Assembly: GCA_905182985.1 (NCBI GenBank)
Contig: CAJJDN010000114.1
Location: 284,856-348,855, forward strand
From: Paramecium sonneborni
Lineage: Eukaryota > Ciliophora > Oligohymenophorea > Peniculida > Parameciidae
Direction: 5' to 3'
DNA: 64,000 nucleotides
The notes beneath the pieces were generated by a model that saw only the letters and a list, made by a program, of their open reading frames with translations, searched no databases and was not told the DNA's origin. The position numbers and the translations under genes are program-made. Positions 1 through 64,000 of this stretch are shown here, piece after piece. Numbering within the stretch: position 1 is the stretch's first letter; every line of letters starts with the position of its first letter.

Positions 1-622
1 GCATAAGAAACAGCTGCTTTTATTGGACCTTCTGGATGCCAAGATATTTCTGATACAGATCTCTTAACTCCTTATGATTAATCCCTACTTATACATTTTA
101 TAATACTTAAATAACATTAATGTCTTAGTACTTAAATTTTCAACCTAATGCTCACTTTCCTCATCTAAAAAATACTCCTCAAATAAATCTATTTAATTAT
201 TCTAAAGAATGCATTTTTCCACTGTATTACTTAACTCCTTTACAGCAACTGCAAATGCCGCATCTTTCTCAAACCTTCTTCTGTATTTATTTTAATCTTG
301 CTACTCCATTGGGTCTATACCTGCAGGCCACTAACAACTGTTGCATATATTATAATACCCCTCCTTCTTTATGACACATCACCTTATCTCCTGTTGATAC
401 TCTCTCTGTATTCACCTATGTTTTAGTTTATTAAATTCATACAGAATGCTCTGAATATTCTGCTATATTATCTAAATCTATATGATTTGGATTCCTTTTC
501 ACATAATTTGGAATTATTGTAATTGTCTTTGTATAACCTGCTATTTTTATTTCACTATCTTAAAAATTGCAAGGCTTCCCTAGATCTCTTCGTTTCCTCT
601 GATATGTATAATAATCTGCCAT
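1..622 (-). CDS. Axonemal outer-arm dynein intermediate chain 2 (DNAI2/IC69-like), C-terminus beyond window
   Basis: Intermediate chain of the outer dynein arm, a WD-repeat subunit that helps anchor the motor to ciliary doublet microtubules. From the ATG at 622 the protein starts MADYYTYQRKRRDLGKPCNF, matching the conserved family N-terminus (KKRSEFGKQCNF in animals). Further family blocks follow: VKRNP, EHSVNTERVSTGD, the invariant HKEGGWP, FEEYFLDEE, and ISWHPEGPIKAAVSY, which begins the WD-repeat part at the window edge. Three tiny introns (416-442, 331-358, 85-106) restore the frame exactly at these blocks; without them TGA codons interrupt. Only about the first 170 residues are present. 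The identification rests on several collinear motifs. A paralogue within the same DNAI2 family cannot be excluded. Confidence 0.88.
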
Positions 623-679
623 TTTAATTATTAATATTAAGTAAAAGTAATTCAAAATTGCATTATATACCTAATTAAT

Positions 680-1130
680 TCAAAACACTTTTGATCCTCC
701 CATTCTCCCTTTCAAAAATATATTAGAATACTTCACGCAATTTGGATCATGATCTATTTTTATATAATACACACTTACTTTCATCATTCTCTTCCTTTAT
801 CAATTCCTTCCTAAAAAATGATTTCAATTCCTCATTTGGTTAAAATAGTGAAAATGCACTCGAATTTGAACTCATTGAATCTATTTTTTATTCCATTTTT
901 TATACCTTATTCTTCAAACTATGAAACTTAAACTTCTTTCCCTGGAGATGAAATATTTTCAGCTGATTTTAATGAAACCTATTAAATTATTGGAGAATTT
1001 ATCAATTTATCTGCCATCTACTTTAAACCTCCGCTGTGTTTATCATAATTTATTGATTATTGAGTATTCATTTAATTTCCTTAAGTCTTTTATCTCTAAA
1101 AAAATGAAAATGTATTTTCTGTTTACAGAC

Positions 1131-1214
<84 letters not shown>

Positions 1215-2178
1215 GTTATTATTATTATTATTATTATTATTGTTATTATTGTTATTATTAGTATTCATATCTATTTGGAGATTTTCTATCTTTTTATTAT
1301 GGTGTAGATTAAACTTTCTTAGTTGCCGCCATTTAAGTTTATATTTAATTTGGTTCTGATTTATAATTTGTCAAACCTAAATTATTTTTTTTCTCTTAAA
1401 TTTGCCATGATTTCTCTAATATCTAATCAGGCTAAGTTTCAGTTCTCCTTCTCAAATTTAAAAGGTCTTTCTAAGATTAATTATAGTCTTATGATTGTTA
1501 TTTTAATTAATGTTGTTATTTTTCAATTTCTAATTTTTGTTACTATTATTGTATCTATTATTGCATCTTTATATATTCCTTTATTTATTATTCTTAAAGA
1601 CTTGTCTCTGGAGTATCAGTATATTTTGTTGGGTTTTATTTAATTTCTTCCAACACACCCTAATAATCAGCTATCAATTCTCTTGTTAAATTGTTTTATA
1701 ATTCCTTTAATTTATTTTCTGGACCTCTTTTAGGTTTCTAACTCTTCATATCTATAAAATATTGAATAGACTATTTAGGTGTTCTTATATTAGAGATTTC
1801 TGATTTTGGAGATCTGAATGACTATGTTTCCTCATATTATTAACTTAGTGCCATCCTCATTGCTTGATCATCTAAATGATGTCTAGACACAGTATTTCTT
1901 TAGTGACTTAATGGAGTTGGAGCTTAAGATTCTGTAATCTTTGGAGTTAGTGCTCTTTCCTTTGATTTTACTCCTCTTTAAGTATGTTCTTCTTCTTTAG
2001 TCTAAATATTTTCTATCTATCGTCTTATAAGGGCAATTTGTTCTCTGACTAATTTATTGTCATTCTCTTAAAGTACACTTTCAATTCCTATTAGAGCCAA
2101 TAAAGTTATAGTTTATTATGGACTCTAACTCTATAAAGTGTGCATAAATTGTTGAATAAGACTTTGCCGAATGCTCAT
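680..2178 (-). CDS. Poly-Q coiled-coil protein of unknown function
   Basis: The conceptual protein has 482 residues, starting MSIRQSLIQQFMHTL at 2178. Two 25-nt introns (881-905 and 754-778) are needed to stay open, and the length is then an exact multiple of three. Most of the protein is Gln-rich and charged, with a probable coiled coil around residues 170-260 (many EQQIKEYIKMQQQIQ-like stretches). A pure run of 43 glutamines (1132-1260) is written almost entirely with the reassigned TAA codon. An internal ATG at 1332, just before the poly-Q, is in frame, but the upstream frame is open and reads as coding, so I chose the upstream start. I recognise no catalytic domain. The gene is followed by the dynein-chain gene on the same strand after 57 nt. 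Confidence 0.75.
1132..1260 (-). repeat. (TTA)n microsatellite encoding 43 glutamines
   Basis: This is a trinucleotide tract of TTA with a few TTG units on the plus strand. Read on the minus strand in the frame of the surrounding gene it is a run of 43 TAA/CAA codons, all glutamine in the ciliate code. Other frames give poly-Asn or poly-Ile shadows. Confidence 0.95.
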
Positions 2179-2748
2179 TTTGAATTAAATATATTTAAAT
2201 TATCTGTTAATTATTAAATAGAAGACAAACAAAAAAAACACTTGTCCTTGATAGAATTGAACTATTTATTCTATTTTCAAAAACTTTATTTACATCTATT
2301 CTAATCTAAAATGTTTCGACTCTATTTTTCCATTCTTATATTATTCACATTTTATAATTATTTTCATTTTTAATTAATTAATCATCTAATTCTTTGATTA
2401 TTCTATCATTTATAAATTACATTTATTTCAAATAGATCTTTATTTATTTATTTTTTTAATCTATTTTACTTCTTAAAAATTCTTAAATTTTGTTTGCAGA
2501 TTATTCTAAATGATGATATTTATTAGTAATAGCCTTAGACAAATAAAAAATATAGTATTTAAATCTAAGGTTTAATACTACTAATACTAAATTATAATTA
2601 AAATTTCTAGACTACTTTCTGATAAAGTGTTTAATAAATTAGTTCTATTTTAAAAATTCTTTTTTATTTTCTAAAATTAATGAAAAGATTGTTAAAATAA
2701 ATTTAATCATATATCATAAAAATGAAATTTATAAGCAAAGTATGATAA
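2179..2748. other. AT-rich intergenic spacer, no gene seen
   Basis: This stretch lies between the 5' ends/3' ends of two minus-strand genes. The longest ATG frame (from about 2310, plus strand) gives only 28 residues before TGA. A short stem with a TTCAATT loop near 2250-2270 resembles a tRNA T-arm but has no matching acceptor or anticodon arms. Confidence 0.6.
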
Positions 2749-3853
2749 TCAAATGATTGAAAATCTAGCTCTTTTAGTTTATCGAGGATCAGTTTAATTA
2801 CTAAGAATGTTATTAGTATTAATTTATTTTTGTTAATTTCTTTATGTAAATATTTCACCAACTTCTTAGTTTAGATTATTTTATTGTATATTAAATGTTT
2901 TTAGATGATTATTTTTTCTATTTTGAGTGGTTTCTTATTCGTCAAATTGTTTAGATTTTCGAAATGATTATTAAATATCAGAAATCAAAATATTTTTATT
3001 TAATATAGATTTCTTCAGTGGTTGATATTCAATTAATTTCCAATATAAAATTTTTTCTACAATTAACAACCCCTTGATAATCAAAGCAATTAAGAATAAT
3101 AGTATTAAAATTATTATAACTGCAAAACCTATAAATATTATTAAGAATAATTGAGAATCAAGAATATTTTTTCTATCAGTAATTTACTAAGCCTCTGTTC
3201 TAAATTACAATAATTTCATACAATCGTATTCCGAGTAATACTATAACAACTATCATTACAACTAAAAACACCAATAAACAAAATAAGGGTAATTTATCTT
3301 TACTTTATGACCATGCAATTTACTATAAAGTAAAATTATCATTTACAGGAGAGAATATTTTTTCAATTCTGAGTTCCATTTAATAAGTATCAGAACAAAT
3401 TTGGCATTTTGCTTCATGAAGTTTATTTCGATATTATTTTATTATTTGTTTTTTCAAACAATATTCATGAACATACTTTTGTGATCTGATACATTTACAT
3501 ACTCTAATAAGAGGATTTTCTTTATATTCTGTAAATTCACATATTCTACAAATGCAACCTATACTCTTAAATGAATCTAAATTTAAAAATTTCTAAACTT
3601 CTTGCATAAATGTCTTCTTGAAATATTAATTATTGTTAGCTATCTTATTTTTGAAGTGTAGAATCAATAATTTTTGATGATTCAGGAATTTCATTAATGA
3701 TTATCTCTAATATTTGTATAGATTTATACAATCTTTTTGTTAATTTTGCTTTCTTGCATACTTATTCTAAATAATTTAAATTATATCTTATGGAGCTATT
3801 TGAGATTAAGAAATTTAAAGTTTTTCTTCTTTGATTTTTTCAGTGTTATTCAT
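2749..3853 (-). CDS. RING-CH (MARCH-like) membrane-associated E3 ubiquitin ligase
   Basis: The predicted protein has 360 residues. A RING-CH zinc-binding domain sits at about residues 105-160, with the ordered ligands C-x2-C (CICRIC), C-x-C (CKC), H-x2-C (HEYC) and C-x2-C (CQIC). The His in position four is diagnostic of MARCH-type E3 ligases, which ubiquitinate membrane proteins. Two strongly hydrophobic segments follow (LPLFCLLVFLVVMIVVIVLL, then one beginning LFLIIFIGFAVIIIL), so the enzyme is probably a two-pass membrane protein with both ends cytosolic. One 22-nt intron (3200-3221) lies between the two membrane segments and restores the frame. The start at 3853 opens an uninterrupted frame of about 100 residues before the zinc domain. 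The N-terminal part and Asn/Gln-rich tail are unrecognised. Confidence 0.85.
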
Positions 3854-3937
3854 AATTATAAACTTATTAATAATATACAATCAAAAAATGAATACAAACA
3901 TAACATAAAATGATAATAAATTGATAATTTCAATTTT

Positions 3938-4681
<744 letters not shown>

Positions 4682-5123
4682 TCTGTATTATTTATTTTTA
4701 AAATAAATTATAGTAAAAAACTTTTATAAAAAAGTTTAATCTCCTAATACAATTAATCAATATTAATTTGTCATTCATAGTTCGAATCCATTTTCTAGAG
4801 CTATAGAAAATAAAAGAAATAATGAAATGATATACTTAAAAATTCTAATAATCCAATCAAAATTCATTTATTTAGTCATTTTAAATAGCTATAATCTAAA
4901 AATAAATTTATATATTATAGAATAATTTAATGTGATAATCATTTTATGTGGTTATCAGAATTGTAAAATTTAAATTTATTTTATTTATTTAATTTATTTT
5001 TGTAAAAATAAATGAAAACTCTCACTTAATTCTACCTTTCACTTTAATTCAGAAATAAAATAAGTTGATATGTAAACTTTTTAATTTCCGCATGGTAAAA
5101 CAAAAGCACTTGATTTATAAATT
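4682..5123. other. Intergenic spacer
   Basis: AT-rich spacer upstream of the Rab2-like gene. It contains 'agttcgaatcc' near 4777, superficially like a tRNA T-loop, but flanking stems do not pair. No open frame of useful length. Confidence 0.6.
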
Positions 5124-6618
5124 ATGAGTTCTGAAAAGGGAAAGTTTATTTTGAAAAAAATGAATCAAACTAATATGATTTTTAGAATGAGAAAATTTTA
5201 ACATTATATTAATCCAAATATTATAGTTTATAAATTAGAAATATGATGGCGAAATTAATGAAACTTACGATTCCTAATATTATTTTTAAGATTTTTATTT
5301 TGAAGGTGAAAATGATCAAAAAATTTTAGACTAATTTAAAAGTAATTTTATTTTTTATAGAAATATAGAATGTATTTAATGTAAAACTTATGAATAGTAG
5401 AAGTAGCATATTCCAAGAAATATAGCTAAACCATTTTGTTGGAGAGGTTCTAATTTTAAGATAAATTAGATGAAAAAGTAAGTTAAGAGAAATAAAGTTG
5501 AAAGGAAAAATTTTATAATAAAAACTTTAAAATTTGGAGATTTTCCTACTGATATAAATGATTCTTAAGATAGTGATCCAATCTTAAAATAGTTATTTTA
5601 AAAAAACCAATTTGGTTAAAAGAATAATTAGTTAAAGAATTAATATAATTTTAATAATATGAAGAAAAGCTTGGATAGATGGTTTATTATTATTATAATG
5701 GTCCATGGGCAAAATTTTATGTTTTAAAATAATATAATCCATAAATTAATTCATCTGTTGCTTAATATTAAACAATAAATATAAAGAATAATTAAAATGA
5801 TGAATCCAATAGTGATGATTAAGATTAACCTTAAAAATGTTTTACATTAATATAACTTTGTGATTTAAAAGACAAAGATAATAGAAAATATAATAACAGA
5901 ATCTATAAAAAATGGAAAAATAAATGCACCTAAATAAAGAGATTTTGAAAAATATGGTTGGTTTGTAAAACAACAAATGAGGATTATAATTAGAAAAATT
6001 AAAAGCATGAGATAACATTAGAAAAAATTATAATTGGATTTAAATTAAGGATTATGAAAATAATTAAGTTCTAAACAAAATTTTTGTCATCATATAATAA
6101 AAATATAATTCAATAATGGAAGACCTTAAAAAATAGTACAGCAAGATAAATAATGAGTTAAGAGAACAAATCATTCATTAGATATTGACTGAGAAGAAAT
6201 CAATTGCAGATGTAATTCTAATATATATTTATCAAAAGGTTGCCTAAGAACACAATATATTACAATCTACCTGTAAATCCATTATCAACACATATATGAG
6301 GGAAGGAAGAGTAGGTAAAAAGGAGAGTCGAGTAAGGAAACTTAAAAAAATTATTCGAATATATGATATTGTTTTAAACCCAGTTCAACCATAGATGTCC
6401 ACTTATCTCTATTGCTAAAAAACAGAAAACTGTATTGAAAAATCAATTAAGAGTTAAAAGGAAGAAAATGATTAAAAAGAAATTTAAGACAATGAGAATA
6501 AGAATAATTTTATGATGCTTTCTTTTTGGTGTGAATAAATCAAGAATTAACTCACATCTTTAACATAATCTAATTATGTTTTTCATCCATTCACTTAACC
6601 TTATTAGAAATGACTTAA
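5124..6618 (+). pseudogene. Decayed gene of an unrecognised family, several single-base frameshifts
   Basis: Long coding-like stretches are present in all three plus frames but are out of register with each other, without any intron-like sequence at the switches. From the ATG at about 5124 the frame reads MSSEKGKFILKK and breaks near 5238 by one surplus base. It then runs YDGEINETYDSQYY onward to the A7 run near 5607, where one base is missing before ILKKPIWLKEQLVKEL. Further one-base slips occur near 5940-5960 and near 6010, after which the last part (DNIRKNYNWIQIKDYENN to the TGA near 6618) is open for about 200 codons. I do not recognise the family; it has Lys/Gln/Asn-rich segments and no known motif. 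A recently silenced duplicate is the simplest reading; sequencing slips in A-runs explain only some of the breaks. Confidence 0.6.
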
Positions 6619-7819
6619 ATAAAATAATTTTATTTAAAATCCATATCTTACTAATTAATTACAATTTCTAATCCTTTTATTACAAATTAATTTTATTTAT
6701 TATAATAATATATGTGCTTATAAAATCGGATGAATTATACATACATCCATCATGATAATATTTTTGGAATTCATATATTTTAAAGCAATTATAATATAAA
6801 TTTCAACAATTTAACATAATCCTAAAATTTAAAAAAAATGTATTTCTAAGAAAAATTTTTTTTCACTTTTAAATATGATTAAAAATTAATTAATTCTCTA
6901 ATTATTAAAGAAAATCAATACTTATAAATTTCCTAAATATAAAGATGATGATTTTACTTATTCCCAATTATTAGAATTGTCTTTAATTTTTAGAGATTTT
7001 TATTTCTAAATCGATCAGAGTGATTTGCAATATACATAAGTTGGTAATGGTATAATCTCATTTATTGTATGAGATGATCAAAAATGGTATAAATTAAGTA
7101 ATCGTTCAATTTATTGCTTGAAATAGGTCAATTATAATATACTTTAATTCACTTTGTATGTTATCAAATATTATTTATAATTATTTTATAATTATATTTA
7201 ATGAATTTTTTTAATCTGATAAAATTAATTATAAATTTTAATAGAAAGTGAGATTTTAATTAAAGAACTTTATTTATATTACAAATTAATTATATGATAA
7301 TTTTTCTTAAACTCTTAAATAAGTTTGCCAAGCTTTAATAAATTTTAAAACATTAAATAATATTTTCCAAAAAAAAAAAATATATATATATTATTTTTGA
7401 TCATATTTAACTCAAATACTTGGATAAAGTATTTAAAATAATGATAATTTAAAGAAGGCTTTATGAAATAAATAATGCAAATTAGAAAAACATTAAAATT
7501 TTGATCAATTTTCATTTTTCTTTATCAATCTTTTTTTCTCCATTTTAAAAAGTTTGCTATTAAATTTATCTTAAGATTGGAAGGGTTACATAATTGACAA
7601 ACTAGATTTTTTTACTTTAAATAGTTCTTTGAGATAGCATAATTAGACTTAATGTTTAGTTATTTTTATTAATATAAATTTTGAAAAAATAAGTTGTTAA
7701 TGAGATAAAGAAAAATAGCAGTTTTAATTGAGAAAAATGAGAAATTATAATTATTATGATGTTTTGAAAAAGACAATAAATTAAATAATATATATACTAT
7801 AAAAAAAGATAACTGAAGG
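6619..7819. other. Intergenic region with one possible gene relic
   Basis: Very AT-rich. It includes an A12 run followed by (TA)n near 7369-7391. The only coding-like text is the relic listed separately at 6838-7204; otherwise nothing supported. Confidence 0.5.
6838..7204 (+). pseudogene. Possible relic of a ubiquitin-specific protease C-terminus
   Basis: In the frame starting near 6923 the text YKFPKYKDDDFTYSQLLELS runs about 50 codons to a TGA in the middle of GNGIISFIV/DDQKWYKLSN. The same frame then continues through RSIYCLKQVNY. The ending resembles the final blocks of USP-type deubiquitinases (G-x-Y-x-x-Y-V, then W-Y-K-x-x-D), but the catalytic His position is not preserved and the stop interrupts it. 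A short preceding piece from the ATG near 6838 (MYFQEKFFF) is in another frame. The similarity is weak and by eye only. Confidence 0.3.
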
Positions 7820-10800
7820 ATGGCTACAGCCTTAGTTTCTGCAGGATAATCAATAAGTAAAGTAGACTTATTAAAAGGTTTAGTTGGAACTTATGTGTAA
7901 TAAGATATAGAGACAAGATTACAATAAGATGTATATAAAAAGTAAATAAGAGTGAGAGAATTTTTTACAGATTTTGATCGATTAAGAAAAGGTTGGGTGA
8001 CAGAAGACAAGGTAATATTTAATGATTAATGAATAGTTTCGTTCTGCACTATCTATGATCAATTTTCATTTTACAAAGGAGGATATTGAAGAGATCATTC
8101 GAAGATATAAATTAAATGATGGTTTAGTTTAATATACAACTTTCTGTAATAAACTTGAGGAATAATTTCTTAATAATGAAGCAAAAGCTTAAGTTTTTTA
8201 AGCACCTCAAGTATAAATTTATAACATATTTAGATTTTCAATTAAGATGAGGAAGAGACAGTAAAAAGATTAATGTTGGCTATAAAAAGAAAAATAGCTA
8301 CAAAAAGAATATTCTTAAAACAGCCATTTTAAGACTTTGATAGAACTGCATGTTCACATATTACTACAGATTAATTTTCAAGAGTTTTAAATTAATTAGG
8401 ATTATTGCCAAAGGATCGATATTTGTAATTATTAATAAGATAATATATTGATAATGGAAATCCTAAAGAAGTTAATTATGTAAAATTTTGTGATGATGTT
8501 GATAATGTCTAAGAAATGTTAAGTGGAGTAATTACAGGAATTAAATAGAATCCAAAAGATGTATAGAAATATATTAATTAGATTCATCCTGATGATGATT
8601 TTATAGAAGACAAAGAAGGATTAGATTTAATATCAACATTATTTACATCAAAAAAATTGACAGATAATATAAATACATTAAATTAAGTATTAAAAAAGAT
8701 TTAAGGAGATGTTGTTATGAAAAGAATTAGAATAAGAGAATTTTTTAAGGATTTTGATTCTTTGAGAAAAGGTTTAGTAACAGAATCATAGGTATAATAT
8801 AAATAATGAATTAAGTTTGCTAGAATTTTACATATTTAAAATATTCCTGTTTCTGAAAAAGAAATATAAATATTATTGAATAAATATAAAATAGATAAGA
8901 TTCCAAATGGTTAAGTGGATTATAATTAATTTTGTGAGGATGTTGATAAAATATTTACATTAAAAGGAATTGATAAGGAACCATAAGCATATGTTCCTTA
9001 AATAGATGATTCTACAACATTACCTGCAAGAAGAAGATATTTATAGATGACAGAATAAGAAGCAATTTAATTAGATGAATTACTTATGAAATATAAATAA
9101 GCAATTTAAAATAAAAGAGTTCTATTAAAACCCGTTTTTGAAGATTTTGATAAAACAAAATAGGGATATATTACAACTAATTAATTTTTAAGAATATTAA
9201 ATTAGTTTAATTTATTTCCAGATCCAGTCTCTTTAAATTTATTATTAAAGAGATTTGTAGATAAGGCAAATTTAAATGAAGTTAATTACTATGATTTTTG
9301 TAGAATTGTAGATTAATCAGATGAAGGTGTTGCAATAAGTAAATCACATGCAGATGCATTTAAAAATTATGTTAAATCAGATAATTTAAGTTAAGCATTC
9401 ATTAGAAATGACAAACCAAATGATTTTGAAGATTTAATGGCTAAATTAAGAAGAATAGTAAAAGAACAGAGATAAAGAATAGCAGAATTTTTAAGAGATT
9501 TTGATAAATTAAGAAGTGGTACAATAACAATAACTTAATTAAGAAAAGGATTAAGTATGGCTAAAATTCTACTGTCAGATGCAGAATTTTAATTAATTTT
9601 AAGTAATTTTGGATGTAAAGATAAATAAGGATTTGTATTTTGGAAAGAATTTACTGATTAAGTAGATTAAGTATTTACAACTAAAAATTTGGAGAAAGTA
9701 AGTCCATCTGAAGATATTCCTTAAATGTCTACTTAGTATAATTATGGTAGAGTATCAATTACTGAAAGAGATAGATAAGTAGCTGAAGTTGTGAAAAGGA
9801 AATTTTAATATTTTTGTAAAGCAACAAGACTTGATATAAAATAATTCTTTTAAGATTGGGATAAATTAGGAAGAAATAAAGTATCGCCTAAATAGTTTAG
9901 ATAAACTTTAGCAACAGTTAATTTTATTTTATCAGATGAAGAATTTTAAGCAGTTGTTAAAATTTATGCTGCTGAAGATGATGGTGATATTCGATATGTT
10001 CAATTTATAAATGATACTTAACCACCATTAGAAATATAAACAGAATCAGGAGCATCTTAAGCTTATGTTGGTGTCAAACCAAAAGAAAAAGAAAAAGTAA
10101 TAATATTATATATAAAATAATTAGTTATAACCTTCTGTGTTATTAGAATAAATTAAAGTAGCTGTTAAAGTTAAGAGACTTAGACTTGGAGATTATTTCA
10201 AAGATTTTGATCCTTTAAGAAAAGGTCTTATGCCCACAAATAAATTTAGAGGAGTTCTTAGTTAAATGAAAATAGATTTGGATTAAGAAAGTTTAGATCT
10301 TTTAGAAACAATGTATATTGTTCCTGAAGATCCTATCAGAGTTAATTATGCTAAATTTATTGAAGATGTTGAAATTGTATTTACTAAAACTGTATTTTAT
10401 TATTTTACAATTTAATTTAGGGATTAGATAAAGATCCTTTAATGAAACCACCTGTTCATATTATACCCACTTTTCTTGATCCTAGAGATGCTTTAACTTA
10501 AGAAGAAGAAGAAGCTTTACATGCTATTATGTTAAGACTTGGTGAAGTTGTTAGAAAACATAGAATCTTACTTAAACCTCATTTCTAAGATAAAGTATTT
10601 AATGTTTATCAATATTTCAAGGATAAAACTAAATCTGGCAAAATTACATTTACAAGATTTAGATCTATTATGGATTTTCATAAATTACCTTTAACTGATG
10701 ATCAATTCAGAGTTATTTGCAAAAGGTTTTACTTTTTTATAATTATTTTAGATTTGCATATTAAGGCATTGAATTCAATTATGTTGAGTTTGATGAAATC

Positions 10801-10830
10801 TTAAAAAAGTATGAGAACTTTTATCAATGA
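7820..10830 (+). CDS. Large EF-hand-like repeat protein (951 aa), probable ciliary calcium-binding protein
   Basis: Six introns (8012-8036, 8211-8233, 8792-8815, 10097-10124, 10392-10420, 10726-10751) give an exact 951-residue frame. The protein is made of about ten EF-hand-like units with the recurrent signature R-x-x-x-F-F-x-D-F-D-x-L-R-x-G-x-[VI]-T-x-x-Q-F-x-x-[AV]-L, for example REFFKDFDSLRKGLVTESQF. Units recur roughly every 70-110 residues. In most loops the canonical DxDxDG calcium ligands are degenerate (DFDSLRKG), so real calcium binding is uncertain. This organisation is known from EF-hand-repeat proteins of cilia (EFCAB6-like) but I cannot assign an orthologue. The intron at 8792-8815 ends AAG. 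The start was chosen as the first ATG after an AT-rich spacer; the frame is open from there. Confidence 0.8.
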
Positions 10831-10975
10831 ATTATAATCAAATTAAATATATTTTAATATCTATTTTTCAACAATTTAATTTCAGAAATATTATAATCAT
10901 GATACATTTTTAATTCAAGAAATGTATTGACAATTTTGTAAATTTTAACAATATTAATAAATTATTATAATTCGA

Positions 10976-11941
10976 ATGAGTATAGGCATAATTAAGGCTA
11001 AATGTGTCTCCATTCCTTCATCAAATAATGCTCCTGGTGCTATGCCCATACTATTGACTTTGTAGAATTTAGAAAATGATAGTACAATTATGAAAATAAA
11101 ATATTTTTACTAGAGAATCAAAATGAACCAAAACAAGGAGAATTAATTTTCATTCCGTTTATTAATGAAAGAGATAGAATGAATAGGCTTTTTTAAGCAG
11201 ATAAATACTCGACTCCTAAAAAATAAAACTTCTAATAAGTTCAAGAAACAACTAACGAAAAATGGATTTAAAATGATCCTATGAAATTGAAATTGCCAAC
11301 TAAAAGGCTATCATTAGAAGATAGAAATATTAGTAATCATTTTTATTTATTTAGGTAAGTTTAGAAGTAGATCTAATGCTGAAATAAGAATGAAAGTCAT
11401 TTAATTAACTACAGAAAGATAATCTTTATTATTCTCTTAAGATTAATCAATTTAACCTTAATTTGAAGAATATAAAAAAGCTGTCTATGAAAATATATTA
11501 AATAAAAAGAAACAAATTATTTAATCTCCACCTTAACATTTAATTGTCAAACAATAAAATTCTGATAATTTGGAACTATTACCAATATCAACACTTGAAA
11601 AATTAAAATAATCTAGATCTCCTTCTTTTATTTTTATAAAAAAATAAATTTAACAAACTCCTTCTAAACAATAACATTTACTAAATTTTAAATTACCTTC
11701 TCTTATTCAAAAAGAGTATATTAAATAATTCTTAGATAATAATAAAAAAATTAAAGATCTGATATAAGAATAAAATGATGAAAAATTTAGATTTCCTTCA
11801 GATTTTGAACCAAAAATTGTAGAAATGAAAAAATAGTTGAAAAAAATGAAAAGCAAACTTAAAAATTGGGAAACTCATAGAGAAGCTACAGATAATAAAG
11901 TATTTTTAAAAGAAATTGCATCTGGTATATTAAATAAATGA
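10976..11941 (+). CDS. Hypothetical protein, 303 aa, basic, Gln/Lys-rich
   Basis: Two introns (11082-11113 and 11333-11354) bypass in-frame TGA codons and give an exact multiple of three. The N-terminus is MSIGIIKAKCVSIPSSNNAP. The C-terminal third contains a charged helical stretch (EMKKQLKKMKSKLKNWETHR) compatible with a coiled coil. No membrane segment and no known domain. It lies 145 nt downstream of the EF-hand-repeat gene on the same strand. I do not recognise the family. Confidence 0.65.
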
Positions 11942-12053
11942 TTTTTTTATATTTTAGATATCATTATCATTTTTGTTTTTTTAATTTAAATTTTATTATC
12001 TAAAAAATAATTTACAAAACTTAAAAAAAACAACAAAATAATTAAATATACTA

Positions 12054-12847
12054 TCAGACCATTTGTTTTTAAAAATTAAACCTGTGTTTTGAATTCTTCT
12101 GTAATAAATCTAACAATTATGATGCAGATGATTAATCATCTTCATATGATAAAGAAGAATCAAGTGATGTGGCATTACTTTCAAACTAAAAAGAAAAAGA
12201 TTAATTTAATACCCTTTCATCAGTCAATGAAGATATTGTTTCCTAAACAGGAGATATTTGATTAAAATGATGTTAAAATTTAGGATTACTAAATTAATGA
12301 ACTCTAGGTTGATTATTTAATCTTTCTTTCAATATTAAACTTTGTAAGGCATCATATCTTTTAACAAGCATTTACTTTGTTTTATTTAAATCTTTTATCT
12401 CTTTAATCAAAAATGTATTTTCTTAATTAAATTTTTAAAGTTCTCCTTACAACTTTTTCTTTTCCTCTTATATTGCCTTATTAGTAACTCTAAAAGATGA
12501 AAAATTTTACTAGGTTTATTAATTATTAATTACAGGAGTTGTTTAGCAAAAATACTGCATCTATTTATCTAGGAAAATCAAGAACTCATTTTAATTTGCT
12601 TATTTCACTAAACATTAATCAAATAACTATATTTATGCCATTTCATTAATGTTATGTTAAGAAGTACTTCTATGCTTTATTCCTCCAAATTATGATCCAT
12701 GATTGATATCCATTTTTATATTAGTTGACATTGATTTAGGTAAAGTGTCTTAGTTTGATCTTTGCTTTCTTAATTCTACCATCAGTTTATAATTCAAATT
12801 ATACTTGCATAATTGATTCCATTTGATTTTGGAGTTGTTGAATTCAT
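12054..12847 (-). CDS. Hypothetical coiled-coil protein, 254 aa
   Basis: The start at 12847 gives MNSTTPKSNGINYAKLRKQ after a 29-nt intron (12776-12804) that removes an in-frame stop. Residues of about 110-165 (KAIQEEKKKLQGELQKFNQE, then KEIKDLNKTKQMLVKRYDAL) form a clear heptad-like coiled coil. The tail is Ser/Phe-rich and acidic. No recognised domain. It is transcribed divergently from the coiled-coil gene beginning at 13067, with a shared spacer of about 220 nt. Confidence 0.65.
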
Positions 12848-13066
12848 AATTTAAATTTTTTTTAACTATATTATTAAAATTTTAATATTACATTTCATCA
12901 AGCGATTCATTCTATTTTATATCATTAAAAAGTTCTATTAGTAATCAAATTAATTTAACAATTAGAAAAACTAGTAAATAGGTTTGATATAAATTATTTT
13001 ATTATTTTTATTTAACTAACTTAACCATATAAATAAGTAATTTAATAGTATAACATAAAATTAAAG

Positions 13067-15423
13067 ATGGATGCTTCAGTATATGATTAAAAAGAATATA
13101 AAATTTTAATTACAATACTTTTATTCTAAACAATAACATATATTATTTAAAATGCTTCAATTATAGTTAGAGGTGAGGACAATCTAATTTTTTATAAATT
13201 CAATGACAGAATCTTGTTTGATGTAGTTTATTCATAGTATAAGATATTTATAATAGACTAATCCTCAATTATTTTGAAGTCAAAATTGAAATGCAAATGC
13301 CGAGATATCTAAGTAATTAATGAAAAAATTGACTTAAATATTTAATACCTCGAAAAAGGGAATGTAAATAAGTATTTATATTATTAGCTAAAGCTTTTGT
13401 TTTAAGATGGCTAAATAATTTTGGGAGAAGCAACAATCAATTTAGGATTTTATATAGAGAATAGTCTTCCTGTTATTATAGACAATATTACAATATAGAG
13501 TAAATATGATTAAGAAGCATATGTTGAATTGAGTTTAGGTTGGAATAAATTAGAGTAAATATAAACTCAAGAAATTGAATCCATTAATCCCGAAAGAGAA
13601 TAACCATTATTTATAAAATTATCATAATAAAGTCCAAATAGAGTATAGAATCTAAAATTTGGAGACAAACTTGAAAACTTAAAGATGAAGGATTCCATAG
13701 TTGCTGAGAACTATTTTAAAGAATTCAAATAGGAATAGTTTGATAAAAAATCAATAGAAAATGATAAAGTATAATAGATTGAAGATGAAAAATTAGAAGA
13801 TATTCATAAAGTACATATCTAAACAACAAATTCTCTAAGATTTTAAACTCCAAAGGACTGCAAATTTACTAAAAAGTAGAAGATATAGACTTCATCAGGA
13901 CATTTAGAAAATTGTAAAAAATAAGTGAATAAAAAATAATTGTAGAGTGATTCTAAACCTACATTCAAAGAATTAGGCTAAAAGATAAGATAAAAAAGTA
14001 CAAATAGATTTGAATCTAGAGTAAAAATTAGAATTGAAAATTAATAGGCTGAATAAAATGAAACTGTAAAAAGAGCAACAAAATAAAGATTTTTTTGTAA
14101 GTAAACAGAAGATATAGGAAAATAAGTTTAAAAATATTAAGAGGCTGGATTTTTTACAAGTAGATAATTAGAATTAGAAAAAGGAAATTAAGATTAATCA
14201 ATTTAAGAATTACATATTGAAAATAAGTTATTGAAAAATTAAATATAATCATTATAGTCAGAAAATTAAGGTTTAAAAGAAAAATTAATAAAAAGTGAAG
14301 CTTCTTTTAATTTGTTATCAGAAACTTATACAACACTTAGAGATGAATATAAAAAATGCTAATTAAAAAGTTATGATAATTCTAATAATAATTTTATTTT
14401 GAATAAAGAATATGAATTAATCAAAAAAGAATTAGATTAAAAATAGAAAGAGATTGAATTCAGTTATAAAGAGGGTTAATTATGGAAAATAGAATTAGAA
14501 ATAACTAAAAGGGAAAATGTGTAATTATAAAAAGATCTAGAATAAATGAAAAAAGATTTTTTTAATAAATAAATAGAGAATATTAATCTCTTAAGGGATA
14601 TAGAGGGAAAAAAGTCTAAAATAAATACTTTGGAATAAGAATTATTTGATAAAAAAGTAGTATATAAATAAAAAAATTAAGGAAATTAAAACATTATTAA
14701 TAAAATGGAGAAGAATGATGAATGGGATTTTGAATAAATGAAATAAGCTATAAATAGTTAGAGAATGGAAATAGAAAATTATAATGAAGAATTAAAATAA
14801 ACAAGATTAAAACTGTTAGTTTTAGAAGAGGGAGAAAATTAAAAATTTGAATTGTTAGATGAGATAGGTAAAACAAACCCATAATTATAAATGGAAATAT
14901 AAATGTTAAAATAGAGATTGATTGAAAGTAGTTAGGAAATAAAGTAAAAGTAAATAATGAATGTAGTAGTAGGATTTTAGAAAATGAGAAATTAAAAAGT
15001 TAAATAAATTTATATTTATAATAACCAAATGAGTAGAACTTAGATTTCACATATTTAATTAATAAGTATTCAACTTTAAATGATAGTTTGAAATAAGAAA
15101 ATTAAGCGTTGAGTAAATTATAAATATAAATTAAATTTAGTTCATTAAAACAAAAAGGATTAAGTTAAGCTAGAAAGTTTATAGAAGTAATTAGGCATAA
15201 ATAAAGTAATCAATATGATATTAAGAGAAAGAACATAATAGAATTGAGTGAATAGAGACAATAATCTCTTGAATAAGAAATTACATAACTTGAAAAAGCT
15301 GTTTTAAATGGAAAATAGAATATGGCTGATGTAATAAATGCTGTTCTTGAGTGTGGAGGAACTGACTTAGCTGAAGCTGTAGAGAGATTCTTAATTGCTA
15401 GAAGGAGTACCAAAATAAGTTGA
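13067..15423 (+). CDS. Long coiled-coil protein with N-terminal C2-like domain, 777 aa
   Basis: One 23-nt intron (14944-14966) restores the frame, giving 778 codons including TGA. Residues of about 30-165 look like a beta-rich N-terminal C2 (NT-C2) domain: FDVVYSQYKIFI, then KCKCRDIQVI, and GEATINLGFYIE, which resembles the inositol/membrane-associated NT-C2 fold of EEIG1/EHBP1-type proteins; this is by pattern only. Residues of about 380-720 are almost continuous coiled coil, rich in Glu, Lys and Gln. The C-terminus ends with a hydrophobic-patterned helix (MADVINAVLECGGTDLAEAV). This architecture suggests a membrane- or cilium-associated scaffold. The 5' hydrophobic stretch ILITILLFQTITYII could instead be a membrane anchor. 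Confidence 0.7.
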
Positions 15424-15866
15424 TAATATATTTATTAAATAATTAAATTAATTTCTTTAAAACTAAAAAATAAAATTATTATTACTTTTTTTGTAAAAAC
15501 TAATTTTTTGAATTAACACTTCAAACATTGTTTTTAAGATAGAAAATCAATAATTTCCATAGAATAACATAAGATTACAATAAACTAGGGTTTTTAATAA
15601 TGATATCATACTTTAAAGTAGTAAATTAAAGAAAATTATTTACATTTTGAGGTCCTCTAGAAGGGGAAAATTTGAAATAAATTGATGTTTAAAAAAAACT
15701 AGAAGTATGAGGATGTGCAGGATTGGCTATTTGTTAATTAAAGACATGCAATATCATTATCCAAAAATATAACAAATAAACCAATGAAATTAACGAAATT
15801 TTAATAATTCGAATTTAAAGCTTATAACAAAAAAATTAATAATAAAAATAAGAAAATATAATTAAA
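15424..15866. other. Intergenic spacer upstream of the H1-like gene
   Basis: AT-rich, with short GC-richer text (gaggtcctctagaagggg near 15648). No frame longer than a few dozen codons; nothing supported. Confidence 0.5.
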
Positions 15867-16159
15867 ATGGCAAGAGCAACATAATAAAAAGCAACCAAAA
15901 AAGGAAAGAATGCAGGAGCATCAAGTCAAATATTTAATTTATTTTAGAAGCTACAAAGAAAGTTAAGAAAGTCACTAAAAAGACAACTGATGCAACTCCA
16001 GCACCAGCTCCAGTAACAACAACAACACCTGCACCAACCACCACAACACCAGTTGCTGCTACTACACCTAAAAAATAAGGAAAACAAGCAGCAAAACCAA
16101 AGAAAGCTACTAATAATGCCACAAAGAAGGCTGCCAGCAAGAAATAAACCAAGAAATGA
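15867..16159 (+). CDS. Small Lys/Ala/Thr/Pro-rich basic protein, linker-histone H1-like
   Basis: A conceptual protein of 89 residues joined by a 23-nt intron (15925-15947, starting GTC). It begins MARATQQKATKKGKNAGA and is followed by KKVKKVTKKTTDATPAPAP, a TTTTPAPTTTTP stretch, and a Lys/Ala-rich tail (KKAASKKQTKK). Composition is dominated by K, A, T and P with no globular domain. That matches the winged-helix-less H1 proteins known from ciliate macronuclei (for example Tetrahymena) and similar basic chromatin proteins. Codon use is more GC-rich than in neighbours, as expected for a highly expressed gene. Another small basic nucleic-acid-binding protein is possible. Confidence 0.7.
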
Positions 16160-17136
16160 TTAGTTATTCAAGAATTAATCTATTAATTAGATATATTTTA
16201 TTTCTTTTTTCACATTTGCATTCATGGAATAAATCTATTTCTTCAAGAATTATATTATCAATTTCTTTTACATTTATAATACTTTATTATTTACCTTCCC
16301 TCACTTTTATTTTATTAACTTATTCATTCATTCTTAACAATCAAATCTAAATAAATATTATCCAAAAGCTCTAATTTCATTGCTAACAATATTTTTACAA
16401 ATTCATTTCAATAACTATTTTGCTATAACTTTCATCTTAATTTTGAAATATCGAATATTATTTAATCATTTTGTAAATAACCATTTCTTATATTCACTTA
16501 TTTAGTAAAAAATTGCACAAAATAGGTGGTCCATAAGTTATATCTAAATAAAATTTATTTTTTAAATCTATTGAAATTGATATATTTGAGTAAGATTCAA
16601 ATTAATAATGTATCTTTAACTACTAATTACGAATAAACAATTATAATATTTCTAAAAAGATGAGTTAATTATTTAGATTATTTACAGAAGGGACGAATTC
16701 AATTTATTTAAACGAAAATTTCTGTATTAAACAAATGAATATAGGGAAAAGATATAATTGAATTAAATAATACATATAAATAAAAAAATAGATCTAGTAA
16801 GTCATAATTATATCTATATATCTTAATAAATTAATAGATTAATAGATTTTTAGAGATAAAAAGATTTTTTAATGTATAACACAAATAAAAATATCAGAAT
16901 AAACAAATCTGATTTGTGAAACTTATCATTAAATTTATATTTATAATGGTGTAATTTTAATTAATTCAATTAAAAAGGATTTCTATATATGAATGGTAAA
17001 TTGATTTATGTCTAATTTATGAATATTAGATATTTATTTAGACTAAAATCATGAAACTAATAGAGTATAAAATTATATTATTTGACATCTTTTATATCTC
17101 AATATAATAATTTTATTTTTTATTTATGATATTATA
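16160..17136. other. Intergenic region, no gene supported
   Basis: About 1 kb, strongly AT-rich. Best frames are 33 codons (ATG near 16661, plus) and about 40 codons (ATG near 17083, minus), both with no similarity and no supporting introns. Regulatory sequence or a very small gene cannot be excluded. Confidence 0.5.
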
Positions 17137-20100
17137 TCATTAAATTTAACATTATTCTTAACTTTCTTTCTTAGGTTTGTTTTATTTAGATTAACTTTTA
17201 GTTTAATCCTTATTTTTTTTATTTTATTAATCAGTTGTATGTAATTTGATTGCATCCATAAAAATTTATCTCAATTTTTTATTTTGATCTTCTTTAAGAA
17301 TTTTTTAATTAAATTTCTCTAAATATTTTAAAATGATTAAGGTATCTTCTATTCCTTTCTTCCAATAAATATCTTTGCTTATCTCTTATGAGATATTTTC
17401 TTCCTCTGCTAATTTAGTGATGAATTCTAAAAATTTTGAAGGAGCAATCTCTTTAATTCCAAGTTTTTAAGCTCTTCCTAATTCAATTGCAGTAAATTGA
17501 ACCTCTCTTTCTAATTCTGAAGGAGTTATTGCAAACAATTTTAATATGTTAGTTAAGCAAACTAATCTCTTTTTGAATTTTTCTTCTCTTTTATGATCTA
17601 CAACAATGTTTAATGCTTCATTAATTATATGAAATGCATGTTCAGCAATATGAACTTTTTCTAAGACTTTTGTACCTACATTAAAAGCTTTTTTAACAAG
17701 ATTCAACACTTTCTCAGATTTACTTTCTATCATAGAATTTGTATTAACTTCAAATAAATTTGTAGATATCTCAGACATTGCATTTAAATAATAAAATAAA
17801 TGCCAAAACAATGACCTGAAATAAATTAATTAATGTTTGTTTTCTGGATTTTTTAATTAGTTCATTTATTATGATATTTAAAATGAATCTTATTATACTA
17901 ATTTATTTATAACTTAATCTTATGATTATAATTTTATTTAAAGCTCTTTTAATTAATTTTAAACTAATTAAAAATAACTAAGAATGCTTTATTATTAATC
18001 AGCCTACTATTCTGAATTTATTGGTTAAAGAGAATAAGATACAGACCTTTCAATACATGTAACTTTTTCTAAATACTCTTTTATTTAATCATTATCTGAA
18101 GTTTAATTAGGTAATTATGATATTTATTTTTTAACTTATTAAATTTATATTTCAATTTAGTTGATTAGTTTGAGTTTACTGTTTATAAAGTTTAAATTTT
18201 ATTTGGATAAATTTAATTCATTCTTTCTTTTAGTTGAAATATTTTCTATTTAAAATTAGGCTTATTTATAATAAGAATGAGCTTTTTCAACTTATTGATC
18301 TGAATAATAATGATCTCCAATATTAGCTAAAAATAAAGGATTTTCTGGGCATAATTTTATAGCAATTAAACAATCTTAGAGAGCTTCATTTTTTTTGCCC
18401 AAACCTTTGAGTAAAAGGCCTAAATTTAATAAATAAATCAACCTCTATTATGATAAGCTAGACTATAGTTTGGATTTAATTCAATACATTTATTATAATC
18501 TTGAAGGGATAAATCTGTTAATTATTATTTATTGTAACAGACAGCTAAAATTTAATTAAATTTTACCTCTATTATAATATAAAAATTCTGATTGAGGACT
18601 TAATTCTATTGCTTTATTATAATCTTATAAGGCTGCTTCCATCTAATTCATCTCAGTCAGTAATTTTGCTATTTTAAATAAATTTATTAACCTCTTGTAA
18701 TGTAACCATCTGAATTCTAAGGATTCAACTCAATTACTTTTGCTAAGTCTTAGAGAGCTTATTCATGGTTTTTCATTTATCTATAAGCAATGCCTAAACT
18801 TGATTTAAATGAATGTTACTTCTTTTAGTTAATATATCAGAACTATTTGGATTCAACAATAAAGCCTTGTTATATTCAATAATAGCTAAATCTGGCTAAT
18901 TCATTTCTTTCAATATTAAACCTACATAATGAGTGATATATTACCTTTAGCAATGTAAGGAAGTGCACATTATGGATTTATTTCTATTGATTTGTTACAA
19001 TCATCAAGAGCCTATTCATATTGGTCATTTGATCTATAGAACAAAGCTAATCATTTATAGAATAATTAACACCTCTTTTATAATAAGCCAAATAGTGAGG
19101 ATTGATTTCAATAGCTTTATTGTAATCCTTTAAAGCATTTTAGAAGTCTTTATTAAATTCTGCAAAAATATTGGCTAGAAATATAATAATAAAATACCTC
19201 TCTAAAAATAATAATCAATTTCCTTAGGATTAATCTCAATTAATATGTTATAATCTTGTAATGCTTAAGCATATTATTATTTTTAATAATATAATTTTGC
19301 TTACTATAATGTCAATCATTTACCACGTTAGATTAGAATGTTGCATTATTTTGGTTATATTTCTAAAGATTTAGTATAATCTTCTATTGCTTTGTCTACT
19401 AAATTCATTTCTTAGTATATAGATCCTCTTGAAGAATAGGTTATAGCACTTGTAGGATTTAGTTATATTGCTTTTTGAAAATCAACAAGTGCTTTTTCTT
19501 TTTCATTCATTTTGTTCCATAAGATTCCTAATTATTTTGAAGAATAATACCTCTATTATGATAAGCTTAAAAATAATTTTAATTCAATTCTTAACATTAA
19601 TTATAATCTTTCATAGCTAATTCATATTAATTTAAAGATTTTAATAAATTGCCTATTTTTTATAATTTAAAATACCTCTACTATTATATGCATCAATATA
19701 GTTAGGATCAATCTCAATAGCTTTATTAAAGTCATTCATTGCTTAATCATTTAAATTCATATCACTTAATATTTATCCTTTAATTAATATGAACTAAAAC
19801 CTCTAGTATAATAAAGATATGGAATTTTAGGGTTAATTTCAATTGATTTGTTACAATCTAAAAATGCCAAATCCTTTTTTTAATATTTCTAATACAATAA
19901 AGCTATAGAATAAAAATGATTATTTTACAACGATTGAAATATGCACTCCAACAATTTGGATTTAATTCGGTTATTTTATTATAATCTTATAGAGCTAGAT
20001 CAAATTAATTTTGATCTTTGTATAAGTTTCCTGTAATAATTTTGAATTCCAATACCTCTATTTAAATAAGAATCTAGATGATTAGGGTTTAACTCTAAGG

Positions 20101-21884
20101 ATTTATGAAAGTCTTATAATGCTCTTTCATTTTCTTTTTATTATTTGAGGAGAATAGCTACAAAAATATTAAGAAATCAATACCTCGATTATAATATGCA
20201 AGATGATTATTTGGGTTAAGTTCAATAGTTTTTTAATAGTCATTTAAAGCAAATTCAATTTAGTTATTCAATATATAAAGATTGGCTGAAATTAGATTAT
20301 TATGATTATTTACCTCTCTTTGTGTATGCTTATTCATCCTATGAATTAAATTAGATATATAAACTATAATTATTAATAGCAAGTTCATTTTGTTTTAAAT
20401 CTTCAAAAAGAATAGCTTATATATTGAAATATTTCATTACCTTTATTCCAGTAAGTTTTTGTGTTATTTGGATTCATTTTTAAAATTATGTCATAATCTT
20501 TCAATGCCAAATCCTTTTAACCTATTTATTTATATGCAAGTGCTATGTTACTAAATAATTCTTTACCTCGTTTGTTGTAATATTCAATTTCTTTGGGATT
20601 TATTTCAATAGCTTTTGTATAATCTAGAATGGCTTATTCAATCTATCCAAGTTATTTTAACAAATTAGCTTTATATAAATATATTAAATTTACCTCTATT
20701 AATATAAATAGTAGCATCTTTAGTATCTAATTCTAAAGCTTTTGTATAATCATTAAGAGCTTTTTCATTTTCATTAATCTCCTTATATAGAATAGCTTAA
20801 AATAATCATTCAAATTTACCTCTCATTTTATATGACTTTATAAATTTTGGATTAATCTACACAGCCATATTATAGTCCTCAAGAGCTTTTTCTTTTTGAT
20901 TCAATAATTTTAATAAATTTCCTTTAAATAATTACATTTATAACCTCTATTAACATAATAATTTGGAGCTTTTGGATTTAATTCGATAGCCTAATTATAA
21001 TCTTATAATGCTTCATCCTACTTTTCCATTTCTTTTAGCAATATGCCTACCATAAATATAATTTTAAACCTCTATACTCATAAAATTAAGCTTTTTTAGG
21101 ATCTAATTCAATTGCTTTATTATAGTCTAATAAGGCATCGGAATTTCTTTTCATATTTGATAACAGATCACCTCTTTCAAAAAATGCTTCACTAGATGTT
21201 GGTCTACTTTCAATTGCCCTATTTAATTCTTATAAAGCTTCTTCATCTTTTTTTAAAGTTTTAAGAATTAAACCTTAATTATCATCCATATCATTACCTC
21301 TATTATAAAGTGCTGGATAATTTTAATTGTCTAATTCTAAAGTTTTCTAAAAAATAACTAGAGCTTCTTAATAATTTTTTTATTCTTTTAATATTAATCC
21401 TATTAGAACTTAAAAACTATTTTTACCTTTTAAATTCTAATATTTTGTTTGCTTTGGATCTAATTTAATACAAATTTCTGTATCATCCATAGCTAAATTA
21501 TAAGTTTTATTTTTTTTATATATACAACCTAATATTGTAAATCAGAATACTTCTGTTAAAATAAGCATCTGATAGTTCAGAGTTCAATTGAATAGCTTTA
21601 TTCAATTATTCTAATGCCTAATCTGAATTTCCTTATTTTATTAATAGAAAACCTTTATACAAGTGAATTTCATTTGTTACCTTTCAAATTAAATGCCTCT
21701 GAATAATTTGTATTATAATTTAGAGCTTCATTTATTTTAATTAAAGCATCATCAAATTGTTGATTCTATTTTAATTCCTTAACATAAATTGTTTAATTAC
21801 TTCGGCTTTTACATAATAATCATTAGCTTTTTACAACAATTCAAGTTACAACTTCTCATTCTCTGAGTTATTTTCTTGATTCAT
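17137..21884 (-). CDS. Long tetratricopeptide (TPR) repeat protein with conserved C-terminal region
   Basis: The start at 21884 gives MNQENNSENEKLQLELLQKA. After that come roughly 25 TPR units of 34 residues with the pattern A-[IL]-E-L-[ND]-P-x-x-x-x-A-Y-x-N-R-G, visible for example as ALLDYNKAIELDPKKAQFYE. Almost every repeat is interrupted by one intron of about 23-30 nt that splits the Gly codon of N-R-G (phase 1), so exon length matches repeat length. After the last repeat (near 18430) the frame stays open through KGLGKKNEALQDCLIA, a Gln-rich coiled part, and a C-terminal region (NAMSEISTNLFEVNTNS through TKLAEEENIS), ending in a basic tail. I estimate about 1,380 residues. TPR arrays are protein-binding scaffolds; a partner cannot be named. 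Some introns end AAG. Confidence 0.8.
18440..21720 (-). repeat. About 25 tandem TPR units, one intron per unit
   Basis: The unit period is about 125 nt: a 102-nt exon (34 codons) plus a 23-30 nt intron. On the plus strand the splice donors appear as a recurring 'acctctattat' motif (reverse complement of the AATAGAG|GT junction), for example at 18570, 19550, 20055, 20695 and 21295. The units are diverged in sequence but regular in spacing. Confidence 0.8.
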
Positions 21885-22974
21885 TAATTTGATTTTTTAA
21901 TATCATTTATTTTTCTTTTAATCCATATTTATAAACTCCATATTTTGGCTAATTCTAATTAATTTCATTTTTACCATTTTTGTTAATTCAATATTCAAAT
22001 TTATTAGGTTTTGTGGAATGTAAAAATATTCTGCAAAAACATTTTACCCTTTATAAATTAAATATCAGATTTTTTTACTTTTTTCAAAAGAAAATGGAAG
22101 AAATTTAAATTTAAACATTTAACTATCATTCTACATTTTTATTCTCCAATTAATCTCTGAATTATAAGTTCATATTTTATTTATAATCAATAAATTCTAA
22201 TATAATAATATAAGCATACTAATTTGAAAATAAACAAAATTTATTAATAAATAATAAGGAGCAAGTATATTTATTTGATCTAAAATTTCAATAAACTAAA
22301 TTAGATGTTTTTCTAGCAATTTTGAATTAATATTTCAATCTCCATTTATTTCTTTTAATCAACAATCCTAAAATTAATAACTAAGAAAATTAATAAAAAT
22401 TACAATTACAAAGAGTTTATAAATTTATTATTCTTCTTTAGGGCTATAAGTACTTCTATTCCTTTTAAATATTTATGAATATTTTTCTAGATGATTTTTT
22501 TTCTTAAAAAGCAATTAAGTTAAAAATAGTATTATATATATGACAATACTTATAATAATAATCAAAAATTTATAATACATAAAAATAAAAAAAGGCCAAA
22601 TCACTTTCAAAGAAATAATATGAAAATTGATATAATTATTGAGATTCTTCAAAAAATTCATTTAAGATTGATCTTTATTATGATAAGAAATACCCATTAA
22701 TCATATAATCTTCAGAATACTACATTTAATTAGATAAAATAAGGATCTTTGAGATGTTGAGATAACATTTTCAAACAGAATTAAAATAAATTAATTTAAT
22801 TAAAATTTATCATTAATTTAGTTCTTGATGATTTAAGAAGCAAAAACAATCTCATCTTCTTCATCTTAAGAAACAAAAGGTTATTTTGAGATGATAGAAA
22901 ACTAAACAAGAATTTTTTCTTTTGAACAAAGATTGATTTTAAAATTGATTTCTGAAAATTCAAATATTTTTATA
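21885..22974. other. Intergenic region between divergent TPR and kinase genes
   Basis: About 1.1 kb of AT-rich sequence between two genes transcribed away from each other, so both promoters must lie here. Only short frames (at most 46 codons, ATG near 22620) are present. No recognisable element. Confidence 0.5.
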
Positions 22975-25515
22975 ATGGCTGAAGAAGTTCCTTACAATAT
23001 ATCATAAATTATGAACAAGAGCTATTTAATAGATAATCATCCAATTATTGGATCTGGAAGTTTTGGAATTGTATGTATGTGTAAACATCTAATTTCACAA
23101 TTATATTGCGCAGTAAAAGTTCATTAAAGATGTTAATCTGAAGACATTCTATAATAAGTGAATGAATATAAAATTTAGTGTATATTAAACAAGAAATTTC
23201 CTTAAAGCTTTTTATTATTAATAGATCGAGTTTACATAATTTAAGAATCCCTTAATTATTTTACTACATTTGCTGGTATGGAAATGGGAATTACAACTTT
23301 ATCTGAATATGTGGCTAAAGTTAATATTGAATATTAGGAATTTTTAAGTATATATCATTCAATCTTACAATAAATATTGGAAATGCATTCTCTAAGAATT
23401 GCTCACAGAGATATTAAACCAGCAAATATAATTTATACATTAAAAGGTTGGATACTTAGTGATTTTGGTTGTTCTTTATAGTATAAATATTAAAAAGGAA
23501 AGTATTTAATTTCAGGAACTAAATAATATTTGCCTAAAAATTTAAGAGAATTATTAAAAACTAATTTTTCATAAATATAATGTGATTAGAATCTTTTTAA
23601 TAATGATATATACTCATTCTTGATCACTATGTTATAGATTTATAAGAAAAGTCACTCAATTTTACAGTTATAAAAGATGTTAGATGATGATTGCCTTTTA
23701 AAAGACTTACCTATAGAATTTTAAATTTATGGTAAAAGTTACAATTATATTAAATTAAATGTGCTAGTCGGATTAAATAAAATCCCTATATTACCAAGTT
23801 ATTTATAAGAAAAATAAGCATAAATGTATTCAATCTTCGAAGATAAATTTTAGAACGAAGACTACTTAATGGAATTAATGATCAAATAAAAAAAAATACT
23901 GAAGTTTTCTGAAGAAACTATTTGGAACACATATGGTTTAAATAAATATTCAGATTTTAATAATTATGTTCTATAGAGTATCTATAATACCTCAAATGTC
24001 GATCATATTATATAAAAATATAATGTATTGCTACTTAATGAATTTCAATTATTAGATGATAAATCTCTATTAGAAATTAACTCATCAACAAAAGCATGGT
24101 AATATAATCTTATTTAGAATTATTATTTTCGACTAGGAAATTTTGAAAAATAATATTAAGCTTGCCTAGAAATGCAAAAGTATTCCGACGATGCTTAAAT
24201 ATAATACAAACTATTTGAAATTGAATGTTTAATAGAATAAGATTAATAACAAAAGGCTCTTTTAATTTTAGAAGAGTTAGATAATTAGTAATATTTACTT
24301 GATGATGTATCATATGTAAAATTAGAATTATTAAGAACTTATTTAGAAAAAAATTGTCTTGAAACAGTAAACGAACTTTCAAAACACTTAATGAAAGTTT
24401 AAACATTTTTTTAAAGCAGTATTCTTATTTAAAGACTTTCCTTTAATTTTTCTTGGATTATTTTATAATACAATACTCTTGATAATATGATAACAATGGA
24501 TAATTTAAGTATTCCTTACTAATTTTTCCTTGAATAAAATTTTAAAATATTTGGAATATAGGCAAACACTCCTAAAGAAATAATAAAACAATTAGAATAA
24601 AGAGGAGCAGATAAGTATGGGATTAAGATAATACTTTTTATTTTAGCTTCTAGTACTAATTTTGGTTTTCAATAAAATGATAAAATTATTATAGATGATC
24701 TTTTTGAAATAATTATTGAATATTATGAAAAATTTCAATTTTAGGATGTTTGGGAAATTTATTATTATTATTCAATTTATAGTTCAAAGAAAAACTAATA
24801 CAATAAGGCTTTATCGTTAGTTATTAAAGCTATGAAAATAGTAGATTATAGCAATAATCTATATGTTTTATAAATATTGTTTTAATAAATTCATTGTCTG
24901 ATTTGTCTTGGCTAATCTTAAGAATATTAATAAAATTTACTACAAATATTAATTATAATTAAATAAATAAAATGTAAATAATCTCGATTAAATTTAATAA
25001 AAAGGATTGTGAGAGTAAATTATTTGGCTTTTACAAAGAATAAATTTACAAGCCAAATTTTTAATATGATGAAGGAATGCTTAAATTAGGAATCATTTAC
25101 AGAAATTTTGCACATTTTATATAAATTAGAATGGGAAACAGTTTTAATGAGTCAACAGCCATTAAAACTTTTAAAATTATTTAATAATAAAATGTTATCA
25201 ATTTGTGAATATACAGATAATAATGATTAAGATATTTTAAAGTGTATTTAAAATATTGTAGTAATTTCAAGATAAAAAGTCAATGTTGATTAAAAAAAGG
25301 AGAATGTAGATATTGCAGTCAATTTTTCAGCCAGACTAATACAAAATATTCTAATTTTTGAAGACTTGTTTAAATTTAATTAAACTGAAACATTAAATAT
25401 TTAAAATGAATCATTGAAATATTTATATTTAAACAATTATTTTGAAAATAAGGATAAATCCAAAGAAGCATATAATATAATTTAAGAATATGATTATTAT
25501 AATAATTATAAATGA
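22975..25515 (+). CDS. Protein kinase with long helical C-terminal region, 846 aa, intronless
   Basis: The frame is open for 847 codons with no intron. Kinase motifs in order: glycine loop GSGSFGIV (about residue 25), CAVKV with the ATP-anchoring Lys, catalytic loop HRDIKPANI (about residue 146), and SDFG of the magnesium site. The APE motif is replaced by YLPKNLRE, although the preceding GTK is as in active kinases. The HRD and DFG residues needed for catalysis are intact, so activity is plausible. The remaining 550 residues are helical, with TPR-like pieces such as YYFRLGNFEKQYQACLEMQK, suggesting a substrate-binding solenoid. It fits the large ciliate-expanded kinase sets; I cannot assign a group. 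Confidence 0.85.
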
Positions 25516-25585
25516 TATTATTGAGTTATTATATTTTTAATTGTTAGATAAATTATTACTTAATTGGATGAAAGATGATTTTAGG

Positions 25586-26689
25586 TGAAATAAAAATAGT
25601 GTCTATTAAAATATATTTTGGTTAAAACCTATAAAACTAATTGAGATGTTATTCTATTAATTTCAAAAAAAATTATAATATAATGTTAAAATTTGTAAGG
25701 TAGAATATTTTTTTAAATAAGTCTATGATTTAATTAAAATATAGATTATATATATATGTTTATGAAAAATTTTTTTTTCACAATGTGGCTTAATTTTATA
25801 GCACTTTCAAATGTGTTAATTGAAATGAATGAATAGAGATGTCCTTGTGAGGCGTATAATAATAATATTTCAGATTGTATTTATTATGGTCATTATTATA
25901 AATGTGGGTGGAATGAGAAAGAAAAGAAATGTGTAGAGTTTTGTGAATCTATAGATGAAAATAATTGCAATCTAATGAATTCATATAGATAATGTAAGTG
26001 GAATGGAAAATCGTGTGTTAAATACAATTACACTTGCCCAGAATATGATGAAGAACCAAGAATAAATTGTTTGGATTATTTAGATTGTTATGAAAATGCT
26101 GAAGGTAAATGCAAAACTTTTACATCTTGTGGAGATTTAAGTCTAACGATTTGTAACTAATGGGAGAGCTGCATTTTAAGTGATGATTAATCGTCTTGTG
26201 TCAATGTTAAATGTGATGCTATCATGGATAAGGATTCGTGCTATGGTAAAAGCAATTATTTAGGGAAGGAAAGATGTGTTTGGTCAACAAGTGAAAAATG
26301 TGAAATATTTCCAGATTTTGAGAACTGTGAAGAATTATCGTTCAATGAAAATTATTGTAAGTAATCTAATTGCTAATGGAAAGATGGAATCTGTTAACGT
26401 TGGAGATGTGAATAGGGTTTAAGGGAATATAATTGTGGCATAAACTTCTTTAAAAAAGATTATCTTATTGTTTGTGCTTGGGATTAGAGAACTAAATCTT
26501 GTATAGAACCTAAAGATATATCTGAAATTTCTAATAATTTTTGTGGGCAATATACTTACTTTACATATTTTTTGAATGAGGATAATAAATGTGAAAAATG
26601 TATCAATTATAAACCCATTACAAATAATAGTGAAAATTCAAATAATACTAATAACAATAATTCATCAAATAATTAAACTTCAATTGATA
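25586..26689 (+). repeat. Copy 1 of exact 1,104-bp duplication flanking a single N (probable assembly artefact)
   Basis: Bases 25586-26689 are repeated base for base at 26691-27794, separated only by the N at 26690. The identical block begins and ends exactly at the N, as expected when two overlapping contig ends are placed side by side rather than merged. Confidence 0.95.
25756..26689 (+). other. Redundant, truncated copy of the Cys-rich surface-protein gene
   Basis: These are the first 934 nt of the coding region annotated at 26861-27979, identical in sequence and cut off by the N. I do not count it as a second gene: it lacks a C-terminus and its 3' limit is the artefactual junction. Confidence 0.85.
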
Positions 26690-26690
26690 N

Positions 26691-27794
26691 TGAAATAAAA
26701 ATAGTGTCTATTAAAATATATTTTGGTTAAAACCTATAAAACTAATTGAGATGTTATTCTATTAATTTCAAAAAAAATTATAATATAATGTTAAAATTTG
26801 TAAGGTAGAATATTTTTTTAAATAAGTCTATGATTTAATTAAAATATAGATTATATATATATGTTTATGAAAAATTTTTTTTTCACAATGTGGCTTAATT
26901 TTATAGCACTTTCAAATGTGTTAATTGAAATGAATGAATAGAGATGTCCTTGTGAGGCGTATAATAATAATATTTCAGATTGTATTTATTATGGTCATTA
27001 TTATAAATGTGGGTGGAATGAGAAAGAAAAGAAATGTGTAGAGTTTTGTGAATCTATAGATGAAAATAATTGCAATCTAATGAATTCATATAGATAATGT
27101 AAGTGGAATGGAAAATCGTGTGTTAAATACAATTACACTTGCCCAGAATATGATGAAGAACCAAGAATAAATTGTTTGGATTATTTAGATTGTTATGAAA
27201 ATGCTGAAGGTAAATGCAAAACTTTTACATCTTGTGGAGATTTAAGTCTAACGATTTGTAACTAATGGGAGAGCTGCATTTTAAGTGATGATTAATCGTC
27301 TTGTGTCAATGTTAAATGTGATGCTATCATGGATAAGGATTCGTGCTATGGTAAAAGCAATTATTTAGGGAAGGAAAGATGTGTTTGGTCAACAAGTGAA
27401 AAATGTGAAATATTTCCAGATTTTGAGAACTGTGAAGAATTATCGTTCAATGAAAATTATTGTAAGTAATCTAATTGCTAATGGAAAGATGGAATCTGTT
27501 AACGTTGGAGATGTGAATAGGGTTTAAGGGAATATAATTGTGGCATAAACTTCTTTAAAAAAGATTATCTTATTGTTTGTGCTTGGGATTAGAGAACTAA
27601 ATCTTGTATAGAACCTAAAGATATATCTGAAATTTCTAATAATTTTTGTGGGCAATATACTTACTTTACATATTTTTTGAATGAGGATAATAAATGTGAA
27701 AAATGTATCAATTATAAACCCATTACAAATAATAGTGAAAATTCAAATAATACTAATAACAATAATTCATCAAATAATTAAACTTCAATTGATA
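26691..27794 (+). repeat. Copy 2 of the 1,104-bp duplication
   Basis: Identical to 25586-26689. This copy continues without a break into unique sequence that completes the gene. The true locus therefore probably has one copy. Confidence 0.95.
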
Positions 27795-27979
27795 ATAATT
27801 CAACTAATTCTTAAAATAATACAACTAATTCTTAAAATAATACAACTAATCCTACAAGTAATTCATCAACTCTTACAAATAATACTTCTACCTAAGATTC
27901 AAAGAACTAGTAGACTGGAAAATCAAAGTTTTAATTTATCCTGCAGATTTTAATGATTATGATTTTGTTCATTTATTGA
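26861..27979 (+). CDS. Cys-rich secreted, probably GPI-anchored surface protein, 372 aa
   Basis: The frame is intronless, 373 codons with TGA. The N-terminus MFMKNFFFTMWLNFIALSNV is a signal peptide. The body carries about 30 cysteines in short spacings (RCPCEAYN, YKCGWNEKEKKCVEFC, CKWNGKSCVKYNYTCPEYDE), recalling the periodic Cys repeats of Paramecium surface antigens and their small relatives. A low-complexity Asn/Ser/Thr linker with repeats of NNTTNSQ follows. The C-terminus ends in a hydrophobic segment (FQFILQILMIMILFIY), the typical signal for GPI attachment. The protein is therefore likely exposed on the cell or ciliary surface. It is much shorter than the large immobilisation antigens, so I call it antigen-like only by composition. 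A second in-frame ATG two codons downstream is an alternative start. Confidence 0.75.
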
Positions 27980-28160
27980 ATTATAATTTAAAGATTGATA
28001 AAAATTATTAAATTTAGTTGTTAATTCTTTGTTAAAAAGAACAAGATGTTATATTTAAAAATTAAATTAATTATAACAATTTTTTGAAATAATTTAGGTT
28101 ATGCAACTTATTCAAACTTATTAATTTTTTAACTTTTAGTAAATCTAAATATGCATTTCG

Positions 28161-28544
28161 TCAATGTTCATAAGGGTTAATTCTAAGAAGTTGGGCTTTA
28201 AGTTTTTTCTATGAATCATTAAAATATATTTCTTTTACCTCCAAATACAAGTGGTATTTTTTTAAAATAATTTAGAGATTCTATATAAATCTAAGGGGTC
28301 TGATTTCAACAATAAAATTTTGAAAGGTGCATAGAATATTTTAGTAATTCATTAAGAATTAATAAATCTAAATGGTCTCCTCTAAATATCTTTAGACAGT
28401 CAATTAGATTTTAAAATTATCTAATTATTTTAAATAATATTCTAAATTCAATATCTATCTGTAAAACTGCACTTATTTATTTTTTAAAAGATTTTACTGT
28501 CTGTATAAGCATTATTTAATATTTATATAATATTTGTTTTTCAT
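28161..28544 (-). CDS. Hypothetical protein, 127 aa
   Basis: The frame is intronless, from ATG at 28544 to TGA at 28161, reading MKNKYYINIKQCLYRQQNLL and ending INPYEH. It is rich in Gln, Tyr, Leu and Lys and amphipathic, with no membrane segment or motif. The length exceeds what chance open frames reach here (TGA is the only stop, so 127 codons are moderately but not strongly significant). Unrecognised; could be a remnant. Confidence 0.4.
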
Positions 28545-28722
28545 GGTTAGAATTCTAGAAATATTAATTAAAACAAGCAAAAATAAATCAAATTTCTTAT
28601 TTACTCAACTATTGAAAGATTCAAAATTCTATAGTATTAAATTTTTTAATTCTAAATAATAATAATAATAAAACTAAATATAAAAATATATTTATAACAA
28701 AACACAGGTTCGAAAAATACAT

Positions 28723-30028
28723 TCAATGAAATAAAGAATCATCACCTACAGATGAGTTTGTTAATTGCTTTTCCCAAACAACAAAGTTACCATTTTACCA
28801 TTTACCTTACTTTTCCATTTTATTTTTGCCTATATATGTACCATTTCCATGTCTTTTACCATTTTTCCATTATCCTTTATATATCTAAAAATAATATTAT
28901 GAATATTTACTCTTCCATCACTATAATAAAAAGTACCATAGCCATCTCTTTAATCATTAAGAAACTCTCCAAAATATTTAGCACCATCATTCCAATAGAA
29001 TTCCTTTATTTAAATTTAAATATATTACTCCCTATCCATGCATTTTATTTTATTTCCAATATCCTATATATTTAGTGCCATCAGAGGATTTATATATTCC
29101 ATAACCATTAAAACAATTATCTGCAAACTCTCCAATATATTGAGATCCATTTGCAACTGTATAAACACCTTAACCAAATTTGATGCCGTCAACATAATTT
29201 CCTTCAAAATTAGCTCCATCTGGCCAATGTTCTTTTCCTTAACCATTTTATTTATCATTAAACCATTCACCTATATAATATCCACCATTTGAAGTAGTTA
29301 ACTTACCCTAAAGAAATAATGGAAATAATTACATAACCGTGAGCTTTATCATCTTTCCAATCTCCTTCATAAACATCTCCTTCTACATGTATCAATCTTC
29401 CCCTTCCATTTTATTTATTATTCTTCCAATAACCTTCATAATATGACCCATCTGACCAGTACTATATTCCTTTACCCCACTTTTCACTAAAATAGCCAAG
29501 GGTTATACTTATCCTTCCATTAACCTATATAAATATGATCGTATTCATCTTGCATAGGTCCTTTCATTATTAAATCTGGTTCCTATTCGTAAACATCATA
29601 AATAAAGTCGGGTAGGCCTTTTCTTAACTAAAAAAGAAATCAAATTTAAAGAATAACTATACTGATTTTGTTAAATTATCAAGACTTTCTGGTATCTTCT
29701 CTATTGATTTTACATTTTATAGTATGTTTGTTTCTTTTGAAATAGAGTTTAACTTTTTTAGATCACCTAATTAAATTTCTTATCTGCTTTATTTGTTTGA
29801 TTAGGTATATTCATATGTAGCTGTTATTGCAACACTACTATATTTATGATTCTTATGTTTTTTTCTAATCAAATATCCTCGAACAAAACCTTAAGACAAT
29901 AATTAATTAACATTACTTTAAATTTTGATTGCAGCTTTGTTTGCTTATTCTGCTTCCATTTAATCTTTAGTAACTATTTATAATTAGTGACACTCCAATA
30001 TTGTAGATTATCCACAGCAATTTCCCAT
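28723..30028 (-). CDS. MORN-repeat protein with N-myristoylation signal and IQ-like motif, 390 aa
   Basis: The start at 30028 gives MGNCCGQSTILECH: Gly2 with Cys4/Cys5 is a consensus for N-myristoylation plus palmitoylation, so the protein is probably membrane-tethered. Residues of about 30-60 contain an IQ-like calmodulin-binding stretch ([12 protein letters not shown]). From about residue 150 there are at least seven MORN repeats of 23 residues with the core Y-x-G-x-W/F-x-x-x-x-x-x-G-x-G, such as [20 protein letters not shown] and [24 protein letters not shown] arrays bind membranes or partners in ciliary and cortical structures. Five introns are needed; the exon sum is exactly 391 codons, and the fourth intron ends AAG. 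The gene lies 107 nt downstream of the giant E2-E1 gene on the same strand. Confidence 0.85.
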
Positions 30029-30135
30029 TAATTATGTTTTTAATATTTCAAAGTAAATAAACAAATAATTGTAACTAGTCATATAAGCTTAAAACACATA
30101 TATATATTTTGATAATTTAAACATATAATAGACAT

Positions 30136-33100
30136 TCATTGGTTAAAGTAAACTCTAACTTCAGGTACATTCTTTAATATCTGTTCATCTTTCACAAAAT
30201 TAATTACTAAATCTACATAATCAGTCTAAAAAAATGATATATAAAATATATACCTTAACATCTAATAATTCAAAAATGGGTTATGTAAATAGATTCTATC
30301 CTTTGTGAAGATCATGCATATAAATGACTGAAGATTATTTGAATACATTAATTGGTTCTAAATGATAAGTTTATTTTAAGTGTTAGAATAAGCTCTACAA
30401 AGTGATTTCTTTTCCTAATCTAACCTCCCATCTATCCCATAAAGTAACATTAACTTCTTCATTTAATTTGATAGTTTCAGCTTTCATAGGTTCAGTCAAT
30501 TAAACAATAGGAACTGCTAAATTAATGAATCCATTCTTCATATTTTCCAATTTACATTTTTTTAGAACTTTAACTAATTCTATAGTCTATAATCCTGAAA
30601 CTACTGCTGTTGTAGTAGCTAATGCTGGAACTATTCTTCCAGCCTTTAATTTAACAGTAATCCAATCCATTTCATCAAGACCATAATTTAAAGCTCTTAG
30701 ATTTCCTAGAGAATGAATAAAATCTATATGACCATTCATATCACAATCTTTTTCAAATTCTTATGAATATAATTTAATTCTAAAATATAAATATATATAT
30801 ATACCCAACAGATCTCAAATCTTGAAGTTATGCTAATAATTTAGTAGTATCATCAAAAATATTATTCTCTTATTCTTCTTCTTATTATTTCTATTATTTA
30901 TTTTCTAGTTTTAACACTTATTCTTCTATCTCCTTTTTCTTTGAATCATTAGGTATCCATTCTTTACATGTCATTTTCTATCCTAAAATAGCTACAGCAA
31001 TTCTGTTCTTTTCTAATCTCCAATCATTTGGTGTAGGTAGATTATATTGTTTAGCTCTAAGAAAAGCCATTGTTGATATAAATTATACTACAATGAGATT
31101 TTCAATATCATAATTTAAACATTTTGGAGGTCTTTTTGGTAATTTCCAAAAAGGTTATCCATCTTTTGTTTTAGCATCAGTTGGATATGTGTAAAGTAAT
31201 TATTTAATATCATTGATAAAGTATTTTTAAAATTTGTTTTTAGCCCATTAAATACAATCATCTAATTTGATTGGAGCAAATTATAATAATTTAATGGTAG
31301 ATTTTAATTGTTTAATTTCTTCTGGATTTGATGGATTAAATGATTAATTATCAATAATATTTTAAGCTAATTTTGGTTTTAATGAAAACAACTTATTAAA
31401 TTTATCTCTAGCAAATTCAATACAATGGAATGTTTCTTCTGGAAACATTTTTAAAGTACAATAAGGAATTTCACCTTCTTCAACAGGATCTTACATACTA
31501 TTATATGATTCTGTTTAGAATGGAATAATACATTAAACATGTCCTTTAGGTCCAAGTGTTCCAGATTCTAATAATGGAATCTTAGCTTTAACACATCTAC
31601 GATCAACATATCTTCTAGCTTAAACATTATCAAGAGCATTAGCAACAAGTGATAATTATTCAAAATATTAATCATTAAAAATGTTTTCAGTTTATTCATG
31701 AACTTTATCCATTCTAGCTATTAATTTTCCTTTAAGAAGAGGATTCATTTAAATAACAGCTGCTGCTGCAGTCTAAGATTTAGGTTTATGAATATGTTTT
31801 TCTCTGAATAAGAATTATCTATTTAGATTAGATGTTTCAATATGATCAGGATCAGTTATAGTAATCTAACCTTCTATACTTAAATTAATCATAGCAAAAT
31901 TCTTTAGTAATTCACATCCAATTGCACCACATCCAACCATGAATATTTGTGTATTCTTAACTTTCTAATAGAGATCTTATCCCATTAATTTAGCCAAAGC
32001 ATCTTTACCTGTAATTTATACTTGATCTAATGCTTACATTTAAGCTTATTGATCTCCTTTTTCATCCCATATTTCGAAAGGTAAGACTTCAATACAATCA
32101 AAATAATAAGCTTAATTAATAGGAGTAAATTTATTAGTGAGGGCTTTAATAATTTCTTAAGAGACAAACCCTCCTAGATAAGCAGCAAGAGGAGGAAATG
32201 CTGGTAATTAGAAAGTCTTCTAAAACATTTTGAGATAGTATTCTAAATACTTAGCTTATTTTTAATTCTATTAAATTAAGTTACCCTTATCAAATTTTTG
32301 AATAGAATCAAGAAGATTAGAGATATCTCCATTAGTATATGATAGTGTTCTATATGCTAAATGTAATAGACTTTGTTCTAATGGTTTAATACTATCACTG
32401 TCCTTAAGATTTGGATCTAAGAAATCATCACTATTTAAAACAGTATCTAAGGGTTTATTAGAAAATGTAATAGTTTATTTAACATGTCTGGCTATTCCAC
32501 TTGATATGTATGGAGAATATTAAGAGATATCATCTAGAATCTTAAATTTCTTTGTAGAAATTGTTTAAATTTTGAGAAGCTGATTATTAATAGATTAATC
32601 TCCTAATTGCATTCCTTAGACTTATAATAAAATGATATGATCCCCATCAGCAAATTAAGATCGTTATCCCTCTAATAATTCAACTACTCCATCTTATGAA
32701 ATAGATTTAATAAGAACATCTGCAATATCTTCTCCATTCTTATCAATTACTTTAAATTCAGTTCCAAAGTCATTGATTATTCTACCATAAACAGAATTAG
32801 CATTAGATATTATTAATTTAATATTATGAGTTCTACAGAGATTATCCCAACAAATTAATTCATTGTAATCATAAACATCTGTTAGAATTGCTATGTCAAA
32901 TTGCTCTTTAGTTATATACTCTTAAACATCTTTCTCTATCACTTTAACTCTAACATAGTTATTCAACTATTAGATTTTGTCTACACATACACTAGCCCTT
33001 GATTTCCCAATATCAGATTAAGAAAGGAAGAACTACCCAACCAGATCATCCTCATTTACTACTTTATTATCATAAATGGCAAAAACTCCAACTCCAGAAA

Positions 33101-36100
33101 GCACCACATTCTTAGCTATCTCTACACCCAATGATCCTAATCCACTAATCAATACTTTCGCATTTGCCTGTTTCTTAACAGCTTCTATTCCCATCGCTCC
33201 TATATATCTACTCCATCTGTCTCTCACTTATTCATTGCTTACATCAAGTACTTATTCTTAAATAGCTTTATCATATGTCACATCTACTTCTTCTATATTG
33301 AGTATTCCTTCTGTGACTTTTGGAACATTTACTTGATTTTCTTATTATTTCTTTTTTCTTCTTTAATTCAATTTTGGACTTATTTCTTTGATGCTTGGAT
33401 GTTAATAACTATTTAAAGCTTTCTCTAATTCAGCAGTAGCATCTTTTAGCATCTCTAAATATTAAGTCTTAGATTTCTTAAATATTGAACACCATTGACT
33501 ATTATGATCACTCACCAATCCCATATATTATGCTTATCTCTATTCTGCATATTATATCCATTTTTTTACTTCATCCATAATTTCAACTCTCTTCAAATAA
33601 AAATGTCTTCTAATAATTGATTCAAATCCTAATGGTGGATTTTTAATATTTTCAATCATTGCATATTATATATTACCAAATCTAACAATATTAGAATATG
33701 CTTCATTCTTCATTTCTCCATCCTATTAACCTGCTTCCCCTTCAAATCCTGGTTCATTAAAATAAACATCTTCAGACATTATTATAGCTTATGTTGATAC
33801 TAATACTTATAATATTGTTGATAATTTAGGATCCCAGTTTTCTGATGCATGTCCTCTCCATGTTCCCAATAATGATAAACATACTTTACCACATGCATAT
33901 AAATTAGGATTAAATCTCACTTTACCACCTCCAGTAGTTGATAAATTCATCTTTGGAGGAGTATTTGGATATTGATCTTCAAAATATATATCAAATAAAT
34001 AAGCTCCATGAGCATATGGTGTCCCAGATGCTCCCATTATTAATGCTTTTATTACATCTACTCTATCCTTATCAGCTCTTACAAATATTGAATTTGTATG
34101 TTCAACTGGTAATGAATTTGACATATCTGCGAATTCTTATGCTAAACGAATCAATTTTGCTGGAGTTGGAATCGGAGCTTAAGTTATTTATTTTTCATAA
34201 TAATGAAGATATTACTGATTTTATCCCTTAAATGAAACATAATCAAATCTTAAATCCTTTAATAATAATCTATAAGCTTCATTTAATGGTAATTTTAATA
34301 TCTCCTACAATTCATGTTCTTTTGCTTCTTCTAATTCCTCATCTGATTCATCACATTCAAATCTTTCTATTGCTTCTTAAACACATGTATCCGTCTCCAA
34401 AATTATTGTTGCTATTTATTTTGAAATCTAATCCTTCTCTGACAATTCATTTGTTTTCAAACATGATAAAAATATTTGTGCAATATTTTTTAAGTTACTT
34501 AATAATTCTGCTATAGATTCAATCTGTTTTGGTATATAATTTGATGGAATCCTTAACAATAAAGGAGTCAAATTTTTATGTTTCGCTAATGTTTTTGTTA
34601 ATTAAAGATAACATAAATTGAGATCAAAATCTTTTGACATTTCTAACAATGAACCAGATCTAAAAGCTGCTTCTAATAAAGACAATAAGGCACTTTCAAA
34701 TATCATTTCATTAATTCTTTTTGATAATTCTTAATTCAGATGCCAATTATCATAATTGAAAAAGTTTCTTATAATTTCTAAAAGAGATTTTAATTATTCA
34801 GATCTAACTTTCTTTTTATCTAAATATTCTTATGTATTCCATTTTTAATTCTATCCAGTTTAATCACTACCATATCCAACACCTTACTTCTTTTTAGGTT
34901 TTCTATCTACACCTTTATCATTTTATACTTAGTTTTACTATTATTATTATTATTATTATTATTAAGGTTCTTCTTCAGCAATAATTTCTTAAAATACTCT
35001 TTTCTTTTCTTTACTAACAACGGCAATTTTATCTAAGATTTTTTATATTAAATTATCATTAATAGCAATAATTCTAATTTCTTAATTATTATGTGTCTTA
35101 AAAACATCTGACAAAGTATCATAAATAAATTTAACAGCTTCAATTTCTTTTTCTTTCCATGCTTTTTAATCACTATTAGGTTAATCAGGTGTACCTGCTA
35201 ATAATTAAAAGAGTAATTCCATGGATTTCTTATTTTTTAAATAATAACTAAAAAATTATGGGACTGAACAAAAGGCACTTAATTCAGAGACATATGAATT
35301 CCAAATTTATGTCAATTCTTAATTTTACCATTTTTTAGTTGCATCCTAGACAGCTAAAATAATTTATTTGACGCCATCTTAATTTTAGAATGCTTCAAAA
35401 ATTCTCAAAGCTGCTGAATATTACAATGGAGTTTCAGTAAGAGAATTTAATTATCCTAATAATTCTAATCCATCAACAACAAATGTTGGGAATGGTTTTG
35501 TTTATTATTAAATTAATGTACCATTAAGTTAAATACTAGTTGAGTTTTTGATTGCTTATTCATTCAAAAACATATTCGATACATAGATGCATTATAAAAT
35601 GTTAGTATTATTACAATTTCCTGGTATAGAATAAATAGGTGTAGCACTTAAATAATTATAGACAGATTATTTAGCAAAGTATTTATCTTATAAGATAGGA
35701 TTACTTAGAATTCCATATCCAAAAGTAGAAGTATCATTTGTTTCTATTAATTAATTACCTTATTATCCACTAAACAATGGTTTTTATGTACTTTTAGATA
35801 CTTATTATGGTTATTAATAAATCCAGATTTCCATTCTTTACATCCAAAAATCATCAAAATAATAATCTTCCTCTGGTTTTTATTCTAAAAGTTCAAAATC
35901 ATGAATTCCAATAGAAACACTTGAAACTTCTTAATCATCAGAAAATGTTAAATTGATTCTCTCCAATAAAAATGAGAAAGAACCTCCATTAACATGATCC
36001 ATACCTACTCCAAATGTTTTACGATCATTATTTAATAAATGATATACTCTATCTTTCTCATAAGTAAATCCAAATTATTCTCCATTCTCTGGAATTGGAT

Positions 36101-39100
36101 ACACTTCTCCTGGATAATAATCATGTTAAAATTCACTAACCAAAGTACCACATTTTTAAGTACTAAATAATCCAATAATACAATTTTCATTTTGATTATT
36201 ATTTTTTCCAAATAATAAAATTAAAAATGGTCCCTTCTATAGAGTTGATAATGTTTTATGGAAATATGAGCCTCCTTATTATAATTCCATTTCCTTAACC
36301 CATCTTCCTCCTTTTTTTAGAGAATTGGTTTTAATAACTTTTTGAATAGCTGATTATAAAGCATCATAATATTAAGGTGTGAATTCTTTGGCTTAAAATC
36401 CATTCAATTCATATGATCCACTAGTTTCATTAGTTTCATCTTCTTAAATATGAAGGGAACTTAATTTTCTTATATCACCCACAAAAATTTAACTCTCTTT
36501 ATCCCAAATATCAATTGTAAAATCAACTTTTTCTTCAAAATTTAATAAAGGTATAAGTACATTTTCAACATAATTAATATCTACAATTTGTGATAATAAA
36601 TGAATATCATAAATCAATTTTGAAGCTAATTAACTAATTGCTTGAGATGTTGATAATGTTATCTTACCAATAAAATTAACGATATGACTCAATGTTAATT
36701 AATCAATTTATTTTAATAATGTTTTAGATGGGTTTGATACTTTCAAATTGTCATAAACTTATAAATGGTAATTATTTGCGCAATAAAATTCTTTAAGTTC
36801 TGTAACATTAGCAGATGAATCAAAAAAGAAAAAGTAATCAGACATAGTTGTGTTATCTGTTTTTTTCAATGATTCTATTGTTTATTCAAAGATTTTAGGT
36901 ATATGTGGTTTAATTAGATTAACAACATCATTGCTAATCTATACTAAAATAGACAACAATTTTAATTTATATAGAGGGGACTTTTGCAATAATTATTATG
37001 TCATATCTGATAAACCAGTTTATTATAATTACATATTTAACACATATGGTTATGGCAATTTAATTAGAGTGATAAATAATCTAATTATCATATTACAATG
37101 TTCATATGATTAACTTGTCACTTCTACTGCCTATAGAATATTTTAAAAGTCTTCTTCTTCCACATCTAATAATATTGGTTCTTTGCTATTTTACTTGCTT
37201 GAAATAAGTATTGCATAAGTTAAGGCTTCAATTAAAAGAGTAAGCTGAGTAAATTAATCTTAAGATTTAGCAATTTAACCAATTTATTTTATTTAATTCA
37301 AAATGTAATTTAAAAATTTCTTTAACCTATCTAATTATTTATCCTTATCTTATAAAACAATTTCTGCTGTTAATTTAGCATGTGCCCATTCTAAAGTAAT
37401 ATCCATAATCTAATCTAATACCCAATCTCCAAATTCTGGATTATACTTAGTCAATCCTATAAACAATGGTGAAAGTGTAGATTCATTCGAATGTAATGCT
37501 AAACTAATATTTTTAAAGCTCTTTTTTATTTATTAAATTATGTTCTAATTATTACTGATATCAAATAATGTATTTCTAAATTTTTATGAACACATCTTGC
37601 CTAATAATCTACTGGCAGTTTTCTCCTAAATAGTTTATATCTATTTATTTCTATTAATTGATGAATCATAACCTGTAATGGAAATGAAACTCACTCCTAT
37701 TTAAATATTATTGTATTGTTTAAATGACAATTAAGAAATCTACTCTAAAAATGTTATTTGTGGCTTTTTCATAATAAATCTAATATAAGTAATAGGTTAT
37801 TATACTAATGATTTAATTTATTGATTTAAAGTTCCTTAAGCATTTAATCTCCAAACATTTAAAGCCATAACTTTAACACTATAATATGTATATGCTTCAT
37901 CTTCAATCAAAGTCATAATACCTATTGGATACCATAAATTATCTGAAGTCTTGTTCTTAACTTCAACTACTACTATATCTGGAATACCTAAAATTCTATC
38001 ATTGTATTCTGGAGTGTATGCTTAAAATCCAATTTTAATTTATTTTAATTCAATAGATTTCTCTAATTAGAATTCAAGAATATAATCTTCAGATAATTCA
38101 TCTTTTAGAGTTAAAACATGAACTTTAGCTTTGACTCCTTTTTTATTTACTTACCAATCCTTAACCTATTATTATGGTTACCCTGGTTATTTCTACGATT
38201 CAATCATCAATAATTTATTAGCAAATTCTTCTTCTTAAGGTTGTTATTCACTTGCCTCACTCTTTTCTTCAAAAGTAGTTGAAGTCAAATGTGTTTTTTC
38301 TAACAAGTATTCAAAACCATTTCCATTAATAGCTATTTCTCTCACTACTTAATCAGTAATCATCCATAATTCATTTAATTCTTCAAAAATTTCTTAAGTA
38401 TGTTTTATTAATGAATAACTCAATATATTTGTCATTTAATTCACCTATTCTTAAATTACTATATCAAATTCTTTTTAAAACTTAAACAACTATATTAATG
38501 ATTCTGTTGCTAATTATTAATCTGCTTATAACCAATCAAATATCTATCTTACATGTTTACTGATGCTTCCTAAAATCTCAGTTGCAGGAGTTACATTAGG
38601 AATATTTGATTTATTAAGCATATACCAATGAATATATTTTTTTATTAATTCACCATATTATGGTATTTCCTATATTAGTATTTATAATTTTATAGGACAC
38701 TCTGCCTTTTTCATTAATTATAATAATTTATTTCCAAATTATAGCTTTTTCAATAATGATAATTCACAACTATATACACCATCATGTCTTCCAATATTAC
38801 AATATTTATATAGATATTGTGCAGTTTCAGAAAATATCAATTTAAATATTTGAGCATTTATTTTCCTTTCTTAAGATGCCACTATATTTAATAATCCATC
38901 TATCAATGTTGTTCCTTAATATTAAAATATTTATTTTATTAAATTACTATTAAATTCTGTACTTTAAGTATGTTCTAAAATTGATTTTGTCATTTCAATA
39001 AATCTAAATTGTATTACTGCTTATTTATTTGTATCTAATTTCAAATATATTGATAATAATTAATCATATATTTTGTGCTCCATAATTAATTAAGTTGGAA

Positions 39101-42100
39101 TTTTACTCATCAAATTTAATAATAATCCCCAATAAGTTAATGAATTTTCTAATGTTTCATTATTAAGTAAATTCTTTCTTGGTTCAATTAAAAATTTAAT
39201 CATCTATGAAACAGTTTCAATATTGCATATTTGAACAAAACCTCCTTCATCTAATTTTTCTGAAAATTCCTAATAGGTTTAAGCAGCTTAATATTTAACA
39301 GATCTTTTTCTTTGATTTTATTTTTGTTCACCTTAGCTTAGATTCATATTCTAAAGTAATAATAATTAACCAACTACAAATGATAAAAATGAAAACCAAG
39401 CTGAACTATCTAATGGATGTATAAAGATAGAAATATTTTCATTAGCATATTTTACTATCGCATTCAATATTATTTAGAAGAAATAAAATATTAGTTTATA
39501 TGTTTATTAAGTACATAACTTTTCTATAACCTATTTAATTTAATTCAAAATAGTATTAGAATCACTTGATTGTATTGCATTAGCTAATAATTAAAATAAT
39601 CCTGATTATGTTGGATCAGTAGGATTTGTAATTTCAGTTACAAAATGAATGAGTTCATCATTATTTAATTTCATTAGAACATTACATGTTTTTAGAAATA
39701 GGTTTTAAATATCTTAAATTTGATATTATTATTAATTTTATAAAGTCCATTTCATTATACAAAATAGAGTTGAAAAAACCTTTTACTTTGTTAATTCAAA
39801 ACATTCATCTGTTAATTTTTCTACCTATCCTATTTCTAAATCTTAACTACTTGTTGATCTTAGAGTTCCTAAAGGTTTAATTTAAATTTAAGGATCTACT
39901 AATTCCTTATTATTGAACTATTTATCTACCAATTTATTTAATACTAAACCAATTAATTGTTGAGCTTATTTTATTTATTATTTTTCACTTAAAATTATTG
40001 AAACATACATAATAGTTTGACAAATTGGAATATGAAGAACTTTTAAAGTATTGAGAATATTAGCATCTGAATCAATTTTTTGATATTAAGCAAAAGTAAA
40101 TAGAATCCAATATTTTAAGTTTAAATTACTCAATATAATATTAAGTAATTAGAAACTCAAATCTGTTATTGGACCTTGGTTAACTTATACAAAAGTTTTA
40201 TATATTAATTAAGCCATCTTTAATCCTTCTTATTCTCTTAAAGCCATATCTGATCTCCATTATTGACATGTAGAATCAGCATGAATTAATATTTTAATCA
40301 GTTCATAAGCATATGTATACAAAAAGTCTAAAGATTTACTTAAATTAAGACTTGAATTTGGATCTTGAATTAATTCAAGCTATAATTTTCTGATTATTTA
40401 AATTGTATCTTATAACTTTTCTTTACCCTAATTCTATTATAGTTTTTATTTTAACTCTTTTTATTTTTAAACCAACAAAGCCCTAAAATATTATGATTAT
40501 ATTTAAGTATGAGAACTATGAGAATTATTAGACTCTTTTATTTGTAAGATTATTTATTTTTGTTTCAATCCTAAAACTTTGGCTGAATCCAAATAAATAG
40601 CTCCTTAATTGATGTATTTTTAGTATTTCAAAGAGTTAGGAAAGCTCATCTCCTTTTCAAAAACAAAATCTCCTTCAATAGTGAATGATAATTCAGTTTA
40701 TACCTATTTTTCAGATTGTTAATTTAATTATCCTTTGAATTATGGAATTATACATAATTCCTTAGGAGCAATATTATTCTCTTCTTTTGTTCTAGTGGCT
40801 GCAGTTAATGAATATGTTATTTGTAATTTTAATGTTCTCACTTATTAAGCCTTAATATTCCATGACATTATATTTAATTTACTTTTAGGCATATTTGATG
40901 AATGTTAATCAGCATATTTAGTTAATTAAACTAACAACCAATCTGGTAATGTAACATCCAAAATAGGTTAATTATTTTAACCATTAAATAAAGTCACTCT
41001 TACTACTCTACAATTTATCTGAGGAGTATTGAATACCAATTAAAATTAATGAATGTCATATGAACATAATAGATCAATTACATATTCATCATAATGAGCT
41101 TATCTTGAAAATACTATTATTGAATAAAGAGGTCTCTTTATATTAATATCTATGTCTATCAAATTATTTGGTTTATCAGAGTCTACCTTTTCTTTATTAC
41201 TTATTTCAATCTATTTTTATACTTCACCTAAAACTTAAGATATTAATGGAGTATCTTCTAAAAATTAAGTTAATTTATAATATCTATCAGAAAATAGTTA
41301 CTCCTCAGTTAACATCAAGAAAATTTATAATTAATTTAACTTATTGAAATGACCTGAATCAACTTTATGAATAAACTTTGCAATTTATTTTAAATGACTT
41401 AAAATATATGGATAATATTCTTTTGAATCTAATGAAGCATATTTCTTCAACATCTAAAGTAATTAAATAAATCCTGTTGGTTTTATTATATCTGATAATG
41501 TAAAAATATTATTAATAATATCTTTTACTGCTTTTACTAATTAACCATTAAATTCAGGTATTGTCAAAAATTATTAAAAGAATGTTTAAACACAAGATTC
41601 TTCTTATTATTACTATGATAATAAATTTAACTTAATAAATTCTAATATATTTAAGTCTTTATAACATATGTTTACAAATTGAGGAATACTTTAGAATAAT
41701 TTACACAAAACTTTAATTGCACTGAATCTTTATTATTAAGATGCTTTAATGTTATGAATAAGTTACATTAATTTCTAATTGAATTCATGATATTTTGAAA
41801 CATCATGCATCAAATTTGTTATTTAATAAGCTTAAGGTAATTTTTATAAAAGATTTTAATTAATATCTTTCTATTTAAGTCCAGTAATTTAAAGAAAACT
41901 TATTTAAGATTCTTTTAATTCAATTTTAATGTTTTAAACATTTGATAATAAAGAAGCAGGTATTTCACATATGTATTTATTATAATTACCATAAGTATCT
42001 TCTCTAAATTAACATTAATCTTTATCCAAAACATTATCATTTACTTTCAAAGTAATATCTTTAAAATGTTCAAAAGATTCTTAACTTTAAATCAATTACT

Positions 42101-45100
42101 CTCCTAAGTTTTCTTTTACAACAGTGCCATATGCAACAAAATAATTCAAAGTGAGAGGATTTTATTCAAATTTCACTTAATCAGTCTGTTTTGCTGATAG
42201 AGTCATTAATAAAATATATTTTCCTATTTTTGGATTTTCTAAATTAAATGTTATTTATTCTTCATTTGGTCCTAATTCAAAAAATGCTACTGGTTCCCAT
42301 GGTTTTAAAGGTCTAACATCTTTTTATCTCTCTTATAACCATAATTGATAATTTTCTTTATTAAAATTTTAGAATTTTTAGCAAAATTAAAAATCATTAG
42401 CATTATTTCCTATAAAAATCAATCCAGATCCTAAAGGAACTCCAGTATTTTAAAATTTATTTGGACTTGCAATCGAAAATTTAGAAAAACTCATTAATCT
42501 TCCATGTAAATGTTTAAATATAAATTCTGGTTTTGAATAAACTGTAGAAAATATTTCTTATTAAACAAAACATATTTTTGATATACATTACTAAACATTA
42601 AATTAAGATCCTTTATGACTGAAAATAGTTAATGGTAATTAATCATCTTTCTCAGGTTTTAATCCATCAATAGATACCCATCCTTCTGATTTAAAAGTAG
42701 ATTTTTTATCACTGAATCCTGTTACTAACAATTTCATCATTTGTTACTATTTAGATAAATGTAATTCTATTTAATTTTAACTTTTTTAATTAATATCTAC
42801 TATTATATTAGCCCAGGATTCTCCTTTTTTTTATGATAAAAGCATAGGATTTGTACTAATTGGTTAAAAGTATACATCCTAATGTTCATTCAACTTTGCT
42901 AAATCTGAAATTTCTTCAGGGGTTAATTTAGTTAAATCATCCAAAGATTCAACAATATCATTTTATTATTATATATTTACTTATTATTTCTCTTAAGTTT
43001 CTTCTTACTATATTTCTTATTATTTAATTGCTGCTTTTTCTTGTTTTTAGGTTAATTATAATTTTGGTTCATAACTTTCTCCTAAAGATTATAAGAATTA
43101 TATTTTACCATCAAATAAAGAGCATTCATAAACTTTTGTAGCACCTTAAATAAAAAGTTTATCATCTTAAAAGTATAGGTTTGTTATTATATCATCTATT
43201 GGTAAAATAATTTAGTCTTTAAATTCAAATTCTTCTTTTGATTACTAAATAATTTTAATAAACAATTACTGTTAAAACTGGATATAAGGTTTCATAAATA
43301 AATCTACTATTTTCTCCTTCATTTAATAATTTTAATAAATTCTAAAAATTTTCAATTTATTAATAAGTTTTATTTGATAAAATTGAATAAATTCCTTCAT
43401 TACTACTTCTGAAAAATTAACCTAAATATTTGATATTTTGAAAAAACCTATTCAAAACTAAATAAGATTATTATTCAGTAGTAAAATTATGGGCAAATAA
43501 TAAATGTCTAAATGGTTTTTAAAGATTGATTTGAATAAAATTTGATAATTTAGATGTTTTGAATATATTTCTAAATTTTTCATTGTTATCCTCCTAAACT
43601 TTCTCATTCTTTTCCTCTATAACATCAGTTTACTATTCTGATATTTACTCTTAGATAACGATAATATCTTCTTTTTCGAATGCATCTTAAGGAGGTTCAG
43701 AATAACATGCTTAACATTTAATATATTCATTTGAATTAAGTAAGGTGCATTCTTTACAAGTCCAATATGGTTTTAATTTGGATAATTTAACTTCTTTTTA
43801 TTATGATTATTATTATAATTTTTCTTTTGTTTTTTATTCTTCAATAACTATAACTTTCTCAATAGCTTCTTCAATTTTATTTTTGGTTTCTATCAATGCT
43901 TATTTTGAAGCTTCAATTGAAAATCCCATATTATAGAGTTAATCTAACAATTCTTCACTCGGAACAATAACTTCTTAGGCTTCTTCACTTTGACTATCTT
44001 GATTTTCAATATTTGAAGATGCATTATTTTCTTATTAAGGTTCAGCAAATAAAGGAGCTAACGAATTTTAATCTTCTACTTTTTCTTCAAATGATCTAAG
44101 ATTATATTATAAGCATCTATGTAAACTTAATTCTCCATTCCAAACTTAAATTAATCCTTCTTCATTTATAAGAGTGAAATAAATTGAATCATTAAATGAT
44201 TTTACCAATTAAAAATTATCATCTAAATCTACATAAGGAATATTATTAATTGTCAATGCTAAAGGAATATCTATATAACTATAAATTTTTTCAGCTGGCA
44301 ATATTCCGAATAAATCATTCTTATAAGTTATTGGTTCAATTTAATTTCTATAATTTGTAAAATGTCTAAATTAATTTGAAAAACCTGGTAGTTTCATTAA
44401 TCCTAATTCTGTTAATTATATAATATCATAGGGGTAATTATTTGAATCTAAAAAAGTGTGTAATCTATGAAATTAAGAAAATATTCTAGGTACTAAATTA
44501 AAAGATGTAGTAGAATTAAACTTTTCAAATATTTAATTGTTTAATGTCATTGCATATAATTATTCATCAATTTCTAATAAAATTCTGATTATTTTTAGTA
44601 TTTTACAACTTTCAACTTATTCATCAATTCTCAAAACACGACCAAAATCTTATTCAAATTCTTCTAATTATGAAAGAACTATTTATTTCATTAAAATATA
44701 TGGAATTTAAATAAAAACTTAGTTATCATATTCTTTAGCTTATATCCAATAATAATGAAATTATTCAATCATTTTTTGATTAGTTTATCCATTTTCTAAT
44801 GATTTTTTCCAAGTAAAAGATGCTGAGATTAATTAATAATGTTGTTTGATTAATTTAATAAATATTAAAGATTAAGGAGTTTCTGGTCTATTTGCAAATA
44901 TATTAATTAATTATGTTTCATCTATATTTGATTTACCTAATTTAGGTCTAAGCAACTTGATTTTATTATTGTGGAAATAAATAAAGTTATTTGCAATTTT
45001 AATAATGGAATCACAATTGAATTCTTTAAATTAAATTTAAGCCAATTTTTCTGCAAAATCTAAAGTAGGTATTTAAAATTCATTTTTTAATGTAAATAAA

Positions 45101-45703
45101 TTGAGAGGTAAACATTTAATTCTTGGATAATTTAGATTTGGATGTTATGCAAATGGATTTAAAGCAGCAACTTTTCCATGTGGAGTAAATTATATTAGAG
45201 GAATATATGTAGCATTCTTTTCTATAGTAAGTGTTTTTTTTTAATTATGATTTCCATTCAAATAAAAATTAACTTCTCCTAATTCAATATTAAGAATAAC
45301 TGTGATTGTTCTAATAGTACTTGCTGTAAATGATTAAAGATAATTTTTCTCTTGTCCTGGTTTGCTGACTGTACTTACTCCAATCTTGAATTTTAACCAA
45401 TATATACTTGCATCTAACCACAATCATATATTGCAATAATTTCCCATATATGTGTTCCTTTAGACATTTAAAGAGTACCATATTTCTTAATTGCATTTGT
45501 ATTACTACAACATTATACTACTAATCCAGATGGTGTGACTAATATGTTAAATTCAGAAGACTTGGCAAATTACTATCTAGAAGTATATTGATAACAATGT
45601 TATACATTAAAGATTAAGCTTAAGGTTATCCTAAATATTGTTAAAGGATTTCACATTCAACTTAATTAACACTGTAATTAGCTTCTTTAACAGAGTGATG
45701 CAT
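30136..45703 (-). CDS. Giant fusion protein: SPRY-UBA-RanBP2 ZnF-scaffold-BIRC6-type E2-UBA1-type E1 (5,145 aa)
   Basis: Five introns (45577-45605, 45385-45407, 43245-43269, 30780-30804, 30226-30253) leave exactly 5,146 codons. Domains in order: SPRY-like (about residues 70-200; SKGTHIWEIIAIYDCG, LGEVNFYLNG); UBA (about 567-605; LLDQLYNMGFSIEASKQAL); RanBP2-type zinc finger (about 629-655; YWTCKECTLLN, IKCQAC), a ubiquitin-binding class; a long Gln/Asn-rich helical scaffold; and a BIRC6-type UBC domain (from about 3835; TTGGGKVRFNPNLYACGKVC with the E2 cysteine at about 3916), followed by the BIRC6 C-terminal block RRHFYLKRVEIM. A linker of about 110 residues leads into a complete E1 (from about 4130): inactive adenylation half (SGLGSLGVEIAKN), active half (VGCGAIGCELLKN, SNLNRQFLFR), catalytic cysteine in PYCTLKMFP (about 4723) and ubiquitin-fold domain (TLWDRWEVRLGKE). 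Every codon from 43244 to 30254 was checked for TGA: none. No BIR domain was seen. Confidence 0.9.
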
Positions 45704-45830
45704 TTTTATTAAAATAATTTGTTTAATTCATTAAATCTCAAATGTCTCTAAATATTGTTTATAGAGATCACCAGGTATCACTGGTCAGTGATTGTCCGAA
45801 AAATGTATATATTTTATTAATAAATATTTA
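45704..45830. promoter_or_regulatory. Bidirectional promoter spacer with a near-perfect palindrome
   Basis: This 127-bp spacer separates the divergent starts of the giant fusion gene (minus) and a small gene (plus). It contains ATCACTG-GT-CAGTGAT at 45777-45792 (7-bp inverted arms, 2-bp centre), preceded by a related atcaccaggt at 45768. The GC-richer palindrome stands out from the AT background. That it is a regulatory site is inferred from position only. Confidence 0.4.
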
Positions 45831-46674
45831 ATGCAAAGGAGATAAGATTCAAACAATAACAGAATCAGAATATCTATTGATCGTTCTGTTGAGGTTAGAA
45901 ATACTCAACAAAATATATCACCTTTATAATCAAATCAATTAATATCTCCTTAAATTTACAAACATTTAAAATTACCATCAATTAAACAATCAAGAACTCC
46001 AAGTGCTAGAAATCAAAAAAATACTACAAAAAATGTGCCATCACTTAATTAATAAACTGCAGAACTTATCAAAAAGTTATCAAATAATAGTGTAAAATAA
46101 AAACATTACAGATTCAATACAGATAATAGACGTAAAAGCTCATTAAGTTAAAATAAATTGGAACCATAAACTAAATTAACTTCAAAAGTAATTTTAAATT
46201 GAGTATAAGCGAACTCGATCTATTTCCAATATGGTTTCCAAAAATTCATTACTTGTTTCAACATAATTTGAAGAAGAAGAGGAATAGTCAAAACAAATCA
46301 AATTGCATACTAATCTTCCATAAAATAAAATTAAGATTGAAATCGTTGATAAAATTTAATCTAATTATGAATAATCTCAAAATAGATATGCAAAGTTTAA
46401 AGTTCAAAATAACGAAAGTTATTAGAAGAATGAAAATTAAGAATTAAATAGTCTCCGACATTCATTATTTTCCATTATTGAAAATAGTCGAGTTTAAAGA
46501 CATAAATTTTACTAATTAGGAAATACAGATTAATAATTACAATTATTGGAACAATTGTATTAATAAAATGAAAAGCTTGTTCGAAATTACGTGTAAATTA
46601 GATAAGAAGCTTAACAATTAGATTTGAAAGTTAAATCTCTCTCAAATCAAAGAAAATAATTTAGAATATAGTGA
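45831..46674 (+). CDS. Hypothetical basic protein, 273 aa
   Basis: The start at 45831 gives MQRRQDSNNNRIRISIDRSV. One 22-nt intron (46188-46209, ending AAG) links KLTSK to RTRSISNMVSK; total 274 codons. The N-terminal half is Ser/Asn/Lys-rich and disordered, with several S-P or R-x-x-S sites (IKQSRTPSARNQK). The C-terminal 80 residues form a probable coiled coil (DQQLQLLEQLYQQNEKLVRN). No known domain. The gene converges on the MYND-kinase gene, with only 31 nt between the two stop codons. Confidence 0.65.
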
Positions 46675-46705
46675 TTCTCTTATTTATAAATTGTATTTCA
46701 TATAA

Positions 46706-48101
46706 TCATCTGAATTATTTAGGTTCTTCATCATCATCATCATCTTTTTTGTTTTCCAAATTCTATTGTATAATTTATTTCATATAATTAAATCTCTTTT
46801 AGTAATCTTCATCTAATATTAATCTTTCATATTTCCCTATCACTTTATTTACTTCAAACTTAACTGAAATTTTATCTTCTAATGTTTCAGCATTATTTAA
46901 TTCTTATGCAAAATCAAATGTAAATTTATCAATATCACTTAATCCATTAAATATGGACTAATAGTCTTATTAAAAACAATAATTATACCTTATTGAATAT
47001 TCCAATTAAAATTATCACCTCATAATTAATCCTCCATAATTTCAATTAGACTTGGTCTATCCTAAGGATCTTTTTGCATCATCTTTTTGATGAGACTTCT
47101 AAACTATTAATTGTCTATCCACCCATCATCAGGTAATTTTAATTCTGTCTCTAATGCTTATTAAAACACCAAATAATCACTCTTTCCATCAAATGGATAC
47201 TTTCCAAAAACTATATCATAAAATAGCACTCCCAAAGAATATATATCTGATTTTTTATTAGAATCTTATCTCTTATACATTCAGGAGCCATGAATTGTGG
47301 AGTACCAACAAAATGTTTAAAAATTTATTTACCTATAAATATAATTAATTTTTGATTACCTTTTCTACCATTTCCACTTCCTTCTATGGTTAGATCATTC
47401 ATATCTTTTGCAGTTCCAAAATCTATAAATTTTATTTTTTTATCTTAAGTTAATAATATGTTTTCACTTTTTATATCTCTATGAACTATCCCTTATTTAT
47501 GAATTGAATTTATAGCTTAATAAAATTGGTTTAATTACCTTTGAGAATTTCTGTAATATAATAAATACATAAAGGAAATGCTCTTGCTCCAAAATTATGA
47601 ATTTGTAACCATAATTCTCCTCCATCAATGTATTACATAAGCATATATAAATTTTCATTATCTTGGAATGTGGAATATAATCTAATTACATAAGGGGGTT
47701 TTCATTAAGTTTGCTTAAAAAATGTTTTTCCATAAAAATATCTTTTTCCTTATTTACTTAAGTTAATTTTCTTTTATTAATTTATTTTACTGCATATAAT
47801 TAATTAGTTTCAATTCTCGAACCCTAAAAATATCTGAAAAGTTTCCATGGCCAAAAATTTCAAAATCTGCAAAATTTTCTATTGCTTTTTTCCCTTATGC
47901 TTTTCTATCTGTTCTTTACTTTTCTCTTTATTACTTTAAGACAATTTCAGAACAAATAAATTTATGATCTTTCCAATCTTTTTTTTAACATTCTATAGAA
48001 CAATAATAAATTGATTTGCATTAAGAACATCTTAATAATTCTGCATCTTATTTATTACAAATTTAACAGCTATCTTAAATTTATTTTAAATCAGAGCGCA
48101 T
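46706..48101 (-). pseudogene. MYND zinc finger plus PDK1-like protein kinase, disrupted by frameshifts and a TGA
   Basis: From ATG at 48101 a MYND zinc finger (about residues 13-55; CQICNKQDAELLRCSQC, YYCSIECQ, H and C at KDHKFIC) leads into a kinase domain: GHGNFSDIF, LYAVKQINKRK (ATP Lys), HRDIKSENILL, IDFGTAKD, GTPQFMAPE, and ending DRPSLIEIM. The active-site text is well preserved, and the GIVHRDIKSENILL plus FVGTPQFMAPE blocks are PDK1-like. Reading through, however, needs one extra base at the A5 run 47826-47830, one at the G5 run 47694-47698, and one near 47265, and a TGA at 47020-47022 cuts off a further 80 residues ending in an acidic tail. Several normal introns (one ends AAG) also occur. 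Either a young pseudogene or homopolymer sequencing errors in a working gene. MYND-kinase fusion is itself unusual. Confidence 0.7.
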
Positions 48102-48418
48102 AATAATAGTTATTTGAATTATTATTAAAATATAATTTTAAGTTTTTTTCTGTTTTAAGAAAGTAAGATTAATTGAAAGTAAATTTATAAATGAAAATTT
48201 GCTTAATTAACAATTTAGATATAGTAAAATGATTGAGAATGATTAAAATGAATATATTTTAGATAAAAAAAATAAAAATTTATTTATATTATAAAAATCA
48301 AATTTTCTCCTACTTTGAATATGAATTAGTCAGGCTTTTTAAAAGTATTTATGAGATTAAAAAGTTTTTTGGTAATCATAATTTTTAATTTTACAATATA
48401 ATATTTTAATATTATAAT
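48102..48418. other. Intergenic spacer between divergent genes
   Basis: AT-rich, about 315 nt, between the disrupted kinase gene (minus) and the DD-carboxypeptidase-like gene (plus). No frame or motif of note. Confidence 0.5.
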
Positions 48419-49992
48419 ATGAATGCTAACTCGAAGGATGCATTCTCAGTTTCGTTATCAAAATTTCATCGAAAAAGTGTTCATTCTCAAATGGCTAATA
48501 CAAGTGGATGTAATTAATTAAGTGATGCTCCTACTACTCCACTTCCTGAATTGAAGGTTAGAGGATTGTAGAGTGCAAAAATTAAAGCATCTCCTAAAAG
48601 ATCTCCTCATGTTTTAAAATTTTATGTACATGATACACAATGTTTGTTAAATGATCCTATGAAAAAAGCAAATGTATAATTCAGTTTTATTTATGGATAT
48701 AGAGAAGATATGAAAATTAATCTGACTATGTATTTGTGGACACTTACTTAGATGCATTACATATGATAGCTTAAGAAGAGAAAAAGAATAAGTATGCTAA
48801 CGGATAAACAATATAATCTGAAGAATTTTCAGAACAACAAATTTCAATAAATCCTTAACCTACTTTGCCTAACTTACCAGCATAATTGATAAGAGAAAGA
48901 ATGAGAGTTTATGCACAGAGTCAATAAAAAGAACCTTAATCTAGTAATTCATAATATTGATTAATTAGTAGAATCTCAATTAGCCTAAAGGTAGCCTAAG
49001 AAAGTAATCAAAACTGCAACTAGTTTAATGACTAAAAAAATCTTCCCAAATAAATTAACTGTATCATTATCAGTTCATTAAGCAATTCCTTCTATCAAAC
49101 ATAAAGTAAGTGCTAAAAGATGGGTTTTGTTTACGAAATAAAAGAATGAGAATTGTTTTACTAAACAAATTGGTTGGCAAGAATATTAAAAAGGTGAAGT
49201 AGCTAGTATTACAAAGATTATGACATGTTATACAACATTGACATATTTAAAAGAATATAATATTGAGCCTGATCAAATTAAAATTAAAATTCCCGGTCAT
49301 GCTGAATGTATTGATGGAACTAGTGCCTTTTTAAATGCTGGTGGAGTATTAACTATTAAACAATTGTTATTTGCTCTTATGTTACCATCAGGAAATGATG
49401 CTGCACTTGTTTTAAGTTTCACAATAGCTTATTTAATGATATTACAAAAGACAGAAATCTATTAATATAATCGATTTCTGAAAGGAGCGATAATCGATAT
49501 CGAACCACAAATTGAAAGAAATAAAAAATAACTTAAGCACACATTCCTTGATTAAATGAATAAACATGCAAGTGTTATTAAAATGGAAAATACTAATTAT
49601 TCCTCTGTTCATGGTTTGAATGATGAAAAGAATGTATCATGTCCTCATGATATAAGGTAAATTTATTTAAAATATTAATTAGTAAATTGATAGAGAAATG
49701 TATTTAATTAGATGTGTTTCTAGAGATCATTACAACCAAAATTTATAAGACTCATGCTTTAACTGATAAGGGAAATAAATCAACTTATTATAAATGGAAA
49801 AATACAAATAAGTTACTTAAAAAGTCTGGTTGGATGGGAGTAAAGACAGGTGTTACTCCAAATGCTGGACCATGCTTTACAGGATATTATAAAAATGATA
49901 ATCTAGAAGCTATAATTGTTGTCTTAAATTGTTCTTCGATGAACTAAAGATTTAGAGATTCAGAAGTAATACTTCTATCAGCATTAAAATGA
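48419..49992 (+). CDS. D-alanyl-D-alanine carboxypeptidase-like serine peptidase (family S11), 497 aa
   Basis: Three introns (48674-48702, 48944-48968, 49657-49682) give exactly 498 codons. The C-terminal two thirds carry all three motifs of penicillin-binding-protein-type serine enzymes: S-x-x-K in ASITKIMTCYTTL, S-x-N in LMLPSGNDAALVL, and K-T-G in GVKTGVTPNAGPC. The catalytic set therefore looks intact. In bacteria this family trims cell-wall stem peptides; the substrate in a wall-less ciliate is unknown, possibly ingested bacterial peptidoglycan. The first 150 residues are a Ser/Pro/Gln-rich extension without a clear signal peptide. Ciliate introns and TAA/TAG glutamine codons show it is a resident nuclear gene and not contamination. 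An ancient transfer from bacteria is inferred. Confidence 0.85.
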
Positions 49993-50034
49993 TAATATTA
50001 ATTTATATATATATTTATTATTTAATTTATATCA

Positions 50035-53000
50035 ATGAGTGATATATTATTAATCACTTAAGAGCTAATCAATGATGTTGAAAGGTGAATTTTTGAATTA
50101 TACATTTAGAACTATCAATTACTTTACAGTAAGTGATCCAAGAAGAAAGAATAAATTCATATATCAATATTTATCTGATTTTTATTTAAAGCAAAAAATA
50201 CCATTAGACAAAGTTATTCAATTCTTTAGAAACATCTAAGTAATAAATATATTTATTAGTGGTTAGTAAAATGAATCTTCTTTTACAATTCTATTAGAAA
50301 ATCTCTATCTATGTACTATGGTGATTTAATAAATGTCTGATTCAAGAAAACTATTAATCTAATTATTGTAAAGTTTAGCAGAAAGATTGACATAAACATA
50401 AAAATAAATTTTTTTTGATAATTTTGATGAAGAAGTATTATGGGAATGTGGATTTGTTTAATAAGATACATTTTCTTAAAGAAAAAGGAAAATAAACACA
50501 GATATTAATTTTTGTCAAAATAAATTTTGGTCTATGAAGGATGAAAATGAAGGTTATTGCAAATTGATGGTTGAAATTTTAGATGCATCAAAACACACTG
50601 ATTTTTATGATGAAGAAATTTAATAAAGAATTGAAAATATTATTCATTTAATTGGATATTTTGATTTGGATCCAGACAGAGTAGTTGATATTATCATTCA
50701 AAGTTGGATAGAATATCCATATAGTTTATCATATGTCAAAATTCTGAAATAATTTAAATGCATATCTGTTTGTTAATTTTTAGGCAAAAGATTTGAATCA
50801 ATAGTTTAAACTCTCTCAAATAACAATAATATTAGTATTTTAATGACTAAAATGGCTAATGCTGCTTAGGTTTTGTAAACAGATTAGAAAATTCCAGATC
50901 ATAAATTGATTATAATAACAGCAACTGCTTTAAAATATAAATTATTTGAAGTTGGAAATATTTGGAAATATTTATAACCAAATGATTAAGATTTTTCAAA
51001 AATCTTTGAAGATTTAGCAGATGAAAGTTATAAATGTTATAAGTCTTTTGATAAACTCATGCAAATAGAAGGATAAAGAGATTAAAGAAATAACAATGAT
51101 TAATCAGAAAAATTGAAGAAAGATTTATTTGGGCAATAATTATGTAAATAAATATTATTAAAATAGATAATTAAAAATTATGGTTGATGTAAGGATTAAT
51201 ACACATAAACGCATTCAATATATTTTAAGAGTTATATAAATCATTTGAAGGAATCATAGACTTTACAATATTTTTACCTATAAAAAGTAGTTTGGCTGAT
51301 CTAATTGAGTGGATGATTGATCCTTTACATGAGTAATATTTTAACAAAACTTTATTCAAGAGTAGATCTAGAGAACAAAAAAAGGTAATTTTATCATTTA
51401 ACTATATAGTTTGTATATGATCCAAATTGTACTACAGCATTTTAGATAAAATAATTAACTATTATTGATGAAGATGCAATCTCAATATTAAATGAAATAC
51501 TTACAATATTTTCTCCATACATTGGTGAATATCCTTTAGTATTTCATAAATTATGTAAAGTATTGATAAATTCATAAAATCCTGATGTCTAACCATTAAT
51601 CCTTGATCATTTAATTCCGGGTATATAAAGTGGGGAATGCTTAGCAATTGTTATTGAATTATGGAAATTTTTGGGATAATTAGATTTTCGAAAAAGATTT
51701 GACTGTTATTCAAAATGGAAAGATATTCATTAGTTCTCAACAATCAATTAGACAATTCGAGCAGCATAATTAACTAAAGAGCACATAAGAAATTTCTTTA
51801 ATAAAATTGATAAGGATAATAAAGAGAAAATGATGATAAAATTTGCTAAACTATCACACAATTAACCTATGATTGTAATGAATGATTTAAGGAGAAATAG
51901 ATTAGATACTCCAGATAATAATTTTGTGATTGTTCATGCTTTAGGATTGGCCACTCCTTTATCTTTGGATATATTATAATTTATACTAATTTAATGCTTG
52001 TGTGATTACAATGATGAATCAAAGGTGAGAGATAAAGATATTGAATGTCGATATTGGTTTAAGAATATTGCATATTTCATAGCAAGTTTGCTTAGAAAAT
52101 ATTACACAATTGATATGCAAGGGTTATTTGCCTACTTGATAGATGTGTTTTCAACTTATCAAAGTAATTAATAAATCTCGAAAAATGAATCTATAATAAA
52201 ACCAGAAATGTTAATTTTAAGGGAATTGATTGAAAAAATGACAGGTATTGTTCATATTGAAGATCTTACACCTTAATAAATCTAAGCTTTGGCAGGAGGA
52301 AGATATATATAACTTGAAACCACTTCATAAACTAATGAATTTAGAAGATCAAGAAAAAGTTCAAGTGCTTTAGAGTAGTTCTTTTGGTCATAAACAATTA
52401 ATTCTCAAAAGATTTTGAATTAAAATAATTAAGAGGAAGTAGTTTCATTGGCTTTTTTGATGTTAGTAGTATTATGTTAACAGAGGTCTAGATTTATCTT
52501 AAATTATCATAATTAAAATTTGAAACCTTTGGCAGCATTATATGACAATTTTACTTGTAGTATAAATTAACTTACTAAATGCTTATTGTTTTAAACAGAC
52601 AAACCAACTCATTATGCTTAATTATTTCCAGAAAACCCCATTGAAAGAATGGTCATAGATTTCAAGTTACCTTTTGAGATAGCTTTTCATATTGTGAGAT
52701 ATAGTTATAAAAGCTTGTATAATATGAGTGAGGAGGAATTTTAAGAAGAAGTAGAAAATATTAAAAGCATATATGATAAGATTGATCCTAAAATAATGTA
52801 TATCAATCCAGACATAAACAATTAGTAATTACCATAATTGCCTTTAATATGTCATACTTATGTAAAAGATATTTTGTGGACAATTATCAATCCTGAATTT
52901 TTTGCAATATTTTGGCTGTTAAGTTTAGATAATATTTATGTTCCATAAGCTATTTATGATTAATAATTAAAATGGTTGTAAGAAAACATTAATAAAAATC

Positions 53001-53972
53001 CTGATACAAAAGACAGATAAAGCAAATAAAATTAGAAGGCATTTGAAAAATTATAGAATGAATTAGACAATAATATAAAACGATAAGAACAATTTGATAA
53101 ATTTTTGAGAGACAAAAAACAAGTTTTCAGTTTCAAAGAAGTTGATCAAGCAAAAGAAAATTATCATATCAAATTTGCTTAATGTTTATCATAAGCGTGT
53201 TTGTTACCAAGAATTTTGATAGATCCAGCAGAAGCAATATATTGTGCAAAGTTTGTACAAAAAATGTTATAAATTGGTAAACCTAGATATACTTATACCT
53301 TCTATGTACCTAAGGAAATTATATATTTTACATTTACATATTTATAGTGTGCAACTGAAGAGGAGGCATCAAATGTGAGTATTTTTATTTAATAACTGAT
53401 CATACCATATGCTAATTGGAATGATGAAACTAAGTTTAAGAATGACCTGAAAAACTATTTTGACACAACTATAGAGGGTTATGATAAAGAAAAGCAGTAT
53501 ATTATTTAAAATATATTTTTTAAAATGGCTTCGTTCATCAGAATTTTGAAAAATAATGAGATATAGGTATTTGTAATTAGTTTAATATTAGGTTCGAAAT
53601 GCTTTAATATTTTTAAAGAGAGTCTAAGATATATTTCCACCTACTTAATAAATTGCTGAACATATTAAAATATATTTATAAGATGTAGAAAAAGATTATG
53701 GGCATATTCAAGACATTAAAACTTAGATTAAGAATTTCCATATAGAAGATAAAATCAATACTCTACCAGTGTAGACTCCGAAGACTAATTTAAATAATAC
53801 TGCACAGAAGTAGGTACCAACAAATAATGAAAAAATAAAAACAATTGGAAAAACTGGGGATGTTGAATATGATGAATAAAATCACAAAGATCAAACTGAA
53901 GATAAACAAGCTCCTAAAAAAAAGAAAAGTCATGATAAAGAAAGACACCCAAGAAGATTAGATAAAACATGA
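50035..53972 (+). CDS. THO complex subunit 2 (THOC2/Tho2-like), 1,270 aa
   Basis: THOC2 is the scaffold of the THO complex, which couples transcription with mRNA packaging and nuclear export. Five introns (50085-50109, 50240-50266, 51144-51166, 51385-51409, 53567-53591) give exactly 1,271 codons. Family landmarks: DPRRKNKFIYQYLSDFY near the N-terminus, LIGYFDLDPDRVVDIIIQSW, the Tho2 core around WFKNIAYFIASLLRKYY, LLPRILIDPAEAIYCAKFV, and VRNALIFLKRVQDIFPP. It ends in a Lys-rich acidic/basic tail (PKKKKSHDKERHPRR), as in other THOC2 proteins. It starts only 42 nt after the preceding gene on the same strand. It is shorter than animal THOC2 because the long disordered tail is reduced. Confidence 0.85.
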
Positions 53973-54289
53973 ATATTTGATATTATATAATAAAGTAAAA
54001 ACGTTGACACCTGTTAACATGAATAAATATGGATTATGAAAACAATGAGAAAATCACTTCAGTAATAGGATTCCAAGATAGTTTTTTTGCATAAACAATG
54101 ATCTGTAAAAGAAATGCTAGATAGAAACTGTAAAATATGATATGGATGCTATTGATTAAGACTTTTCTAGAAAAAAACGAATCTAAATTTATAAAAATAT
54201 GATTCGTTTAACTATTTAAGGGATTAACCACTACCATATATTCAATATTTAATTTACATGTAAATTTATCTTTCTTTAGCATTATTCTT
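53973..54289. other. Spacer before the fibrocystin-like pseudogene
   Basis: AT-rich; may include the decayed 5' end of the following pseudogene (hydrophobic text around 54240-54300 could be a former signal peptide). Nothing else supported. Confidence 0.4.
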
Positions 54290-56860
54290 CGTTTATTTTG
54301 TGGCAGAGAGTAATTACTTCAAGTTTAAAGCAAATCTACAAAAACAAAACTTCAGTTTCTGTCATCATAACAAGTGCATCCTACCGTTCAGCCTCTGCTG
54401 CTATTCCTTAAATGTTAAGTACCTACTGATGGTGTTGCAGACACATATCCAATCTATATATCAACTGTCAATAATAATCAAATGAACCGTGTGTCTGTAT
54501 CATAATAATAAATACATCTACAGATACATATGAATCAATTATAGTTATAACAGGTTTAAGTACAAAAGTCTTATCAAAGAAGGGAGGTACGTTAAATATA
54601 TATGGTCTTGGATTTGGATATGGAACATGTTAAGTCCAAGTCTATGTTGGAAGACAACTCTAATTAAAAAATACAGTGGTAATTGGAAATGATTGATCAA
54701 CTATTACTGTTAAATTTTTCAATATCACTTTTCAAAGAGAAGCATATGTCGATGGAAGTGGTCTTGGATATAAAAGATGGTGGGCAAATACAGTTTATTA
54801 AAATGATTCTATTGGAGAACCAGACGTTTAAAATGTTTATGGAAATTATTACAACTGATAATTCAAAGGATTCTTCAAAGCACCAAAAACAGGATAATAT
54901 AGATTCTATGTAGCTTCTGATGATAGAACAACTGTTGAATTGAATAGAAATCCCTCTTCAATAGATAATACAAAATTAGAATTAATTGCTGAAAACAACT
55001 ATAGATTACTTTCTAAAGATACGGAAAGTTTAAGTTAGAACCACTTTTGTATTTAACATAACAACTAATGCTAACAGTGCCATAAGTAAGAATCTAAAAT
55101 GTAGAAATTGTAAATGGAGGCGAATAAAGATATTTAAATATATTCCCAATTAATTTCAATAACAACGGAGTCGTTTCAAACTCATATATTAGAAGCAATT
55201 CCATCCATGATTCTAACGCTCGTTGCATAGGATTATGAAGTGTTTCTCACTTAGATGTTTAAGATAACATCTGTTACAACATTTTTGGTCATGCTATCTA
55301 TATTTAGAATGGTAATGAAATGTACAACATTTTGAACACAATCTTATGGCTGTTGTAAATCCTCATAGTAATTATATCAATCAGATTCAACAGCAGCAGC
55401 TTTCTGGATTACTAATCCTAAAAACACATTCTTTAACAATAGAATTGAAGGAGCAGAATGGTATGGATTCTATTTAGCATTTCAATCAAATCCTTCAGAT
55501 GTAGCATCTGCAGCTGATATTTGTCCATCAGGTGTCTCATTATTGAATTTCACTAATAATGCTGCTCATTCAACAGGAAAAATAGGACTCAGAATAGGAA
55601 ACTTGATTCCAAAGATGGCTCAATGTGGATCTCATAAAAATGATGCATTAGATGACCCATTTAGTGCTAATCCTTCTTTAAACTAATTATCAGGATTTAT
55701 AACATGGGCAAATGCTTAAATTGGTGTGTTGGTAGATAATTGAGGAAATGTTTTCATAGAAAATGTATTAATAGCAATTTCAAAGATAGCTGGTTATTAA
55801 TAACATAAATCTTATCTATCAGCTTAAGGAACAACAATTAAAAACTTTTTTATTGTTAGTTCATAAATCAATACTGGTTTGATAGTTCCCTAACTGATGG
55901 ATTTTTAGCAGATACTGTTAGATTATCATGTTCAGCTTGCAGTAGTTATTTAGTTTGGGTAACTGGAGGAAAGAATAAACATTTAAAAAGGAATTAAAAT
56001 TTTAGTGCAAGAACAATTTGTTGGAACAATCTCTGAAGGGAAATCTTTTGGGATTCAGATGGTGCACTACTAACATACGAACAGATGGTTAAATGGATAA
56101 TTCATTAATTTGTGATTCATCATAGACTAAGTTAAGAGATGTAGTATTAATTATCAAACTCCTTCCAATTCTCATGTCAATTTAGCCTTAAGAATATATA
56201 GAGTCCCTACTTTGAATGCCCATAATCATTTGAATTAAGTAAAAACTAATATGAGTAATGGATTGGAATTTGGAGTGGTGATATAGCCTACAGTTATGCT
56301 TCTCAATTTGTTTTGGGATACACATACAATGTTAATTGGTATAATAATTGGCTCGGTTTATCAATCTTGGCATCATAGCATATGAATTCGCAAGAGTCAG
56401 GAATTGTATTCAGATTCAACTATACTGTTTAAAGAAAAACTTTTGATGTTTACAGAAACAGAAACCATAAATTCCTATCCAATTTGAGCTAAGTTTTGAG
56501 ATTCCAAATCCACATACTTGCAACAATGGTGACTGGTACAATGATATATCTACATCATTCTTCCATGTTTGTATTTCAGGCAAATAAAGAGTATAATAGG
56601 AATCAGTAGCTCTTTATGGTATATTCTGCCAAGAAACTTATCCTGCATATACTGATGATGTATCGTAAAAGTGTAAAAGAAATGGCAGATGTTTCAATTT
56701 GGCCTAATGGAAGATTACAAATTTCAGGAGAGAATGTAACAATATAATATGAATACATAAACTTTTACATAGATTCTGATGTTTGTTTTTGGATTCATTA
56801 AGAAAATAAGAAAATTTTGTAAAAATTTGTAAATTATAAAATTAGCCAGTTTTAATGGAT
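54290..56860 (+). pseudogene. Fibrocystin-L/PKHD1L1-like surface protein, decayed
   Basis: Recognisable pieces in order: an IPT/TIG-like stretch (54530-54680; TGLSTKVLSKKGGTLNIYGL, then GTCQVQVYVGRQL), a PA14-like stretch (54860-55010; YRFYVASDDRTTVELN), and a right-handed beta-helix (55110-55860; NSYIRSNSIHDSNARCIGL, NICYNIFGHAIYIQNG) with the block AFWITNPKNTFFNN typical of fibrocystin-type proteins. The pieces lie in different frames and are broken by in-frame TGA codons, for example after GND near 54694, after RCIGL near 55228, and after VLVDN near 55741. No intron resolves these. Later fragments (CNNGDWYNDIS, IWPNGRLQISGEN) continue to about 56860. In animals such proteins are large cell-surface or ciliary receptors. 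Sequence is less AT-rich than its surroundings. Confidence 0.7.
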
Positions 56861-56981
56861 TATTTTGTTTGTCTCATGCAAGGGTTGGTTTTTAATAAGA
56901 TGGACAATAAAGATTCAATTATAGTTTATCCAATATATTCTATTTTGGAAAAAAGCAAATTAAGATTTTTTCACTTTTTAT

Positions 56982-58113
56982 AATGAAGGGAAGATAATAG
57001 CTGATAATACGATCAACTTGAGGTTTAAGTTTTAAATTTCTAAACACACAAAAAAATAATTGTAGATTCAAAAGATTTAATTATCACATCCTTTCAAATA
57101 ATTGAAAATAAGGATGAGATGCATAAATATTAAAATGGAATGAAAATAATAATAAACTTGAATAATATATTAACGAAACTCAATAAATAAAAGTATGATA
57201 TTTTCATATCCTATAGTGCAGATGAAGTAAATATTTCGGATCAAAATGAAGGATAATAAAAAAACGTTAACTAATTACCTTATGAAAAATTTAATGGTCC
57301 CCATTACTGGCTGGCTTGAAGCATAAAAGTTTTAGAAATTTTTTTTTTTCCTTTTCTTTATGTTATACTCCGAGTGTGTCGAACAATGATGATTACATTA
57401 CTTACAAACACCACCCATGTTTCGTCTCCCCTGGCTTGCCCTATGATAATCTCCAATCTTGATGATTTCCCTTTGCGATAGTTGTTATCAGTTAGCTGTT
57501 TGATACCCATGTATTATGCGTTGCTTATGCTCATGCTTCATCCATAACCTCTACCATTATTCAGTTACCCAGCCAATCTTCACTGACAAATATTAAAGCC
57601 TTAGTCATAGTCTCTTTCTGATCTAGAACTTCTATCAGATGAATTCTGATCAATTATGTCATCGTCTATGAAAAAGTACCTCCTAAGGATCAGATTGCTT
57701 CCTTTTTTGTAAAGAAACCTATTAGGAACTTAGAATGAACTTTTATTCTTTGTCAAATGTTGCTCCAACCTTTTATTAGTTTTGGGGTGGCATAATCAAA
57801 TAAATTTAAATTCTTTAATTTTTTATCATATTTATAATAAATTTCAGATCAGTTTCTTATTAGAGGAAGCAATTTTTTTAAGATTCAAATTACATTATTT
57901 AAAATCTTTTTGAATAAATTTAAGAATTTTAATGTAAGGATATATGATATAATCTTATTCATAAGATTAAGATAAATTCTCATTATTAATTTAAATTTCA
58001 CTGAATTTATATTTGGTTAAACAAAAACTTTAATTTGTAAAGAAAGAAAAGATTAAATTATGCATAATTAATTATTACTCCATAAAATATAGTTGCAAAA
58101 TAAATTAAATATC
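56982..58113. repeat. Copy 1 of exact 1,132-bp duplication flanking a single N (probable assembly artefact)
   Basis: Identical base for base to 58115-59246, with only the N at 58114 between them. Both copies end exactly at the junction, as in the 25.6-27.8 kb case. Confidence 0.95.
57360..57780 (-). pseudogene. GC-richer pocket, possible fragment of a Ser/Arg-rich protein gene
   Basis: On the minus strand one frame reads DDDIIDQNSSDRSSRSERDY and, after a TGA, continues through RLAGQLNNGRGYG and, after a second TGA, YMGIKQLTDNNYRKGKSSRL. Another frame carries NMGGVCKQCNHHCSTHSEYN with four potential zinc ligands. The RS-rich and Gly-rich text hints at an RNA-binding protein remnant, but the frames conflict and no start or splice pattern fits. 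Low confidence. The same text recurs in the second copy of the duplication. Confidence 0.25.
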
Positions 58114-58114
58114 N

Positions 58115-59246
58115 AATGAAGGGAAGATAATAGCTGATAATACGATCAACTTGAGGTTTAAGTTTTAAATTTCTAAACACACAAAAAAATAATTGTAGAT
58201 TCAAAAGATTTAATTATCACATCCTTTCAAATAATTGAAAATAAGGATGAGATGCATAAATATTAAAATGGAATGAAAATAATAATAAACTTGAATAATA
58301 TATTAACGAAACTCAATAAATAAAAGTATGATATTTTCATATCCTATAGTGCAGATGAAGTAAATATTTCGGATCAAAATGAAGGATAATAAAAAAACGT
58401 TAACTAATTACCTTATGAAAAATTTAATGGTCCCCATTACTGGCTGGCTTGAAGCATAAAAGTTTTAGAAATTTTTTTTTTTCCTTTTCTTTATGTTATA
58501 CTCCGAGTGTGTCGAACAATGATGATTACATTACTTACAAACACCACCCATGTTTCGTCTCCCCTGGCTTGCCCTATGATAATCTCCAATCTTGATGATT
58601 TCCCTTTGCGATAGTTGTTATCAGTTAGCTGTTTGATACCCATGTATTATGCGTTGCTTATGCTCATGCTTCATCCATAACCTCTACCATTATTCAGTTA
58701 CCCAGCCAATCTTCACTGACAAATATTAAAGCCTTAGTCATAGTCTCTTTCTGATCTAGAACTTCTATCAGATGAATTCTGATCAATTATGTCATCGTCT
58801 ATGAAAAAGTACCTCCTAAGGATCAGATTGCTTCCTTTTTTGTAAAGAAACCTATTAGGAACTTAGAATGAACTTTTATTCTTTGTCAAATGTTGCTCCA
58901 ACCTTTTATTAGTTTTGGGGTGGCATAATCAAATAAATTTAAATTCTTTAATTTTTTATCATATTTATAATAAATTTCAGATCAGTTTCTTATTAGAGGA
59001 AGCAATTTTTTTAAGATTCAAATTACATTATTTAAAATCTTTTTGAATAAATTTAAGAATTTTAATGTAAGGATATATGATATAATCTTATTCATAAGAT
59101 TAAGATAAATTCTCATTATTAATTTAAATTTCACTGAATTTATATTTGGTTAAACAAAAACTTTAATTTGTAAAGAAAGAAAAGATTAAATTATGCATAA
59201 TTAATTATTACTCCATAAAATATAGTTGCAAAATAAATTAAATATC
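58115..59246. repeat. Copy 2 of the 1,132-bp duplication
   Basis: Identical to 56982-58113; continues directly into unique sequence to the right. Confidence 0.95.
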
Positions 59247-59388
59247 TTTTGTTCCTGAAAATAATAAATTTTAAAATAAAAATGAAAATTCTTAAAATAA
59301 ATTTGATTGGATAATTTTGATTGGATAATTAAAGAAACTTGAAAAATTAATTCATAGATGCCTTCATAAATATAATTTAATTTTTATT

Positions 59389-62300
59389 TCAATTTGACTC
59401 TAATTATAAAAATTATTGTAATCTTAAATTTTCGCCAACTCTTGATTATCTTGAAGAATTGAATAAGGAGATACTACCTTAGTTTAAAAAATTTCTTAAT
59501 ATAATAATTTAAATTACCTTCTATTAGTCATTTAAGCTCTAAATGTTGAAAATAGATGAATTTTCAATTTTTGATAATTGGCTTTAACCTTTTGATCTTT
59601 TTCTTTTTCTTTAGAAATAAAATCAGCTAAGTTTTTGAGGCAAATTTTCAATTTTAGTTTCTTGAATAAGATAAAAAAAATTATGTAAAATACTTCTTTG
59701 TTTTTCTTATAATATATTTCGATTATTTTTAATATAAAAGGGCGGCAAAGTAAAGCACATAAAAATAAAATGATTGTTTATAAAATAGAAGAAAAAACCT
59801 AATTGTTTTCTTTGTCACTTGTATTTTTAACAGCAGCCAAAAATATTGACATAGAACAAATTTATCCTGTATGTAAATCTAAATTATTCAAGTGTGAAGT
59901 TAAATATGGTTTGAATTTAACTGTTAAAACTTAGTAAAACAGCAAGGTAATTCCAAATAAATATGCTTTAATTGAAATATTAGTTTCAAAATATGTAGAA
60001 ATTAGAATCATTATAATTTTTTGAACTAATTTTATTATCTCCCAAAAATAGCTGTGTTCATTATATTCGTTATAAAGATAACAAAGATGACTTCTTATTT
60101 TAAATGAATCTAATTGTTTTCTTCTAAAATGCAATAAGACGAAGAGGTTAAAAGGAATAAAATATCCAAAAAAAATGAGGATTGGAATTACAAAGTAATA
60201 CATCCATTTTAGATGACTCTCACTTCCAAAAAGCAAAGAAACATCTCCTTGTATATAATTGACATTTGATATCCATCTATTAGATATTGTAGAGCATAAC
60301 CTAAAAATATTTCTTAATTACATTTTAATCAATCCAGGAAAGTTAAATATGTATAAAATCAGTAAAGTATTAGAAATCATGCTAGACTTAAATTTTTAGT
60401 TAATTTTAATTGAATAAATTATATACCCCATAATAATTACAATGGATTGTTAAAGAATGAAGATCAGCATAGTAAATATTTTTAAATAAATGAATTCGAT
60501 TGATTATATATTCGACAAATAGCAATCCAAATTATTAACCATGAAATATGATGTATTACTTAATTAATCTATGTAGACAAATTAAAAGGAAAATTATATA
60601 TTAAAAGTAAAAATGAGTGAAAACATCCATAAATAATTTAGCAACATTTTAATCAGAATACTTTAAAGATCTAATTTAATTTATTTATATACCTTAATTT
60701 AGTTTGAATAAAATTTTATTGAATCTTTCTTTGAACTTTAGTTATGTAGACATTTGATAAGATTTTTATATGCTATTTTAAGTTAATATCATGGAACATA
60801 TAGCCCTATGATTAAAGAACACATTATACCATATCATAATTAAAATAAAAGAAACGTAATTTTCTATAGATTCCTTACAAAGTTAACATTCTTAATTTTA
60901 TTAAGTTTTATAATATTTACCTTATCCCATTACATTTTAAATATCACATTCTTCACATAATGCACCCGAATGCCCTATGCTACATAAATTATTTCCATAG
61001 CTCCATCCTCCTTTGCAAGAATTTTAATTTTTAAAACAATAATTTGTTTGGTCAGACAGATAATGAGGTCTCCAAAAACCTTATTGCAAATTTATTTTAT
61101 TCTCTGTTATTTCTAAAAATTTATTTTTATCAAATATGGAGCATTTATTTGTATCATATGTTACTGAATAAAATCCTTAATTTGCAATACATTTTTGACA
61201 ACCTTTGTTAGTATAAAATTCACCAAGCTAACACTTAAAACTCTTAACATTTATCAGATAGTTCAAAGTTTAATTAAATTAATCTATTTTACAAGCAGCA
61301 TGAATTTATAAATATTTATTATCCTAATCATAAGGATCGAAAATTATAGAAAGCGAACTCAAATCAAAATAGTTTTTTTATTGATTAAAATAGACTGTAA
61401 CTCTCTAATTACTTTCCTAAATTTAATTTTTATTTTGTTTTATATTAGAAATAATATCAAATTATATGATACAAGTTGAGTTAAATAAATTCTAAAGGTA
61501 TTCATTTCTGCTATTTTTTAAATACAATCCAATATCTTTTATGTAAAATAATGTTTTTGAAATTTAAGGCATTGTAATTTCATAATTCCCTATTGATTAA
61601 CCACTAGGAAGCATAAGATAATTTGCTTAGTGTTATCTTTCTTGTTCAATTACTGAATAAGGAGCCAGTTTCAACATATTCAGTTATTAATTTTTATGGT
61701 ATAAAACTTGAGATGCCATTTCTCTTTCATTAATTAATAAAGATAAATGTGTTGGGCTTTCTTTTAGATTATTTGTAAAATTTAGAGCTTTATTAAAAAG
61801 CAACATAGTCATAATAAAATTTGTTTTATTCAAAATATATTTTCCATTAAGATAAATACCTCCAGCCTCTTGAGCTTCATTATTTATAATTATAGATTAA
61901 TTAAATAGAAAGCTATTGTTATTTAAAGCAATATATAAACCTCCTCCATTTTCACTGGCTATATTTTTAAATAATTTGCATTATTTTATTGTTATGGATG
62001 AATTATAAGCTGTTATACCTACTCCAATGCTTCCGTTATTATTATAGAAATTTGAATTTACGATTTTTATCCTGGTGCTGATTTATTCTTTTTATTGAAA
62101 TAGTAAACATCCATAGGACAAAATTTAATTTTAGCTACAAGAAAAATCTTCTATTTAAAAAAAATTGATACTGATTACTTTAAAATTGATTAAACCATCA
62201 CTACAAAATGAACAAAAATTCTGCTATATTCTGATTTTTTAAAATTTAATTTAATTTTCATATTATACACTATTTATAGAAATTACCGACAAAGATTTTT

Positions 62301-64000
62301 GAGATAATTTTGAAAATTAATTTTAAAATGACGAAATATTAAGAAATTTTTAATTAGTTGTTGAGACTGTCTTAAATAATTTGCAAGTTTTAATTTAATA
62401 AATATTATGTTGTTGCTTAAAAATAACTTCGCTAGTATTAAATATCTAAATTCTTAAAAGGTACACTTATTGGAATGATATTACATTTTTAATATTTAAG
62501 TCTTAATCTACTATGATAATATTAGTTGGATAAAATAATTGAATATCTTATATGTAAACATTGAATAAAAGGATTTTAAAAACATTATTGAATCTCATAA
62601 TTGGTGAAATAAATAATCCCTCTGTAACTATTTCTTTAATAATAATTTAACAATTTTAAATGTTAATTACAGCATTATTTTCTCCACTTATTTAAGCCAT
62701 CTCAATTTCGCTTAAAGTTGCGAAATTTGAGAAATACTATTTCCATTTCTCTTCACTCTGTTAGATCAATAAATTTTCAAGTATTAAAATGTTATTGTTT
62801 ATATTTTATGGAGAAAATCTTACGTACAGAAATTAATTAATTAAAGAAATGCAATTTAAAATCTGGATATTTAAAAATGAGATTTAATTCTGCATTTCGG
62901 AGGATTGAATTGTTAAAATTGAAGCTGCCATTCTGTTTAAAACATTTGTAAATATTGCATTTGTAATTTGAAGATTTAATAAACTATTTTAAGCATTTAT
63001 GCTTATGCAACCTGAACTATTTGTAATCATTTAGATATTATTTTAAACAGACTAAATTTAGATTTAATTTAATTTAATTAATCCTTCATTTATTGTATTA
63101 ATTTGAAAAATACTACTTTTATACGCGAAAATGTTGGTAAAATTGCAATTTTAACAAGAAAATTTAGATAATGTTATTGAACAGACACCCGCAATATTTG
63201 ATATTTTAAGTATTTAAAAAATTAAATTATTCAAATCTTCTTAATTAAATTTATCTTCAAATTAAAGATCATAATATTTTTGCCACAATTCTTAAGTTAA
63301 TACATTATGATTTATAATAGTTAAATTATTGATAAAAATTTAATTAGAAATTACATTAAAAAAAGTATTTGTAGAGTTGGTAAATGCATTATTTTGACTG
63401 TTAACGTTTTCGATTAACACAAAGCTTACTGAAGAAGCTATTAACATTAAACTTGCAGCATTCTTTAAAGTACTGTCTGCCTGTGAATGTACAACATTTT
63501 CTATAAAGTTGATGTTTTTCAAATTTATAGTTAATTCAATTTCAGCATGAATACTTAATAATGACATCAAATTGATTTATTACCTTGATAGTTAAAGGTT
63601 CTCTTAAAAACTGACATTACAAATAGAAATCCTTCCTGATTAATATTTTTAATATCCCCTTCCATTACTTATATCAATAAATGATAAATCAATATTAAAT
63701 TATCTTATTACTTAAACATCAAGAATTTCTATTGAAAAGAATCCAATTATTATAAAAAGTTGATTTCTCTATTAGATTAAACTATGGCAATCAATAAATA
63801 TAGGAATAGTAAAATATTGTATCTCATTTTTATATAACAAATTTTAAATAAGAATGTTTTTGGTTTCATAAATTTTGAAAATTGTTTAATCATTAACATT
63901 AATAATATTTGCATTAAAAATATGTAATTAGCTACACGATATAACAAATAGAGCCATTTCATCATCAATAGTAGAAAAGATGCAATTTTCTTTTTATTTA
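59389..64000 (-). CDS. Beta-helix / Cys-rich / multi-pass membrane protein, N-terminus beyond window
   Basis: The frame is open to the right edge. The first 1,000 or so residues present are a low-complexity parallel beta-helix rich in N, I, S and T (SSVSFVLIENVNSQNNAFTN, SCQNCNFTNIFAYKSS). Around 61250-60930 follows a Cys-rich module (GFYSVTYDTNKCSIF, GFWRPHYLSDQTNYC, CKGGWSYGN, GHSGALCEECD), then several hydrophobic segments (YYFVIPILIFFGYFIPFNLF near 60160 is clearest), and the conserved LCYLYNEYNEHSYFWEIIK. It ends after a 23-nt intron at RRNFLNQGSISLF, stop at 59389. This order, extracellular beta-helix, EGF-like cysteines and multi-pass C-terminus, is a large, poorly characterised ciliate membrane family. 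I did not resolve every intron in 60250-63300. An ATG at 63827 followed by a hydrophobic stretch lies in a different frame and was not used. Confidence 0.7.

Follow-up and report, generated by a model that had tools for sequence, protein, structure and literature searches.

Ubiquitin E1s and E2s are, in the textbook view, separate proteins that meet briefly. The nearest known counterparts of the enzyme reported here are animal UBA6 and BIRC6 (BRUCE), which are of the same enzyme types as its two parts by tree, profile scores and homology at the E2 end, but which are two separate proteins in animals and one polypeptide in the ciliate fusion. The two animal proteins work together: cellular BIRC6 complexes show enrichment of UBA6 (PMC10827748), in vitro ubiquitination assays pair UBA6 with BIRC6 (PMC12022042), and PDB entries 9qgw and 9xgb contain chains of both.

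A natural E1–E2 fusion is known from bacteria. PMC12355090 describes Cap2, a CBASS protein in which an E2-like domain lies N-terminal to an E1-like adenylation domain; its E1 is ATG7-like, and what it conjugates is the CD-NTase, a substrate other than ubiquitin. The statement in the preliminary description of this locus that no natural E1–E2 fusion had been described was thus too wide. Among the matches listed from the open-licence PMC literature, a scope that leaves preprints outside, there was no eukaryotic E1–E2 fusion. Here we describe a single gene of Paramecium sonneborni that encodes both a BIRC6-related E2 and a complete E1.

Results

The window, a stretch of 64,000 nucleotides, carries the gene on its minus strand at 45703-30136. 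With exon joints placed by comparison with P0002 and P0003, it has seven exons (45703-45606, 45576-45408, 45384-43270, 43244-43107, 43079-30805, 30779-30254 and 30225-30136), whose spliced frame encodes 5,136 aa and contains one terminal TGA. The unspliced frame 43400-30753 runs without a stop for 4,215 codons in the ciliate code (table 6). Within the big exon of 4,091 codons there is no TGA in the frame of the gene, compared with TGA counts of 83, 202, 55, 38 and 102 for the five remaining frames. Between the UBC and E1 parts the frame contains 0 stops, and no intron is suggested, as P0001 has no insertion there relative to P0002. The preliminary description had reported exactly this arrangement, a single minus-strand frame running from the UBC domain through a complete E1 with no TGA and no intron between them, and its positions for the two catalytic cysteine codons (33879-33881 and 31458-31460) are exact. 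Its estimate of about 230 codons between the two parts agrees well with our count of 221 from the UBC cysteine to the E1 start motif. Its total of 5,146 codons overlooked an in-frame 27-nt intron at 43106-43080 (minus strand), and the corrected total is 5,137 including the stop. We conclude that one gene encodes a BIRC6-type E2 together with a complete E1 and confirm that the fusion is real.

The P. sonneborni genome contains eight such fused genes: the window gene, three long-fusion paralogues and four shorter fusions. In all eight, a single frame free of stops contains the two cysteine motifs. For the two pairs of recently duplicated genes, dN/dS is 0.01–0.10 across the N-terminal part, UBC, junction and E1, with values of 0.08 and 0.02 for the junction alone; both halves and the linker are under purifying selection in these pairs. 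Constraint over a longer span is less clear because the comparison between the two older pairs, the window gene against C38 at dS near 1, gives higher dN/dS values (0.59 for the N-terminal part, 0.16 for UBC, 0.38 for the junction and 0.43 for E1). The same genome also encodes separate free UBA1s, C88 and C74, the C88 protein being modelled with its own start. The preliminary description had called for a search of other ciliate proteomes for a free UBA1; in this genome, the presence of C88 and C74 rules out its loss.

The N-terminal part of the protein contains a UBA-like domain (43858..43956, minus strand, as are all features below; PF22562, E 1.7e-7, above the cut-off), which by analogy would bind ubiquitin, and a RanBP2-type zinc finger (43696..43767; PF00641) that is weak here (16.1 bits, below the cut-off) and above the cut-off in the paralogue P0004. 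A possible SPRY domain (45172..45351; PF00622, E 0.009) is also weak and below the cut-off. No WD40 repeat was matched by Pfam in the fusion protein. The BIR domain (PF00653), which BIRC6 has, was not found in P0001, exon 3 or P0004 by a Pfam scan with exons 1 and 2 outside it, or in the precomputed Pfam lists of P0002–P0085. We do not file the fusion as an IAP because no BIR domain was found.

The kinship with BIRC6 lies at the E2 end. Residues 3443-4021 (33537..35273) are homologous to the animal BIRC6 C-terminus by both hhalign (probability 100, E 7e-82, 573 columns, 31% identity) and phmmer (257 bits against BIRC6 chains), and the homology takes in the stretch before UBC, the UBC itself and the C-terminal helices. 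The UBC domain lies at 33723..34148 (PF00179, E 2e-19), with its catalytic cysteine at aa 3907 (VCLSLLGTW; 33879..33881). BIRC6 is the best E2 match in the PDB, and its UBC (237 bits) is clearly nearer to that of the fusion than those of the chains named "(E3-independent) E2", which we take to be UBE2O (up to 130 bits), or of UBE2Z (92 bits); the short fusion P0077 gives 195 bits for BIRC6 compared with 102 and 92, respectively. The UBC domains of UBE2O and UBE2Z, E2s that are large or linked to UBA6, are nonetheless related to that of the fusion; the solved chains of these two that we found have no attached E1. One further weak match falls at animal BIRC6 3209-3403 (hhalign probability 9.8), near the CBM32 loops given in PMC10827748. 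The earlier label "BIRC6-type" is apt only for some 580 residues at the E2 end, the span of the 573-column match, and no BIR domain was found.

The UBC is followed by a junction of helices and then a variable tether (aa 4022-4127; 33219..33536) and by the E1 (30139..33218, interrupted by introns 30804-30780 and 30253-30226). We regard the E1 as complete because Pfam finds two ThiF stretches, FCCH, SCCH and UFD, the last in the exon after the one that also yields UQ_con. These form the canonical layout of a ubiquitin E1: two adenylation halves, of which the active second ThiF half lies at 31443..31991 (PF00899, E 2.7e-68, 2 stretches); FCCH at 32478..32696 (PF16190, E 9e-15); SCCH at 30650..31442, split by the intron 30804-30780 (PF10585, E 1.8e-45 and 1.4e-13); the catalytic cysteine at aa 4714 (PYCTLKMFP; 31458..31460); and the UFD at 30139..30439, split by the intron 30253-30226 (PF09358, 33.1 bits, above the cut-off). 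Unlike Cap2, the window E1 is of the full two-half eukaryotic type, and its score of 60.6 bits with the Cap2-like NCBIfam model falls far short of the 320-bit cut-off. On both fold type and score, we set aside an assignment to the Cap2 type.

The preliminary description had called this E1 UBA1-type, but trees and profiles place it with UBA6. In a 36-row E1 tree, a subset of a 66-row tree with long-branched rows, including the short fusions, left out, the fused E1s form a clade (100/100) that groups with animal UBA6 at 93/88. The ciliate free UBA1s instead join those of Vitrella, Perkinsus, animals and fungi at 100/100, without the fused E1s. Among the 127 of 133 fused E1s with spans > 850 aa, all 127 score higher with an animal UBA6 profile than with an animal/fungal UBA1 profile, although the margin for the window E1 is only 7.5 bits. 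The best of four profiles, for the window E1 and for 124 of the 127, is a Balamuthia-like protist set. Could the E1 half nonetheless be a duplicated ciliate UBA1 that became fused to BIRC6? Single-sequence phmmer does rank yeast-type UBA1 (474 bits) over human UBA6 (431 bits) for the window E1, and the branch of the fused E1s is long (0.52–0.57 changes per column). However, the UBA1 clade that includes the ciliate free UBA1s excludes the fused E1s, of the four profiles, that of alveolate UBA1 gives the window E1 its lowest score (683 vs 821–875 bits), and an AU test gives moderate evidence against joining the fused and alveolate free E1s (p 0.036). We consider such an origin very improbable and, on trees, AU test and profile scores, reject a UBA1 identity; as judged from sequence, the fused E1 is UBA6-type and lies outside the UBA1 clade.

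The basic InsP6 pocket of UBA6 is only partly kept. Four of the six residues swapped in PMC9391358 are present in the window E1 (K644, K706, K709 and Y710), as are K628, K652 and K687, whereas W640, S647, S648, R691, L702 and K714 differ. Over the 133 fused proteins, position 706 is K in 106 and 709 is K in 122, and 714 is mostly D or N.

The catalytic residues are strongly conserved. The E2 cysteine is present in 131 of 133 fused proteins and the E1 cysteine in 130, with gaps in 2 and 3 truncated proteins, respectively; 128 proteins have both, and the other 5 are truncated. The E1 catalytic positions checked hold the expected letter in 125–131 of the 133, and the adenylation residues are conserved. 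This conservation leads us to reject a dead E1 or a dead UBC.

The fusion is widespread in ciliates. UBC followed by E1 was found in 133 of the 240 related proteins listed and the reverse order in 0, and the named carriers belong to three ciliate classes (the tree label "Oxytr" for P0029 and P0059 is our presumption from their identifiers); the search of other ciliates proposed in the preliminary description thus returned the same fusion. Four fusions with both cysteines held (P0013, P0020, P0041 and P0139) have transcriptome-assembly names, GILK01 being presumably a transcriptome by the form of its accession, and these transcript-derived fusions come from species other than P. sonneborni. Stentor and Blepharisma appear by name with free UBA1 only, and no heterotrich E1–E2 fusion occurs, among the matches listed.

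These data also bear on whether the fusion could be an assembly join, a frameshift or a gene-prediction artefact. Some metagenome gene calls are indeed split: P0086 ends and P0122 begins in one shared conserved helix, the longest contigs of both being 24,801, and P0149 also begins inside the UBC tail. These ends fit broken gene calls, and we read P0086 and P0122 as one broken call and not as an unfused state. For the fusion itself we found nothing that points to an artefact. Eight intact copies in the assembly, selection on the recent pairs, and many independent genomes and transcripts reduce its probability to a negligible level, and we reject it; the independent fusions likewise speak against the frameshift or join near the junction that the preliminary description had named as a test. 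Separately, P0175 (1,073 aa) and P0184 (979 aa) are E1-only proteins that begin with the motif typical of fused E1s and retain no trace of a UBC; they may be partial calls, broken copies or truly unfused.

Discussion

Our results are consistent with a model, which we consider probable, in which one polypeptide would use its E1 cysteine to activate ubiquitin and then transfer it to an E2 cysteine, either its own or a dimer partner's. The sequence itself displays several parts of this model: one frame encodes two complete enzymes with their catalytic residues, the join has been conserved over the long term, and the two halves are kin to UBA6 and BIRC6. Channelling within one polypeptide, as put forward in the preliminary description, is likely the best, if putative, mechanism because the fusion is conserved. 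The fused E1 would adenylate ubiquitin, its ubiquitin-fold domain would recruit the tethered UBC across the variable tether, and the charged UBC may then modify substrates on the N-terminal scaffold, by analogy with animal BIRC6, a combined E2/E3. The distance from the UBC to the E1 end (> 1,200 aa) was too long for a cis-docking model.

The junction is where a different outcome might arise, if the chain were cut there or transcribed in two parts so that E2 and E1 act separately. The tether at aa 4067-4106 is a dip in conservation, the least conserved part of the junction, and is predicted with low confidence to be disordered (mean pLDDT 54.5 for the junction model, which used 8 sequences; beyond aa 4067 the values stay below 50). 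The E1-only records P0175 and P0184 have the fused-type start, and the full-length fusion protein is a prediction from sequence. Nevertheless, the spacing from UBC cysteine to E1 start is held at 206–239 residues in the 128 two-cysteine fusions, although a cut product would need no fixed spacing, the junction is under purifying selection in both recent pairs, and in other species the E2 and E1 parts occur together in assembled transcripts. Separate products thus seem improbable.

Slightly less improbable, but still unlikely, is that the fused E1 is a general or altered one, working mostly on E2s other than its own or on a ubiquitin-like protein, with the fusion serving only to localise it. UBA6 activates FAT10 as well as ubiquitin (PMC9391358), the UBA6-like basic SCCH pocket is partly kept, and recruitment of further E2s by the ubiquitin-fold domain is conceivable. 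However, the UBC cysteine and fold are strongly constrained beside the E1, UBC comes first in 133 of 133 fusions, and free UBA1 genes are present for general charging. Under the channelling model, these free UBA1s would likely charge other E2s, and the fusion would be a self-contained E1–E2/E3, making permanent a UBA6–BIRC6 partnership that animals form between separate proteins.

A broader interpretation, for which we see the case as evenly balanced, is that these proteins form an ancient ciliate, possibly older alveolate, family of E1–E2/E3 mega-enzymes. A UBA6-type E1 would have been welded once to its dedicated BIRC6-type E2, prior to the divergence of the main ciliate classes, with later multiplication to the eight genes of this genome, and the UBA6–BIRC6 axis would be much older than animals. 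Each molecule would be an assembly line for activation, conjugation and ligation, perhaps tuned by inositol phosphate via the UBA6-like basic pocket. A permanently attached E2 would call into question whether an E2 must leave before its E1 is reloaded, and the fusion may offer a natural channelled cascade that is genetically accessible in Paramecium and Tetrahymena.

Gene structure and domain content

The genome around the window comprises 91.5 Mb in 289 contigs. On the minus strand, a 4,215-codon open frame (43400-30753, translation table 6) forms the core of the fused gene (45703-30136), which, when its exon joints were set against the close relatives P0002 and P0003, consists of seven exons separated by six introns, each 23-29 nt long. 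After splicing, the frame has 5,137 codons and one TGA only, at its end. The preliminary description was right that one gene and one frame hold both enzymes, since a single big exon carries the UBC domain and most of the E1 with 0 TGA in 4,091 codons (38-202 in the other frames); its count of 5,146 codons, which took in a 27-nt in-frame intron, was too high. The UBC and E1 cysteine codons lie in the spliced frame at 33881-33879 and 31460-31458, both on the minus strand. Pfam matches in the big exon are UQ_con, two ThiF stretches, FCCH and most of SCCH, and the exon that follows holds the remainder of SCCH and the UFD.

The "BIRC6-type" label suits the E2 end but not the IAP part, because the only strong block in profile comparison joins aa 3443-4021 to animal BIRC6 4170-4802 (probability 100, 31% identity, 573 columns), whereas elsewhere in the giant N-terminal part similarity is marginal at most. 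A Pfam scan of exons 3 to 7 found no BIR domain. The N-terminal part does contain a UBA-like domain, a weak SPRY match and a RanBP2-type zinc finger that is weak in the window's protein and above cut-off in its paralogue P0004. The window also holds, on the plus strand, genes for THO complex subunit 2 (THOC2; 50039-53659, at least two exons, with ~4 kb between it and the fused gene's 5' end), a protein kinase (22753-25515) and an EF-hand protein (8810-10210).

Copies in the genome and free E1 genes

A search of the genome with PF10585 gave 19 pieces, and UBC matches adjoin E1s at eight loci: the window's contig C114 and a near copy on C116, a second pair on C38 and C31, and C33, C100, C125 and C140, each of which bears a shorter gene. 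Both cysteine motifs lie in one stop-free frame at all eight. For the UBC, junction and E1, respectively, dN/dS was 0.027, 0.081 and 0.066 between C114 and C116, 0.011, 0.018 and 0.084 between C38 and C31, and 0.16, 0.38 and 0.43 in the older comparison of the window with C38, where dS is near 1. In the short gene on C100 (L019), the C-terminal E1 part occurs twice in tandem (4703-5280 and 6021-6598) with identical match scores, as if the 3' end had recently been duplicated.

The fusion is an addition to a normal UBA1, because separate E1 genes, not adjoined by a UBC, are present on C88 and C74. The C88 gene product, 1,041 aa long, begins at a start of its own, and none of its listed relatives (from Tetrahymena, Stentor, Blepharisma, Moneuplotes, Vitrella and Perkinsus) has a UBC in its Pfam list. 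Other E1-like sequences were also seen. Locus L022 on C9 encodes P0254, a second free E1 of UBA1 type, which evolves fast and is related to proteins of P. pentaurelia, P. octaurelia and P. tetraurelia; the pair L023 (C24) and L024 (C54) is very divergent, its pieces matching UBA1 at about 20-38% identity, and has no adjoining UBC match. Another unusual ciliate E1 fusion is P0320 of Tetrahymena malaccensis (1,509 aa), a free E1 of UBA1 type with TPR repeats.

Conservation of the fusion

We compared 240 proteins, the best 120 of 235 from one search and the best 120 of 5,242 from a second. Among these best-listed matches, the UBC is N-terminal to the E1 in 133 and the reverse order occurs in none; 71 have an E1 without a UBC, and 36 lack the E1 (35 animal BIRC6 records and the split P0086). 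Two of the E1-only proteins, P0122 and P0149, begin inside the UBC tail, as would be expected of fused genes that were broken in gene calling. Two more, P0175 and P0184, share a start motif known elsewhere from fused E1s but retain no trace of a UBC; they may represent partial records or unfused relatives. Both cysteines align in 128 of the 133 fused proteins, the other five being cut short, and in those 128 the spacing from the UBC cysteine to the E1 start is 206-239 residues.

Among the matches listed, fused proteins are named for Paramecium species, Tetrahymena utriculariae, T. malaccensis, Ichthyophthirius, Pseudocohnilembus, Moneuplotes crassus and Platyophrya; by taxonomy look-up, they span the classes Oligohymenophorea (Paramecium), Spirotrichea (Moneuplotes) and Colpodea (Platyophrya). 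No fused protein among the best 120 of 235 and best 120 of 5,242 was named Stentor or Blepharisma. Because P0013, P0020, P0041 and P0139 carry transcriptome-assembly names and both cysteines, single RNAs covering the E2 and E1 halves exist in other species, provided that these assemblies are not chimeric.

The fused E1 belongs with UBA6

The E1 had been taken as UBA1-type, an assignment that the phylogeny does not support. A 66-row tree unites the 30 fused E1s and P0122 in a single clade, and a fully supported split puts this clade with UBA6 and apart from UBA1. In a careful 36-row tree, which left out the short fusions and kept 11 fused rows, the fused clade (100/100) groups with animal UBA6 (93/88), outside a UBA1 clade (100/100) of animal, fungal and alveolate sequences that includes the ciliates' own free UBA1. 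A constraint uniting the fused and alveolate free E1s cost 53.5 log units, with an AU p of 0.036. In profile comparison, an animal UBA6 profile outscores an animal/fungal UBA1 profile for each of the 127 fused E1s of sufficient length, by 64 bits at the median, 4.7 at the least and 7.5 for the window, whereas all eight alveolate free E1s, as a control, favour UBA1. A third profile, from Balamuthia UBA6 and its kin (on the UBA6 side of the 66-row tree), gave the highest score of the four profiles tried, both with the window and with 124 of the 127 fused E1s. However, for the window's E1 single-sequence phmmer places a yeast-type UBA1 chain (474 bits) above human UBA6 (431 bits). PMC9391358 describes a UBA6-specific InsP6 pocket in which six residues were swapped. 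Of this set the window keeps K644, K706, K709 and Y710, so that the pocket is partly kept; at positions 648 and 702 it has L and W. L is also found at 648 in the UBA6 rows compared, so this position is uninformative.

Discussion

Catalytic residues are intact by alignment in both the E2 and the E1 of the fusion. E1s recruit E2s through the UFD, which here is the part of the E1 most distant in sequence from the UBC. Conservation divides the UBC-E1 connection into helices and a variable tether of ~40 residues, and a weak junction model (8 sequences) has pLDDT <50 from aa 4068. In the most probable mechanism, such a tether would bring the UBC within range of the UFD and of the E1 cysteine, either in cis or within a dimer, and the charged UBC would then modify scaffold-held substrates. 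In mouse BIRC6, two chains form an anti-parallel dimer, and the C-terminal UBC is flexible (PMC10827748).

In animals, UBA6 and BIRC6 are separate partner proteins: BIRC6 complexes from cells are enriched in UBA6 (PMC10827748), in-vitro assays combine the two (PMC12022042) and PDB entries 9qgw and 9xgb contain chains of both. Ciliates thus have exactly this pair fused in one chain. The preliminary description knew of no described natural E1-E2 fusion, but bacterial Cap2 is one, although it differs from the ciliate protein in being ATG7-like with a non-ubiquitin substrate (PMC12355090). Among the matches listed in the open-licence literature, we found no eukaryotic UBC-E1 fusion; fused proteins are already in public databases, mostly as unnamed products. 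What we judge to be new here is the single-chain form of known partners, long conserved.

The age of the fusion depends in part on P0139 (GILK01004046), a fused UBC-E1 of 1,760 aa that forms the deepest fused branch in the trees, where every other fused E1 falls in its sister group. This protein may come from a host outside the ciliates, because the free UBA1 of the same organism, P0273, groups with Vitrella and Perkinsus, apart from ciliates (86/74). If the organism is indeed a non-ciliate, the fusion predates ciliates.
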